Source: Rhyzopertha dominica (Eukaryota; Arthropoda; Insecta; Coleoptera; Bostrichidae). From it: a stretch of DNA of 64,000 nt. This document shows, piece by piece, positions 1 to 64,000 of the stretch (the first letter of the stretch is position 1; each line of letters starts with the position of its first letter). The DNA is taken from assembly GCA_025024175.1 (NCBI GenBank), contig QCXZ01000064.1:37283325-37347324 (forward strand). The letters run 5' to 3'. The notes beneath the pieces are model-generated. The model had not been told where the DNA came from, did not search any database, and was given only the letters and a program-made list of their open reading frames with translations. The position numbers and the translations under genes are program-made.

Positions 1-1310
1 AACGGGGAATCGACTACACGGAGGTTGTTGCTTGACCGCAATTCGTTTGTCGAAATATCCGCCAGTGGTGTCTCTGACTGTGTGCTAGAGGACGTGTGAT
101 GAACCTTAAAGTCTTCGTTTGTTTGAATATTTGGTGATTTTGGCGTACAGAATGGAACATCCACTGATATTGTGTGTATTTTTCTTAGCCGGCGGTGGTG
201 AGGCTGATTCTTAGGTGAAACATACTGAATATCATTTTGATCCTTTATGGTAGCTTGATTTGTATTATTAACTCCACCTTGAGTAATATATTTAAAATGC
301 TTCAAAGTTTTGAAGAGATTAATAAAATCTTCGCTACCAAAACCAGATAACTGCTCCTCCAAAGTATCAAACGGGCTATCCTCTCTGGGCCTTCAATTGT
401 AACAAAAAGTTTGTAATCAATGAGTGAATTTAAAAAGACTGTATCTACTTTGGAACTTTTTGCAGTATTACATATCAAACACTCTGTATAATCAACAGCA
501 TTTGGGTAAAAAGCGTCCTCATGCTCCAAACCAATTAACTAGTATCTCAGATTTAATGCAACATTTAATTGCTTTTTTCTAACATGGTTGCAAAAGCAAC
601 CTTGTTAAGCACCTCTAATGGATGTTCTTCATCAAACTAAATAAATAAAATAATTAAATAAATCCCATTCTCGGACTGTACATCGCCAAGCGGCCACGTC
701 ACATAACTGGAGAATTCTGGTGGCGTTGGCGTATAAAGCAAAAATCTCAATTTTTAATCCATTACACAAAACACTTAAAGCATACTTACGATATAATTTG
801 TATCCATTCAAAACAAGTATCACGAACTGTACATTGTGTTTTACAAGATGGATATGGAAGACATTCGCTATATACTCGTAGAAGTTTCACTGATTGCGGT
901 ACGACTACATTTACTGGCCTAACCTAACCTGAGCTGACCTGAGCTGACCTGACCTGACCCTTATGTTTTCTCTTGAGCAACCTCAATCAGTTGTTTAAAT
1001 AAATTTTCGAGCATCTTTAGACAAAAAATCTTTCAGTGTTGGGATTAATATGAAATCCTGATTCATCCTCACTGAAGACTCTTGAAGGATCAGCTACAAC
1101 ATTTTTATTTAATGTAATTTTCAAGATTCAAAAACCAGTGCCGAATATTCTTTTGGGAAATGCGACCACTGACAGGCTCGCTAATACTTTCTAAAAATTT
1201 CAAGCCTATAAAAACTGTAACCAACACTACTACTAAATTTTCGTGGATATGTTCTGTTCATGCTTTCACCCATCCATCACCAGGTCTATTATTTGTTAGA
1301 GTTTAATGTT
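1..1310 (-). pseudogene. pogo/Tigger (jerky-like) DDE transposase relic
   Basis: Read on the minus strand, several short frames line up in order with a pogo-superfamily transposase. Near 1280 is RPGDGWVKA, the CENP-B-type HTH/linker region. It is followed by a stretch ending WFLNLENYIK (about 1130-1200) and then DPSRVFSEDESGFHINP (about 1045-1100), which matches the first catalytic-Asp region of DDE_1 transposases (form: DPSRIFN.DESGF). After a gap come FALYANATRILQLCDVAAW (about 690-750) and, after a further break, NAVDYTECLIC (about 475-510), which resembles the conserved C-terminal PNAVDYTKC block. An open C-terminal tail runs to the window edge with one frame change near 385. Stops, frameshifts and an internal deletion of the central catalytic region show that it is dead. 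The family assignment rests on these short motifs, but their order is convincing. Confidence 0.75.
919..960. repeat. degenerate CCTAA/CCTGA pentamer run
   Basis: A short run of CCTAA, CCTGA and GCTGA pentamers sits inside the transposase relic, where central coding sequence is missing. It resembles arthropod TTAGG-type telomere units only loosely and is too short and degenerate to call interstitial telomere DNA. Confidence 0.5.
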
Positions 1311-3323
1311 TAGTGGACTGTAATTAATAAAACACTTTTTTGGTTTTTAACGACGAAACTTATATTTACGGATCTATGTACACTATTTACAAATAGCGCG
1401 AACCGCACTGAAACTTTCTAACTACTACAAACTTTTCATAGTACACACGAAGTGCATAATATTTAAATAATAAGTGTTGACAAGCATGCGAAATGCTGCA
1501 ACTGACAAAAGGCATAGCAAGAATGTGCATATGTGCCCAATAACTGTTCAGTTCACACTAGTGTAAAACTAAAAACTTAAAACTTCACTTGAATCCCCAC
1601 TTATGCCGCGAGGGCAGAAGGAGCAAACTTCGCTTCGCAAACCTGCCGCCAGATGGCATGCAAATCACCATTTTAACTTTTGTTAGAACGGTCTCTAACA
1701 TTATTCTTGAATGGATTCTGTCGGAAATTGTTGCAAAATTGCTGGAAGGGACACTTTCATCATCTAGCAGTGTTTTAATGACTTCACACTTATACACAAA
1801 TCTTGTTTTAAGAGTTTAAACCCAAAGTCTCTAATAACTATGTGGTGTTCAATAACTATCCAGTATCATATAAATTCGGAATTTATCTGTAACTTCATCA
1901 TTTTTATTTGTGTAAACGTGTTCTGATACAAAGCAAATCTGAAGTTCTGGTAGGTAAAATAATCCTTCAAATTTTGTTTATTGCAAAGAACAAAGGAAAG
2001 TTTTGAAGGAAACTAATCAGACTGTTCGATATGAAGCTTCCTACATGCTTCAAAGAACCTGTGGCATCCACAAATTGCGGAGTTTTATAAATGCTTCGCC
2101 CAGATGCGATGAAAACATTTGACGGCGACAAGCAGCTTAACACAACTAATTTGATAGCTTTTTAAAATGAACGACCGTACTAGGGCAAAGTTGTCCCAAA
2201 AAGTGCAGCGTTCTGATTTCTCTAGTAAATGTTTGTCTATATAAATTTTTAATTGTTGTACGTATTTACCCACTTATTTTCCCGACGAATTCATTAAAGG
2301 TCTGTGTACTTTGAGTTCCAGACGACGAGATTTTACATCAAATATTGCGCTGGAAGGCAATGAAAAAGGAAGTGAGGAATTATTTGGGACATAAACGTTA
2401 ACTAGGTACTTTGCAGCAGGCAGTGTAACGAGGCGCCCTAGAACTTTCTTAAGCGTAAAGTTTCCTGTACGCTTGTATAATAATGAAAATTAATTGTCTT
2501 TTTTGCAATTTTTGCTTGCATTATTCATCATACGCTTGTTAGCGCCTACTCTATACTTTATATTTATCTCTGCTTCTTAGGTCACAGAGATATATGAACC
2601 TGTCCGCTTGTTGCTTATCAATAATTCTAAGCATAGATATGCTTTTATAAAGTCTAATCTGTTTCCCACTGTAATCTACTTTAAAGTTTTGGGCCCATTT
2701 TAACTACATATAGAAATACGTCAATTGGACAGTACCGTGAAGTGATTTTTGCTGAAATAAGTGTGATGCTTTTTTACATCTGGGGTGGGCCCGTTGAACG
2801 TATATCGTCCATACTTAAATAAGCGTTGAAAATCGGAAAAATTGTTTTATACAATGTTATGCAGATTTCTGTGCTTCACATCGTAAAAATATTTTTAAAG
2901 ACTATACGCCTCCGCTTNTACTGGAACTCACACTAACTTTCTAAACCTCGTTAGTGAAGGAAATACAAAACAAGTACATCGTTTTGTACATGATATCCTT
3001 AAACTGATGCGATAAGTCAATATTCTTAAAAGGAACATAGGCACAACTTTTTTTGCACAGTCGGTCGAAAAATTAAATTTCCTTTCTTTTGATATCAGGT
3101 TGTCGCTCTCTATTACCAACCGTTATCCAAAAATTTGTCGTGTTATTTTTACTTCAAGTTGCTTTATCAAGTAAGCCTTGATGAGCCATCGCCATTGGAA
3201 AAACGTTAGCGGTGGCGCTTGGTAAGCTTTGCCTTGCTGGAGGCGCTGTCAGTAAAATTCAGTGAAAGGTTTAGGGACCAACCTTAATTGATTTCCCGAT
3301 TAAAAGAAAACTGTCTACATATG
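1311..3323. other. no gene recognised
   Basis: AT-rich sequence with only short, featureless open frames in both directions. An ACTTTTGTTAGAAC/GTCTCTAAC-type stretch near 1680-1705 and a GCCGCCAGATGGCAT stretch near 1649 look repeat-like, but I could not define an element. Confidence 0.5.
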
Positions 3324-3325
3324 TA

Positions 3326-4429
3326 CAGGGTGTCCCATTTTCGTTGTAATTGTAGGGTATCTCAGTAACTATTAATGCTAGAGGGTTGCGGTTTCGACAT
3401 TACTGTATTACTTTTTTGTTCTGAGTTCAGCTGTACCGTCGCGATTTTTGTATCGTCTTTTGTTTTAAAGCCTTAGCGAAGTCTCAATTTCTCGCTTGAG
3501 TATGTAGATACAAAAAACTGTAGATATTTTTTATAGTTATTTTTATTTAGAATCCAGTGGCGTACCCCCTAATTTTTTAGGTCACATTTCTGATATATAA
3601 CACAAACTTGTTTTTTTTTAAATAGAAACTATAGTTGGTTGGCATGGTTGAAAAGGCCTATTTTTCTGATTAAAAAAATGTATTAGGTTTATTGTTACTA
3701 ATTTTGGAATTATTCAAATGGTTTTAAATAATTTAATCATATTTTACGTTTACATCCAGGANGCTATGGGATAAGAAAACACGATATAATGTTTATTATT
3801 AAGNAAAAAATTTAATCCTTTAAAAATAATATATGCATATTTGAATACATACATAAGACTNCTAAGAGCGNTCATGNATTTTTTATCGATAATCTAGGAG
3901 GCCATGTAACTAACGAAAATGATTGTTTATTTGGAGATAAGTACTTATGCATTGTTTATCACCAAATACTTACATCTATATTGACGAAAAACGTAAAATC
4001 TCATTAAATTATTATAAAAATAGGTTTAATACCAAACTTAGTAAGGATAAACCTAACAATATTACATTTTCTTAATCAGAAAAAATTGTTCTTTTCAACC
4101 ATAGTAAATCCAGCTATGGTTTCTATTTTAAAAAAGTGCAAGTGTGTGCATGTGACGCCCTAAAAAATTTTTGAGTACGCCACTGAATTCAGAATAAAAA
4201 TATCTATGAAAAATGTCGTTACTGTTTTTTTGTGTCCACATATCCAATCGAGATATTGAGAACTGAACTAAAAGTTGACTATGGCTTTAAAACAAGAGAT
4301 GATACAAAAATGGTGACCGTACAGCTGAATTCAGAACAAAAAAGTAATACAGTAATGTCGAAACCGCAACCCTCTAGCATTAATAGTTACCAAGATACCC
4401 TACAATTACAACGAAAATGGGACACCCTG
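3326..4429. mobile_element. TA-flanked fold-back (long inverted repeat) element, copy 1
   Basis: The ends are CAGGGTGTCCCATTTTCG on the left and its complement on the right, each immediately bordered by TA (3324-3325 and 4430-4431). This suggests a TA target duplication as in Tc1/mariner-type MITEs. The complementarity is not confined to the ends. The left arm (3326 to about 3750) pairs with the right arm (about 3990-4429) almost throughout, leaving a loop of about 240 bp, so nearly the whole 1.1-kb unit folds into one hairpin. There is no transposase; the plus-strand open frame at 4232-4438 is simply the right arm. Related copies lie at 20472 and 52699. Confidence 0.88.
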
Positions 4430-4828
4430 TACTGTTAGATGAAATAAATGACACTGTGGCATCAGCTTTGTTATGCATGTACTGTTATGTAAAGAAAAAC
4501 AGTCTAAATAAACCATCAATTTCCTTCTGTCCTTAAGCTAACAAATCTTTTAAATACTGTCACTTTAACACGGTATTCCATGCAGCAAGTACAAAGCTTT
4601 TGACTCCTATCATCGTTATCAATTTATTCAGTCGTTAGGTACGGAATTTTAACAAACGCATCACCATTTTACTTACGAATAAGAGTTATCATTATTTGTT
4701 TTAACAATTTAGCAACTCCTAGGAAATTGTCATCCACATCGAGTTTATTATAAAATTGTAACTAGATTTATCGAAGAAAAGTGAAATGAGCCATCTGCAC
4801 CGGTATAAACTGCACTAAAGTCGCGACT

Positions 4829-4916
4829 ATGACTACGACCACAACCACGGACAGCCCTACCACAGGGCGAATAGAGCGGCCGCTAGATGTGCCACGACCC
4901 AAGGGGCACTTCAGTG
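4829..4916 (+). CDS. possible first coding exon, unknown gene
   Basis: A locally GC-rich patch in AT-rich surroundings starts with ATG at 4829 and encodes a Thr-rich start followed by RPLDVPRPKGHFS. It ends at a good splice donor (AGTG|GTAAGA, intron from 4917), leaving one base over (phase 1). A small upstream frame (MSHLHRY...) ends before this ATG. I could not find the continuing exon, so the intron would be long or leave the window. The protein is not recognised. The call rests on base composition, the donor and protein-like sequence, so it is tentative; a chance open stretch or a repeat fragment is possible. Confidence 0.4.
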
Positions 4917-7900
4917 GTAAGAATAATCGCTATATTTATTTACAAAATACCATAATCAACTAAACTCAAAGGCTCAGCCCTAAAAAATCTAGAACACTAG
5001 AAACAACGCTTTTTATAACCGAGTCTAAAACTAACGCTTACGTCGAAACTCTTTTAGACAATTGGTTGCCCTCGCTTTTATAACAAGTGCATAATTTTGT
5101 ATATGCACCCTACACAGCCGACGATATTGTATGTATATAGCGCAAATGGTACAGCAGTTTTGCATTAGTCTTCCTTATTTTGGAGTATGTTGTGATAAAA
5201 TTAATAAATAGTTCTGCATGGCACTTCTGATATATAAAAATGGTCGTCAAGCATCAAACTACTGATGCCTTGTAACACAAAGTTAATGTTTGGCATTGGT
5301 ATAATTAGCCAACAAGTACCAACTCTCAGTTAAAGCGTAACCCTCGATTTATGCATCTGTTATCATTTTAGACAGAGAACAATAAAATCTGATCTGCTGT
5401 AAAGTGTGAATAATTCTTTGCTTAATAAGTAACGCCAGATCTGATAATAAGAATTGGAACACTGATGAAATCCAATTTTGATTAACCTAAAATATTCGGC
5501 TAGTGGGATTACGGTTTCTGATCGACAATTCGCAATTTCCATCTTTAATGAAATTGGCATATTTTTGTCACAAAAAAACAACTGCAATAGAAGTGTCATT
5601 CCAAATATAACTGACATTGCCTGAATAAGACTAATATGATCATGAAGCAATACCTACATTTATATTTATGTGTTTAAGTAAACTGCCTGCTTTACGCCAG
5701 TGCTTGCAGAGTTCAAGAGTATTTATTATTCCGTAAAGTTTTATGACAACAGATGTTTTCAGCACTGTAAACCAAATGTCACACTAAGCAAAAGTGTCGT
5801 TCATAAACTGAGAAAAGCTTAATAAGCCGAAACATTTAAGGGGTTAAACTCAATAATACTTGGAACATTAGCAAGCGATATAATTGTTATATCACTGATT
5901 ACGATTGCCTTGTGAGTGCTGGAGCTTATAAAGAATACACGTTTCTTTACACATCGCCTACCGTATATAAGGGATATATGCCATGTTGTCCGCGTTGGGA
6001 CTGTAGCTGAGCTGATGATGCTTTATAAACCGAAACAGTTGTCCACAGATTGCTTTGACGCAGGCTACATGGCACAAAGGTATTCTTTTTTATTGTGTTT
6101 TNTTTAGTGTAATTAAGCTTAACCAAGGCAGCAGCTTGAATCGTTATAATTCTAGAATAGTGTTTACTNTCAGGTTCTTTGCATCAAGCTTTCACAATGT
6201 TGATTATACTTTGATTCTTTTTTACTGCGGCATATCAATTACTGAAATTTTATTTTAATCATCTCACTGTTCGCCTTTAGTTTCTAAAGCATAATAACCA
6301 TGAATCCTGAAAATCACACTTTTTTGTAAGTAGGTGAAGAACAATTTTGGCTAAAAATAATACACGGAGACTCAAACAACTTGATTTAAAGTTATACCGA
6401 GTATCGCACGTGGAAAAGAGCAACAAATTTTTGAGTGGATTTAAATTCTCCAAAAGACCTCTGAATATAAAATGCTGTTAAATTATGTTGAAGTGATCTA
6501 ATGATATTAAAGAAATTGTAATTTATATTATTATCTGTCACACCCCCTAGTACCGTTAATATCAAATGTGGTACTAAGATAAATTTAGCTAAAGTTTATG
6601 CAAATAATCTTCAATTCACAGATTTTCAATTCATTGTGAATAATAATAATGATGTCTTTATTCGGCAACCTGCCAGCAATCAAATACAAATGTACCTATG
6701 TAAGTGCTATATTATATTTAAAAAGTTGAAAAACTGCTCTATAACTTAACTGCAGCTTACCAAGAAACAGGATTATACCTATATGCGCGATACGCAACTA
6801 AGGAAACTCCGTACCACATCTGCAACAGGACAATCCAGAAAGGGAAGTAGGCAAGCGTCAGGCCAGATGTAAAAAAAAGAAAACTATGCCAAGAGCAATA
6901 AATATTTTTTATAATGAAATTTAAAGGATAATAAAGATTCTGTTTTTAAATGCACATGCACTTGGTTGTAAATAAATGCAACGTTATAAGAAAACGATCT
7001 ACGAAAAAACGTGTGCTAATACTTCGGTATTGAAGAAGAATCCTTACGTCTAACGTTAATATTATGAACGTCGGTTCTAAACGAAATTTTAAAGAATAAA
7101 TTGCTCTGTATATATATGTGCATCTATGAGTAAGCAAATCGTCACTTTACAGTACAAAGAAGGTATTGGAAATAAAATCAGTAGAAATTTTAATTCGCAA
7201 ACGCCGACCTCATGTCATCTTTTTACATCCTTGCACTGGCAATTTAAACGAATTGTGTTTATTAAAACTTGCAGCTAAAGGAAGTATTGATATTCAGGAA
7301 CAGATATATAAAATCAGATAGCATTAATACTGATTCATATGCTAAGGATCAGATTATAAGAAACTACTTTCTTATATATTATTGATGGGTACTAAATTTC
7401 AGTAAAAACGACTCCACTTTAAATTAAATTAAATTAAATTATTTTCCAAAATATGGTTAAAGCAGAATCAATAATATACTGCCATATTATTTAAGTAATT
7501 TCTTGATATGTAAAACGGTATTACAACATGTGGCAACAATAAGTTAAGCTTTTGAGGTTATTTATAATTGGGTAACATCACAAATAAATTAGATAATTTT
7601 AAGAACTATATAAATTAGTAAAAGTGTCGTATGAAAGTACATAACTTAACAATCTCATAAAACAAAAATAATACACCGTTGTTGCTTGTGTGCCATCCAG
7701 CAACGTCTGTATAGGTTGGGTCAAAAAGGCGTGTACCCGTGGCCACTACCTTATTTTAATCAACAACTGAAAACAATTATTACGTATTGATAAATATATC
7801 TGAACTACAAAGTCAGTATAAAGATTTTTACTCGCTTGTTTTACTGCTGGCACGCGCTCCATATTTGTGATCAAGGCCTCAAAATCAAACGGCGATCCTG

Positions 7901-10900
7901 CTGCCACCCATACTTCCGTCTTTCGGCAGATAACAATTTAACAATACAATAATTTGATGCAGAGTGAATGCGTAGATTTGAGTTATCTTGAAGTCATACT
8001 TAATTACTTTGTCGAACATCCCTTATTTAAAGCAATTGTTTACAATTTACACAGACGTTTTTCATTGCTCAGGCTTTTCCACCACTTACCTTCTTTTGTC
8101 TCCTCTTGTCTCAGTTGTTTGAGTGCGCTGATGGTTTTCCAGCTTATATAATGCTACCCTGGGCTGCATTTTAGTAAACTAAAATTATAATTTTGCTTAG
8201 ATCTGCTTCTAAAGTTCAAACTGCTAACCTGCTTGCCAAATTTCTAATTGTTCTAATTTTCTAAATGCCACACTGAAATAGAAAACGTCGTCACGTGGTA
8301 ACCTTGTAAGGAGATTATTATCCATTATAATTTTCAACTCGATAACGAAACCATTACAGATATTTGGCGCCTATCAAGGCCACTGTAGTTGGCAATCAAA
8401 CACGCCTCTAATCCCTTTTAATTGTAAAATAAAACTATTAGTGCTTTTCATACATTTATTAAATAAAAAAGAAAAAGTTGTTGACTACACCGAATCTTTG
8501 GCAACCAAACGCTTTCACGTTCGTCCACGTAAAGTTACAATATTTAAACTTGATTTGTTATATACATCTTATTTACATCCGTCTCCAACATTTATTTAAG
8601 AAACGTCTTTTATCACTTTATCACTTAACATAGTACATCACATACAGAACGAGTGAATATCACTTAAGGAAATCGTTCTCATCGGAACGGCAGGTTCATT
8701 ATTAACTGCACAGTTAGTAACACGAAAACACAGTAATTAAGGAAGTAGGATGACGAACAGCTGGCGTTGGCGTGTTGCATCGCTGCAGGCTTCTCTTCTG
8801 AAAATGAAATACTTTGTTTTAGTGCAAATGTGAGCCGATAGCGGAGTAAAAGTGGCGTGCCACGGCGCTCGGGACGAGATCAATACCAACGGCGGTTGAA
8901 TTACAAACTTAGTGTGCATACGAGCATCAAGGGTGCTTTCTTTTATCTAAATTGGAGGAAAGGTCACATAAACATGCACCGAGAATGCTCCGCCATATGG
9001 CGGGGTTATTTTGTAACATCTGAATTGTCTTACTTGAGTAAAAAGCTTGGCCTGAGGTTACAGATATTAGGAGTATTTTTCTTCTGAATTATGAAGTACT
9101 GTATACAATCTTCACAGCATCTTTCCCAGGGACCATCATTTTACTGACAATTTTGATTTAAGAGGTACAAGGATAAACTGACTTGTAAAACAAGCTGCAC
9201 TTCACTGATGCAATTTCTGTCTTAGCATTTTAATGTACAAAATGTTCATATTACATAATATCCAAAACGTAACAGAAACAGTCGATGATTTTTAAACGGT
9301 ATAGCATCCGGTGTCAATAGTTTTTCTGCGAAGCTTCAAATGTTATCGGTCAAGATAGTAAAAATTGGAATGACATTATCACCAAAACGACCTCTACGTG
9401 CAGCTTCAGGATTTATTCTTGCAACAAACAAATATAAATTAGCAGTCGACCCTTTACACTTGAAACTTGGTGCCTTTTTCCACCAAACGATGGGGGTAAG
9501 CACAGTATCCCTTATCATATACTTAGTAACCGAATATACCGCTCACATCCACTTTTTTCAATGTGCAGGCTTGGAAGCCCACATCTCAAGTAAGAGGAAG
9601 ATATATCTTTTGTCCTTATTGACATTCACCTGCCTTAAAGCGCATGAAGTCTGTGCTCTAAAACTCCTCTCTCATCGAAAACTGCAAACGAAGAAGCGGG
9701 AACCCACCTATATTTTCGTCTATGCATGCGCATTGGCGCCGAGAATATATAGGAAAAGAGCTTATGTTGGCTTCACTTTCGGTACGATCTGAGCGGTATA
9801 TTTAGCTAATAAGTATATGCTATTAATCAACAATAATTTCATGTGTCTATGCAACTCACAACATTCGAATATATTCGTAGCTCAATGACGAGTAAGATCT
9901 ACCTGTTTTTACGACTAAACCCAGGGAAAATTCGAGTTCCAAATAGATAAATACAATTCTCGTAAGTATAGGGTCGGCGTGAACCAAATATAATATTTTT
10001 CTTTCTTTGGCAAAGGCCTAACAAGCCAACACATGTAAAAGGTTGTTACGATATTAAGTTGAACAAAAGAGGGTTATACAGTGTTGTTCTAATAAATCCT
10101 ATACAAATTGCAACCTAACCACGAATATATCACCTCAATGGGGATTAACGTTAAAAATATTTATAGTGCCTAAGTCATGTTTGATCTCAGGGACTGCTAG
10201 CTCACTGGTGACTGGTTGCGGGTGCGAAATAACCGCCGTAACAATTATATGATACTGTGAGATTATGCTCTAAACGATTCAAATACAAAGGATTGCGGCT
10301 AATAACTAACCTTAGTGCAGTCGTCCCGAAATGGGGGGCTGCGTGCACGTATTCGACGACAATCAACAGATATGATATAATCTCATCCAAAAAGATAAAG
10401 AGCCTACAAGGAATATCGAAACCCTCTACTAAAATAAAGAACTCTCCTTTATATGTAGGGCGGCTCCCTATAGTGGAGAGAAATAAAATCCGACCAAGTC
10501 GAATTGAGGTGTGAATGGACACCAATCCCCAATAAACTAGAACCGCTAGCACAAGAACTATGTTGAATCCCAAATGATATTTAAAATACACAATTGGCAA
10601 ACGCCCTTGTATTGGAGTGTCACGATTGCGCTGATTAGGAAACAGAGAACCCTGGATGCCACTCCCGCAAAATAGTTATGATAACGAGGACAGAAAACAC
10701 AGATATTAACATTAGGGATATTTTACCTTTAAGAGACAATACATATTGAAAGGAAAAAGAAGAACACGCGAATTTGATCCTAAATAAAATTGTGTCATTT
10801 AAAACCTATTAAACTGGAATAAAACAATCTGGGCAATAAATATAAATTATTACCGAAGTATTCTCGCAACTTAATAATAATGTTACAAGGTTAACCCGTT

Positions 10901-13215
10901 TATAAAGTGTTTTCTTTTATTCTTAGTGAAATATTTCTTTAAGAAATATTTAAGAAACTTATATCTAATGGTGGTCACAACCATTTATTTCGAGTAGGTA
11001 CTAAGTTTTGTTATGTTTATTGTCCTAGACTAGGTACAATAGTAATACTAAAAAAGGAGTGTTGTTGCAACTTCTCAGCCTTTTAAGGGCATTGAGAAGA
11101 TAAATTTCCCACTACAATTAATTGCGTAAAGATATCTTTGCATTTGGATCCACCGTCAGATACTAAACTCTATCATGATTTGTGTTCCACAAATTGAAAC
11201 ATTTTAATACCCTCATCTGGTATACATATGCATATATAGGTAACAATTTTGTCAAAAATAAGTAGAATGACTTAAACCTCGGCCCTCGGTTATGCAGAGT
11301 AACTTATAATGAGTATTTAACATTGTATAGGTTGGTTATGGATATTTAAAGAATTCTATATATTTCTAATTACCTTTACAGAAATATGTCATATAATACC
11401 GAATATCACGACCAAACTTTTTAGAATTATTTGGGCTTTTCCAGATATAAATTCTTAATGGGTACAGGTATAAATGGCTAAACAAGGGACGAGATCTGCT
11501 GTTACATACCTATACCATATTTATTGAACATAAGTGCAGATAGCGTCTAGTAACGCTACAACACCGACGGCAGATCTCAATGGCCGCGTATTTCAGGCAT
11601 TTGATTTTAATGTAAAACTCGTCTTATCAATACACAAACAGAATTTGAAATTTGCAATCACGCTTGTCCTTTTGAAACATTATTGTTGCACCTGGGTTAC
11701 AACGAATTATGTAATTCGGCCGCAAAAGACCGTTTTAAAAAATAATTTTTAAAGCAGTTATCTACGGAAATTTATATTGGTTGTGCCAATACTGAAACTT
11801 TTACATTACATTCGCTACAAGCTATGTAATGTGATATGCTAGCGCGACTTGACAGGCCGCACGGGTGAGGCCTATAACTAAAGTAATAATGATTGGTACC
11901 CGACTGTTACCGCCATTGGCCATTCGATGTATATAAAAGTCACACAACTTCACTTAACTTATTCAATAATATAACAATCACATAAAAGTTGGTTGATAAA
12001 TTTAACCTCCTACATGTTTTGCTTATTAGACATTTCTCAGAGGTTTATAGACGAAAATATTGCTTAATATTATATTTGATTAACGTCTACAATTTAAATT
12101 TGTTAGCGTTGTATCTATCCATTTAGGACTGGATTTTTTTATAAATACACCTAGTCCGGTTATATTACGTATATAGTCTTAATAAACAGGCTGATCTCAC
12201 TTGTCCTTGAGCTCCGTGGATATTCCAATGTGGCGGATTGCGTAGGGTTGCTCAATAGGAATAGTCTACTTGCCTCGTCATTTGGTGTAAAGAGGGACTA
12301 AAGTTAAGGCGCAAAGGGTAGCCCGCTTGCGCATATTTCTCTTGCTGCAAAAATAATGCCCGCAGCTGTGCATATGTGTGCATGCACTGCTTGTCTAGGT
12401 ATTAAATTATTACAAGGTCTTGCTTCCAACTGACATTATTAGAAGGCTAAAGAACAGAAGAAATGTTTTACTAAGTCAGAACCGAACACTACCTTGTAAC
12501 ATAATTGTAGTGATGATAAGTGTATCACAGTATAGAGATATACACTATAAATTTATGGTTTGCACAATTCGTTCGTTCTAAAGTATGTAACCTGTTAACG
12601 TGGATAATTTTCCAAATATATTTCTTGAATCTAAGTATAAGTAAAACGTTTTATTATTATTATTACGTCGCATGCTCCATATGGCTTGCATGTTACTATC
12701 TTACGTTTGACCTAATTAGTATTGCCAATAATAATCTCGCAGTGTTCTGTGCGTTTGTAGATATGCAGCTTATTTTTAAATTACTCGGGCTATATTATGT
12801 TAAGTGTATAAAGTTACATTTAGTATAAAGCGCGTTGAGCAAACTTCTCAGAAACGAAGTAGCATGTTTTGAAAATATCTAGTGGCGAGTCTGAATGGAC
12901 AAGCTTCCGGAATAGTTGATCTCAAAAAATTTCTTTGTGTGTACCATTTTTTTGACGAAGACACTCAATGTATTAAACACTGATTTAGTTAGAATGAACC
13001 AATAGTATAAGATTTGAGAAGTAAAAAAATGTACGACTGAGTGTTTGGGATGTAAGAAGATTTGGAGAATATGGATGTGCCAGAGAGAAAGAGGTAATGA
13101 ATTTGACTTTTATGAGTTTATGAATAAGAGAAACTGCCTTACGTAGGGTACCGAAAATTCACTATCATTACTAAGGACAACGCTCTCGCTGATATTCCCG
13201 TCATCTGAAAGTGAC
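4917..13215. other. long stretch without recognised genes
   Basis: AT-rich DNA. Frames of up to 150 codons (for example 9340-9792 plus and 10202-10600 minus) show no family motif, low-complexity hydrophobic translations and overlapping open frames on both strands, so I do not call them genes. A short tandem AAATT run lies at about 7421-7440. If 4829-4916 is a real exon, this would be its intron. Confidence 0.5.
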
Positions 13216-13223
13216 ATTAGGAA

Positions 13224-13454
13224 ATGATCTACGACTCGAATATTCCACTTGGAAAATATCTATTTTTAAGAGGGTGCGGCTACGTGTCGCCAGAGAATGT
13301 ATCGAGACCGCTGCTTCCAGGACAATTTTGTGTCAACATTTCGCCCACTAGATACCCGATTATTTTGTGTGGCCATTTAAAGGACAAAGTTTATATAAAG
13401 CAACCCGTTACATTTGCGGAGCTGAAGCAAAATATAAGGAAAGCCATACCGTAA
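13224..13454 (+). pseudogene. mariner-like transposase C-terminal remnant
   Basis: The open frame ends in LCGHLKDKVYIKQPVTFAEL followed by KQNIRKAI. This matches the last part of IS630/Tc1/mariner-like transposases, where the catalytic block (usually D-(L/T)-x-P-x-D-(F/Y)-FLWG) is followed by (Y/H)LKDKVY, a Pro-containing loop and an ELK..I..AI helix. Upstream, the expected PLDYFLWG block is eroded (SPTRYPIILCG), the third catalytic acid is lost and no N-terminal HTH is seen. It is a dead fragment; flanking inverted repeats were not found. Confidence 0.72.
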
Positions 13455-13459
13455 ATTCC

Positions 13460-16400
13460 TCTGTACGTATTCTATAATGAAGTGGATAACCTTAGTAGAA
13501 GGACGAGCGTTCATACAGCTTGCGAATGACATTTAAAATATACTGTTTACACATGTAATTGTAAATCGGTAGGAAAAATTTAAACACCCATCAANACCGG
13601 CAGTAGTTGAAACGTTACAAGCACTTTCTACACTGATACTGAAAACAATAACCTACAACTCTTCACACACAATTGTATATGCATTTGCTGATTGGTCCCG
13701 GCATTTGCAGTTTATTTTAGTTAATTGCTCCCGTTCATACGGGTCCCATCCATTACTGTTGTGTAATAAAACGATACTCCATTATCTTCGTAAAAACGCT
13801 ACCTACTTTGATCGGTTCCCCAAAGTTGCAGTTTACCCAAATACTACACTACGTTTTGAAACTTACTTTAACGAAGTAACCAATGCAACAGTAGACATTA
13901 TTTACCTCATCCATACAAACAATATTGCGGAATGATTAATCACAGATACCATGAATTTGCACAACCTACTGTAATGTTGCTCTAATTAATAAGAGAAGAA
14001 ACATAAACACAACGTGTTTTTATACTTGCGTCGTCTCTACATTTTCATATTCTATGACTTGGAAGCCGCGAAACTGCTTTGAATACACACCTTACAACTT
14101 AACGGTCTGCCATAAGAACGTATCCTTTCAGCGGTAATGATGATTATTGTATTCACTACTGATGTAATGAATAGTGATTGTATAAAGTAACGATGCATTC
14201 CAGCGCATCAGAGCAAACTTCCCAGCGCAACCGCTTTTACGACGTTAATCTAAATTTGAATCTCATTTACGTAGAACTAACAAAATTTTCGCGTTAAGGC
14301 AGTACACGTCAACCTTCCGATTCTGTCAAATGCCTGCGGGCTTCACGTGTAATTTTGCAGTCACAAATTATTTGATGAAAGAGCAGTTGACTGAAATGCC
14401 TAACGACGCAAAAGCAGCATCTAAGTTAACGGGAGTATTTATTTCGGTTGCTACAAAGATTCTAATTGCGGAGGGTGATGGAATGCTTCTTCCATAAAAT
14501 GCGTAAACGTTATCCATTGTGTCAAACAATCAACAGTTTTATAAGGAAGTACCACAAGAACTGCAAACAGTTTAGTTCAATTTATTTATTTGGTACCAGT
14601 GACTTATATATCAAACAATTTTGAAAGTTCATTTGTGTAATAGGGAGCTAAATTCACTAATACATTATATGATACGGTAACAGATCAGCATATGAAATTT
14701 TTTGAGAGGAGTTATTTAGCTTTATCGATGCACAGTGTGACAACTGGCAATCACGACTCCTACTGATACTAAAAAAGCCAATACGAAAAAACTGGTAGAT
14801 AATGTGCATAAAAGTAGAATTACTGTTTGACAGCGCTTTGCTGATTAGCAGTAACGTTCGCATTTCTTTAATTTGATTTTGTCTGGTTAAATCTCACCTT
14901 GGACACGTCGTTTACATTTAGACCTCACTTATTTTCTTGTAGTGCCAATTTTATGTCTACTTGTTGCATTTGGCTCCATCTATTATGTCAACTTAATTGT
15001 ATTTTATGTGTATAACTATTTATTCGTTTTATTTGCTTCAAATAAATTCTGCTAGATAATTTTACTACTTATGCATACCTGCATACTGCAAAATGCAAAA
15101 TTATAAAATGACTTTGTGTAGAAGTTTCACTAAAAAAATTCTTTATGTAAATTGATTATTTAATCATGGTCCATTTTGCTCTATGGCGTTTATTGATTGA
15201 AAATTTAAAACTGACTATAAGGAAATGCACTGGTGCCAAATGAGGTAATAAAATTTTTAAATGCAAACTCAAATGTGGAATAGAGACCTCATTAAGGAGT
15301 TATTACCTAGGTCTACAAGGACCGAAAACAGACCGCCAATATCGCACCGTCTAAGATTTGTCGGCGTACTTACGCTTCAAACTTTTTTTTTGACAGAGCA
15401 AAATATGAATCGCATGATTTTCAGTTTTAATTTAGATTTTCTGTATTTAATAATCTTAGTTTGGTTCAACTACCTAATTTCAAACAGAAGATTGTCGTTT
15501 TGTTCCTTAAAGGAATCGGCTCTTTGACATTTAAATAAGCATTAAGAAATGTTTCAATAATTTGTATAGAATTAGGTAAAACATGCGGTTGCATACCACA
15601 TAAGCTTATCTTTTTACAAGATGCATCTAATTGATATTTGGCTTACTAAGTATTATAAAACTACAAAAAAATAGTACATTAATTGTAAACAATCGTATCT
15701 GGTCGGGTTAACGTGAACTAACAACCTGCATTAAAATATCTCTTCTAATAAACGTATAGGGTAAAAATTTATTCAAATGGAACAATTATTGCCGGGTGTC
15801 TATCTCAGTCAGTATACATTTTACGTATGCCAGTGGTTATAGCCGAATACCCTTCGTCCATAACAAATGTAGTTATTTACATATACAGGATAGTCCTTTT
15901 AAAGTATTTTAAGGAAGTATTTAAGAAAAGACTTTAGGGAACACTATTTCTAATTATACATATAAGTAATCTCTTAGCCCTTCCGCCTTTTTAGAGGTAT
16001 GGGTAACCCTTAAACCTTAAATGATAGGGTGCGGTTTTCTTATATTAAAAATCCCCAGAAATAACTAATAACATAATTTTAGGTCAATGTCAATTTCAGT
16101 TCGACAAACTGAAATAATACTCTAAGGTAAAAAAAAAACATTTACATTGTCAGCTTTTTGCGAATCGCAGTAGACAGTCCATTAAGTGTTTCATCAAAAA
16201 ATGAGGTCCTGTAACAGCGTGGATTTCTTTCATCCCAAAAATGCATATTGTCGCGATTCACTTAACAATTGTTTGCAGCCTCATTGGTTTTGGTCCTACT
16301 TCGGTTGCGTTTTTTTAATGAAAGTTAGCCAGTCTGACGATACCAAGTAGTTTTCTCTAGATTCTTAAAGAATTAGCAAGGTGTCTACTTGGCACTCGAA

Positions 16401-17560
16401 CTCAAATTTAAACTACAACTGATAGTTACCTTAACTTGTGAAAACTCTACAGGAACTGGAAGAGTGAACACTAATTGCAACGGTTGACCTTTTTTGCTTG
16501 TTTACAAAGCTAAACGATATTTTGTAATTATGGAAACTATGGAAAGGCATTTTAGTTGTATATTTTTCTATTTTCCTTTTCAAATGAAGCCAATACGGTA
16601 CGCAATTTGCGTTTCGTGGTAGAGCTTTTTCGAAACAGAATTTTTTATTTTCCAATGTCGGTATTACTAAACACCTCAGAGGAACATTAAACAAACTCCA
16701 CCTCGTATAACGCCGTAACGTCGCAATTATCATGGGTCTTGTCAAAATTGACTCTTAGCCAACTTAAGCATGGCAGGTTAAGATTCCTTAAGTTTTATAT
16801 TTTTATTAAATTTCTCACATGTTCTTGCGTAGAAGACGGAAATTACGGAAAAAAAAGGTATTAACAACCCATTTCATAAGGCATTTATGTCGCATTCACT
16901 CGCCTAAGGCTCGTTTCGTAATCGTTGTAGGCGTGCGACAAAATGGCGCCTTACGAAACTAGTTTTTTTAATATACTATTGATTAAACTTGGTCAATAAA
17001 TTAATAATATCTTAGAATGGGAAACAATAAAATTGCTAATAAAAAGCAAACAATTAGACCTGCAATTCTAGAAATCACTCCAAATGATCGAAATTTATTC
17101 CCGATTAGGGTGAATATGCGTTTACAGCAAAATGGCTGAACGCCCTTTAAAACAAAACATTATTTTTATTGTTAGATGCCTTTTTCAATTTCTTAAATAT
17201 AACATACTGGCATTCATACTGACATGCAAATTATCTTTTGTTTATTTACGTGGTTATTTCTAGAGATTTCTATTTTAAGTGAAATTTGCACTATTCCATT
17301 TAACTTTACATCCTTAAGAGGGACAAGGAGTAACAGATAACAAAATGATGTATTAGCTATCCTTTTTTTAGTAACTGAGAAATTTTTATGAAAAGGAACA
17401 AGTCTTTGGTTAAATACATCAGACTCGCCCATCTGCTGAAATTTCCTTAATCACGCAACCCTTTTCCTGCAAAAAATAAGCAAATAGATCCCATTTTCGC
17501 ACACAACGCCTACCGTAGGATAGAAGCAACGTAATGTTTGGTTTCCAAAAAAAATTCACA
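13460..17560. other. no gene recognised
   Basis: AT-rich intergenic or intronic DNA with short open frames only (for example 14657-14863 minus, 15261-15527 plus, 16431-16745 minus). None carries a recognisable domain, and no plausible terminal dpr exon was identified here on the minus strand. Confidence 0.45.
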
Positions 17561-17589
17561 GTGCTTATCACTGACTGGCTAGAAACAAG

Positions 17590-17712
17590 TCACATATGGT
17601 ACACAGATGGTTCAAAAGCAAATGGTGGAATTGGGGCAGGAGTTTACAATGGGGAATGGTAAAGCATGAACCTAGGCAATATTGCAACCGTTTTCGAAAC
17701 TAAATGTCGGAA
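17590..17712 (+). pseudogene. retroelement RNase H fragment
   Basis: Reading frame: HIWYTDGSKANGGIGAGVYN, then GEW and a stop, then a further decayed stretch with FETKC. YTDGSK..GGIGAGV is the first catalytic-Asp strand of the RNase H domain used by I/R1/LOA/Jockey-type non-LTR elements. Only about 40 codons survive, and the in-frame TAA after GEW shows it is not functional. No adjacent RT or endonuclease was found. Confidence 0.7.
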
Positions 17713-18435
17713 ATTAATAATGAAAAGGGAACCAGTGTAGGACAGGCGTATTACTAAATGGTCCATGGCAGACATTTTCAGTAGTATTTATAAATTCGTT
17801 AATCCAATAAAGTATTCAAAATAGGTGTGTTTTTACGTAACTCGACTCACCCCTGCTACGACAATGGCAACAAGAAAACAGCACAAGTTTGAGGCGCACG
17901 TGTATCGCGCGTTTGCATAAAGGTCACATGTGCTTGCCCCATTTGTTGAAAATGTGACACCGATGCATTTTCAGGTTGAAACCTCTGTAACCCCTAAGGG
18001 TTGTTCGCTTACTCAAAGTGAATAAGACCGCCATAGTTTGAAATTTCAAAAAAAAATATTATACTTTCAACACGCACTGTATCATTACATTGCACATGTA
18101 TTTTGTATTGCTCCATTATCCAACGTCCGTGTTAATTTTTTTGACCTTCATAGGTTGGCATGCATGTTATTTATTAGTAAATGATATAACACTACATGAT
18201 TTAAAAAACATTTATTTGGTCCAAACCAATCCACGTGGTTTTATTTTGTCTACTTCAGATGTAACCTGAATTATAGCAAAACTAACAGTATTAGAAATAA
18301 ATAATATCGTCTAGTCCGAATTGAAAGCTGATCCGTTACTCTAAGAGGGTTTTTATAATAATAATACACTTTTTTAAAAAATTAACTTCTAGTTAAATCC
18401 CCTTTATTAAAATAATAGTAGTGAAACTACATAAA

Positions 18436-19391
18436 TTCGCATAGAACTAAAAATTGGTATGAATGTTCGGAACACCATTATAAATGAATGCTGAAAAGTC
18501 CCATCGACGCTATACCTAGAAAAAAACTTATTCAAGGTCAAATGTCTCAATAATGGGTTTTTCGCATTTTTCAGCAAAAGGTAAGTTTTATCATAAAATT
18601 AGGTCAGATAAAAATTGTAGAAAATGTCTAAGTACTTTTTTCCTAAGGGCCATTGTTTCTGAGATAAAAGTTGAAAAGCATGACTTAATCAATTTAATCA
18701 AAAACTAAAAGAATATGAAAAACGAGAACCTACTGCAAAACTATGGGTACAATATTTTAATATGGTTTCAATTGCAAAAGGGTTTTTAAGAGCTGCGTTA
18801 AAGAAATGCTTGCTTATTTTAACGCATCTTGACATTTTCTTTCTGCTGGGTCTGCACAACTATATGTTACAATCACAGAACTTGGTAGATCTTAGTATTT
18901 ACAAAAAGTTTACAGAAGAATTTTTTACTGTTAGACGTTCAGACAAATTAAGTTGTGGAACTTCAACGGGTATGGTGATCGAGCAATCAATGATGAAGGC
19001 TATATGAAGACAGATGGAGGTACCGCTCGAGGGAGGAAGAGAGCAAAAAGAAGAGTAAGTCGAAGAAGAAGCATGAGTATTAGGCGATTATGAATCCGAC
19101 GAATAATTTTCGCGTTTTTTATTTTATGCCTCTTTCATCATTCTCAATACTATTTTCTTATTATTCTATAGTTTTAAATTAAGTACGATCACAATAGACC
19201 GGGGAAACCCAGTGCACTACCACTTTTAGAATCGTTATAACTCAGAAACTGTGGCTGAAAAACTTATTTTTGAAACCTTTGACCTTGAATAAATTGTTTT
19301 TCAGGTACGGGATCGTCATAATTGACGTTTACGTGATAATTATTTATAATGGTGTTCCGAACATTCATACCAATTTTTAGCTCTATGCAAA
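18436..19391. mobile_element. inverted-repeat element with captured coding fragment
   Basis: About 50 bp at the left end (around 18438-18485, containing AATTGGTATGAATGTTCGG) recurs nearly perfectly in inverse orientation at the right end (about 19345-19388). Weaker inverse similarity continues inward (TTATTCAAGGTCAAA near 18527 and its complement near 19280). The unit is about 0.95 kb. I could not fix the exact termini or a target duplication. It encloses the protein fragment at 18683-19012. The structure suggests a non-autonomous, inverted-repeat-bounded DNA element. Confidence 0.65.
18683..19067 (+). pseudogene. decayed fragment of a repeated arthropod ORF
   Basis: An uninterrupted plus frame (about 18683-19006) contains EYEKREPTAKLWVQYFNMV, then KKFTEEFFTVRRSDKLSCGT and GMVIEQSMM. 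After a one-base frame change, MKTDGGTARGRKRAKRR follows. The order TAKLW.QY..MV / VRRSD.(F)..G.STD..IEQ..M.S.KT.GGLTRGR matches, as far as I recall, a protein found in many repeat-derived uncharacterised arthropod and cnidarian loci. I do not know its biochemical function. The fragment is truncated and frameshifted. Confidence 0.6.
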
Positions 19392-19711
19392 TTTTTGTAT
19401 CCTTGCATGTCTGACAGGACTAAATAGCGTGAAACGATGTAAGTTAACACTGCAAATTTTGAGAATTAAAATATTTTCTGCCTCCGCAAATTCCTAATAA
19501 AGTAATTACATTCAGGCTTTCAGCATGTCCAAGCGTATTTAATTAGGAGAGCTTGTTTTTTCTTCTCACTGGGATGTCCCCGAAAGTCCAAATCGCCACG
19601 TTACGCAAGTCTAAGCAAGCTTGTAGCAAGGAAACATGGCCCTCCAGCAGCCACAAATCACCCGTCGTCCGTTTCAAAGCACAAAAAGTCCAAAAGAAGA
19701 AAACATTTTAC

Positions 19712-19999
19712 CTGCAGTGGCGTTGAGCACGTGAACGTTTATGGAGGCCGGAGCAGCGTTCGAGGGACTGCAGGTGTAATTGCCGTTGTGACTCTTGTCC
19801 GCCTCCTGGAGCAGTAAAACGCTCGACGAGCGGTCCTTCCTCACGGTCACGCCCTGGTCGTAATTTATCATACGGTCCTCGTGGTACCAGAAAACGTACA
19901 GCGGTGTCTCCGTGGAGTGCCGCAAGGTGCAGACCAGCCGCAGGGACGACCCCGCCCTCAGGTATAGGTCGGGAGCGCCGAGAATCTCCGCTGTGGCCT
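19712..19999 (-). CDS. dpr-like gene, exon for Ig domain 2
   Basis: Exon of a dpr-family cell-surface protein, whose members bind DIP Ig proteins at synapses. The translation starts ATAEILGAPDLYLRAGSSLR and contains LVC (B-strand Cys), YVFWYHEDRMINYD (C-strand Trp and the FWYH..R.INYD block typical of dpr Ig2), and NGNYTCSPSNAAPASINVHV (F-strand Cys and G strand). The acceptor is TTCAG|AGGCC at 20000 (one N lies just outside it, at 20005) and the donor is CTGCAG|GTAAAA at 19711. Phase 1 at the 5' side matches the exon at 22993-23203; the 3' side is also phase 1. The remaining C-terminal exon (stem and membrane anchor) was not found. Similarity is closest to dpr members with SPSN in the last strand; the exact paralogue is uncertain. 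Confidence 0.93.
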
Positions 20000-20471
20000 C
20001 TGAANGATGTTTTCATTGTCGGATGTATATGGAAATTGCGTAACGGGAATGTGGGGCATGCAAACACTGGGTATTGAAAATGCTTCTCTTTTATAAATGG
20101 AAAGTTACGGGAGCGATAAAGGGCCGCAGTTGGCGGTTGTTTAATTCGAGGCCGCTGCTGTGAAAATTGTACATTCGGAATTCATTAGAAAAAGGAATGT
20201 AATAGGGCAGTATACGCTAGGAACCTTAATAAAATAACATTGGGGTAATAATCAAATAATATTTTAAGGAATGTCGTGCAGTAATTAAAGACACAAATAG
20301 CAGCGGTGGCGAAACAGCTGGTAAATGTGCTATGATAATTTTAGAACATTATCTTGACAAACACTTTGTGTAATCCTTTTTTGCAACTAAATTCTACGAT
20401 AATGAGTCTGCTTGTTGTATGGCGAGCTGGGATTCATTCTTTGCTTTCTGCATTTTGTCAATCACCATGTT

Positions 20472-21150
20472 CAGGGTGTCCCATTATCGTTGTAATTGTA
20501 GGGTATCTCGGTAACTATTAATGCTAGAGGGTTGCGGTTTCAATATAACTGTATTACTTTTTTGTTCTGAGTTCAGCTGTACCGTCGCTGTTTTTGTATC
20601 GTCTTTTGTTTTAAAGGCATAGACAACTTATGTAAAATNCAACATTTCTCTAGCTGTCAATTTCTCGCTTGGGTATGTAGATACAGAAAAAGTGTAGACA
20701 CGTTTTATAGATATTTTTATTTTGCATCTAGTGCCGTACCCTGTAATTTTTTAGGAGGTCACATTTTTGAGATATAACAAAAACTTGCNGATTTTTAAAT
20801 GGAAACCATAGTTTGCTTTACTATGGTTGAAAAGGCCAATTTTATGTGATTAAATAAATGTATATATTGTTAGGTTTATTTATACTAATTTTGGAATCAT
20901 TCAAATTTTTAAAATAATTTAATCATATCTTACTTTTACATCCAGAAGGCAATGGAATAAGAAAACACACGATATAATTTATGTTATTAAATAAAAATTT
21001 TATTCCTTTAAAAATAATATATGCATATTTGAATACATACATAAGACTCCTAAGAGCGCTCATGTATTTTTTATCGATAATCTTGGAGGCCATGAAACTA
21101 ATGAAAATGGTTGTTTATTTGGAGATAAGTACCTATGCATTGTTTATAAA
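20472..21150 (+). mobile_element. fold-back element, one-armed truncated copy 2
   Basis: Starts with CAGGGTGTCCCATTATCG and follows copy 1 (3326) through the left arm and loop (for example the shared segment around ATATGCATATTTGAATACAT and the TTTTTTATCGATAATCT stretch). It then stops near TATGCATTGTTTATAA; the right arm is absent. No TA directly precedes the left end. It is a truncated relic unable to form the long hairpin. Confidence 0.8.
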
Positions 21151-21249
21151 CATAATAAAATAGTATTATGACAACACACCTTTTCTATATATCGCACACA
21201 ATTTCAGAAGTTACGCCGTACTGTAGGTAATTACTAGAAATAATAATAT

Positions 21250-21383
21250 TGTTGCGGATCAGCGCCATCTGTGGACGGAAGTTACAGGCACGTGGATGCG
21301 GCGTGGTATTATTTGATGCAAGTGTTCTGAATAAAAGGAATTAAGTCTGAAATATGCAGTTTTCAAACCTCGTGTTCGTAACA
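21250..21383. mobile_element. short LTR-like segment (solo LTR?)
   Basis: Begins TGTTGCGGATCAGCGCCATC and ends CGTGTTCGTAACA, i.e. TG...CA with gypsy-like TGTT(A/G)CG...CGTAACA ends. An AATAAA lies about 55 bp before the end. Endings of the same style (TTTTGAACC...CGTAACA) occur at 28099 and 31307. No clear target duplication is present, so the solo-LTR reading is tentative. Confidence 0.4.
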
Positions 21384-22992
21384 ATAAATTCAGTAACCGA
21401 ATTTTACTAGAAAAAAACTGATGTGATGTCTTATTACTTTTTTGACAATGGTTTTCGAAAAGGAGGTAAACGTTACCTGATTATATTTATTTACAGCAAT
21501 GCAAGTACAGATCATAACAAAAATAATAATTTCAAGTATTCATAATTAATTTACTTTAAAAATTAACAATTTAATTTTAGACGGCGTACATGAAAATTGT
21601 TCTGCATCGGAATAGTTATGAAAGAAACCTATTGAAGTATAAATTAATGCGTTATAAATATTACATTACGTTACATTCTAAAGACAGATTGCACACGGTG
21701 CCAGTTACTTGGGCATAATACGTTAATATAATTTTAGTGATAATATTTTAATCTAAATTAAAATAACCATTGTCATCTTTGACACGGTTTTCTCGACGCC
21801 TGGTACCATTTACACCAGACATTCTCTTATTGGACGGGCTCATCGTGCTTAAGAACAAGCTGGAACCCTTTAATGCTATTGTACTGGCAAGCTTCGCAGC
21901 CGTATTGATTTTATTGTTTATACACCAACTGCATGGTATGTTTAAATTTTCGTGAACAGCCATATTAATAATCGTAGTTGTTCGCACAGTTGGGACTTAA
22001 ATTTTGTGCATATATGGGATAGTTCAAAACGAAGTTGCTCCTACAGTGATTGCGAAATCTCAAATATAAGAAAATAAAAATTCGTTGACACGACATAAAC
22101 TTCAGTGTTTATGTAGGTACTCTTAGGTTCCAAAGAGAAATATGTGATCGCCTAAATCTGTAATTATCAAAAAATCTAAAATATCCCCTTATGAGTAACT
22201 GCGTCCCTTTATTCTCTAATAAAATTAAGCTGTCAAAATTAAAACGCAAAGAAAAAACAGTAGTTATATTTATTTATACGCTCTATACACAGCATTGGAT
22301 AATGATTGAAACCCCTTTGGAAATATTATGTTTTCTACAGACTGAATTATGTACTTGAATCGATTTTTAATATGACCTGAAGAAGTTTCAAAATTAAGGG
22401 AAGTATTAAGAAAAAACTTTCTTTCAATATAGTTGTTATAACTGGCACTAAAAGTTATGAAAGTTGCGCAGTTAGAAACCCGTTTTACTCTTCATGAATG
22501 TGAATTGTAGAAACGGACACCTCGCAAAATAGTCTTTAACTAAATGATTATGTGTGCTAAATTTCAAATATATAACTGCTTTCAAGAAAAAAAATAAAGA
22601 AAATCTAAATACTTCCATTATTTTGCCAATCGAATATTTTAACTAATTCTCTTCATTTTTTAGAGTCCTAATTAAGAGCAATATAAGTGTTATCACTTAC
22701 AACCAATGTCGTTATGCTAAAAACAAACAGAAAGTGCAATTTTGCGGATATAGATACTTTAATGTTTCATGTTACTTTCCGACGCCTACTAGTACATTAT
22801 TTCTGTATACTTCAAATCTTGCGCTAGAAATAACCCGCTTTTTATTTTCGTAAATTTCGCCCCCGCTCAAAATTTAGCGCACTGTCACTGTAGGAGATCA
22901 ACGTTTTAACAAAAATTTTGGTACATTGGAATAAAATCCACTTCCCAGGAGCTTTTCAGTCGAGGGCTTTATAAAAGGCCTACGTCACTCAC

Positions 22993-23203
22993 TTGTTACT
23001 TTCAGCTCGACGAATATGCTGGTGGGTGGGTGCGTTGATACCTGGCACTCGTATACCCCTGCGTCTGAGGGCTGTACGTGTTTGATGAGCAATCCCCAGT
23101 TCTGCAGATGTCGCACGTGTTCCACCATGAAGCGATCATCAGCGCTGTGTGTTGTTAGTCCCACCGTTAAGAGGTAAAAGTCTCTTCGTCTCATCCACGA
23201 TAC
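22993..23203 (-). CDS. dpr-like gene, exon for second half of Ig domain 1
   Basis: Encodes VSWMRRRDFYLLTVGLTTHS through the F and G strands: DAGVYECQVSTHPPTSIFVE. These are hallmark dpr sequences (C-strand SW(M/I)RR.D..LLTVG, and DAGVYECQVST at the second Cys). Acceptor TTTTTCCAG|GTATCG at 23204 and donor ACAA|GTGAGT at 22992. It is 211 nt, entering at phase 0 from exon 62188-62396 (…NNGV|VSW) and leaving at phase 1 into 19712-19999 (…VT(K)|ATAEI). The splice arithmetic across all three exons is consistent, which supports a functional gene. Closest by memory to the dpr13-like Ig1 pattern, but the paralogue is not certain. Confidence 0.95.
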
Positions 23204-23699
23204 CTGGAAAAATACCGTTAGTTACTCATAATACACAAAACGTTGCAATTGGGATAATGGTGCTAGATGTTGAGAATGTAACTTTGTGAAAATGATACAG
23301 GACCGCTTAGGAATATCATTTGTTGACTATGCAATAACATCTCGCTTGCTCGAATTTCAAGTCTTCTGCATATGTAGGCACCCTTTCTGTCACCTATGTT
23401 TGTCACTGTCCATCCGTTGGCATACTGAGGTAGGCACAGGAGGGCCATATGCCCCTTACTCCTGGACCCTTCCTCTCCCCCATACATTTATCTGGTTAGG
23501 TAATTAATTATGTGCATATATCTAAAACTTACAAGTTGATATTTCAAAATTTTCATTCACAACTAATATTTGACTCCCGTTACATTAAGGCCCGGTATTT
23601 CAGTGCGAGGTTTAACTTTGGGTTAAAGTAAACCGGTTTTATTTTTAAACCGAAAGTTAAACCCATGAGCGTATTTTAGTTGATGATTCATGTCAATTT

Positions 23700-25279
23700 A
23701 AAAACAGCAATATGTATCCAAATTTATCGGAATTCAGCCGAGTGGACATGAGTCAACTAAGGAAAATAGTTAATAATCTGGATAATAAATTCAATGTGAA
23801 TGATTGCACTAACTCTAGAATCCTAAAAAGAATATTTCAAACTATAGGTCATGTTATTTTGAATTTGATAAACACTTCACTGTCTGGTGCTTGTGTGCCC
23901 AACTTCATTAAAACTAGTACTATATTTCCTTATTTCCTGTACCAATGGTGGCAAACACTATTGAGTGCAGCGAATTTAGACCAATCAATACTTTGCCTGT
24001 TGTTGAGAAGATATTGGAAATGGTAGTTTACAGACAACTCTTACAGCACGTAGAAAAATATGAAATATTGTTGCCTTATCAATCCGGATTTAGGCAAAAT
24101 CACTCTTGTGAGAGTGCCCTCCAGTTGACTCCCAGTAAATTTTATGCCGATATTAGCACTAATAAGTATATTGTTTGTGTTTTTCTCGATTTGAAGCGAG
24201 CTTTTGAGACAATTGACAGGTTGATATTGCTCAGAAAATTATTTCAATATGGTTTTCAGGGAAAGGTGCACGAATGGTTGGCTAATTATTTAAGTAGTAA
24301 AAAACAGAGAGTGATTGGGGACATAGTTTCGGAAGAGGCGGTGAGTGAATGTGGGGTACCTCAGGGGAGTGTGATAGGGCCTCTGTTGTTTACATTATAT
24401 ATTAATGATATTGATTTGTTTGTTAGTTGTGATTTTCTAAATTTATTTGCAGATGATACATTACTTGTTGAAGGTGATTGTAATTTAGATGTAGCAATAA
24501 CAAAAATGAATAAAACTCTTGCAAAGGCAGAGCAGTGTCTAGCTTCAAATAGATTAAAGCTTAATGTATCAAAGACTAAGGGTATGATTGTGACTACTAA
24601 ATACAAATATAAATTTTTAGATTTAGATAAAATAGATTTGCATATTTGCAATTGTAGAATTGATATTGTAAGGATATATAAATACCTAGGTCTCACAATT
24701 GACTGCTTGTTTTCGTTTGATGAGCACTTTAACTACATGCAAAAGAAAATATCTAACAAGTTGTTCTTTTTATCAAGAGTGGGTAAATTCCTCTCTATGG
24801 AAACGACCATTACAGTATATAAAACTATTATACAACCTCATTTTGAATACTGTGCGTCGATAGTGTTCCAGTTCAACCTTAACAAGATGTCTTGCTTGCA
24901 AAAACTTCAAAATCGTGCAATGAGAATTATTCTAAAGTGTATCAGGCTTACGCCCATTAGGACTATGTTGATTGCTCTACAGTGGTTGAATATTGCGGAT
25001 AGGGTGCTGTATCTTACGATGGTCTTTATATATAAAATAATAAATAATTTCATGCCACCTTACCTAACAAAAATGATAGTTAGGGCACATGATGTTCATC
25101 AGTATGAAACTTGAAATGCTGGTGATATTTTTGTGAATAGAACTTACGCAACTACCTCTAAATCTCTATTTTTTAAAGGTTTTATAAAATACAATTCATT
25201 GCCACTTCATGCTAGATCTGCTAGATCTCTTAGATGCTTCAAATCACAGTTGCTGGTTTATATTACGGNCACTNGGTAG
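23700..25279 (+). mobile_element. 5'-truncated non-LTR retrotransposon (Jockey/CR1-like RT)
   Basis: The reverse-transcriptase ORF runs at 23945-25114. Motifs in order are FRPINTLPVVEKILE (residues 11-25), YQSGFRQNHSCESAL (45-59), VFLDLKRAFETID with catalytic Asp82, GVPQGSVIGPLLF (137-149), FADDTLL with Asp170/Asp171, and YLGLTID. A separate upstream frame (23712 to about 23935) carries the preceding part, so there is a frameshift near 23935. A TGA at 25112-25114 interrupts it, yet the same frame continues with DIFVNRTYATTSKSLFFKGF and KYNSLP to a TAG at 25277-25279, the usual C-terminal tail. The apurinic endonuclease domain is missing, so this is a 5'-truncated, inactive copy. Confidence 0.88.
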
Positions 25280-25467
25280 CGTGCGAATACTGTTTAATTT
25301 CTTTTGGGTTGTTTGTTTTGTGTATTCATGTTGAACATTAAATAAATTAATAATTGTTATTTTCCAATGTATCAAATACTAGCCTTGTGCTAATTAATAA
25401 AGTGTATTATATATTATATTCACAAATCTGGTTTAGTGAAAATTGGTTTAACAGTCGACAGTTGTAA

Positions 25468-25558
25468 CTACTACCACTACTACTACTGCTACTGCTACTG
25501 CTACTGCTACTGCTACTGCTACTGCTACTGCTACTGCTACTGCTGCTACTACTACTGC
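25468..25558. repeat. (CTACTG)n / (CTA)n microsatellite
   Basis: A run dominated by the hexamer CTACTG (more than ten units), with CTA/CTG variants at both ends, just downstream of the non-LTR element. It is a simple-sequence expansion; no frame around it looks coding. Confidence 0.95.
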
Positions 25559-25559
25559 G

Positions 25560-27700
25560 CTACTGTTGTGGTTGCGCCTGCGTCGTAATGCTCATAAGCT
25601 CATAGTATGTTTACATATCAGTTCGTTGACCTATAGCCTCATTGTCACTTCTACTAAAATACTGTCACTGTTCAAAGTTCTAAAATAGTATTGACAGTAA
25701 GGCAGTTTGGCGTTAACCCTCGTATTCATCCAGTTTGAAATTTTCGGATTAGGAACAAGTTATACATTCGCTTGTTTACCTACATCAAAAAAGAAAAGTG
25801 CCAAGACAACAACTACAATTGGGAAAGGGATCATTTTCAGCTGATTGTTCCGGGAAAATTACCGGACTGGGCTTTAAATTCTTTCGTCAGAACCATCAAT
25901 GCCAATTTTTTTTGTTAATTGCGAACAACCTCTAACTCCTTGCTCTGTTATACTTTCATATTAGTTTGAAGTAGTTTTACCAAATCGATTTTTTTTGTTT
26001 CGAAATTTTTAGTGTGAAAACACGTCGCTCTTCATTATTAGCAAGAGTGATATAAAAAGTAACCCACACAACAGAAATATACCTAAAAGACAAAACCGCA
26101 CGATGTCACAACCAACCCAAAACGAAATGCAATTAGTTCTATAAACGTGAAGCCCTAGTATCGCGCAGCGCGCAGGCTTAACCCAAAAAACGGGTTTAAC
26201 CCTCCTGGATGGGTTGGTTTAACTTGCCGAGGAATTTAACCCGGTTTTACTAGTAATCGAGTACTGAAATACGCTGCGCGACTAGTAAAACACTTTATCT
26301 TTATCTATTAAATTACATTTAAAAAAATCTAATAAGATTCAGAGATCTTGTATTTTTCAGTTGAACAACAAGCGTCACCCTAAATGAATACCTAACCTAA
26401 AATTGACATACGGTCACAATATTTTTTAAATTGTGAGAACTAAGATTTCTCAGACTCGCTGTCACAAACAAACAAACAAACAAACAAAATAGAAGTATGT
26501 GCGTATGTACTACGAGTATAAATCCTTCCATTCGGGATACAGAACAATCCTATTCGGTAGCAACTCAGCTTCTGGGAGCGAATTCAGGTTCTTATAGATT
26601 GCTGATAGGAGGCGGCCTATGACCAGATGATGGATTTTGAATATGCTCAATGATAATGCTATGCAATTTCTTATTTATTGGATAAAAGTTAAATTTCTTT
26701 TTCATTTCAGGTCACAAAACTGTAAATAATAACTGGCGTTCATAAAAAACAAGTTAATTAAGCTACTGCTGATTTTCAACGTCGTGTGTTGTGTGTCGAT
26801 TGTCAAAAGACGCCTTTTTTGTAATTTACACGTTGTGGTTGTTCATAGGGTATGCGCGGTTTGTATACAATTTCAAAGAATCACCGGTGCCCGCATTATT
26901 AGTCTCGAGTAAAAGTAATAGCGAGTTATTTTCATCAGTGCAATAAAAAACGAATACGTCAATCGAACAAACGTCAAATGCGCATCAAATTTTAAGAACT
27001 AATTTACACGACAGGCGCTATGTTCGCATTAATAGAACAAAAATGGCTGCCTTGGCCAAGTTTTTTTATGAATTTCGTGTCAATTGTATAATATTACCCT
27101 ACAATAAAGATACTTATCGTAATAAAACAATACCAGATGTTTATTTGTTTGACTGCACTAAACGATACTAAATTTCGTCGAATCAAATTGTAAACAACGA
27201 ACTTGGCAAACCTCAAACTAAAATAAGTTCAAAATCATTAAAAGTTGAATGCAAAACAGTGCTTACTTAGAAAAACAGAGCACCTAATTTATTCTGACGT
27301 GTAATTTGCTAAGAGCATATTAAAACGCTATATTAAATACTCATATGTAATGTCCTTCTATCGCATGGTCATTGCAATTATTTCGCTGTGAATAAGATTA
27401 CAAATAAAACAAAAGGGAGCACATAATAAAACTAGTACTTATATCCTTACCTGTGGAAAACATTGCAACATTGTCAATAAGGAAATAATAGTTAAAATAA
27501 AATCACCTTCAGACCAGCTACATTATCTACAAAAAAAGATACTTGTGTATTACGAAAGTTCCTAAAGTTCGTTTTATGTCATCATTTCCATATTTTAGCT
27601 GTATTTTGCTGTAAATTTTGGGCATTAAGCTTTTTTATATATATTTTTAACTTTGAGTAATCCTGAGCACTACTTGTTTCACTCTTCACTCTTATGGCCG
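25560..27700. other. no gene recognised; contains (CAAA)n
   Basis: AT-rich intronic DNA. A short (CAAA)n run lies at about 26467-26488. The stretch at about 26160-26275 (GGCTTAACCC... to ACTGAAATACGC) looks like a transposon end; see the inverted pairing with 23590-23660 under findings. Confidence 0.5.
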
Positions 27701-27879
27701 TAGAGTATTTCAACGTACCTAACATGAACGATAGCGTTAGCGTCTAGAAGAGGATGAGGCAACCAGGTTGACGTTCGCGTGGTTGTCTAAGATCATATCT
27801 GAAAGCTTTCGACTGTGCATACCCCGCACAGTCCGACGAAAAGCGCGGGGAAGGTCCGATTTCAAAAGCAGTAAAACAA

Positions 27880-28099
27880 GAGAAGGGCAAGGGAAAAGGG
27901 CGAACCAGGTGTTTTAAATGTGTTCTACGTGCTATTGAGTGCAGTGTAGTATTCTGATTAGTGGTTTGCTGAATTAGTAGTGTTATAATAGAAGAGTTTT
28001 GAACTAGTTGTGTTTGAAATCAGTTTATATTGATAGTGGTGATTAAATGAAGGAAGTTAAAACATTAATTCGCATTTTTCGAACCCGTACGACGTAACA
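27880..28099 (+). mobile_element. LTR-like 3' end (gypsy type), copy a
   Basis: Shares GCGAACCAGGTGT, AGTGTAGTATT(C/T)TGA, GGAAGTTAAA and a terminal CGAACC...ACGTAACA with 31140-31307 in the same order. CGTAACA is a typical gypsy LTR end. The upstream limit is unclear; a GC-rich hairpin (CCCCGC ... GCGGGG) at 27822-27850 may belong to it. No matching internal coding region is attached. Confidence 0.45.
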
Positions 28100-30235
28100 A
28101 TATTTTTGCAAATCCAGGACGCACTCTGTTGGGCAATACACATAGCATGAATAAGCAAAATGCCAAATGGCAATATTTGAAAGTGTATTGTATCTGATAC
28201 GGTCTATTCTCCTTGTAGATGGAATGTTCACAGACAGTTTAGCAGTAGCTTCTGAAAAGCAAAGCGGTTCCATGCTGTTTTATTTGCCAAAATCTTAACA
28301 GATTGTAGGGCCAGTATGTTGATAAATTTAATGTGTAATGCTGGATACGAAAAATACCAAGCGACAACGGCGACTGCAGCAAACCTACACAGGTCTATAT
28401 CCTTTCACACCATCTTCAGACAATTTGAAAAAATAAAAGTTCGCAGTGCAAAATAGCATAGCAGAAGAGATAGGGAACTCACTTTTGTTGACGCAGTTAT
28501 GCAACAATTGATCTAAAATACATGTCTATGATGTGCTGTCTGCACCGCAACCAATTGCAGATAGATCTAAAACTTTAGCCAATTATATAGAGTACTACTG
28601 TATTTTAGGTATGTGAAGAAAATCAGCATCACTAATCTAAGTACAACTCGAAACAGACCTAGATCGTATCATACACAAAAGAGTGGTATCAAGATACTTA
28701 TAGCGGTTTGCGAACACACGAATGTCTATATATGGATAGTCTTTGATACTTAATCCGCTGGTTGACTTGCGAAAGTTCAGAAACGTGTAGCACTAAATCC
28801 ATACATTGCTTTAACGCATTTTATTTTACATTTTTTGACCCATTACATGGGCTCGTCATTCGCAGCCAATAATAAGCTAAACGAAAGCTCTCACCGAAAC
28901 AGTTGTTCGTCCCATATTGATTATTAAAGTAATCAATATCTCTCATTACTAAATCGACTTTATTACTTGATTACATATTTTATTAATAACTCTTTACCTT
29001 GCAAATACTATGTTGAATGCATTAACAGGTTAATGCCCTTTCTGTTTAACTACATTCACATTCTCATACATCATACTCAGCATGCACAAACGCTTGGTAT
29101 TCTCGTCTAATATCAGGTAAATGTTCCATGCACAAGCGAGTTTAAAAATGCATACATGCCGGAATAAACCACGCAAGGCACATCACTTTCCAGATAGCTA
29201 ACCCCTTTGCAACGAGTTTCCCATGTGAACGCCCGTTAGACTGTAAAATCACATATTCTGGACATTCGCCTTGTTGCATCAGGCGATGTTGAGTAGCCAG
29301 AATTATTAATGGTATCAGCAGCAGCAGGGTGAAACAAAGAGGTTAAACAATGCTTTCTGGATGTTCCCGGGTTTATTGCACAATAAGCTATGATCAAGAG
29401 GGCTCTAAATATCTCAAATTGGTCTGTGCAAATCTGTTCTGATGAAGTTCTACTAAAATTAATACTGGCCAAACTCGCACAGCAAATTAAAGTTTGAGTA
29501 GATAAGCCTTTACATTACATTAACCGAAAAAAAATAATTGTGTAACACGGAATATTTTGGAAGTAGTTTATACATAGCTTCAGGGAAAAATTGTTACAAA
29601 TCGTTTGAGAGTCTGTTACATTAACTTCACTACTAGATAAGTATCTATCTCTATCTGTATGTAAACTTTAGACCATAGATTGTGTAATTCCTTGTTTTTG
29701 AATCGAATGTGTTCTTTAACGAAATCGTGTTTTACCGCGTATCACATCTCAAACGAGCCGCTCTCAACAGTTCCTATGGGAAAAAAATCCTAAAACAGGA
29801 CGTGGGAGACATGGTGTGATGTTGCCATGAAAGGGGTCAAAACAATCCTCAACCTCTAACATTACTAACCCTAATTATTAATAGAAATAAAGGATCTAGT
29901 TATATGTTATTTTAAAGGCCTTTCAAAGCCATTTTTATAATGCATAAAATTTTTGTTTTATTTCACTTTTTAAAGCACTTTAAATACAAAAATTTTCCAT
30001 TTCCTTCAAATTGCACAATTACTCAATTTTTTTTGTGGCTGCAGCTGGTAAATAGATTTTGTTATTTTAAGAAAACGGAATCATATTACTGAAACTCTGA
30101 TGCATTAAAAGCTAAAACAACTTAATCGGTCTTCGTTTTTCTTTGTTTTTGTTTCTGTCACTTTCTTTTCCACCGTATATGAGTTATCTTCTTGAACTAT
30201 TTGCATACCAATCCAAAATGTTGTTTGCCATCTAG
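28100..30235. other. no gene recognised
   Basis: AT-rich DNA between two LTR-like ends. Short open frames (for example 29236-29472 minus) have no recognisable domain. Confidence 0.45.
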
Positions 30236-30239
30236 AAAC

Positions 30240-30660
30240 GTGTGGAAATTATGAGTTTGTTTTATCAAAATAAGGGTCGTGCTAAAGCTACTTACTCTCT
30301 ACTTCAGTGAACTGGAATAAACTTGTCCATCACAAATACGTGTTGGACCTTATGGAAATTTTAGGAAGATTAGATCGGTTCAGAATCGGAAATACATGAA
30401 CCCGTCCAAGCTGTTACTGATGCTGTTTTCGATCTTGTTGCTTTCAACGAAAATACACAGTCTGTTAGATATCGCAACACTCGAGACACCTAAGTTTTAT
30501 GCTTTTTAATTTTACTCTCGCTAATAATCCACGTTCTCTTTACACTACTCGTCTCTCAGACGAGTCACATCTTTCTTGATTGCCATATTAATCAGCAGAG
30601 CTGGACATACTACAGCGATGTTAATCCTTACTTGATATCGAGCTGAAATTTTATGAGATC
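30240..30660 (+). pseudogene. mariner-like transposase relic (HTH and catalytic-core pieces)
   Basis: Frame fragments in order: LFYQNKGRAKATYSLLQ near 30258-30310 (resembling the L(Y/F)YQNG...A.R..R HTH start), then PVQAVTDAVFDLVAFNENTQ and SVRYRNT near 30395-30470 (resembling the linker ...V..NP.QSVR.L), and (L)SDESH / IFLDCHINQQSWTYYSDVNP near 30555-30630 (resembling FTDEA.F.L.G.VN..N.RYW...NP, the second catalytic Asp region). Frame changes and stops separate the pieces. This is a decayed IS630/mariner-type transposase of the same broad kind as 13224-13454. Motif matching is by eye. Confidence 0.62.
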
Positions 30661-31139
30661 ATATCGTAGGTCTCTTGTTTCTTGAGAAAAATCTCAATGG
30701 TCATCTTTTCCTCGATATGCATCATTGGCATCATGGAACAAGATTAGGAGTGGAACGAAAATTCGCTAGTTTTTCAGTACAACATCGCATCTCCTAATTA
30801 TGCTGCAGTTGTCAGGAAATCCTTTGATGATTTCTAGGGGCATTAGAACACTTGAAGTCGTCTTTTAGAAATGCAGCCAGCATCCATTACGCTAAAAAAG
30901 GGTGTGCTTGACTGCCAGCAGTTGACAATAGAAATCTTCAGAATTGCCAAGAAAGCATTTTGAAAACTAAATGAGTTGCAACTAGATGGAATTTAACATA
31001 CAGCTTATGATAAAAGTTAAATATTTCGACAAAATTGTTCCGTTTTGCTTCTTACACATTACAAATAATCGGTCTAATGTTCTGGAATGGAACGGGCGGA
31101 TTAGAAGTCTAATTCGAATAACGGTGAGTAAGCGAACAA

Positions 31140-31307
31140 AAGCGAACCAGGTGTATGAAGTTGTTTTAAGTGCAAGTGACAGAGTGTAGTATTTTGAATA
31201 GTGGTATATTGGACTAGCTGTGTCTGGATTTAGTATATTTCGGTACTTGTTATTAAATAAAGAAAGTTAAATGAGATATCCGTGGTTTTGAACCTGTACA
31301 CGTAACA
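31140..31307 (+). mobile_element. LTR-like 3' end (gypsy type), copy b
   Basis: Parallel to 27880-28099: GCGAACCAGGTGT, then AGTGTAGTATTTTGA, AAATAAAGAAAGTTAAA, TTTTGAACC and terminal CGTAACA, followed by ATATT as in copy a. It probably belongs to the same LTR family and lies just left of the intact Ty3/gypsy insertion, to which it is unrelated. Confidence 0.45.
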
Positions 31308-31412
31308 ATATTCTCATTGACCCATGTTTAACAGCAAAATATTGATCTTGTGAGGCCATAATTTCATTGTAAGCAAAACCATTTTTTACGATAGAACTTA
31401 TTTGGCTGGCGT

Positions 31413-32222
31413 TGTTCCAGTTTAATAGGGGTGTTTTAAGTTTTCGCTGCCACCACCTCGCTTAGCGAGGAAAATTGTATTGAGCTCTTCGGAATGCGGG
31501 TTCTTCTCGAAGAAACGGGTCACTATTTTTATTATTATTATTTAGTTAGTTAACCTGAAAAGCAATTTTGAAAGAAAACTCCCCTAATCAATTGACAATC
31601 ACTATATTGACAATTAAAATAAAAACGAAATACAAGAGGAAACAAAAATATTAAAAGAAATGACAAGCAATAATGTTAATACTATAATAATAATACTAAT
31701 TCACAAATCTACGCAAGCATTTTACTGACGGGGAGTATTGCTTTACTTCGCAAGGAAAATAGAATTTAAGTTAAACAACAGATTCTGATTTAGAATTTGG
31801 TTTAGTTTTAAGATCTCAATCGAGTTTCTCGTTGTGAATGGAGAAAAAATGAAAATAATAATTTTGAGGTAACGATACCAAATTTGAGTCCCTCGATGTC
31901 GGGCAATCCCACACACTTCACACAAACGACGAAAATGTAATAGAACAGAATAGTTAACTGCGACACGAAATCGATGTTTTCGAAGTATCTTCGACCGTGG
32001 ACACCGGGGTACTGCTCTTTTTTAATTTTTCACGCGATCGGGAAACTTTCGCAAAAAAATGCGAATTTTGCAATGTTCGGTGAACGAACCTTGTGCAGTC
32101 GCGGCGGATTGCTGCGACAAGATGTTTTACGGGAAGTTTATGGATTCCGCATATCTCCCATTTCATCTTAGTTAGTCGATTTCGGCCGGATGCCGCCGGG
32201 TCAATGAATACCATGTATTACA
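31413..32222 (-). repeat. 3' LTR
   Basis: 810 bp, TG...CA in the element's sense. Compared with the 5' LTR I see only two one-base homopolymer differences (near 31567 and 31844). It includes an AAT-rich tract and the GAGCTCTTCGG segment shared with the other LTR. Confidence 0.95.
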
Positions 32223-32236
32223 ATACTCCCCCTCAA
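32223..32236 (-). other. polypurine tract
   Basis: In the element's sense, TTATTGAGGGGGAGTAT directly precedes the 3' LTR. It fits the purine-rich primer for plus-strand DNA synthesis in LTR elements. Confidence 0.75.
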
Positions 32237-32689
32237 TAAAAAAATTGTTATACTTCAAACAAGTATCAATTTTTTCCAAATTAAAAATAAGAACAAACTA
32301 AAAAGAAAATCAATGCTTTAAGAAAAATTAAAAATCCGTAAATAATAATAATATTGTCATTTTCAATGTCTCTCAACTGCTGGTAAAACGCTGCGCCACC
32401 CAGCACAACCACTACTCTCACTGAGTCCTCTGCTCGTCACTTGAATGGTTGAGATGATGATGCCGTCGCCTTGGACTCCTCAAGATCTGCATCTCCTATA
32501 TTCTTTGTTTACCTGACGTGGATATTCAGAATCGAATTACTTATAGGCAAAGGAAATGCGATAGGAAAAGGATATTGCCAGCCCGGTCCATTGCGGCAGG
32601 AAGGTATTGGTAAGACCTGGGAAAATGACTGTCGAATGATTTACAACCTGAAAGAAAGCGCTCCTAAACGTAGCTTAGATCTTCTCGTT

Positions 32690-33320
32690 ATTAGAAGTTG
32701 CTCGCAACTTCACTCCAGTGTGGTACGTTAGGGTAGAGGGAGATTCTACTTCCGTAAATAGGGTTGATATTGGATTCGGTCACGGAAGATGAAGTTTTGA
32801 CCCGTGCATTGTGTGAACGAGGTACTGGTTTTGGGTCCTCGGCGATCACTTCTGTTGGGGTATCGTCGGCGGTGTCTTCATGTTTGCTGGTACTCCCTTT
32901 TGTGTGTTGTCTATGCACAACCCATACTGCAAGGGTGTTCCATAGGCTTGCAAACAGTGCTAATCCGCATTCAAGGGCATTATATATATAGCTACTCCAA
33001 TTATGGTTACTTCGATGATATACTTCAAGGCTCTAATGACAACATAGATACCCATGACTCCACTCATTACCATTCCTATATCGGTGAACCAGCCCCACAC
33101 GTATTGTAATGTGGACCGTGCTAGACTTTTAATTTCTTGCGGATCGAATATATCAAGCGCTGACCGTTTCCTGGGTGTAATCNGTTCTTTCTTCGGCGCA
33201 GGGTGCTACATCGTTCATTGACACTGCCGTAATGTTCATAGTATTGTCCGCACAGTCATACGCGATAAAACCATAGCACAGCACGCACCAAGCACTTACA
33301 AACAGCACAGTTGAGAGCAT
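32690..33320 (-). pseudogene. env-like remnant downstream of pol
   Basis: An ATG at 33320-33318 opens a frame whose first ~20 residues are hydrophobic and signal-peptide-like. They are followed by a Cys- and potential N-glycosylation-containing ectodomain start (AYDCADN, MNIT, DVAPC). That frame stops just after the N at 33183. A second frame (about 33180-32960) carries a juxtamembrane-type segment (QYVWGWFTDIG) and a long hydrophobic membrane-anchor-like stretch, then stops at a TAG. A third frame (about 32960-32691) has a hydrophobic segment and a hydrophilic tail. At about 630 bp in total, it lacks most of a normal envelope ectodomain. I infer a degraded or internally deleted envelope gene. 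The N-terminal Cys/NIT/DV..C pattern faintly recalls chuvirus-type glycoproteins, but I could not test this. The frame breaks may be partly base-call errors. Confidence 0.55.
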
Positions 33321-33524
33321 TTCTCCTAAGTCAATATATACGTTTCTGCCAATATGAATGTCTGTCTTTACTGTATGAGGAAATTAACTTATAATATCTG
33401 AAATGTAGCACACGATTAAGACAGCTATACAATTAAAACAAGTCTAAATCTAACACAAGTCGGCGTCAAAAATTTGTAGAGGAACAAGTACGTACCGAAA
33501 CAGAAAAGAAAAAAGAAAATTGGA

Positions 33525-36155
33525 TTAATCGTATTCAGAAAAGGTGAATCTTTTAGGAGGTTTTCGAATTCTCGTACATACTTTTTTACCATCGCGTATC
33601 ACAGTACCTAATTCTTCCTCGTTTTGTACATCTGACTGTGGCTCAGGTACATCAGGAAGTACTCTGGTCAGAGCTGGGAAAATATTCATAGTTACTTCCC
33701 TTGGATTTATGCCAAAATCATCAACATTTTCAATTTGGGGTGTATTACCATCATAAACAGGAATAACTTCATTATTATCTAAAAAATTTTGTTCGTCAGT
33801 CTGGCACAACTTCAAACGATTTGAATGGACTACTAACTCTTGTCTGCCATTTAATTTTCTAATTTTGTAAGTCACAGGGCCCTTAACTTCAATTATCCGA
33901 TATGGACCTATCCATGGCTTGCCTAATTTTTTTGATAAGCCTACTTGTACGGTAGGGTCATTCAAATAAACCAATTGTCCCAAATCAAAATATTTAGATC
34001 TTGTTCTTTTGTTATAGTTAATAGCTTGACGAGCTTTTGCACTATCTAAGTTTTGTCGAACCGTAGTGAAAACTGAATTTAGCCTTGCCATCAATTCCGA
34101 AACGTAATTTTGATCGTAATCATACTTCACTACTTGTGGTTTTACAATGTCGTCGAATGGCAATACCGGATCTCTACCATGTAGTAAGAAATAAGGACTA
34201 AATCCTGTAGAGCTATGTATATTAAAACGATAGGCCATTACTACATAGGGGATCCAGATATCCCAGTCTTGCTGACTTTTTGCAACATAGTGAGAAATAA
34301 TATCCTTAAAAACCCTATGACTGCGCTCTATCAAACCGTTGGATTGGGGATGATAGGGAGTAGTCTGTAGCTTTTCAATATGTAGCAATTTACAAATATT
34401 TTTGAATAAATTTGACAAGAAATTACTACCTTGATCAGTTAGCAGTTGCTTTGGTGTTCCATGTCTGGCAATAATTTCCGTGACAAAAATACGCGCTATA
34501 GTGTCTGCTTTCTGATCAGAGATTGGAAATGCTTCTACATATTTACTAAAGTGGTCCTGGAAGGTCAACAGATACTTATTTCCTGCATAAGACGTGACAA
34601 AAGGACCACATATGTCCATGGAAGTTCTATCGAAAGGATACAGTACTTCAGGCATTTGTTCTAAAGGTACTTTCTTAAAATGGGGTGATGTTTTTCGCTG
34701 GCTACACGAATGACATTGTTGACAGTATTTGACTACATCAGACTTCATTCCGGGCCAAAAGAAACGCTGTTGTATTAAACTTAAGGTTTTAGCTTGACCC
34801 ATATGACCGCAGAAAGGCAAATCATGGAAGTCATGTAAAACCTTTTTGATATAGGTTTTTGGAATAACTAAGACATCGTTAAAATTTTCTGCTACTGTGG
34901 TTTTAAACAACAATCCATCGTTATCGAGGTAATAAGATAGAGGGTCTTCATTCTCTTCTAAATTCTGACAAATAGTACGGCAAAAATCATCACTCTTTTG
35001 TTCTTGTAAAATGATGTCTCTGTCCCATACTGGTAGGAAGGGAGGGTTCACCTCTATTGCATTTATACTTACCTGGCTCTGGTCAAATTCGTAGACTAAA
35101 ATTTCAATTGAAGATTTCGCAAAAATAAATTTAATCATTTTAGATACTGTACTCCATTCAAGCTTATCTCTGCCACATCCTAACTTAGGAATTGCCACAT
35201 TATAGTCGTCATTTTGCACACAAGATAGCCTTAAATTAATAAGAGCACTCCAAAGACTATCATACGTTGGTTTGTTGTAGTACTGACTTTTTGTAATTAA
35301 ACAATAAATATTACGTTCAGGTAAATTTAAAACAGCTACTTCTCCTACAGTTTTGTTTTGATTCTTAAGTTCATTTATTGAACCATATAATTGTCTAAAT
35401 TGTAGCGCTAATCCTTGTTCCATGGCAAAATCTTTTGATACACAGTGTGCCAAAGAATAATTATCTGGAGCAGTAAATAAATTTCCTTTTACCTCTCTAA
35501 AATTGTTATTCTCAATTTTGTTTTCTTTAATATATTCAAAAAAATTCTTTAGACTGTATGATTCAAAATTTTGTGGATCTACCGGAGCTCTGCTTAGAGC
35601 ATCTACATTTCCATGCTTACGTCCTTGCCTATGTACAATTTCAAAATCATAACTAGACAATAGGAGATTCCACCGAGCTAATTTAGACGTAGGGTCTTTT
35701 AGGGTCATCAGCCATTTTAAAGGCGCATGATCAGAAATTACTGTGAACTTTCGTCCGTATAAATAACACCGAAAATGTTTGACGCTTTCTACTACCGCGT
35801 ACAATTCTAGTTCAGTTGCCGAATAATTGCTTTGCGACTTATTCAACTTTTTACTAAAGAAGGCAATAGGTCTTTCGTAACCATTAACAACTTGGCTTAA
35901 TATGCCAGCGATTCCTATCTTACAAGCATCTGTAGCTAATATAAATGGATGGTCGAAATTTGGGTGAGCCAAGACAGATTCGGAAGTAATCGCATTCTTA
36001 AGTTCGTTGATTGCAGTAAGAGCATCAGCTGTAATTTTAAAGTCGGTCGACTTTTTTGTGAGATTAGTTAAAGGAGCAGCAATAATCGAGAAATTTGGTA
36101 TGAACCGTCTATACCAACCTACTAGTCCTAAAAATCCGCGTAATTCTTTAAACAC
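33525..36155 (-). CDS. pol: Ty3/gypsy Pol C-terminal part: RNase H, macro domain, integrase
   Basis: 876 codons in one frame. The start (MFKELRGFLGLVGWYRRFIP) is the end of the RT connection, not a true N terminus; a one-base difference near 36150 breaks the frame from RT, while the second copy at 40169 reads through. RNase H has ATDACKIGIAGIL (Asp76), ATELE (Glu115/117) and SDHAPLKWL (Asp142). Residues about 219-357 form a macro domain. Integrase has an N-terminal zinc motif (His441/His451, CQQC 478-481), a core with Asp514 (TSMDICGPF), Asp574 (LLTDQGSNF) and Glu610 (PQSNGLIERSHR), and a GPY/F-like WIGPYRI near the end. It would reverse-transcribe and integrate the element. All catalytic residues are intact. 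Confidence 0.95.
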   Translation of the reverse strand: MFKELRGFLGLVGWYRRFIPNFSIIAAPLTNLTKKSTDFKITADALTAINELKNAITSESVLAHPNFDHPFILATDACKIGIAGILSQVVNGYERPIAFFSKKLNKSQSNYSATELELYAVVESVKHFRCYLYGRKFTVISDHAPLKWLMTLKDPTSKLARWNLLLSSYDFEIVHRQGRKHGNVDALSRAPVDPQNFESYSLKNFFEYIKENKIENNNFREVKGNLFTAPDNYSLAHCVSKDFAMEQGLALQFRQLYGSINELKNQNKTVGEVAVLNLPERNIYCLITKSQYYNKPTYDSLWSALINLRLSCVQNDDYNVAIPKLGCGRDKLEWSTVSKMIKFIFAKSSIEILVYEFDQSQVSINAIEVNPPFLPVWDRDIILQEQKSDDFCRTICQNLEENEDPLSYYLDNDGLLFKTTVAENFNDVLVIPKTYIKKVLHDFHDLPFCGHMGQAKTLSLIQQRFFWPGMKSDVVKYCQQCHSCSQRKTSPHFKKVPLEQMPEVLYPFDRTSMDICGPFVTSYAGNKYLLTFQDHFSKYVEAFPISDQKADTIARIFVTEIIARHGTPKQLLTDQGSNFLSNLFKNICKLLHIEKLQTTPYHPQSNGLIERSHRVFKDIISHYVAKSQQDWDIWIPYVVMAYRFNIHSSTGFSPYFLLHGRDPVLPFDDIVKPQVVKYDYDQNYVSELMARLNSVFTTVRQNLDSAKARQAINYNKRTRSKYFDLGQLVYLNDPTVQVGLSKKLGKPWIGPYRIIEVKGPVTYKIRKLNGRQELVVHSNRLKLCQTDEQNFLDNNEVIPVYDGNTPQIENVDDFGINPREVTMNIFPALTRVLPDVPEPQSDVQNEEELGTVIRDGKKVCTRIRKPPKRFTFSEYD
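35085..35501 (-). other. TARG1/OARD1-like macro domain within Pol (copy 1)
   Basis: Residues about 219-357 of the 876-codon frame. Motifs in order: VKGNLF (family VKGDLF), SLAHCVSKDFAMEQGLALQF (family SLAHC(I/V)S.D..MG.GIA..F), GEVAVL, YCLITK with Lys289, KPTYDSLWSAL, and IPKLGCGRDKLEW with Asp330. In human TARG1 (OARD1) the equivalent Lys84 and Asp125 carry out cleavage of ADP-ribose from acidic residues, and both are present here. The family's adenine-contacting Asp in GDLF is Asn here (GNLF). The domain sits exactly between RNase H and the integrase zinc finger, in frame with both. Predicted role: removing mono-ADP-ribose from proteins or nucleic-acid ends. Confidence 0.93.
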
Positions 36156-38889
36156 TTTTTGGTAATGGAAAATTCTTAACCGCTATGAATTTTTCTGAAT
36201 CTGGCCTTATGCCATCTTCACTGATTACGTGGCCCAAATATTTTATTTGCTTCATTAGTAAGAAGCATTTATCTGGCTTTAATTTGATATTTGCATCTCT
36301 GAGTCTCTCAAAAACTAGTGCCAATTTCTCCAAATGATCATCTATACCGGCAGAGTTTAAAAATTATAATATCATCTAAGTAAGCTAGGCAAATCTGTCC
36401 AGTCAAACCTGATAAAGTAACATTAATAAATCGCTGAAATGTACTAGGACTGTTAACTAGGCCAAATGGCATCTTATTAAACTCCCAATGTTCTCCTAAA
36501 GTACTAAAAGCAGTTTTTTTCCTTATCGCCCTCCACCATATCTATTGGTGATAGGCTGATCGCAGCGTCGAGGGTACTAAAATAAATTTGCCTTACCAAA
36601 ATAGTCAAACGATTGCTGTAGATTTGCAATGGATAAAAATCTCGCTTTAGTAACAGCATTCAAACCTCGTAGTCTATAACACATACGAATTTTTTGTTCT
36701 CCTCCAGGCGTTTCCTTGTGATTAGCACTACGGGCGCGGGACCATGGAGATACAGATTCCCGAATTATATTACTTTCTAATAGTCGAGCAATTCTTTCTG
36801 TAGAATGGGTTTTGGATGATACGGTACTGGATACTGACGTTTAGCTATAGGAGCAACTTGCTCTGTTACAATTTGTGTTTCACCTTTGAAGTGCTGGTTA
36901 GAATTCCATCTTTTCATTACTAAAAAATGTGCTGAATAATTTTGTATCAACCCTCGTGCCTTATACGCTACGTCCGGTATTAAGGGATAAATCTGAACTG
37001 CGTTTTATAATTTTGCATCAGTATGAAAAATCTTTCAAATCGAGCATGGTCTCAAAGTCCTGGTACCATTGGGCTTTCCAGTACTTTTACATTTTGTACA
37101 GGCTAGGGCCAACTTTAGCTTTGGCTTTTAATGTAATGGGTTCATCTCTGACATTATCAACCTTAAATTACATTTACTGTCCATTATGTGCTAAAGAAAC
37201 GTGCCAAAATAACACCATTTTATTACCAATATCTTGGAGTCCTCTATTAGAACATTTTTCACCTTTTAATTTATTTTTAATTACGCCCATACAATTGATT
37301 TCGCATCTAGGGAGGCATTATTAAATCGTCTTTCCCAAAATAACATCAGAATATTCCATTTTATTTGTAACGGGGTTCATGTTTATTACTATTCATATTC
37401 TTACTCTGACTTTACTTATTTTATTCACTCTATTTAATTCTACTTGTTTTAAATCAGGCTTTCCCGCTGTGCAAAGCTTCTATAATAGTTTTCATCATCT
37501 GAATCATAGATCACTTACTTCACCATATTCGTCAACTAAAACCTCAACATTTATAACTTCTGGCAAATTATTACCTGTTTCAGAATAATTAGATTTATTT
37601 CCTTGCACATTTAAAATTAATATCCATTATTACTATTATTATCACTTAGTTAGCCTTCGCAGCAACTGCTAGGATTTTCTCTAATAACTTAATATATCTT
37701 CAGCAGGATATCTACATTTGACAACCTTTTCCGCAGCATTGGTCGACCTGTCCACTGGCCCCAATTGGCACCTGCGGATTTACTAACGATTTTTTCTACA
37801 CATTAAAGTTCCTCCAAAAGTGCTATTATTTTGGGGGGGAAGTTCGTTTTCGATAAACCTTCACAGGCATTATTGGAAAAATCAACCACCTTACCCCGTT
37901 TCCGTTGACCATTCGCTCCGTAAACCACAGACCCCACCACCATAATCTTTTCCATTAACATGCACATATAGTAAAGCCTGGTCGTCATTGATTAAAAAAC
38001 ATACCAAAAATATTTCTACCCCAAAGGTTTTAATTCTATATCCTCCAACCTGAAAATTAATTTTCAAAGCTGCGTTAAGCCCCTAAGAAAATCTCTTGCC
38101 TAAAAATGTCCATCCTGTCTTTGTATGAGGGCTGTCATTCAGCAAACAATAAATTTTAAAAACAGCACCAATTTAACTTTTCACTTGTACCTACAATAAT
38201 TTCGGATGTTCCTAAAGCTTCTACGCTATGTCCAGTTATTCCAGTGAGCTGATATTCTTCGGTTCGTATTAGATTATTACATTGAATAAATTTACTTTTT
38301 ATTAATGACACTTGAGAACCACTGTCCACAAAGAAACTACAGTTTCTGCCATTTACATGCAAATATATTACACTCGGAGTATCAGCTACACTTTCATAAT
38401 TAATTTTTGGGACGCTAACAATAAATTGTTTACTGCAAGTGGAATTTTGGAAATTTTCTAAGGGTTGTATAAAAGCTGATGATTTTCAGAAGTATTTAAT
38501 TCCCTCCGGTTTGGGGAGCAATCGAAGGGTTGTTCCAGTTTAAAGAAGCTACCGTTTTAGAAACTGAATTTTGACTACTACTTTGAAAATTTTGATTCGG
38601 GGGCGGTTGACGATTAAAAGTTTGATTGGCGTAATCATCGCGACGCGCGAATTGGTTAGCGTTAACATTATTTGGACGGCTGCGGTTGACATAATTATTA
38701 CTTGGACCTGGTTTGTGCTGACTTCGATCAAAATGGTGGCCAAAGTTATGATGGTTAAAATTTGGATGAGGCTGCTCGGCTGTCTAAAATTTCCAGAAAA
38801 TTGGTAGTTTTTGTCTACCGCCATAATTATTTGGGTTCGCCTGATTCGAATTCCCATTAAAGTGAGGCCGATTTCGACATTCGTTGGCA
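36148..38889 (-). pseudogene. error-rich duplicate of RT/protease/gag end
   Basis: This stretch repeats 40169-42816 but with dozens of one- to few-base insertions and deletions, for example extra T in the YLDD-flanking region near 36350 and doubled bases throughout 36850-38100. RT pieces are readable (KLALVFERLRDANIKLKPDK at 36148-36333). A protease piece at 38156-38362 has FFVDSGSQVSLI, with the catalytic Asp. No continuous frame survives. The pattern (homopolymer-biased indels that worsen towards the N gap) looks like unpolished long-read sequence at a contig end rather than evolutionary decay. Confidence 0.85.
38156..38362 (-). CDS. retroelement aspartic protease fragment
   Basis: Contains FFVDSGSQVSLIKSKF, the D(S/T)G active-site triad of retropepsins with its following hydrophobic strand, and later GHSVEALGTSEIIVG, which resembles the flap/second strand region. 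It lies between the gag zinc knuckle and RT, as expected for gag-pro-pol order. The equivalent in the cleaner copy lies at about 42100-42290, where a one-base insertion (near 42199) breaks the frame instead. Confidence 0.8.
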   Translation of the reverse strand: MHVNGRNCSFFVDSGSQVSLIKSKFIQCNNLIRTEEYQLTGITGHSVEALGTSEIIVGTSEKLNWCCF

Positions 38890-38989
38890 NNNNNNNNNNN
38901 NNNNNNNNNNNNNNNNNNNNNNNNNNNNNNNNNNNNNNNNNNNNNNNNNNNNNNNNNNNNNNNNNNNNNNNNNNNNNNNNNNNNNNNNN
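38890..38989. other. assembly gap (100 N)
   Basis: Exactly 100 N, the conventional placeholder for a gap of unknown size. The flanks overlap by about 3.9 kb of the same element (34969-38889 against 38990-42816), so the gap is likely an artefact and its true size negative. Confidence 0.97.
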
Positions 38990-40743
38990 CAAATAGTACG
39001 GCAAAAATCATCACTCTTTTGTTCTTGTAAAATGATGTCTCTGTCCCATACTGGTAGGAAGGGAGGGTTCACCTCTATTGCATTTATACTTACCTGGCTC
39101 TGGTCAAATTCGTAGACTAAAATTTCAATTGAAGATTTCGCAAAAATAAATTTAATCATTTTAGATACTGTACTCCATTCAAGCTTATCTCTGCCACATC
39201 CTAACTTAGGAATTGCCACATTATAGTCGTCATTTTGCACACAAGATAACCTTAAATTAATAAGAGCACTCCAAAGACTATCATACGTTGGTTTGTTGTA
39301 GTACTGACTTTTTGTAATTAAACAATAAATATTACGTTCAGGTAAATTTAAAACAGCTACTTCTCCTACAGTTTTGTTTTGATTCTTAAGTTCATTTATT
39401 GAACCATATAATTGTCTAAATTGTAGCGCTAATCCTTGTTCCATGGCAAAATCTTTTGATACACAGTGTGCCAAAGAATAATTATCTGGAGTAAATAAAT
39501 TTCCTTTTACCTCTCTAAAATTGTTATTCTCAATTTTGTTTTCTTTAATATATTCAAAAAAATCCTTTAGACTGTATGATTCAAAATTTTGTGGATCTAC
39601 TGGAGCTCTGCTTAGAGCATCTACATTTCCATGCTTACGTCCTTGCCTATGTACAATTTCAAAATCATAACTAGACAATAGGAGATTCCACCGAGCTAAT
39701 TTAGACGTAGGGTCTTTTAGGGTCATCAGCCATTTTAAAGGCGCATGATCAGAAATTACTGTGAACTTTCGTCCGTATAAATAACACCGAAAATGTTTGA
39801 CGCTTTCTACTACCGCGTACAATTCTAGTTCAGTTGCCGAATAATTGCTTTGCGACTTATTCAACTTTTTACTAAAGAAGGCAATAGGTCTTTCGTAACC
39901 ATTAACAACTTGGCTTAATATGCCAGCGATTCCTATCTTACAAGCATCTGTAGCTAATATAAATGGATGGTCGAAATTTGGGTGAGCCAAGACAGATTCG
40001 GAAGTAATCGCATTCTTAAGTTCGTTGATTGCAGTAAGAGCATCAGCTGTAATTTTAAAGTCGGTCGACTTTTTTGTGAGATTAGTTAAAGGAGCAGCAA
40101 TAATCGAGAAATTTGGTATGAACCGTCTATACCAACCTACTAGTCCTAAAAATCCGCGTAATTCTTTAACACTTTTTGGTAATGGAAAATTCTTAACCGC
40201 TATGAATTTTTCTGAATCTGGCCTTATGCCATCTTCACTGATTACGTGGCCCAAATATTTTATTTGCTTCATTAGTAAGAAGCATTTATCTGGCTTTAAT
40301 TTGATATTTGCATCTCTGAGTCTCTCAAAAACTAGTGCCAATTTCTCCAAATGATCATCTATACCGGCAGAGTTAAAAATTATAATATCATCTAAGTAAG
40401 CTAGGCAAATCTGTCCAGTCAAACCTGATAAAGTAACATTAATAAATCGCTGAAATGTACTAGGACTGTTAACTAGGCCAAATGGCATCTTATTAAACTC
40501 CCAATGTTCTCCTAAAGTACTAAAAGCAGTTTTTTCCTTATCGCCCTCCACCATATCTATTTGGTGATAGGCTGATCGCACGTCGAGGGTACTAAATAAA
40601 TTTGCCTTACCAAAATAGTCAAACGATTGCTGTAGATTTGGCAATGGATAAAAATCTCGCTTAGTAACAGCATTCAAACCTCGGTAGTCTATACACATAC
40701 GAATTTTTTGTTCTCCTCCAGGCGTTTCCTTTGTGATTAGCAC
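38990..40743 (-). CDS. pol: Ty3/gypsy Pol: RT, RNase H and macro domain (copy 2, cut by gap)
   Basis: Clean reading frame from the RT fingers to the N gap. RT motifs: ETPGGEQKIRMCIDYRGLNA (residues 7-26), STLDVRSAYHQID with Asp54, MPFGLVNSPSTFQRFI, and LAYLDDIIIF with Asp118/Asp119. Unlike 33525-36155, it continues in frame through KSVKELRGFLGLVGWYRR into RNase H, the macro domain and the start of the integrase linker before the gap. The first Met is internal: RT sequence continues upstream (PWSAPVV-type region at about 40745-40790) across a frame break. It differs from copy 1 by few substitutions, one changing Asn to Asp just before the macro domain, and by a 3-bp deletion in the macro domain. 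Confidence 0.93.
39106..39519 (-). other. TARG1/OARD1-like macro domain (copy 2)
   Basis: Same motifs as copy 1 (LITK and GCGRDKLEW intact) but one residue shorter: GNLFTPDNYS here against GNLFTAPDNYS there, an in-frame 3-bp difference at about 39490. Both versions are open, so the difference may be allelic or between element copies. Confidence 0.9.
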
Positions 40744-40790
40744 TACGGGCGCGGACCATGGAGATACAGATTCCCGAATTATATTACTTT

Positions 40791-41786
40791 CTAATAGTCG
40801 AGCAATTTCTTTCTGTAGAATGGGTTTTTGATGGATACCGGTACTGGATACTGACGTTTAGCTATAGGGAGCAACCTTGCTCTGTTACAATTTGGTGTTT
40901 CACCTTTGGAAGTGCTGGTTAGAATTTCATCTTCATTACTAAAAATGTCTGAATAATTTTGTATCAACCCTCGTACCTTATACGCTACGTCCGTATTTAA
41001 GTGTGATAAATCTAACTGGTTTATAATTTGATCAGTATGAAAATCTTTCAAATCGGCATGTCTCAAAGTCCTGGTACATTGGGCTTCCAGTACTTTTACA
41101 TTTGTACAGGCTAGGCCAACTTTAGCTTTGGCTTTTAATGTAATGGGTTCATCTCTGACATTTATCAACCTTAAATTACATTTACTGTCATTATGTGCTA
41201 AAGAACGTGCCAAAATAACACCATTTATACCAATATCTTGAGTCTCTATTAGAACATTTTCACCTTTTAATTTATTTTTAATTACGCCCATACAATTGAT
41301 TTCGCATCTAGGAGGCATTATTAAATCGTCTTCCAAAATAACATCAGAATATTCCATTTTATTTGTAACGGGTTCATGTTTATTACTATCATATTCTACT
41401 CTGACTTTACTTATTTATTCACTCTATTTAATTCTACTTGGTTTTAAATCAGTTCCCCGCTGTGCAAAGCTTCTATAATAGTTTTCATCATCTGAATCAT
41501 AATCACTTACTTCACCATATTCGTCAACTAAAACCTCAACATTATAACTTCTGGCAAAATTATTACCTGTTTCAGAATAATTAGATTTATTCCTTGCACA
41601 TTTAAAATTAATATCATTATTACTATTATTATCACTAGTAGCCTTCGCAGCACTGCTAGGATTTTCTCTAATAACTAATATATCTTCAGCAGGATATCTA
41701 CATTTGACAACCTTCGCAGCATTGTCGACTGTCACTGGAATTGACCTGGGATTACTAACATTTTCTACAACATTAAATTCCTCCAA
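40791..41786 (-). CDS. Pol N-terminal linker between protease and RT
   Basis: Two frames, 41424-41786 and 40791-41357, are readable here. The first is acidic (EVSDYDSDDENYYRSFAQRG). The second contains PPRCEINCMGVI, GVILARSLAH and YKVRGLIQNYSDIFSNEDE, a typical Ty3/gypsy region between protease and RT, ending KRQYPVPVSIKNPFYRK just before RT. The frames are offset by small indels, which I attribute to base errors or mild decay. There is no independent function; this is part of the polyprotein. Confidence 0.75.
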
Positions 41787-42656
41787 AAGTGCTATTATTT
41801 TGGGGAAGTTTGTTTTCGATTAACCTTCTACAGCATTATTGAAATCAACACCTACCCCGTTCGTGACATCGCTCGTAAACACAGTCCCACACCATATCTT
41901 TTCCATTAACATGCACATTATAGTAAGCCTGGTCGTCATTGATTAAAAACATACAAAAATATTTACCCCAAAGTTTAATCTTATCCTCACTAAAATTAAT
42001 TTCAGCTGCGTTAGCCCCTAAGAAAATCTCTTCCTAAAATTCCATCTGTTTGTATGAGGCTGTCATCACAAACAATAAATTTAAAAACAGCACAATTTAA
42101 CTTTTCACTTGTACCTACAATAATTTCGGATGTTCCTAAAGCTTCTACGCTATGTCCAGTTATTCCAGTGAGCTGATATTCTTCGGTTCGTATTAGGATT
42201 ATTACATTGAATAAATTTACTTTTTATTAATGACACTTGAGAACCACTGTCCACAAAGAAACTACAGTTTCTGCCATTTACAATGCAAATATATTACACT
42301 CGGAGTATCAGCTACACTTTCATAATTAATTTTTTGGGACGCTAACAATAAATTGTTTACTGCAAGTGGAATTTTGGAAATTTTCTAAGGGTTGTATAAA
42401 ACGCTGATGATTTTCAGAAGTATTTAATTCCCTCCGGTTTGGGGAGCAATCGAAGGGTTGTTCCAGTTTAAAGAAGCTACCGTTTTAGAAACTGAATTTT
42501 GACTACTACTTTTGAAAATTTTGATTCGGGGGCGGTTGACGATTAAAAGTTTGATTGGCGTAATCATCGCGACGCGCGAATTGGTTAGCGTTAACATTAT
42601 TTGGACGGCTGCGGTTGACATAATTATTACTTGGACCTGGTTGTTGCTGACTTCGA

Positions 42657-43521
42657 TCAAAATGGTGGCCAAGTATGATGGTTAAAATTTGGATGAGGCT
42701 GCCTCGGCTGTCTAAAATTTCCAGAAAATTGGTAGTTTTGTCTACCGCCATAATTATTTGGGTTCGCCTGATTCGAATTCCCATTAAAGTGAGGNCGATT
42801 TCGACATTCGTTGGCATAGTGATTAAATTTGTCGCATTTGAAGCATTTAACGGCTAATATAGACCCAGAATTTTGTCTGTTCGTTAACATTAAAGAATTT
42901 AGTTCTTCTTGCCTTGCAAAATTTTCTGCCTGATCTATAGTTAAGCCAGCAGTTCGCATTAATAAAGTCCCAATATTACGCATGTATTCTTTTTTTAAAC
43001 CAGCCTTAAATTGGTGTAATACTAGCTCATTACATTTTTTCTTTAAACCTGCTATTTCAAAAGCTTGTGAAGTAGCCGTATCCTCCCTTAAAATTTCTGC
43101 CCCTAAAATTTTTAAACGACCTACATAATCGGAAACAGATTCGTCGTGTCTTTGAAAACATCGACTTAGTTTCATAAGCGCCTCGCCTGGTATTTTAATA
43201 GGTGAAAACCTTTTAATAAATTTATCTTCGAAGTCTGTAAATGAAAGTGGTTGGGTCTTCAAATGCAGGGTCAGTTTTAGAAATCTGTACGCTTTCTCCG
43301 GTCAAACGAAATTTAACTATATCTACGGTTGTTTTTTCGTCCCAATTGTCCAAACGAGCACGCAACCTAATTTTTTCAAAGTACTCCGTAACGCGTTCCC
43401 GTCCCGAAAAAGATTCCACCGTATTGGCAACCATGCCTAAAGACAGTGTTTGAGGAATATTTGCATTCAAAACGACATCAGTGTTTTCTCTAACTGCTGC
43501 AGGAAGATTTTCTTGCGGCAT
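42657..43521 (-). CDS. gag: Ty3/gypsy Gag with CCHC zinc knuckle
   Basis: Starts MPQENLPAAVRENTDVVLNA at 43521. The capsid-type region includes VESFSGRERVTEYFEKIRLR and, after a one-base frame change near 43250, FTDFEDKFIKRFSP and QRHDESVSDYVGRLKILGAE, the usual retrotransposon gag pattern (F...F...L..R.Q...ESV..Y..R...L). The zinc knuckle CFKCDKFNHYANEC (about 42805-42846) is a perfect CX2CX4HX4C for RNA packaging. An Asn/Gln/Pro-rich tail follows (NSNQANPNNYGGRQ). The frameshift could be real or a base error. Confidence 0.9.
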
Positions 43522-43860
43522 TATTGTAGTTAATAATAATTACATANAATAAACACGGGCAAGTTAATGTAATGCAACCAACTAAAAGGTTTATGTCTGT
43601 TTTATACTAAACAAAACCGAATGCTTCCAATAATCGAAATAAACGACAACGAATTAAAACAAAATAATTTACACTTACCTTGTTAATGCAGTGTTTCCAA
43701 ACTACGCAAATAAAATCAGTACTGTATAGGCAAAACTCAATTATACATCATAAACCACATAAACTTGCAATAAAAAATGCACATTAAATAAAGAACTTCG
43801 ATTGAGATTTCACGTTACGAAAATAACTTAATAACATTTCCCGTTTTCAAGATCCCTTTA

Positions 43861-43870
43861 GCTGCCACCA
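43861..43870 (-). other. candidate primer binding site
   Basis: In the element's sense, TT then TGGTGGCAGC follows the end of the 5' LTR. A TGG-starting sequence 0-3 bases inside the LTR is where the 3' CCA end of the priming tRNA pairs. The tRNA species is not identified. Confidence 0.5.
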
Positions 43871-43872
43871 AA

Positions 43873-44684
43873 TGTTCCAGTTTAATAGGGGTGTTTTAAG
43901 TTTTCGCTGCCACCACCTCGCTTAGCGAGGAAAATTGTATTGAGCTCTTCGGAATGCGGGTTCTTCTCGAAGAAACGGGTCACTATTTTTATTATTATTA
44001 TTTAGTTAGTTAACCTGAAAAGCAATTTTTGAAAGAAAACTCCCCTAATCAATTGACAATCACTATATTGACAATTAAAATAAAAACGAAATACAAGAGG
44101 AAACAAAAATATTAAAAGAAATGACAAGCAATAATGTTAATACTATAATAATAATACTAATTCACAAATCTACGCAAGCATTTTACTGACGGGGAGTATT
44201 GCTTTACTTCGCAAGGAAAATAGAATTTAAGTTAAACAACAGATTCTGATTTAGAATTTGGTTTAGTTTTAAGATCTCAATCGAGTTTCTCGTTGTGAAT
44301 GGAGAAAAAAATGAAAATAATAATTTTGAGGTAACGATACCAAATTTGAGTCCCTCGATGTCGGGCAATCCCACACACTTCACACAAACGACGAAAATGT
44401 AATAGAACAGAATAGTTAACTGCGACACGAAATCGATGTTTTCGAAGTATCTTCGACCGTGGACACCGGGGTACTGCTCTTTTTTAATTTTTCACGCGAT
44501 CGGGAAACTTTCGCAAAAAAATGCGAATTTTGCAATGTTCGGTGAACGAACCTTGTGCAGTCGCGGCGGATTGCTGCGACAAGATGTTTTACGGGAAGTT
44601 TATGGATTCCGCATATCTCCCATTTCATCTTAGTTAGTCGATTTCGGCCGGATGCCGCCGGGTCAATGAATACCATGTATTACA
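43873..44684 (-). repeat. 5' LTR
   Basis: 812 bp and apparently free of substitutions relative to the 3' LTR (two one-base homopolymer indels, near 44028 and 44306). It is followed by GCGT, which also precedes the 3' LTR at 31409-31412. Confidence 0.95.
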
Positions 44685-45866
44685 GCGTGACCGTAATAGA
44701 TCACAGAAGCTTCATGCGATACATGTAATATGAAGGTTTCAACACATACAAATAAGCGACATATTGCGTGATACAGGTACGTCACAGTTCGACATAACGA
44801 ACAGGCGTTTCCACTTTAAACCACACAAAACAAAACCATATATTTAAAATATTCACCCCTTGTAAGAATATATGTAATGTGACATTAAAACTTATTTGGA
44901 CAACGTTTGTATGACGACACTATTAAGATACTAACATCTTAATCGCACTTAAAGTTGTTAAGTTAATGGTTCGACAGAAGCAAATTATGTAGTGATGGTT
45001 GTAAAAAATGTTAACAGAGCCTATCTTATGCAGGAGAGGGCTAATGCCCTCAACGCCTTCTAAGCGAAACTCTGCAAAATAGGCGAGCTGATAAGCTTCT
45101 CCGTGGTTATCTTAGTTCGGAGATCATGTGAAATTGGCATTCGCAATGTTTTTCAAAAGCGTATACCGGGAAGTGAAAATGAAGATTTATTGTGTTCACA
45201 GCTAAGGATTTCAACTGGATTTATGAGGATTTCCCAAAATTTACTGTAAATAAGTAAAAAGGCGATAGAAATACCAATAGACATGCACACATCCGCTATA
45301 TAATGTATAATGTCACCGTGACGCAAATGCTGTGTGATGTAATAAAAACTGAAAACTGCCTAAATTATTAATGATGATTAAATACACAATAAAGACGAAG
45401 CCATCCAGTTATAAAAATCATAATGTGCGGGTATATAGTAAGTAGTATTTTCGTTTGCATCAAAATCTTACAAAAATTTAGAGTGTTACTGTTTGCATTA
45501 AACGAAATAAATTCTGCAGCACTTGCAAGGGCTAGACGTGACACAGACATCATACTAAAAATCGTACTTATAAACTTTTAGTTCTGAAGTTGGAGACTGA
45601 TCAGGTATTTAGGCACTGCTCAGAATATTTTGTATATATGAGCTTTTTTAATGTGACTGACTTAAAAACTCCGAGTAGCAGTGGTGGTTCCTGATAATAC
45701 CTACTGGGTCGGCAGTAAAAACTTTGGTCCACCCTAGTTCGTCTAAATTATTTATTTTTGAATTAGTAAATAATTTGTATATACTCATAGTTGTTTCTTG
45801 TTTATTACTGTTACTAATCCTACTACAGGTTAATTTTCATGTCGCCACAAGTTAAAAAGATAAACC

Positions 45867-45888
45867 ATTGGGCTACAAGTAGCCCAAT
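45867..45888. repeat. perfect 10-bp stem palindrome
   Basis: ATTGGGCTAC, a 2-base loop AA, then GTAGCCCAAT. A perfect hairpin with no other structure around it; its role is unknown. Confidence 0.8.
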
Positions 45889-48282
45889 CTGGCAACTGAC
45901 TTCTTTATTTCATCGTCACACGTGCGCCTGCAATGCTTTGAAGACGAAAAAAACTCCGTAGAAAATTCGGATAGTGTTTCACGGTTTCAGTACAGAACTA
46001 CAGATATAATTGTAGTACAATGTAAATATCATAATTATTTCTCGGAATTCGACGATTGTAAAATCCTTAAGCCTTAATTAACTTCATTAAAAATATGTAT
46101 ACATATAATTAAATTATAAATATAAAAAGCCACTGTAAGTACCTGAAGGGTGTCAATTAGATAATTGTTACTACTCAATAGAACACAGAACCTAAATACT
46201 TGATTAAAGAAGCATAAAATAATTGAAGTGAATGCTGAAGTCCGTTCCACCTTTTTATACCGAGTCTCGATTTTCACCTCAATTCGATATGCCTGCAGGG
46301 TTGCGTCTTTGTTCAGTTCGTAAGAAAATAATGCCATTGCTTTTTTACTATGCTATCTGCCGACTTAGCGTTTGGACCATACACATACACGACGCAGACA
46401 CGCTGTACCGCGCGTTGTCCTGTAAGGTAAATTTTCAGGGTGACCCGTATAAATATCACTTTAGCACGCGCTAACTGTTTCAAGATATGTAACCATAATA
46501 AAACAAAAAATACATAAAATGCAAAAAAAATAATTATTTCACTGGCGAGCAAAAATCCTATTAAAAATGTTTTTTAATTAACATATACATAGATCCAGTA
46601 TATATACAAATTTAAAACATCGGTACTGTAGGCCGTTTATCAATATAATTTCTTTCTAATATTTAAATTTCAAATCAAACTTGTTATACAGCGCTACCTA
46701 ATAAGCTCCGTGGCTTAAATAACATATGAGGATAAAATTAAAGAGCATTATGAAACAATAAGACATTTAACCCTTAAAGGTGATACAGAAATAATCAACT
46801 TACAGATAAAAAATGATTCTCCCGTTTAACAATATAAGGGAGCACGCTCACCAGTGGTCAGGTTGATAACTTTCGTCGGTATTTGGAAAGTCAGAGCGTA
46901 TTTTCCTAAAAGGCAATAATTTCATATTTATCAAGCTGTTTGAATTAAAAACATATTTTTTCTAGTTTCTATTAACAAGCGTGTTCCAATAGACACCTAT
47001 ACGGCGAACTTGTGAGCAAATTCTTTGTCAGCACAGTCAGGATTTAGACGATCTACTCAAATAACGACCAATTTTTAGTTTTAAAACTTTATACAAATGC
47101 CTTAAAGTAAGCTTAACTTTGCGGTAGTTATTTTACAATGCAATGACAGATGCGTAAAACTGTTAAGGTATACTGTTTCTAGATAATATTTTGTTGAAAT
47201 AAATCTAGGGGAAAATAATTTAAGACAGATTCAATGATACCAAAATCTTCTAGTTTTGACTTTACTAATGACATGTATGTAAACACCTTTGTTTCTAAGA
47301 AGCTGTCAGTATTTTAGTTATTTTTTCTCAAAAATGTTATTGCAAAAACAAAACAATAAAGAAGCGTATAAGCGCCATCTGTGATTTATTCAAATTGCGT
47401 ATATACTGGCTTATTTAGACATATACCACTCTACCAAATTTGAATGAAATATTTGGAAAAACAAACGAGCTGTCGAGAAAATGGAATAAAGAAATATAAC
47501 TTTGAAGGCCTATAACTTGGTAAGGAAAGAAAATTACTCTAAGGTAAGTTGGTTTATTTCGGCTTATTTTGACCTGAGGAAGCTTCTATTAACATACCGG
47601 ACATCCTGTCTACGGTCGGAATCAAAAATATTTAAGCAGTAGAAAAGTTTCTTATTTAAATAAAAAAACGGTAGATAGATGTAATTTAACATTGTACGCA
47701 CTAATTGGCTTTTACTATTATTTCTAAAAACTTAAAAAATAATGGTAGCAGAGCCATTGACCTGTAGTTATTGTATTCGTTTTTGTCTATTTTTTCTTTA
47801 AAATCGGTCTTATTTTAGCTAGCTTCAAGCAGCTATCAAACTAGCATCAGATCTGTCACATACAAGTCCGCACACCGCCGTCTGTTTTGGTCAATTTACT
47901 CTGTACCCCTACCTGATGAGCGAAACTATTCGTAGGGTCAGAGTGGACTGACCAGGGCAGATGCTTAAGTTCACTATACGTAATAATTTTACCAAATTCC
48001 AGGAACTCAACTCAAAACGTTTAACATTAGTAAACTTGAATAAATTTTGAGGTAATCGGTAAACAAGGTATATTTAAAATACCTAATGCATTTTATGTCA
48101 ATTATAAAAAATATTGGTATCAACCTTTACCGCTGAGAAGCATTAGCTGTTAGGTGATATTGTTTAGATTTAAAATTTGCTTTTTTGCAATTTATATTTA
48201 GTGCTCATCCAAGGTAACAAGTTTATCTGTATACTACGTTTTTATTTTGTATTACAAGGGCGATTGCTTTCAGCGTCCATAA

Positions 48283-48283
48283 T

Positions 48284-48318
<35 letters not shown>

Positions 48319-48319
48319 C
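48283..48319. repeat. (AAT)n microsatellite
   Basis: About 12 uninterrupted AAT units. Confidence 0.95.
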
Positions 48320-48866
48320 CTGTTTTATTAGGAAAGCAGAAATAAGAAATAATTGTCTCTCTCCTCCAAGAACGCTGTCACTATGATCAAGTATTTATTT
48401 TAAAAAAGCTCCACTTGGTTTAATTTAGTTGGCCGTTTGGTAATATAGGTTTGGGGGACAGTACTAAATGATATTACATACTAATCAAATTAGTTATAAA
48501 CTGATAATGTTGACTGTACCTTTACTGATGCATACCTATACAAATGGTACAGAATGGCAAGCTACAAACATAGGTTTCGTGTTGTAGCAAAAGCCTGTAT
48601 GAACAAGTATTAGAGAAAAATCGATACCAGATAATTTACGATCTGTGTACCCCAGGTATTATTTTTCCTCATGTTTCCTTTTTTTCCAAATTCCCCGCCT
48701 GATATGTTCTGTGTGCATGGCCCATTTTTCACGTTTTGCTATTATACGCCGTCGGTGTGCAGTGTCATCTACAGCATTCGATATTGATTTCTGTACCCTT
48801 TGCGCTCGGTTTGTTGATACTTCACCACACATAGACTCGATAACCTATCAGTGTCGCGTACCCTAC

Positions 48867-48953
48867 CTTCCGGCTTGGTGACATATCTATGCCAGCTTGA
48901 CATATGGGGGCGGTGAACGCGAAGGGGTCTTCGTGCGGGCACAGATAACTCCA
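48867..48953 (-). other. exon-like 87-nt patch in the dpr intron
   Basis: GC-rich island bounded on the minus strand by TTACCTGCAG| and |GTAGGG. It is 87 nt, open in phase 0 (begins WSYLCPHEDPFAF, ends MSPSRK), and the flanking dpr exons also join at phase 0, so inclusion would keep the frame. However, it would insert 29 residues into the middle of Ig1 and resembles no Ig strand. It is more likely a chance splice pair, part of a repeat, or a non-productive exon. Confidence 0.25.
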
Positions 48954-49549
48954 CTGCAGGTAATTTGACTCTGTCGATGGTGGAGCCTAATTTGGAAATG
49001 TTTAATTTCAGGAAAATCCTGATTTAAATCGTAGATCCGACCTTTCAGCTCCGGAGTTTCAGGTAGTATTAATCGCAGCGTCATTAGTGCAGCGGCCTGA
49101 AATATTTTAAAAAGCATGCAAACCCATTATTTCTGCCGAAGCAGGCATTCATCATTTTTGCTTTCTTTGTGTGTTTAGCATCCGATGCGGAAATCCCAAA
49201 TTATTATGAACAAGCTGATTTTTTATAGTTCGTCAATGTAAGCTAAGGGATCTAAATATGCACATTAGAATTAATGTGCTGTGATAAATTGTTACTGTTA
49301 GAGTAGGATCCTTAATGGCACTTAGAGATTTTTTATAATAATAATAATAATAATAATTTTGTTAACCATAAATTTGTTACATGGCATCGCTATTTAAAAT
49401 GTAAAACATATTATATAGGGGCTAATCAGCATAACGATATAACTAAAATACATTTACTTGGCAGAACTATTTAAAAACTCTTCCACCTGGTATTGTAAGT
49501 ATCTTTTTTCTTTAAACTTCTCTTTACAGTTTTTAATAGATTTCAGGAG

Positions 49550-51500
49550 GCACAGGATTATCAAGGCTTTCTTTTGCAACATGAATTATTTTTTTTAACA
49601 CTTGAAGAGCTTCCCCGCAACAATATGCCATACGTTTCAATACTGTAAAAATTGGTATATGTTAGTTTCGCGCATTGAAACGTGAAAAGGCCTTTTGTCC
49701 TTCTTATTGAGTATATTGCTGAAGAGAGTTTCTTGTACGTTTCGTCAACATGTATTGAGCAATTCATTTTATTATCAATGTATATTCCAAGAAATTTAAT
49801 TAACGACTTTTCCTTATTTTACTTGCGTTTGACAATAATTGTTTTTCTTTTACCATTGACCTTCATCCTGTTTGTGTCAAACTGTTTTCGGGCTTCGCCG
49901 AAGACATCTTTTTCTTTTTGTTGCATTTCTTTTTTTTCTTTTGCTTTGATTATTAATGCCCAGTACTGTGACCTTCATGTTGTAGAAAAAATCGTTTAAG
50001 TAAATTATAAATAAAACTATACCTAAGATCGATCCTTGCGTAACGCCACAATTAGAGTGTCGTTCTTCAGATTTGATTCTTTTGCACTCCACCAGTTGGT
50101 GGCCCTTGTTCAAGTAAGATTTTATTTCGTTGGATTTTCCTCTAACGCCATATTCGGTTAACTTTTGTATTAAAATCCCATGTGAAATGGTGTCGAGTGC
50201 TTTGGTCTTATTGCACATGATAATTTTATCTTTTTCCGAATAGGCTTTCTCGAGCGCGCTGGTGATTGCTGTAATTATTTTTTCCGTATCCATGTTGACT
50301 ATTATCCAATATACTTTTTCTTTCAATGAATGAGACAATTCAACTTTTGAGTAAAGATTGAAAAATTGTTGATTTGCCCGGAAGGATGAAGATTCATCTG
50401 TAATAACCACAATCATTAACATCATCTCCTTTATGAAGCGGTACGAATTTCTTGGGCAATGTACTACAGAAAACTTGTACATAGTCCACAAACATATTCA
50501 GCCTTTGATGGCTTTAACGATTAAATGGAGTCTTGATTGTTCCTCTTGTGTTTTAGTAACTCAAGAGAGTGCCTTGATTGTGATGTGCTTTTGTTTGTTC
50601 GTTCTCCAATTTATGAAAAGAAGCTGTTAAGATCTTTTGCTGTTAATATCCTCACATTGCCTAAACGTTTTTTGCCACTCTTATTTTAATCAGATTCAAT
50701 ATTGAACGTTACTAATTTGATGCTCTGTTAATGGCTAGCATGTTCTGTTGTTGTTTTATTTCTGTAACCTTTCTGCGATACTTTTGTCTAAGTTCATTGT
50801 ATTGCCGTATTTTTAATACTTTGAATTTCGGATGTGATTTTCATTTCCATGCTACAGGTAGTTACTAAACTTTTACTTTTTACTGCAGTCTATGGAAGCA
50901 ACAATATCCTTGAGATGCAGTCAGATTAATCAAGAAGTCCCTAGAAACTAAACTATAGGTTGTTTTGAATATTGCTACACCCAGAATGTTTATTCGTGAA
51001 CATGCAATAGCTATGCATGATGATCCCAAATTTGTAAATTCTTGGTGAACCTTTGTATGACCTGATTATTGTCAATATTTGTGAACATATTATCGATGCA
51101 GGCAGATGTGGATGTTTCTGTTATCCTAGAAGGCGTTTTCATAAAATGACTCAATCCAAATGATTTCGTTTCTTAGAAGAGTTGTCTTACTTTCAAATTA
51201 TTCCAACAAAATGATGTTATAAACACCCAACACATATAACCGACGTCTAGAGATCTTATTGCTGATTACGTTTAAAGTTTCGTTCATTATACGCAAAAAA
51301 TGATTTAACACNGAGTAAAGAGGACTCTTATTATTAGCATATTTCTAGCGGGTATGTAATTAGCTACCATTTGCACTACCTTGTTTCTACGATAATTTCG
51401 TGATTACGCTTATGGGTCTATATTTGATATCGTCCCTAACTGTTATTAATGCTCCGCCATGTTTTGTCGAGGTCTACAGTAAATTGTCTAAATTGTCGTT
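49550..51500 (-). mobile_element. decayed non-LTR retrotransposon (endonuclease and RT)
   Basis: Minus-strand fragments appear in the correct order. Endonuclease domain: TKHGGALITVRDDIKYRPIS (about 51415-51474) and FLRIMNETLNVISNKISRR followed by YVLGVYNIILLE (about 51208-51312), the latter matching the (V/L)GDFNIDLL catalytic strand with the Asp eroded. RT palm: DTISHGILIQKLTEYGVRGK and CGVTQGSILGIVLFIIYLND (49940-50260). RT thumb: KFLGIYIDNKMNC, KKLSSAIYSIRR and YGILLRGSSSS (49561-49800). The FADD catalytic box is lost at a break near 49930. No intact frame remains. Confidence 0.82.
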
Positions 51501-52132
51501 AGGTCTTTCCTTTCGCAGAAATTCCCTTATGTCTCTCACTATTGTACCAATGTGTAATACAGCCATGCCTTTCTTGCTGATGCTCTAGAAGAACTCTGCG
51601 ATGCTATCACAGTTTCGACTAATCTTCTGCTATAAGGCTATTCACCGTTAGAATCCTTAATTTTATTGAGAGGATTGTCATTTTCTTACTCGAACATTTT
51701 TGAATTTAAAGCACTTGTTGATTCAGCCTACCGATTATTCGTTGTTGTTTCATTTTTATTACTCCGTAATGAGCATGGTGGAAGAACTGCGTTTTTGCGT
51801 TCGGTGAGGGTGCATTAAGTGTATTTCCTTATTATCGACCGATATGAAGTTTGAAGGCGCTTAAATGCAAATCAAATTTAAGAAGGTTTACAATTGTGTG
51901 TCGATCTACTGTTCGATGTTCTAGATGGTTAACAAGTTTAGATAGTTAAGGTGATTTTTCCATCTTGTATTTTCGTGTTCGAACAAGGAACGCGTGTTAT
52001 ATTTCACTCCCGTGCACTGTCACATTACTGTTAACTTTCATTCTAATTAGTGTGTCAATGAGATCGTTTTTTGTAGTTTTAACATGTCTTGCTTTAGAGG
52101 CCTTATTTATATTCGTGGTATACCCCATGGCT
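51500..52132. other. no gene recognised
   Basis: May include the 5' end of the decayed minus-strand non-LTR element, but I could not read further motifs. Confidence 0.4.
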
Positions 52133-54026
52133 TAGTGTTGGGCGAGATCGAGATCTCGTCGAGATCAGGGACATTCTCGTCTTGATCTCGACAGTTCTCG
52201 ATAAACCTGACTCTCGTCTTGACCTCCACAACTCTCGACTAGGAACGTTCTCGTCTTGACTCGAGATTCTCGATTCTCGTGTTCTCCCTCCCTCTATTTT
52301 TTTTTCTCTATTTCGGTATCCGCTAACCGCAAAGGGATAAAAGCACGCGTGCGCTTTGCGATGGCACTAATTTATAGATATTAGAAAAATTCCGTCGAGT
52401 TTTTGTAAACGTTGCGGCTGATGTCAAAGGGCGATGCCGATTGTTGTTGCAGGTGCGCCATAAATTGAGTAACATGTTTTTTTTCCAAGAGAGGTACGAA
52501 TTATCATTATACTCTTATTTGCAGGGAAATATTGTTGAAATTTTGGGAACACGTTTAGATGTAATTAGTCTACGGAGCTACGTTTCTTTTTTTTTGCGAA
52601 AAGTAAATATGAACAAAAATATTATATAAATCTAAATTTACTCATGAATTTGACCTTGACTGTGGAACGCTCTTAACTGAATATCTCTGTATACATTACA
52701 GGGTGCCCCATTTTCGTTGTAATTGTAGAGTATCTCGATAACTGTTAATGCTAGAGCGTTACAGTATCGCCATTACTGTATTACTTTTTTGGTGTGAGTT
52801 GAGCTGTACCATCGCCATTTTTTAGAGCTATAGCCAACTTTTGAAAAATATAACATTTCTTGAGTTCTCAATCTCTTGATTGGCTATAGAGATACAAAAA
52901 AATTGTTGAGAAATTTCTTATAGATAGCTTTTTTTGAATCCAGTGGTGTACTCGAAATTATTTAGGGGGTCACATTTTTGAGATATAACACAAACTTGCA
53001 TTTCTTTAATGAAAACCATAATTGGCTTTGCTACGGTTGAAAAGACCTATTTTTTTCTGATTAAAATGTATACATTGTTAGGTTTAGTTTAACTAATTTT
53101 GGAATTAATAATTTTTTTTAGTGATTTGATCTGATTTTACGTTTACATCCAGGAGGCTATGGAATAAGAATACACACACTGTCATTTATAATATTAAGTA
53201 AAATATTTAATCCATTAAAATTAATATATGCATATTTGAATACATACACAAGACTTCTAAGTGCGATCATGCAGTTGTAGGCCATGTAACTAATGAAAAT
53301 TATTGTTTACTTGGAGATAAGTACCTGTGCGTCAGTTAGCGTCAATTATTTACATCCATTTTGACGATAAACATAATCTCATAAATTTATTGCAAAAATT
53401 GGAATAATACCCAAATTAGTAAAAATAAACCTAATAATGTATACATTTTTAATCAGAAAAAAATAGGTCTTTTCAACCATAGCAAAGCCAACTTGGATTT
53501 CCATTAAATAGATGCAAATTTGTGTTATGTCTCAAAAATATGACGCCCTACTGAAGTACGCCACTGGATTCAGAATAAAAGTATCTATAAAAAACGTCTA
53601 CAGTTTTTTACTGTATATACATAGCCAATTGATATTGAAAACAGAAGAAGTGTTACATTTTTCAAATGTTGGCTATAGCTTTAAAACAAAAAACGATTCA
53701 AAAATGGGATGGTACAGCTCAACTTATAGCAGAAAAGTAATACAGTAATGTCGAAACCGCAACGCTCTAGCATTAACAGTTACTGAGATACCCTACAATT
53801 ACAACAAATATGGAACACCCTGTAGAGCTATGCTATTACATGCTATAATGATATCGAGAGTTCTCGAGAGTCTCGACAAAACCGCGAGCGAGACTCTTGA
53901 TCTCGTACTATAGAATCTCGATCTCGGCCTTGAAAGTAAAGAATCATTCTCGTCTCGATCTCGCTGTCGAGATTTGAGTCCACTCTCGATCTCGGCAAGA
54001 ATCGAGACGAGATTTGTACAACACAA
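52133..54026. mobile_element. hAT-type non-autonomous element, interrupted
   Basis: Ends: TAGTGTTGGGCGAGATC on the left and the inverse of TTGTGTTGTACAAATC on the right, with dense GAGATC/CTCG repeats just inside both ends (52141-52275 and 53850-54015). The 8-bp flanks CCATGGCT (52125-52132) and GCATGGCT (54027-54034) match 7/8. An 8-bp target duplication and T(A/T)GTGTTG ends fit hAT elements. A fold-back element (52699-53822) is nested inside. Without it the unit is about 770 bp and encodes no transposase. Confidence 0.75.
52699..53822. mobile_element. TA-flanked fold-back element, copy 3 (nested)
   Basis: CAGGGTGCCCCATTTTCG at the left and the inverse at the right, TA on both sides (52697-52698 and 53823-53824), 1,124 bp, two arms of about 430 bp. 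It has the same architecture as copy 1, with scattered substitutions. It has inserted into the hAT-type element, so it is younger than that insertion. Confidence 0.87.
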
Positions 54027-54034
54027 GCATGGCT

Positions 54035-57000
54035 GCTGGCGTGACAATTCTTAAACTTTATTAGTATCTATTATTAGTATTAACCGTTAAATACTATTAA
54101 TTGACATCAACATGGACTTTAATTATTTATTTCGTAAAACTGTTCACCTCTCTGTAAGTGAGATATACGACTTCATTCAATTTTTGTATTTAATGAATTT
54201 TCTTCGTAACTCAGATATTCTCCATTCGTTTAATACAAGCTTGCTTCCTTCCAGCAGTAGGAGACAAAAGTTATACATCATTAATGCAAGACGCGCGCAA
54301 ATACAACGCTCAGCTGCCTTTTAACTTGAAAAGAGACCTACTTCGTTCATTCAGTTAGTGTTGATTTATGACATTACAAATATTAATTCTGTAAATTCGA
54401 ATAAAAAGACATATCGATTCGTGTTCTCGAATGCGTTCGCTTATGTACGCCCACGGCTCTGTGAACCAGTCTAATTTGTAACACAAAAGAGAGTAACGCT
54501 TCCAGAAAAATATATCGTTTAATAGCAATGTGCGCAATGCAAATTCTTCTTTAGATCGTTAATAGTATGAGACGCATATTTCCGAAGTCCTGTCAATTAG
54601 AAGTTCTATTCACGTGTTCGGTGAACTGATTTGGTATATAATAAGCACTAATTTTAAGGGTATTTACTGTTATTACAACCACACTGAAGTAGCTTTAAGG
54701 TTCTTTCACGAAGCCACATGGAAAATTGCCGTATATAACTACTTCTTTGTTCATATTTGTTCGCCTTTTTAATATCTTGAGTTCATCAGAAAATGGTCAG
54801 GCATTCCATGGTTTTCTCTTTCTAACGTCAACAAAGCGCCTATCGAAAAAATTTGTTCGTACAGTTTGAATCACATTTGATGTTTGGCCTGCTGACGTAT
54901 TCGTTGTTTGTTGCCCTGAAGAAAATAACTCCCTATCACTACTGCGAAAACTAACTGGCAAGAAAATATTGTGAGAATTCTACGACGACAAAGATTCACT
55001 TGATCATTTTTATGAACGCCCCTTACACTAAGTTACATTATTATCTATGTACGGGACGGGACGGGACATAATTAGTACTTTCGACGAGTCTTGCTCTATA
55101 TGAAATTTATCTGCTGAAAAGCGGTTTCAAGGTCATTATTTACATCAAAGTGCATAAGTGCCTTTTTAGAAACTGTAATAGAAGTAGAAATAAGGTGATC
55201 AACATGCATCTGTAAACGGTGACCATATTGCAGTTCCGTATCCCATTTCAGAACATACCAGTGAGGAGTATTTGAAGCGAGCGTACATCTAAAAACTTTT
55301 CGCAGATTCTATAAATAAGGCTGTAAGATTTGTAAAATCTACATGTGCTAACCAACTAACTAATAATTAATTTTTTTTAGGTTTGATGATCAATTAAATC
55401 ATGAGGACTCAGATATTTTGAAGTACGTAAATAGAAGAAATATGATTAGACCTGATAAACAGTTAGAGATAAGTTATTCGCTATCATGCCGGAGAACAGC
55501 CAGACGATTATTAACAAATACCTCAAAAATAAGTTGGCTCACGTATACCACATGAATTACAATATTTCTCTTGCTTGCAACCATGTTGGAACATTGATGA
55601 TGCTAATAATAGAGTTTGTGATTTTATTATTTTCCTAGGAGCTCTAACTAAATTGCAAGCAAGACGTTATCGGGTCTTGGTCTTACCTTTTTGAAGAAGT
55701 GCAAAATATTTCATTTTACATGCGAAGGAAAGTTGTTTAAAATTTCTAATGAAATTTACCAAATTATTATTATTTTGTTATAGCTATTGCTAGTTACATT
55801 ACACTGATTGAAACTACATAAGTAATATTCATTATACGGATATATTTGTGTACAAACACATATTGTATATCAAAAATAATAGAAAGATTGTGAATATTGT
55901 TGAAAAATGGTTGGAAATAATAATAAATGTGTGGGTTGCTAAAAATTTATTGTAATAAGCGTACCATCAACTAATAAATGCATGTTCGGGGTGATTCAGT
56001 TTAGTATTCGCAATCATACATGTTCTTTATTAAACTAAACGTATGATGATGTATGTTAAAACTTCCATAGTCACCTTTCCTGTCAAATGGGATGACATGA
56101 TCATTCTCAGGGTATCTTTATTCCTTCATTCGGCTGTGCAAACATAGACACTTGTGAAACAAAAATACATATAAAAATACATTTAACAAGAATAAAATAA
56201 TAAAAAACGTAAAGAACACAACCCAGTTTACAATATTTGTCAAAAAAGAATGATTCAAAAACCATCTAACTCAGTATTATGTTAGATGATTATTCAATCT
56301 TTTTAGTTGCGTCCCATTCAGTATGTATTTAATCAATTATAAATTTAAAAAATACTGTATCAATGAAGAGAAGTGATCCTAATTATGGTGGGTGCAGAAA
56401 AACTGCAAAAGCCTCTAAACGTGTGTAAGAACATCACTTTTCTAATAGACTAGTGCCTGATAAAATGTTTTCAGTCGTAATGGAAAATTTGCATGAAGAT
56501 TCTTGTTTTCAAAAGGAAAGAATTATTTTAAGTCCAGAACAGCAACAATCGAAGAACATTATGACAGTTCTAGTACACATATCAGTGTAGATATCCATAT
56601 TTCAAAGCAGATGTGTCCTATTCATCATCAGAACTAATTTTCAAAAGGAATAAATTGTACCCACGTAAAATGCATTAACACCCATCTTGCCGGACTATGA
56701 AAAATGTATTCATTTTGTAGCGAATATCCATTTTATAATAATGTAACAGCTAATACAAAACTGCCACTTGTGATCTCAAGGTCACAATAAACCCACACTG
56801 ACTTAGAGAAAAACACCTTCATAATACCCGGGGAGTCAGTGTGTGATGTGCGATTATTAAATTGATTGTCAAATCTATCTAAATTTTTAAGGTGTGTAAC
56901 TACCGGATCACCTAGAGAACACTGAGCAGAACATAATTTGTGAGAATGTTGTCTATTATATGAAGAACTTTTTATCACATTGTACACTCAAAGTAAAAAT

Positions 57001-57367
57001 CAGAGCATGGTTGTGTTTTGCACAAAACTTGGGTCACTTTGAACACATAATGGATTAATTTATTATTTTTTTTCTTAAATTTTATATACTGCTAAACTAA
57101 TTTAATAATTTTTTTACATATAATTTTTCAAGTTTTGTTATTTTCATGGACGTTTTTGTCATATAAGTCCTGCTTTATTTGCACAGATGAATGGAAAAGT
57201 AAAACAGGCTTAAAAATAAGGTGAAAAATATATGGCGCTTCATTAAACAAAAGACAGTTGACTATTGAAGTTTCGACACACATCATCATACAGTTAATTT
57301 AAGATCATCTATCAGATTTTTTTTTGTCATTTACCGATATATAGGATTTATTTCACTTATCTGTCAA

Positions 57368-57370
<3 letters not shown>
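54035..57370. other. no gene recognised
   Basis: AT-rich intronic DNA; a short (ACGGG)n triplet-like run at about 55049-55068. No recognisable coding domain. Confidence 0.5.
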
Positions 57371-57371
<1 letters not shown>

Positions 57372-57431
<60 letters not shown>

Positions 57432-57531
57432 ATATAATTCAATAATTGGGTGACCCGGCTGGCTTGGGCATTAAAATATAGCGAAGCTAGTCGTGCTAAT
57501 TGTTTATATTTCGGGTCACCCAATTATTGAA

Positions 57532-57599
<68 letters not shown>
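57372..57599. repeat. (TA)n / (GA)n array with embedded hairpin
   Basis: (TA)n runs at 57372-57426 and 57539-57577, the latter grading into (AG)n to 57598. Between them lies a perfect 27-bp inverted repeat (57431-57457 and 57512-57538, containing CAATAATTGGGTGACCCG) around a 54-bp unique spacer. It is likely a very small TA-targeting element or a hairpin-forming simple repeat. Confidence 0.88.
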
Positions 57600-58369
57600 A
57601 AAAATAAAAAAATGTAGAGAAATTCAAAGAAATGTTTGTTGTCAGGATGTCTTGGACCATGAACAGTAAATATCCGCAGAAAGAGCACTTCCCAAACTAC
57701 ATAATGTATCCGTCAAAGTTAAGTGACAGAACTGAGGTAGGTAACACAATTTAGTATCTTGCATTTGCCGCGAAGTCTTCATATATAAAATGACAGATTA
57801 TTCCGGAAAAACATTTAAGTTGTTTAAAAATGTATGCGCAGTACTTTAGAAAGTATTTCCTGTGAAAGGAAGATATCAGTGACAAAAAAATAAAATAAAA
57901 ATAAGCTGCATCATTTCAGAGTAAATCCATGTTCTATGAAACCAAATGCAGCACTTTAAAAAATATGCAAGTATTTGCCACCTACAGCAGAGCCACACTT
58001 GTTCAAATTACGACAATTAGATAAAGGAAGCGGAATTTCAAAAACGAATCTGCAGATGAAGCAGTGTTTAAATCTCTTGGAATGAAGGTTGCATACCACT
58101 GTTTTGTGATGTTTTCTTTCATAATAATAAACATTTGCAGCAGCAAGGACTATTTAGCAATTTAAAGAAAGGTTTTTATCATTATAAAAAAATCTATACG
58201 TAAACACTTGATTGTATCTAGAAACCAGGGGCACGAAATCAAAAGAATTCATATCAGAGGGTCCAACATGGCGGTATAATCAGGCAAAATAATCAAGGTA
58301 TATGTCAGGCTAGGGTTAAACCCATCTGTAAAAGACACACATACTTAATTCCTGTACAAATATTGGAAG

Positions 58370-58830
58370 GTGTGTTTGCGGATGATGTGATAGTAGGTAC
58401 AGTACATAAAACCCCGAAGCCCAATTTGAGTATACAGGGGCTATCGTATCAGTAAATAAAGAGAAAAGCAAGGTGATGGCTATTTAACAAGAGTATGTGC
58501 AAATGCAGATATAATTAGATGAACAACCTATAAAGCTATTTGAAGGGTCCAAATATTTAGGAGTGATAAGTTAAAATAGTCAAACCTTAGAATGCCATGG
58601 GATTTTCCATAGAGAAGGAAGTAAGTGTAAGGCAATAAGTATTAGGAACGAAGCTGTACGAAAGCATAGTTACAAGNGATATGCTTTGATCGAGAAAAAT
58701 CTAGCCAGCAAGGTACAAGCTGTGGAAATAAAATATCTGACAAGTGTATCATGGTAAGGGATAGAATAAGGAACCACGCAGATCAAAGCGGCGTTATTAC
58801 CATCAGTTAGCAGCTTGAGCAGAATTAGTA
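58370..58830 (+). pseudogene. non-LTR retrotransposon RT remnant
   Basis: Frame pieces in order: GVFADDVIVG (catalytic FADD box, near 58375), SINKEKSKVMAI (the usual N..KT/SKxM strand), LFEGSKYLGVIS (the YLG.. strand), then a decayed thumb region with SKVQAVEIKYLTSVSW and DRIRN-like remnants. This layout is typical of RTE/I-like elements. It carries several stops and an N at 58678. Confidence 0.65.
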
Positions 58831-58839
58831 TTAATAGTA

Positions 58840-61800
58840 AGTCAAAAGGTATGAAGACCAACCATGCCTGATTTTTTCATGTCGGGGACTAGTGGCTGAT
58901 ACCGTTTGATCTCCTTTCTCGGTTAACAAAGCAATACCTGCAGCATGTTTAGAACTCTGAGTACCTACCTATCACCGTTCGCAGAGTTTATGTTGTAACC
59001 CAACCTTAAAAATGCAATAACGTACGGTTGGCCGCAAATTTTATGTGCTTCCTAACGGAGGTGTGGTTGCCGAATAATGAAACGGAGGCTTCACATTACC
59101 TTCCGGTAGATGACTAAAGGAATGATCAACGCTTGGCGGAGATTGTTTAAAACATAATGGTTTACTGAACTTACAGCACTATGAACACTATGGTGCTCTC
59201 AATGAATCCCCATTATTTTTAATTTGCTGGCTTACGTAAATAACCCACTGCGCGTGTGTTCAGCTTTGGTGGCAACTTGTGTTATAATAAGCTTTAACGT
59301 GACCAGATATGTAATAATCCAGATTCGTAAAATCTTGAGATCTCTTGGTACAGGTTTCGTTAAAGCAATGCCTGCTGAAATGAATAAAGGCCGCATCATG
59401 TGTGATAAATTATATATAAAAAATGCCTAATGATCTAACATCTAACAAAGATGAATGTCAAGTAATTTCGCAGAAATATAGAGTACATCCCTTATATAAG
59501 ACGCTCATCTAAAATAAAAGGTCTAATTCACTAATTATCAATTATACTACACCATACATTTAATGAAAATAGTAATTTTAGATACTTTGTAGACATGAGA
59601 GTTTTTATTAGATTAAAGATGGAAATTATGAGCACTATTTATGTCAACTCGAGTAAATGGTGCCTCAACAGTAAAAATAATATGTTTTTTAGTAATTGAA
59701 GATTTCTTGAAGCATTTGCACTATGATACATGCATAAATCTACAATGTGGGGACCTCTTCCATTCGAAAGCAGCGCAGGAATTAAATAAAGTTGAAAATT
59801 GAGATTATGACAAACGACAGCGTTTGAAATTTGAATGTTTATAAATGGGTAATCATGGCGATAGTAAGACATATTTTGCTTAGAATTTCAAGAATATGCT
59901 CCCTAAATTTATATAGTACGTCGTGCAACATTTCTTTTAAAAAAGCATAACAAAGCAAAGAGGACTGTCAGTATATTTTGTTGAAATTTAGGAGAAACTA
60001 TTTTTTTAGTTTTACAGTCAGTTTTATTTTTCGGGGCATACTAATTCTTCCAAAACAAAAATTATCACAGAAAATGGTAATTTTTAGCGATGTGTGCTTC
60101 TTTATTCTCATACCTTTCAAGAATATTACAAAATGGGAAGAACAGCGTGAGGGGCCATAAAAAATATTTTTATCCAATTTAACATCCATTCTGCTGAAAG
60201 AAAGATTGCAAATTTAGTACTAGTTACTAGATACAGTCTAATTTCCTTATTTTTGAGCTGCATACTAAGTACTAGTACATTATGGCTGAATTATTTGTAA
60301 AGATAAGCTTTGCGTGCTAACAGCACTAGAAATAATGAACTGTAAGATTACGTTTCGGCGATAGTTTGTATTAGATTTATACAAGATGTTCTGTAACTCG
60401 GGGGCTATAGTAAATATGCGTATTCCTGTGGATTAATTTTGACCACCGCTTGCTGCAACACCGTGTTTAAATCATTTTTGCACCATACCGTTTGCTTGGC
60501 TTCGCCTAGTTACCGTGTGGGGAGGCTTACAAAAGCGTTAGAGTCCTCAGTTGCGTTATCATATAGTAAATAATAAACTGTTAAAGATTTATCATGTTTT
60601 TTTTTCACTGCCTGGTTCGCGCTCCCCGCTTAACATCTATTTCAGCTTACGGCACCCACCCTCGATTTGTTCCCTGGTGTGCCGATCTTCACTGCAGCTT
60701 CCCTGGTCTGCACGCATAAGAGAGATCGCGCGCAGTGGTCCGAGGAGCATACCGCAGGATAATAAAAAAGCTAGCACCCGAAAAATCGCTCTGACGTCAA
60801 GCTGTGAAGCACAGCTCTACGTGATCACCAAATCGTGCACTACCGACCTCCCGACTGTCAAAGCCCAAAGCGAAAGTCCGTTCCGCCGCTCATCAAAAAA
60901 GGCGTCGCAAAACGTGTTACAAAGCTACAGTTTCGTAGAAATGGCGACATAATGCCTTGCCAGTAAATAAAATAATAAATGTATGGAAATAGTTACTCAT
61001 AATCTACTTACAAAATTCTTTAAAACTTCTCCAAGCAATAGGGTTTTCTACAATTTCTTTAAATATTGAATTTTATAAAGCAAAGCAAAATAAATAACCC
61101 GTACTTTCCATTTTTTTTCGTAAAATGGCCAATCAATACATAACGTCAGCGTACAAATGAACATAGGTGCCAGATTAAATTTATTATTTTTTAAATTTAA
61201 AAGTCTTGACTCCAAAACTTATTAAAAACTGGTAATACACATAACTAGCTTTTTTTAATTTCATTTCATTTTGTATAATTGTTAAATGCAATAATGACAT
61301 TAAATCACGGTTGGAAGTATTTTGGCTGGAGAAAAACAAAAAAGTCAATATCGGCAACACAATAAGGAATTCTCTCATCAAGACAGATGACAGGACTACA
61401 TGGCCTTCTATGACATGACCTCAAAGTATTCTTGATTTTCGTGTTTGCGATAGACTTAGTTGTTTTGTCGCCTGCAAATAATTAGTTGAACAGAAATGGT
61501 TTTTAAAAAGTGTATCGTACTGTACTACATAAAGAACAAAGCAATGGTGAGGCATGCACTTTGTTACCGGTTTGCACGCAGACGTCACGCCGGAAACTTG
61601 CGCCTGAACTTCGTATAATGAAAAATTACTGACTTTTTTTTCTTAATTTATTGCATCAGTGGTTTTTAAATAGTCTTTAGAATCCAAATTTCGTATGTAA
61701 CTGTAAGTCTTTTTATACTGTATAACACCCTATTGTTTGTGGATTTTACTGATGAACAGACATTCGCTGTTTGCTGGTATTGCATGCCTCCTACGCGGCT

Positions 61801-62187
61801 CTAACTTTCTCCAATTTGATAGCGATTTCTAGTTAATTAAAAATAACCGCAAATTGCATATCTGATGACGTACTAACACTAGCATCCAAAAATATCATAT
61901 TTTGAACGATATAAATTAAAAACACCCGACGGCTCTTTTAAGGATATATTTTGTTTATTAGAATTCTCAGTTTGACAATGGCCTCGGGAATATGTATATT
62001 CACTATGGCCCTACAATTTCGGAACACCCTTATATGTATTAGAAACTTAAAAATAATAATATAATATAAAAATTGCAATTATTTCGAGAAGAATATGTGA
62101 AAGCAGAGGAAATAGAAAAATTCCCAAGTACCTTCTACACTTTCGTATTTCTGTTCTCAAATACTTCGCACAAAAATTTCTGCTTAC
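58840..62187. other. no gene recognised; GC-rich patch at 60600-60955
   Basis: Mostly AT-rich intronic DNA. About 350 bp at 60600-60955 is distinctly GC-richer and open on the plus strand to a stop at 60952 (Ser/Arg/Lys-rich, no known motif). I could not tell whether it is a mobile-element piece, a promoter-like island or an exon. Confidence 0.45.
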
Positions 62188-62396
62188 CACTCCGTTGTTA
62201 AATTTCCTGACGACGCAGGGAAGCGTGGCCGTACCCCCGATTTGCGCCACGACCACAGTGCAATTTTCCGTTGCGAACACATTCGGCTTTCCACCGCTGG
62301 CGATTTCCTTGACGGCGTTGCTGGTCGCGTGTTCCTTTCCTTTGTGTCGGGACTCGTAGCTGCGGCGATGGCGGAACGCAGCGAGCTCTGTACTTT
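62188..62396 (-). CDS. dpr-like gene, exon for first half of Ig domain 1
   Basis: Translation runs from STELAAFRHRRSYESRHKGK to VVVAQIGGTATLPCVVRKFN, ending NNGV. TATLPC holds the B-strand Cys of Ig1, which pairs with YEC in exon 22993-23203. The preceding stretch is a low-conservation hydrophilic linker, as is usual after the signal peptide in dpr proteins. Acceptor TTGATTGCAG at 62397 and donor GTG|GTAAGC at 62187. Phase 0 at the 3' end fits the next exon exactly. 209 nt, so the preceding exon must end at phase 1. The signal-peptide exon is not found within the remaining 1.6 kb. Confidence 0.9.
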
Positions 62397-64000
62397 CTGC
62401 AATCAAGCAAAAAGGAACGTGGTCAGAATTTTAAGCGGGTTACAGTCTGGATGTCATAAATTTGGGAGGGCTCCCGTTATACCCGGGGCGGGGTCGCGAC
62501 ATCCAAGTGGCATTTACAAATTGTTCGTACATGACGCTAAATAGATTCTAATCTTTAAGATGCGTTGTAATGGGCTGTTTGATAAATTCTTGCCGGCAGA
62601 AAGACCGAATACGTTGTAGAAATCTTTGTTTCATGATTTTTTTCTACTGAATAACTTAAAACAAGTTGGTTGTTTATATATTTAATGATTTTTATCAGCT
62701 AACCTAAACGCCACCTAAAACTCCCAAGGCTCGTATTTACTTTACTTCTCTAGGTACAACCTTGAGTAATATGTCAAATTGAAGGTCTTTTTAAACCCTT
62801 TAAAAATGGCATAGGATCAACCTATCGGTTTTGACCACTTTAAAACTACTTGTAAGTAAAAGAAAATATAATTTTTTCTCCGTTAGCAACTTTAAATCTT
62901 TAAAATTGAATTCTTTTCACGTAACTAGTTTACTTCTCACATAACATACAAAAATATTTAGAGTAAGTTTGATAATCCAATACCTAGATATTTATACTAG
63001 ACTGCAACTATGACCAGTTTTGGCCACATATGCACTTAAAAGTGGCCACCTTACTAGCCTGTTTCGGCCACTTCCTGTAAATAAGGTTCACGCACGAGTA
63101 TATAAGAAAAAATCTATGGACTTACTAGATACTAAACTGAAAGATGTTTTACATAGTGTGTAGATACAAGGGTATAATCTTAAAATTATAAATTGCACAT
63201 CAGGTTTTATGTTTGGTAGTATTTTATTATTTCAGGTACACTAAACATGCCTGTTCTGATCCTTTTAGTAGGCCAGTTGTTTATATCTTCCCAATCATAA
63301 AGTATCTAATCTTTTCTTGTGCCGGCCACTTCCAGTCTGAATCACTTCTTTCCCTCGCAGAAATAAAATACTGTTTTGGTTTGTTTTCCACATTTTTCAT
63401 TAGTCCTGGGCAGGTAGTGGACACTCTCATTTTAGATAACCGTAAACGCTATTGCTGCAACCAACAATACACGATACAGTTATGGATACAACATTCGTAG
63501 ATGGCACTCTGTGCTGTGTGTGTGAAGCATGGCTAACGCAGGCACGCGGGAGTCCGTTTAAATCAAGGTATGTTCAAATCAAGTTGATGTCAAGCTTTGA
63601 TATCTAGCATAAAATTGTCGCAAGTTCCCAACCTATCTAATTATAGGATATTTTAATAATATGTTATAGTAATTATTATTTTGCAACCTGTTAACATTTT
63701 GGTAGCATTTTTCTGTTTAAAATTATATGTAGTATATTGTGACATTGAAGTTGAATACGAAGAAGTTAAGACATTTTGCTTTCATTTTGTACCTGGAAAA
63801 TTATTTAAAAGTGTTAAAATTGTAAGCTTCGACAATGCCGAATGAATGAACTCAAATATCACATTTCACCACTTCCCAAGTGAAGTTGACATGTGCGAAG
63901 AATAGGTAAAACGGACAAACAATTTGGACGTGCAGTCTCGCAGCCTTACATCCATTCGAGCATCATTTGTGGTATGTGGAGAATACTTTCAGCTAATTGC
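62397..64000. other. upstream dpr-like intron or 5' flank
   Basis: No upstream coding exon is recognised. The 62242-62544 plus-strand frame is antisense to the dpr exon and is not a gene. TGGCCAC-type inverted copies occur at about 63013-63072. Confidence 0.5.

What the first reader, a model, noticed from the sequence alone, without database searches (positions are those of the whole stretch)
35085..35501. A TARG1-like ADP-ribose hydrolase (macro) domain built into a Ty3/gypsy polyprotein
Seen: between RNase H (Asp142) and the integrase zinc motif (CQQC 478-481) of an intact 876-codon Pol frame lies about 140 residues with the full motif series of TARG1/OARD1, including the catalytic Lys (LITK, residue 289) and Asp (GCGRD, residue 330). 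Known: TARG1 removes ADP-ribose from Glu/Asp and can act on nucleic-acid ADP-ribosylation; several RNA viruses carry macro domains that counter PARP-based antiviral defence; some lentiviruses place an accessory dUTPase at the same RNase H-integrase junction. Inference: the element may use this domain to reverse host ADP-ribosylation of its particles, integrase or cDNA ends. I am not aware of a described retrotransposon system of this kind but cannot search.
Basis: partly seen in the sequence, partly recalled or inferred. Interest (0 to 1): 0.92.

Follow-up and report, generated by a model that had tools for sequence, protein, structure and literature searches.

The report
ADP-ribose-removing domain inside insect retroelement
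A virus-like jumping element in what is probably an insect genome carries, inside its replication polyprotein, a domain closely resembling the cellular enzyme TARG1 that removes ADP-ribose tags, which suggests, but does not prove, that the element fights or exploits this tagging system of its host.

The parts
31409..31412 (.). target-site duplication GCGT (left)
   Evidence: read from flank printed
31413..32222 (-). 3' LTR (element on minus strand), TG...CA ends
   Evidence: blastn self-match, 99.75% to 43873-44684; ends printed
32694..33032 (-). envelope remnant, C-terminal tail piece
   Evidence: PF24664 Monjiviricetes_fusion, profile 577-637, E 5.4e-4, 18.5 bits, below cut-off 27
32963..33205 (-). 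envelope remnant, piece with a transmembrane-like stretch (judged by eye), other frame
   Evidence: PF24664, profile 518-579, E 9.5e-13
33156..33383 (-). envelope remnant, N-terminal piece
   Evidence: PF24664, profile 4-57, E 6.1e-10
33525..36155 (-). open Pol frame: RT C-terminus, RNase H, macro domain, integrase with GPY motif
   Evidence: ORF; Pfam RT_RNaseH, Integrase_H2C2, rve, Integrase_p58_C above cut-off; GPYRI at residue 750
35085..35501 (-). TARG1/OARD1-type macro domain, Pol residues 219-357
   Evidence: phmmer PDB E 9.1e-35; fold match; coordinates
35289..35291 (-). catalytic Lys codon (Pol Lys289, equivalent to human Lys84)
   Evidence: Lys in 120 of 121 aligned homologs; catalytic role recalled
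35166..35168 (-). catalytic Asp codon (Pol Asp330, equivalent to human Asp125)
   Evidence: Asp in 121 of 121 aligned homologs; catalytic role recalled
38156..38485 (-). protease fragment with DSG motif
   Evidence: four aspartyl protease Pfam models, E 5e-4 to 4e-3, all below cut-off; translation
38890..38989 (.). assembly gap of 100 N; 34969-38889 on its left is repeated by 38990-42816 on its right
38857..40743 (-). same Pol segment in the right-hand contig: RT, RNase H, macro domain in one frame, cut by the gap (the listed ORF runs on through the N)
   Evidence: RVT_1 E 3.6e-33, RNase H, Macro 13.6 bits below cut-off; translation
42657..43262 (-). gag fragment with CCHC zinc knuckle
   Evidence: Retrotrans_gag E 4.4e-6 above cut-off; zf-CCHC E 9e-4 just below cut-off
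43873..44684 (-). 5' LTR
   Evidence: PBS-like TGGTGGCAGC two bases after it (judged by eye)
44685..44688 (.). target-site duplication GCGT (right)
   Evidence: read from flank printed

Best explanation
A TARG1-type macro domain was captured, without introns, into the pol gene of an envelope-bearing Ty3/gypsy element of (probably) an insect, between RNase H and integrase. It is made as part of Pol, so it is delivered inside particles with the enzymes that copy and integrate the element (inferred). There it most likely acts as an ADP-ribosylhydrolase: the conserved lysine attacks the ADP-ribose linkage and the conserved aspartate assists, stripping ADP-ribose from acidic residues of element or host proteins, or from nucleic-acid ends, and so relieving host ADP-ribosylation during reverse transcription or integration (inferred from the TARG1 family; not shown). 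Shown: identity, predicted fold, catalytic residues, reading frame, element anatomy. Inferred: packaging, activity, substrate, benefit.
For: TARG1 is the best sequence and fold match by a wide margin. Lys and Asp are kept, and 45 of 54 columns conserved at over 75% in the aligned homologs keep the consensus residue. The domain is in frame in both assembled versions, which differ there by one substitution and one 3-base indel, whereas 36.5-38.2 kb differs by over a hundred gap positions. The LTRs differ by two gap openings and no substitution, so the insertion looks young and its open frame probably reflects a recently active parent (inferred). The envelope remnant points to virus-like ancestry. 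Arthropod viruses carry the same kind of fold. A review reports that viral macro domains counter host ADP-ribosylation (PMC8003356, passages), and another that ADP-ribosylation of KAP1 silences L1 in mammals (PMC4695847, passages).
Against: Four residues around the ADP-ribose site (Glu and Gln in loop 1, Leu just after, Arg beside the catalytic Asp; human positions 41, 42, 44, 124) occur in 0 of 121 aligned homologs, and so do Cys77 and Asp109 of P0001 at otherwise conserved columns. They may weaken ligand binding or catalysis. Only one element was seen, so conservation since capture cannot be measured. No Pol relative with the domain was found (0 of 220 candidates). This copy's envelope is internally deleted and frame-broken, so this copy is defective. 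Whether insects use ADP-ribosylation against retroelements was not searched for.
Confidence: 0.5

Rival explanations
1. The domain is a reader, not an eraser: fused in front of integrase, it binds ADP-ribosylated chromatin or proteins and tethers the integration complex, much as the chromodomain at the C-terminus of chromovirus Pol is thought to do.
For: It lies directly upstream of the integrase N-terminal region. Loop-1 and Leu-to-Arg changes could reduce turnover while binding is kept. A chromodomain at the C-terminus of Pol is a known acquisition (PMC12440569, passage; its tethering role is recalled).
Against: Both catalytic residues are kept, which a pure binder would not need. It is not known whether protease separates the domain from integrase.
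Confidence: 0.2
2. A passenger: a one-off capture by template switching in a single element or small family, tolerated because it does not disrupt Pol, without function.
For: Only one element seen; no related Pol found (all limited searches). The macro end branch is the longest in a quick tree, 1.31 changes per column. Third-position GC of the domain is lower (0.194) than in RNase H and integrase (0.299 each) (not tested for significance).
Against: Catalytic residues and 45 of 54 conserved columns are intact despite the long branch, though part of that branch may predate the capture. No stop or frameshift in the 139 or 138 codons of the two assembled versions.
Confidence: 0.25
3. An assembly chimera joining a host TARG1 gene to a gypsy element.
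For: The assembly is rough here: 100-N gap, unmerged overlap, many indels.
Against: The domain's junctions are in frame on both sides without N; two contigs hold the same RNase H-macro arrangement; the element has matching LTRs and a target duplication.
Confidence: 0.02
4. On a separate question, the structure of the locus: two tandem pol segments inside one element (a true 4-kb internal duplication).
For: Two near-identical segments lie between one LTR pair.
Against: The repeat ends at the last base before the 100-N gap and restarts at the first base after it, the signature of two overlapping contigs left unmerged.
Confidence: 0.04

Closest known systems
Human TARG1/C6orf130/OARD1 (PDB 4j5q, 4j5r, 4j5s)
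   Different: a domain of a retroelement Pol, not a free protein; loop-1 and Leu124 positions changed
Fish endogenous retroviruses with macro-domain ORFs (Basta et al. 2009, cited in PMC4977317; original not held, only the citing sentence seen)
   Same: retroelement with a captured macro domain
   Different: Epsilon-like retroviruses of ray-finned fish, described as additional open reading frames; macro class and position not seen
Arthropod viruses with TARG1-like folds (BFVD: Kadipiro virus VP8 43%, thrips-associated flavi-, negev- and virga-like proteins 26-33%, Armadillidium iridescent virus 39%, Invertebrate iridescent virus 6 032R 38%)
   Same: macro fold matching the model in viral proteins
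   Different: RNA or large DNA viruses, not reverse-transcribing elements
dUTPase domains in retroelement Pol (bdelloid rotifer LTR elements, PMC5408684 passages; the RNase H-integrase position in some lentiviruses is recalled)
   Same: accessory enzyme domain built into Pol
   Different: different enzyme; in the rotifer elements the legend lists it between protease and RT
Anakin BEL/Pao elements with chuvirus glycoprotein (PMC7642597 passages)
   Same: LTR element with a chuvirus-type envelope
   Different: BEL/Pao; no macro domain mentioned in the passages seen; here a gypsy-type element with an envelope remnant

Membership tests
TARG1/OARD1 macro domain family | sequence closest to TARG1 among solved macro domains | tested here: met
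   best five of 8 PDB sequences are C6orf130/TARG1, E 9e-35 to 2e-34; next 5m31 (DarG) 3e-4
TARG1/OARD1 macro domain family | macro fold superposing on TARG1 | tested here: met
TARG1/OARD1 macro domain family | catalytic Lys84 and Asp125 (roles recalled) | tested here: met
   Lys289 and Asp330; columns hold K in 120 of 121 and D in 121 of 121 homologs
TARG1/OARD1 macro domain family | usual loop-1 residues and Leu/Ile beside the catalytic Asp | tested here: not met
   Glu38, Gln39, Leu41, Arg121 of P0001 each seen in 0 of 121 homologs; Gly40 and Ala42 are kept. I treat this as variation inside the family, not as a defining failure
TARG1/OARD1 macro domain family | ADP-ribosylhydrolase activity | not testable with these tools
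   needs an assay
Ty3/gypsy (Metaviridae) LTR element | order protease-RT-RNase H-integrase | tested here: met
   read across the two contigs; the protease hits are below Pfam cut-offs
Ty3/gypsy (Metaviridae) LTR element | LTR pair with TG...CA ends and short target duplication | tested here: met
   99.75% over 812 columns; GCGT both sides
Ty3/gypsy (Metaviridae) LTR element | placement by RT phylogeny | not tested
   no reference set of gypsy RT was available; lineage within gypsy not determined
Envelope-bearing retroelement (retrovirus-like) | intact envelope gene | tested here: not met
   three pieces match PF24664 profile 4-57, 518-579 and 577-637 only; the middle was not found and frames differ. 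Ancestry only
MacroD-type viral macro domains (corona-, toga-, iridoviruses) | closest to the MacroD class | tested here: inconclusive

The most novel reading that the evidence does not exclude
A lineage of insect retroviruses built from gypsy and a chuvirus-type envelope carries its own TARG1-type ADP-ribosylhydrolase within Pol, delivered with integrase, to erase host ADP-ribosylation of particles or cDNA ends. This would imply that insects restrict reverse-transcribing elements by ADP-ribosylation.
Probability: 0.28. Interest if true: 0.85.

Novelty: new variant of a known kind. Interest (0 to 1): 0.62.

Why it matters
Macro domains that counter PARP-based defence are known from RNA viruses. 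One fixed inside the Pol of an LTR element would be a strong hint that ADP-ribosylation touches reverse-transcribing elements in insects, and it gives a cheap test: purify the domain and see whether it removes ADP-ribose, and from what. The envelope remnant adds a gypsy-type case to chuvirus glycoprotein capture, for which PMC10084718 (passage) found no clear gypsy example.

Tried and rejected
True tandem duplication of pol: rejected, because the repeat abuts both edges of a 100-N gap. Assembly chimera: rejected, because two contigs agree and the frames run through. Source of the domain: a quick tree of 121 rows (the window domain plus the best 120 of 3,221 hits) leaves it on a 1.31 branch with no starred set; origin from host, virus or other animal is unresolved. 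It stands outside the dipteran TARG1s in that tree, which is not a firm exclusion for a long branch.

Relatives: the Pol search scored on the macro region returned 0 of 220 candidates (only proteins of about 487-1549 aa are candidates, so longer Gag-Pol fusions are missed). A search with the domain alone returned 3 of 30 candidates, none Pol-sized. Five scans of viral contigs gave only three loci, all, at 23-27% identity; I did not examine their surroundings. The genome-contig scan gave 12 bacterial or archaeal loci at 30-43% identity, none followed up. A phage DNA search gave nothing. Rfam found nothing.

Literature: ten searches, of which eight concerned macro domains and two other points. 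Searches found no paper; two (one opened), five (two opened), one (opened); one search listed 25 of 311 and one search listed 15 of 5,070 (any two of four terms; none of the 15 holds 'macrodomain'), so these two are weak. Basta et al. 2009 and Sharifi et al. 2013 are not held.

Full report
What is there. The minus strand of the window holds an LTR element between 31413 and 44684. Its LTRs (31413-32222 and 43873-44684) are 99.75% identical over 812 columns with no substitution and two gap openings. They have TG...CA ends and are flanked by the 4-base duplication GCGT on both sides; a PBS-like TGGTGGCAGC begins two bases after the 5' LTR and a purine-rich GAGGGGGAG lies three bases before the 3' LTR (PBS and PPT judged by eye). 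From 5' to 3' on the element come gag with a zinc knuckle (42657-43262), protease with a DSG motif (38156-38485, hits below cut-off), RT, RNase H, the macro domain, integrase ending in a GPY motif, and an envelope remnant.

The assembly. A gap of exactly 100 N lies at 38890-38989. The sequence that ends at its left edge (34969-38889) is repeated by the sequence that begins at its right edge (38990-42816). This is the mark of two overlapping contigs that were not merged, so I read one element of roughly 9.3 kb, seen twice in its middle. Differences between the two versions cluster at 36.5-38.2 kb; in the macro region they are one substitution and one 3-base indel. The left version keeps RNase H, macro and integrase in one frame; the right version keeps RT, RNase H and macro in one frame. 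I did not merge or mend them.

Active site. In an alignment with 121 homologs (the best 120 of 3,221 database hits, plus human), 54 columns are conserved above 75%; the window keeps the consensus in 45, and one of the nine that differ is the start-Met column. The catalytic lysine is present (120 of 121 homologs have it) and so is the aspartate (121 of 121). That these are catalytic in TARG1 is recalled; the primary paper is not held. Against activity: Glu and Gln at human positions 41 and 42, Leu at 44 and Arg at 124 are seen in 0 of 121, as are Cys77 and Asp109 of P0001. Loop 1 keeps its invariant Gly and Ala. I rate an active hydrolase as somewhat more likely than not, but a binder is open.

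Ancestry of the element. Three separate open pieces between the pol stop and the 3' LTR match PF24664, a fusion glycoprotein of Monjiviricetes (the negative-strand class that includes chuviruses, recalled), at profile 4-57 (E 6e-10), 518-579 (E 1e-12) and 577-637 (E 5e-4, below cut-off) of 653. The middle was not found and the pieces lie in different frames, so this copy has no working envelope, but its ancestor probably carried one. PMC10084718 (passages and its Results section) reports gypsy fragments beside chuvirus-like glycoproteins in Hymenoptera and Coleoptera, and two complete elements (an unclassified one in Bemisia tabaci and an Anakin), but 'no clear evidence' of capture by gypsy. 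The present case lies within one LTR pair with a target duplication.

Host. A Dpr4-like immunoglobulin exon at 19674-20012 (-) (PDB match to Defective proboscis extension response 4, E 3e-18; a titin chain ranks above it, E 7e-21, with no single stretch passing) points to an insect. The order was not determined, and another arthropod is not excluded.

Relatives and origin. The protein database holds NCBI and UniRef eukaryote proteins, yet a search scored on the macro region with Pol-sized candidates found none of 220 at E 0.001 or better. That search needs shared 5-residue words and covers about 487-1549 aa. The quick tree of 121 domains leaves the window's domain on the longest end branch, 1.31, unplaced. 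Foldseek against viral models finds matching folds in Kadipiro virus VP8 (43% identity), thrips-associated flavi-, negev- and virga-like proteins and iridescent viruses. So arthropod viruses appear to have taken up this kind of domain more than once, and the donor could have been host or virus.

How it most likely works. As part of Pol it should be packaged and reach the reverse-transcribing particle (inferred from how gypsy Pol is made). TARG1 cleaves ADP-ribose from acidic residues (PMC4695847 passages) and, as I recall, from nucleic-acid ends. Viral macro domains counter antiviral ADP-ribosylation (PMC8003356 passages). PMC7729036 (passages) places those of corona-, toga- and iridoviruses in the MacroD class, unlike this one. 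I therefore favour an eraser that protects particle proteins, integrase or cDNA ends, at about 0.5; a reader that tethers integrase at 0.2; a passenger at 0.25.

Novelty. Accessory domains in Pol (dUTPase; chromodomain) and macro-domain ORFs in fish ERVs (PMC4977317, one passage) are known. A TARG1-type domain inside a gypsy Pol between RNase H and integrase was not found in eight full-text searches on macro domains of a library that lacks most subscription papers; not every listed paper was opened. I class it as a new variant of a known kind.

Noticed in passing
32694-33383 (-): Internally deleted, frame-broken remnant of a Monjiviricetes (chuvirus-type) fusion glycoprotein inside a gypsy-type LTR pair; PMC10084718 found no clear gypsy case of this capture.
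   Followed up: partly
38890-38989 with 34969-38889 and 38990-42816: 100-N gap with the same 3.9 kb on both sides: unmerged contig overlap, which doubles the middle of the element in the assembly.
   Followed up: yes
3321-4432, 20467-21157, 52697-53824: A dispersed repeat about 77-84% alike in three places; two of them consist of inverted arms of about 430 bases, like a foldback or long-TIR element.
   Followed up: no
23918-25114 (+) and 49877-50497 (-): Reverse transcriptase frames (RVT_1 E 2e-29 and 2e-8), probably LINE-type elements.
   Followed up: no
19674-20012 (-) and 62047-62430 (-): Dpr4-like immunoglobulin exon; the second stretch looks by eye like another Dpr exon (no Pfam hit), so the elements may sit in introns of one dpr gene.
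   Followed up: partly
25477-25565: Hexanucleotide tandem repeat CTACTG, 15 copies.
   Followed up: no
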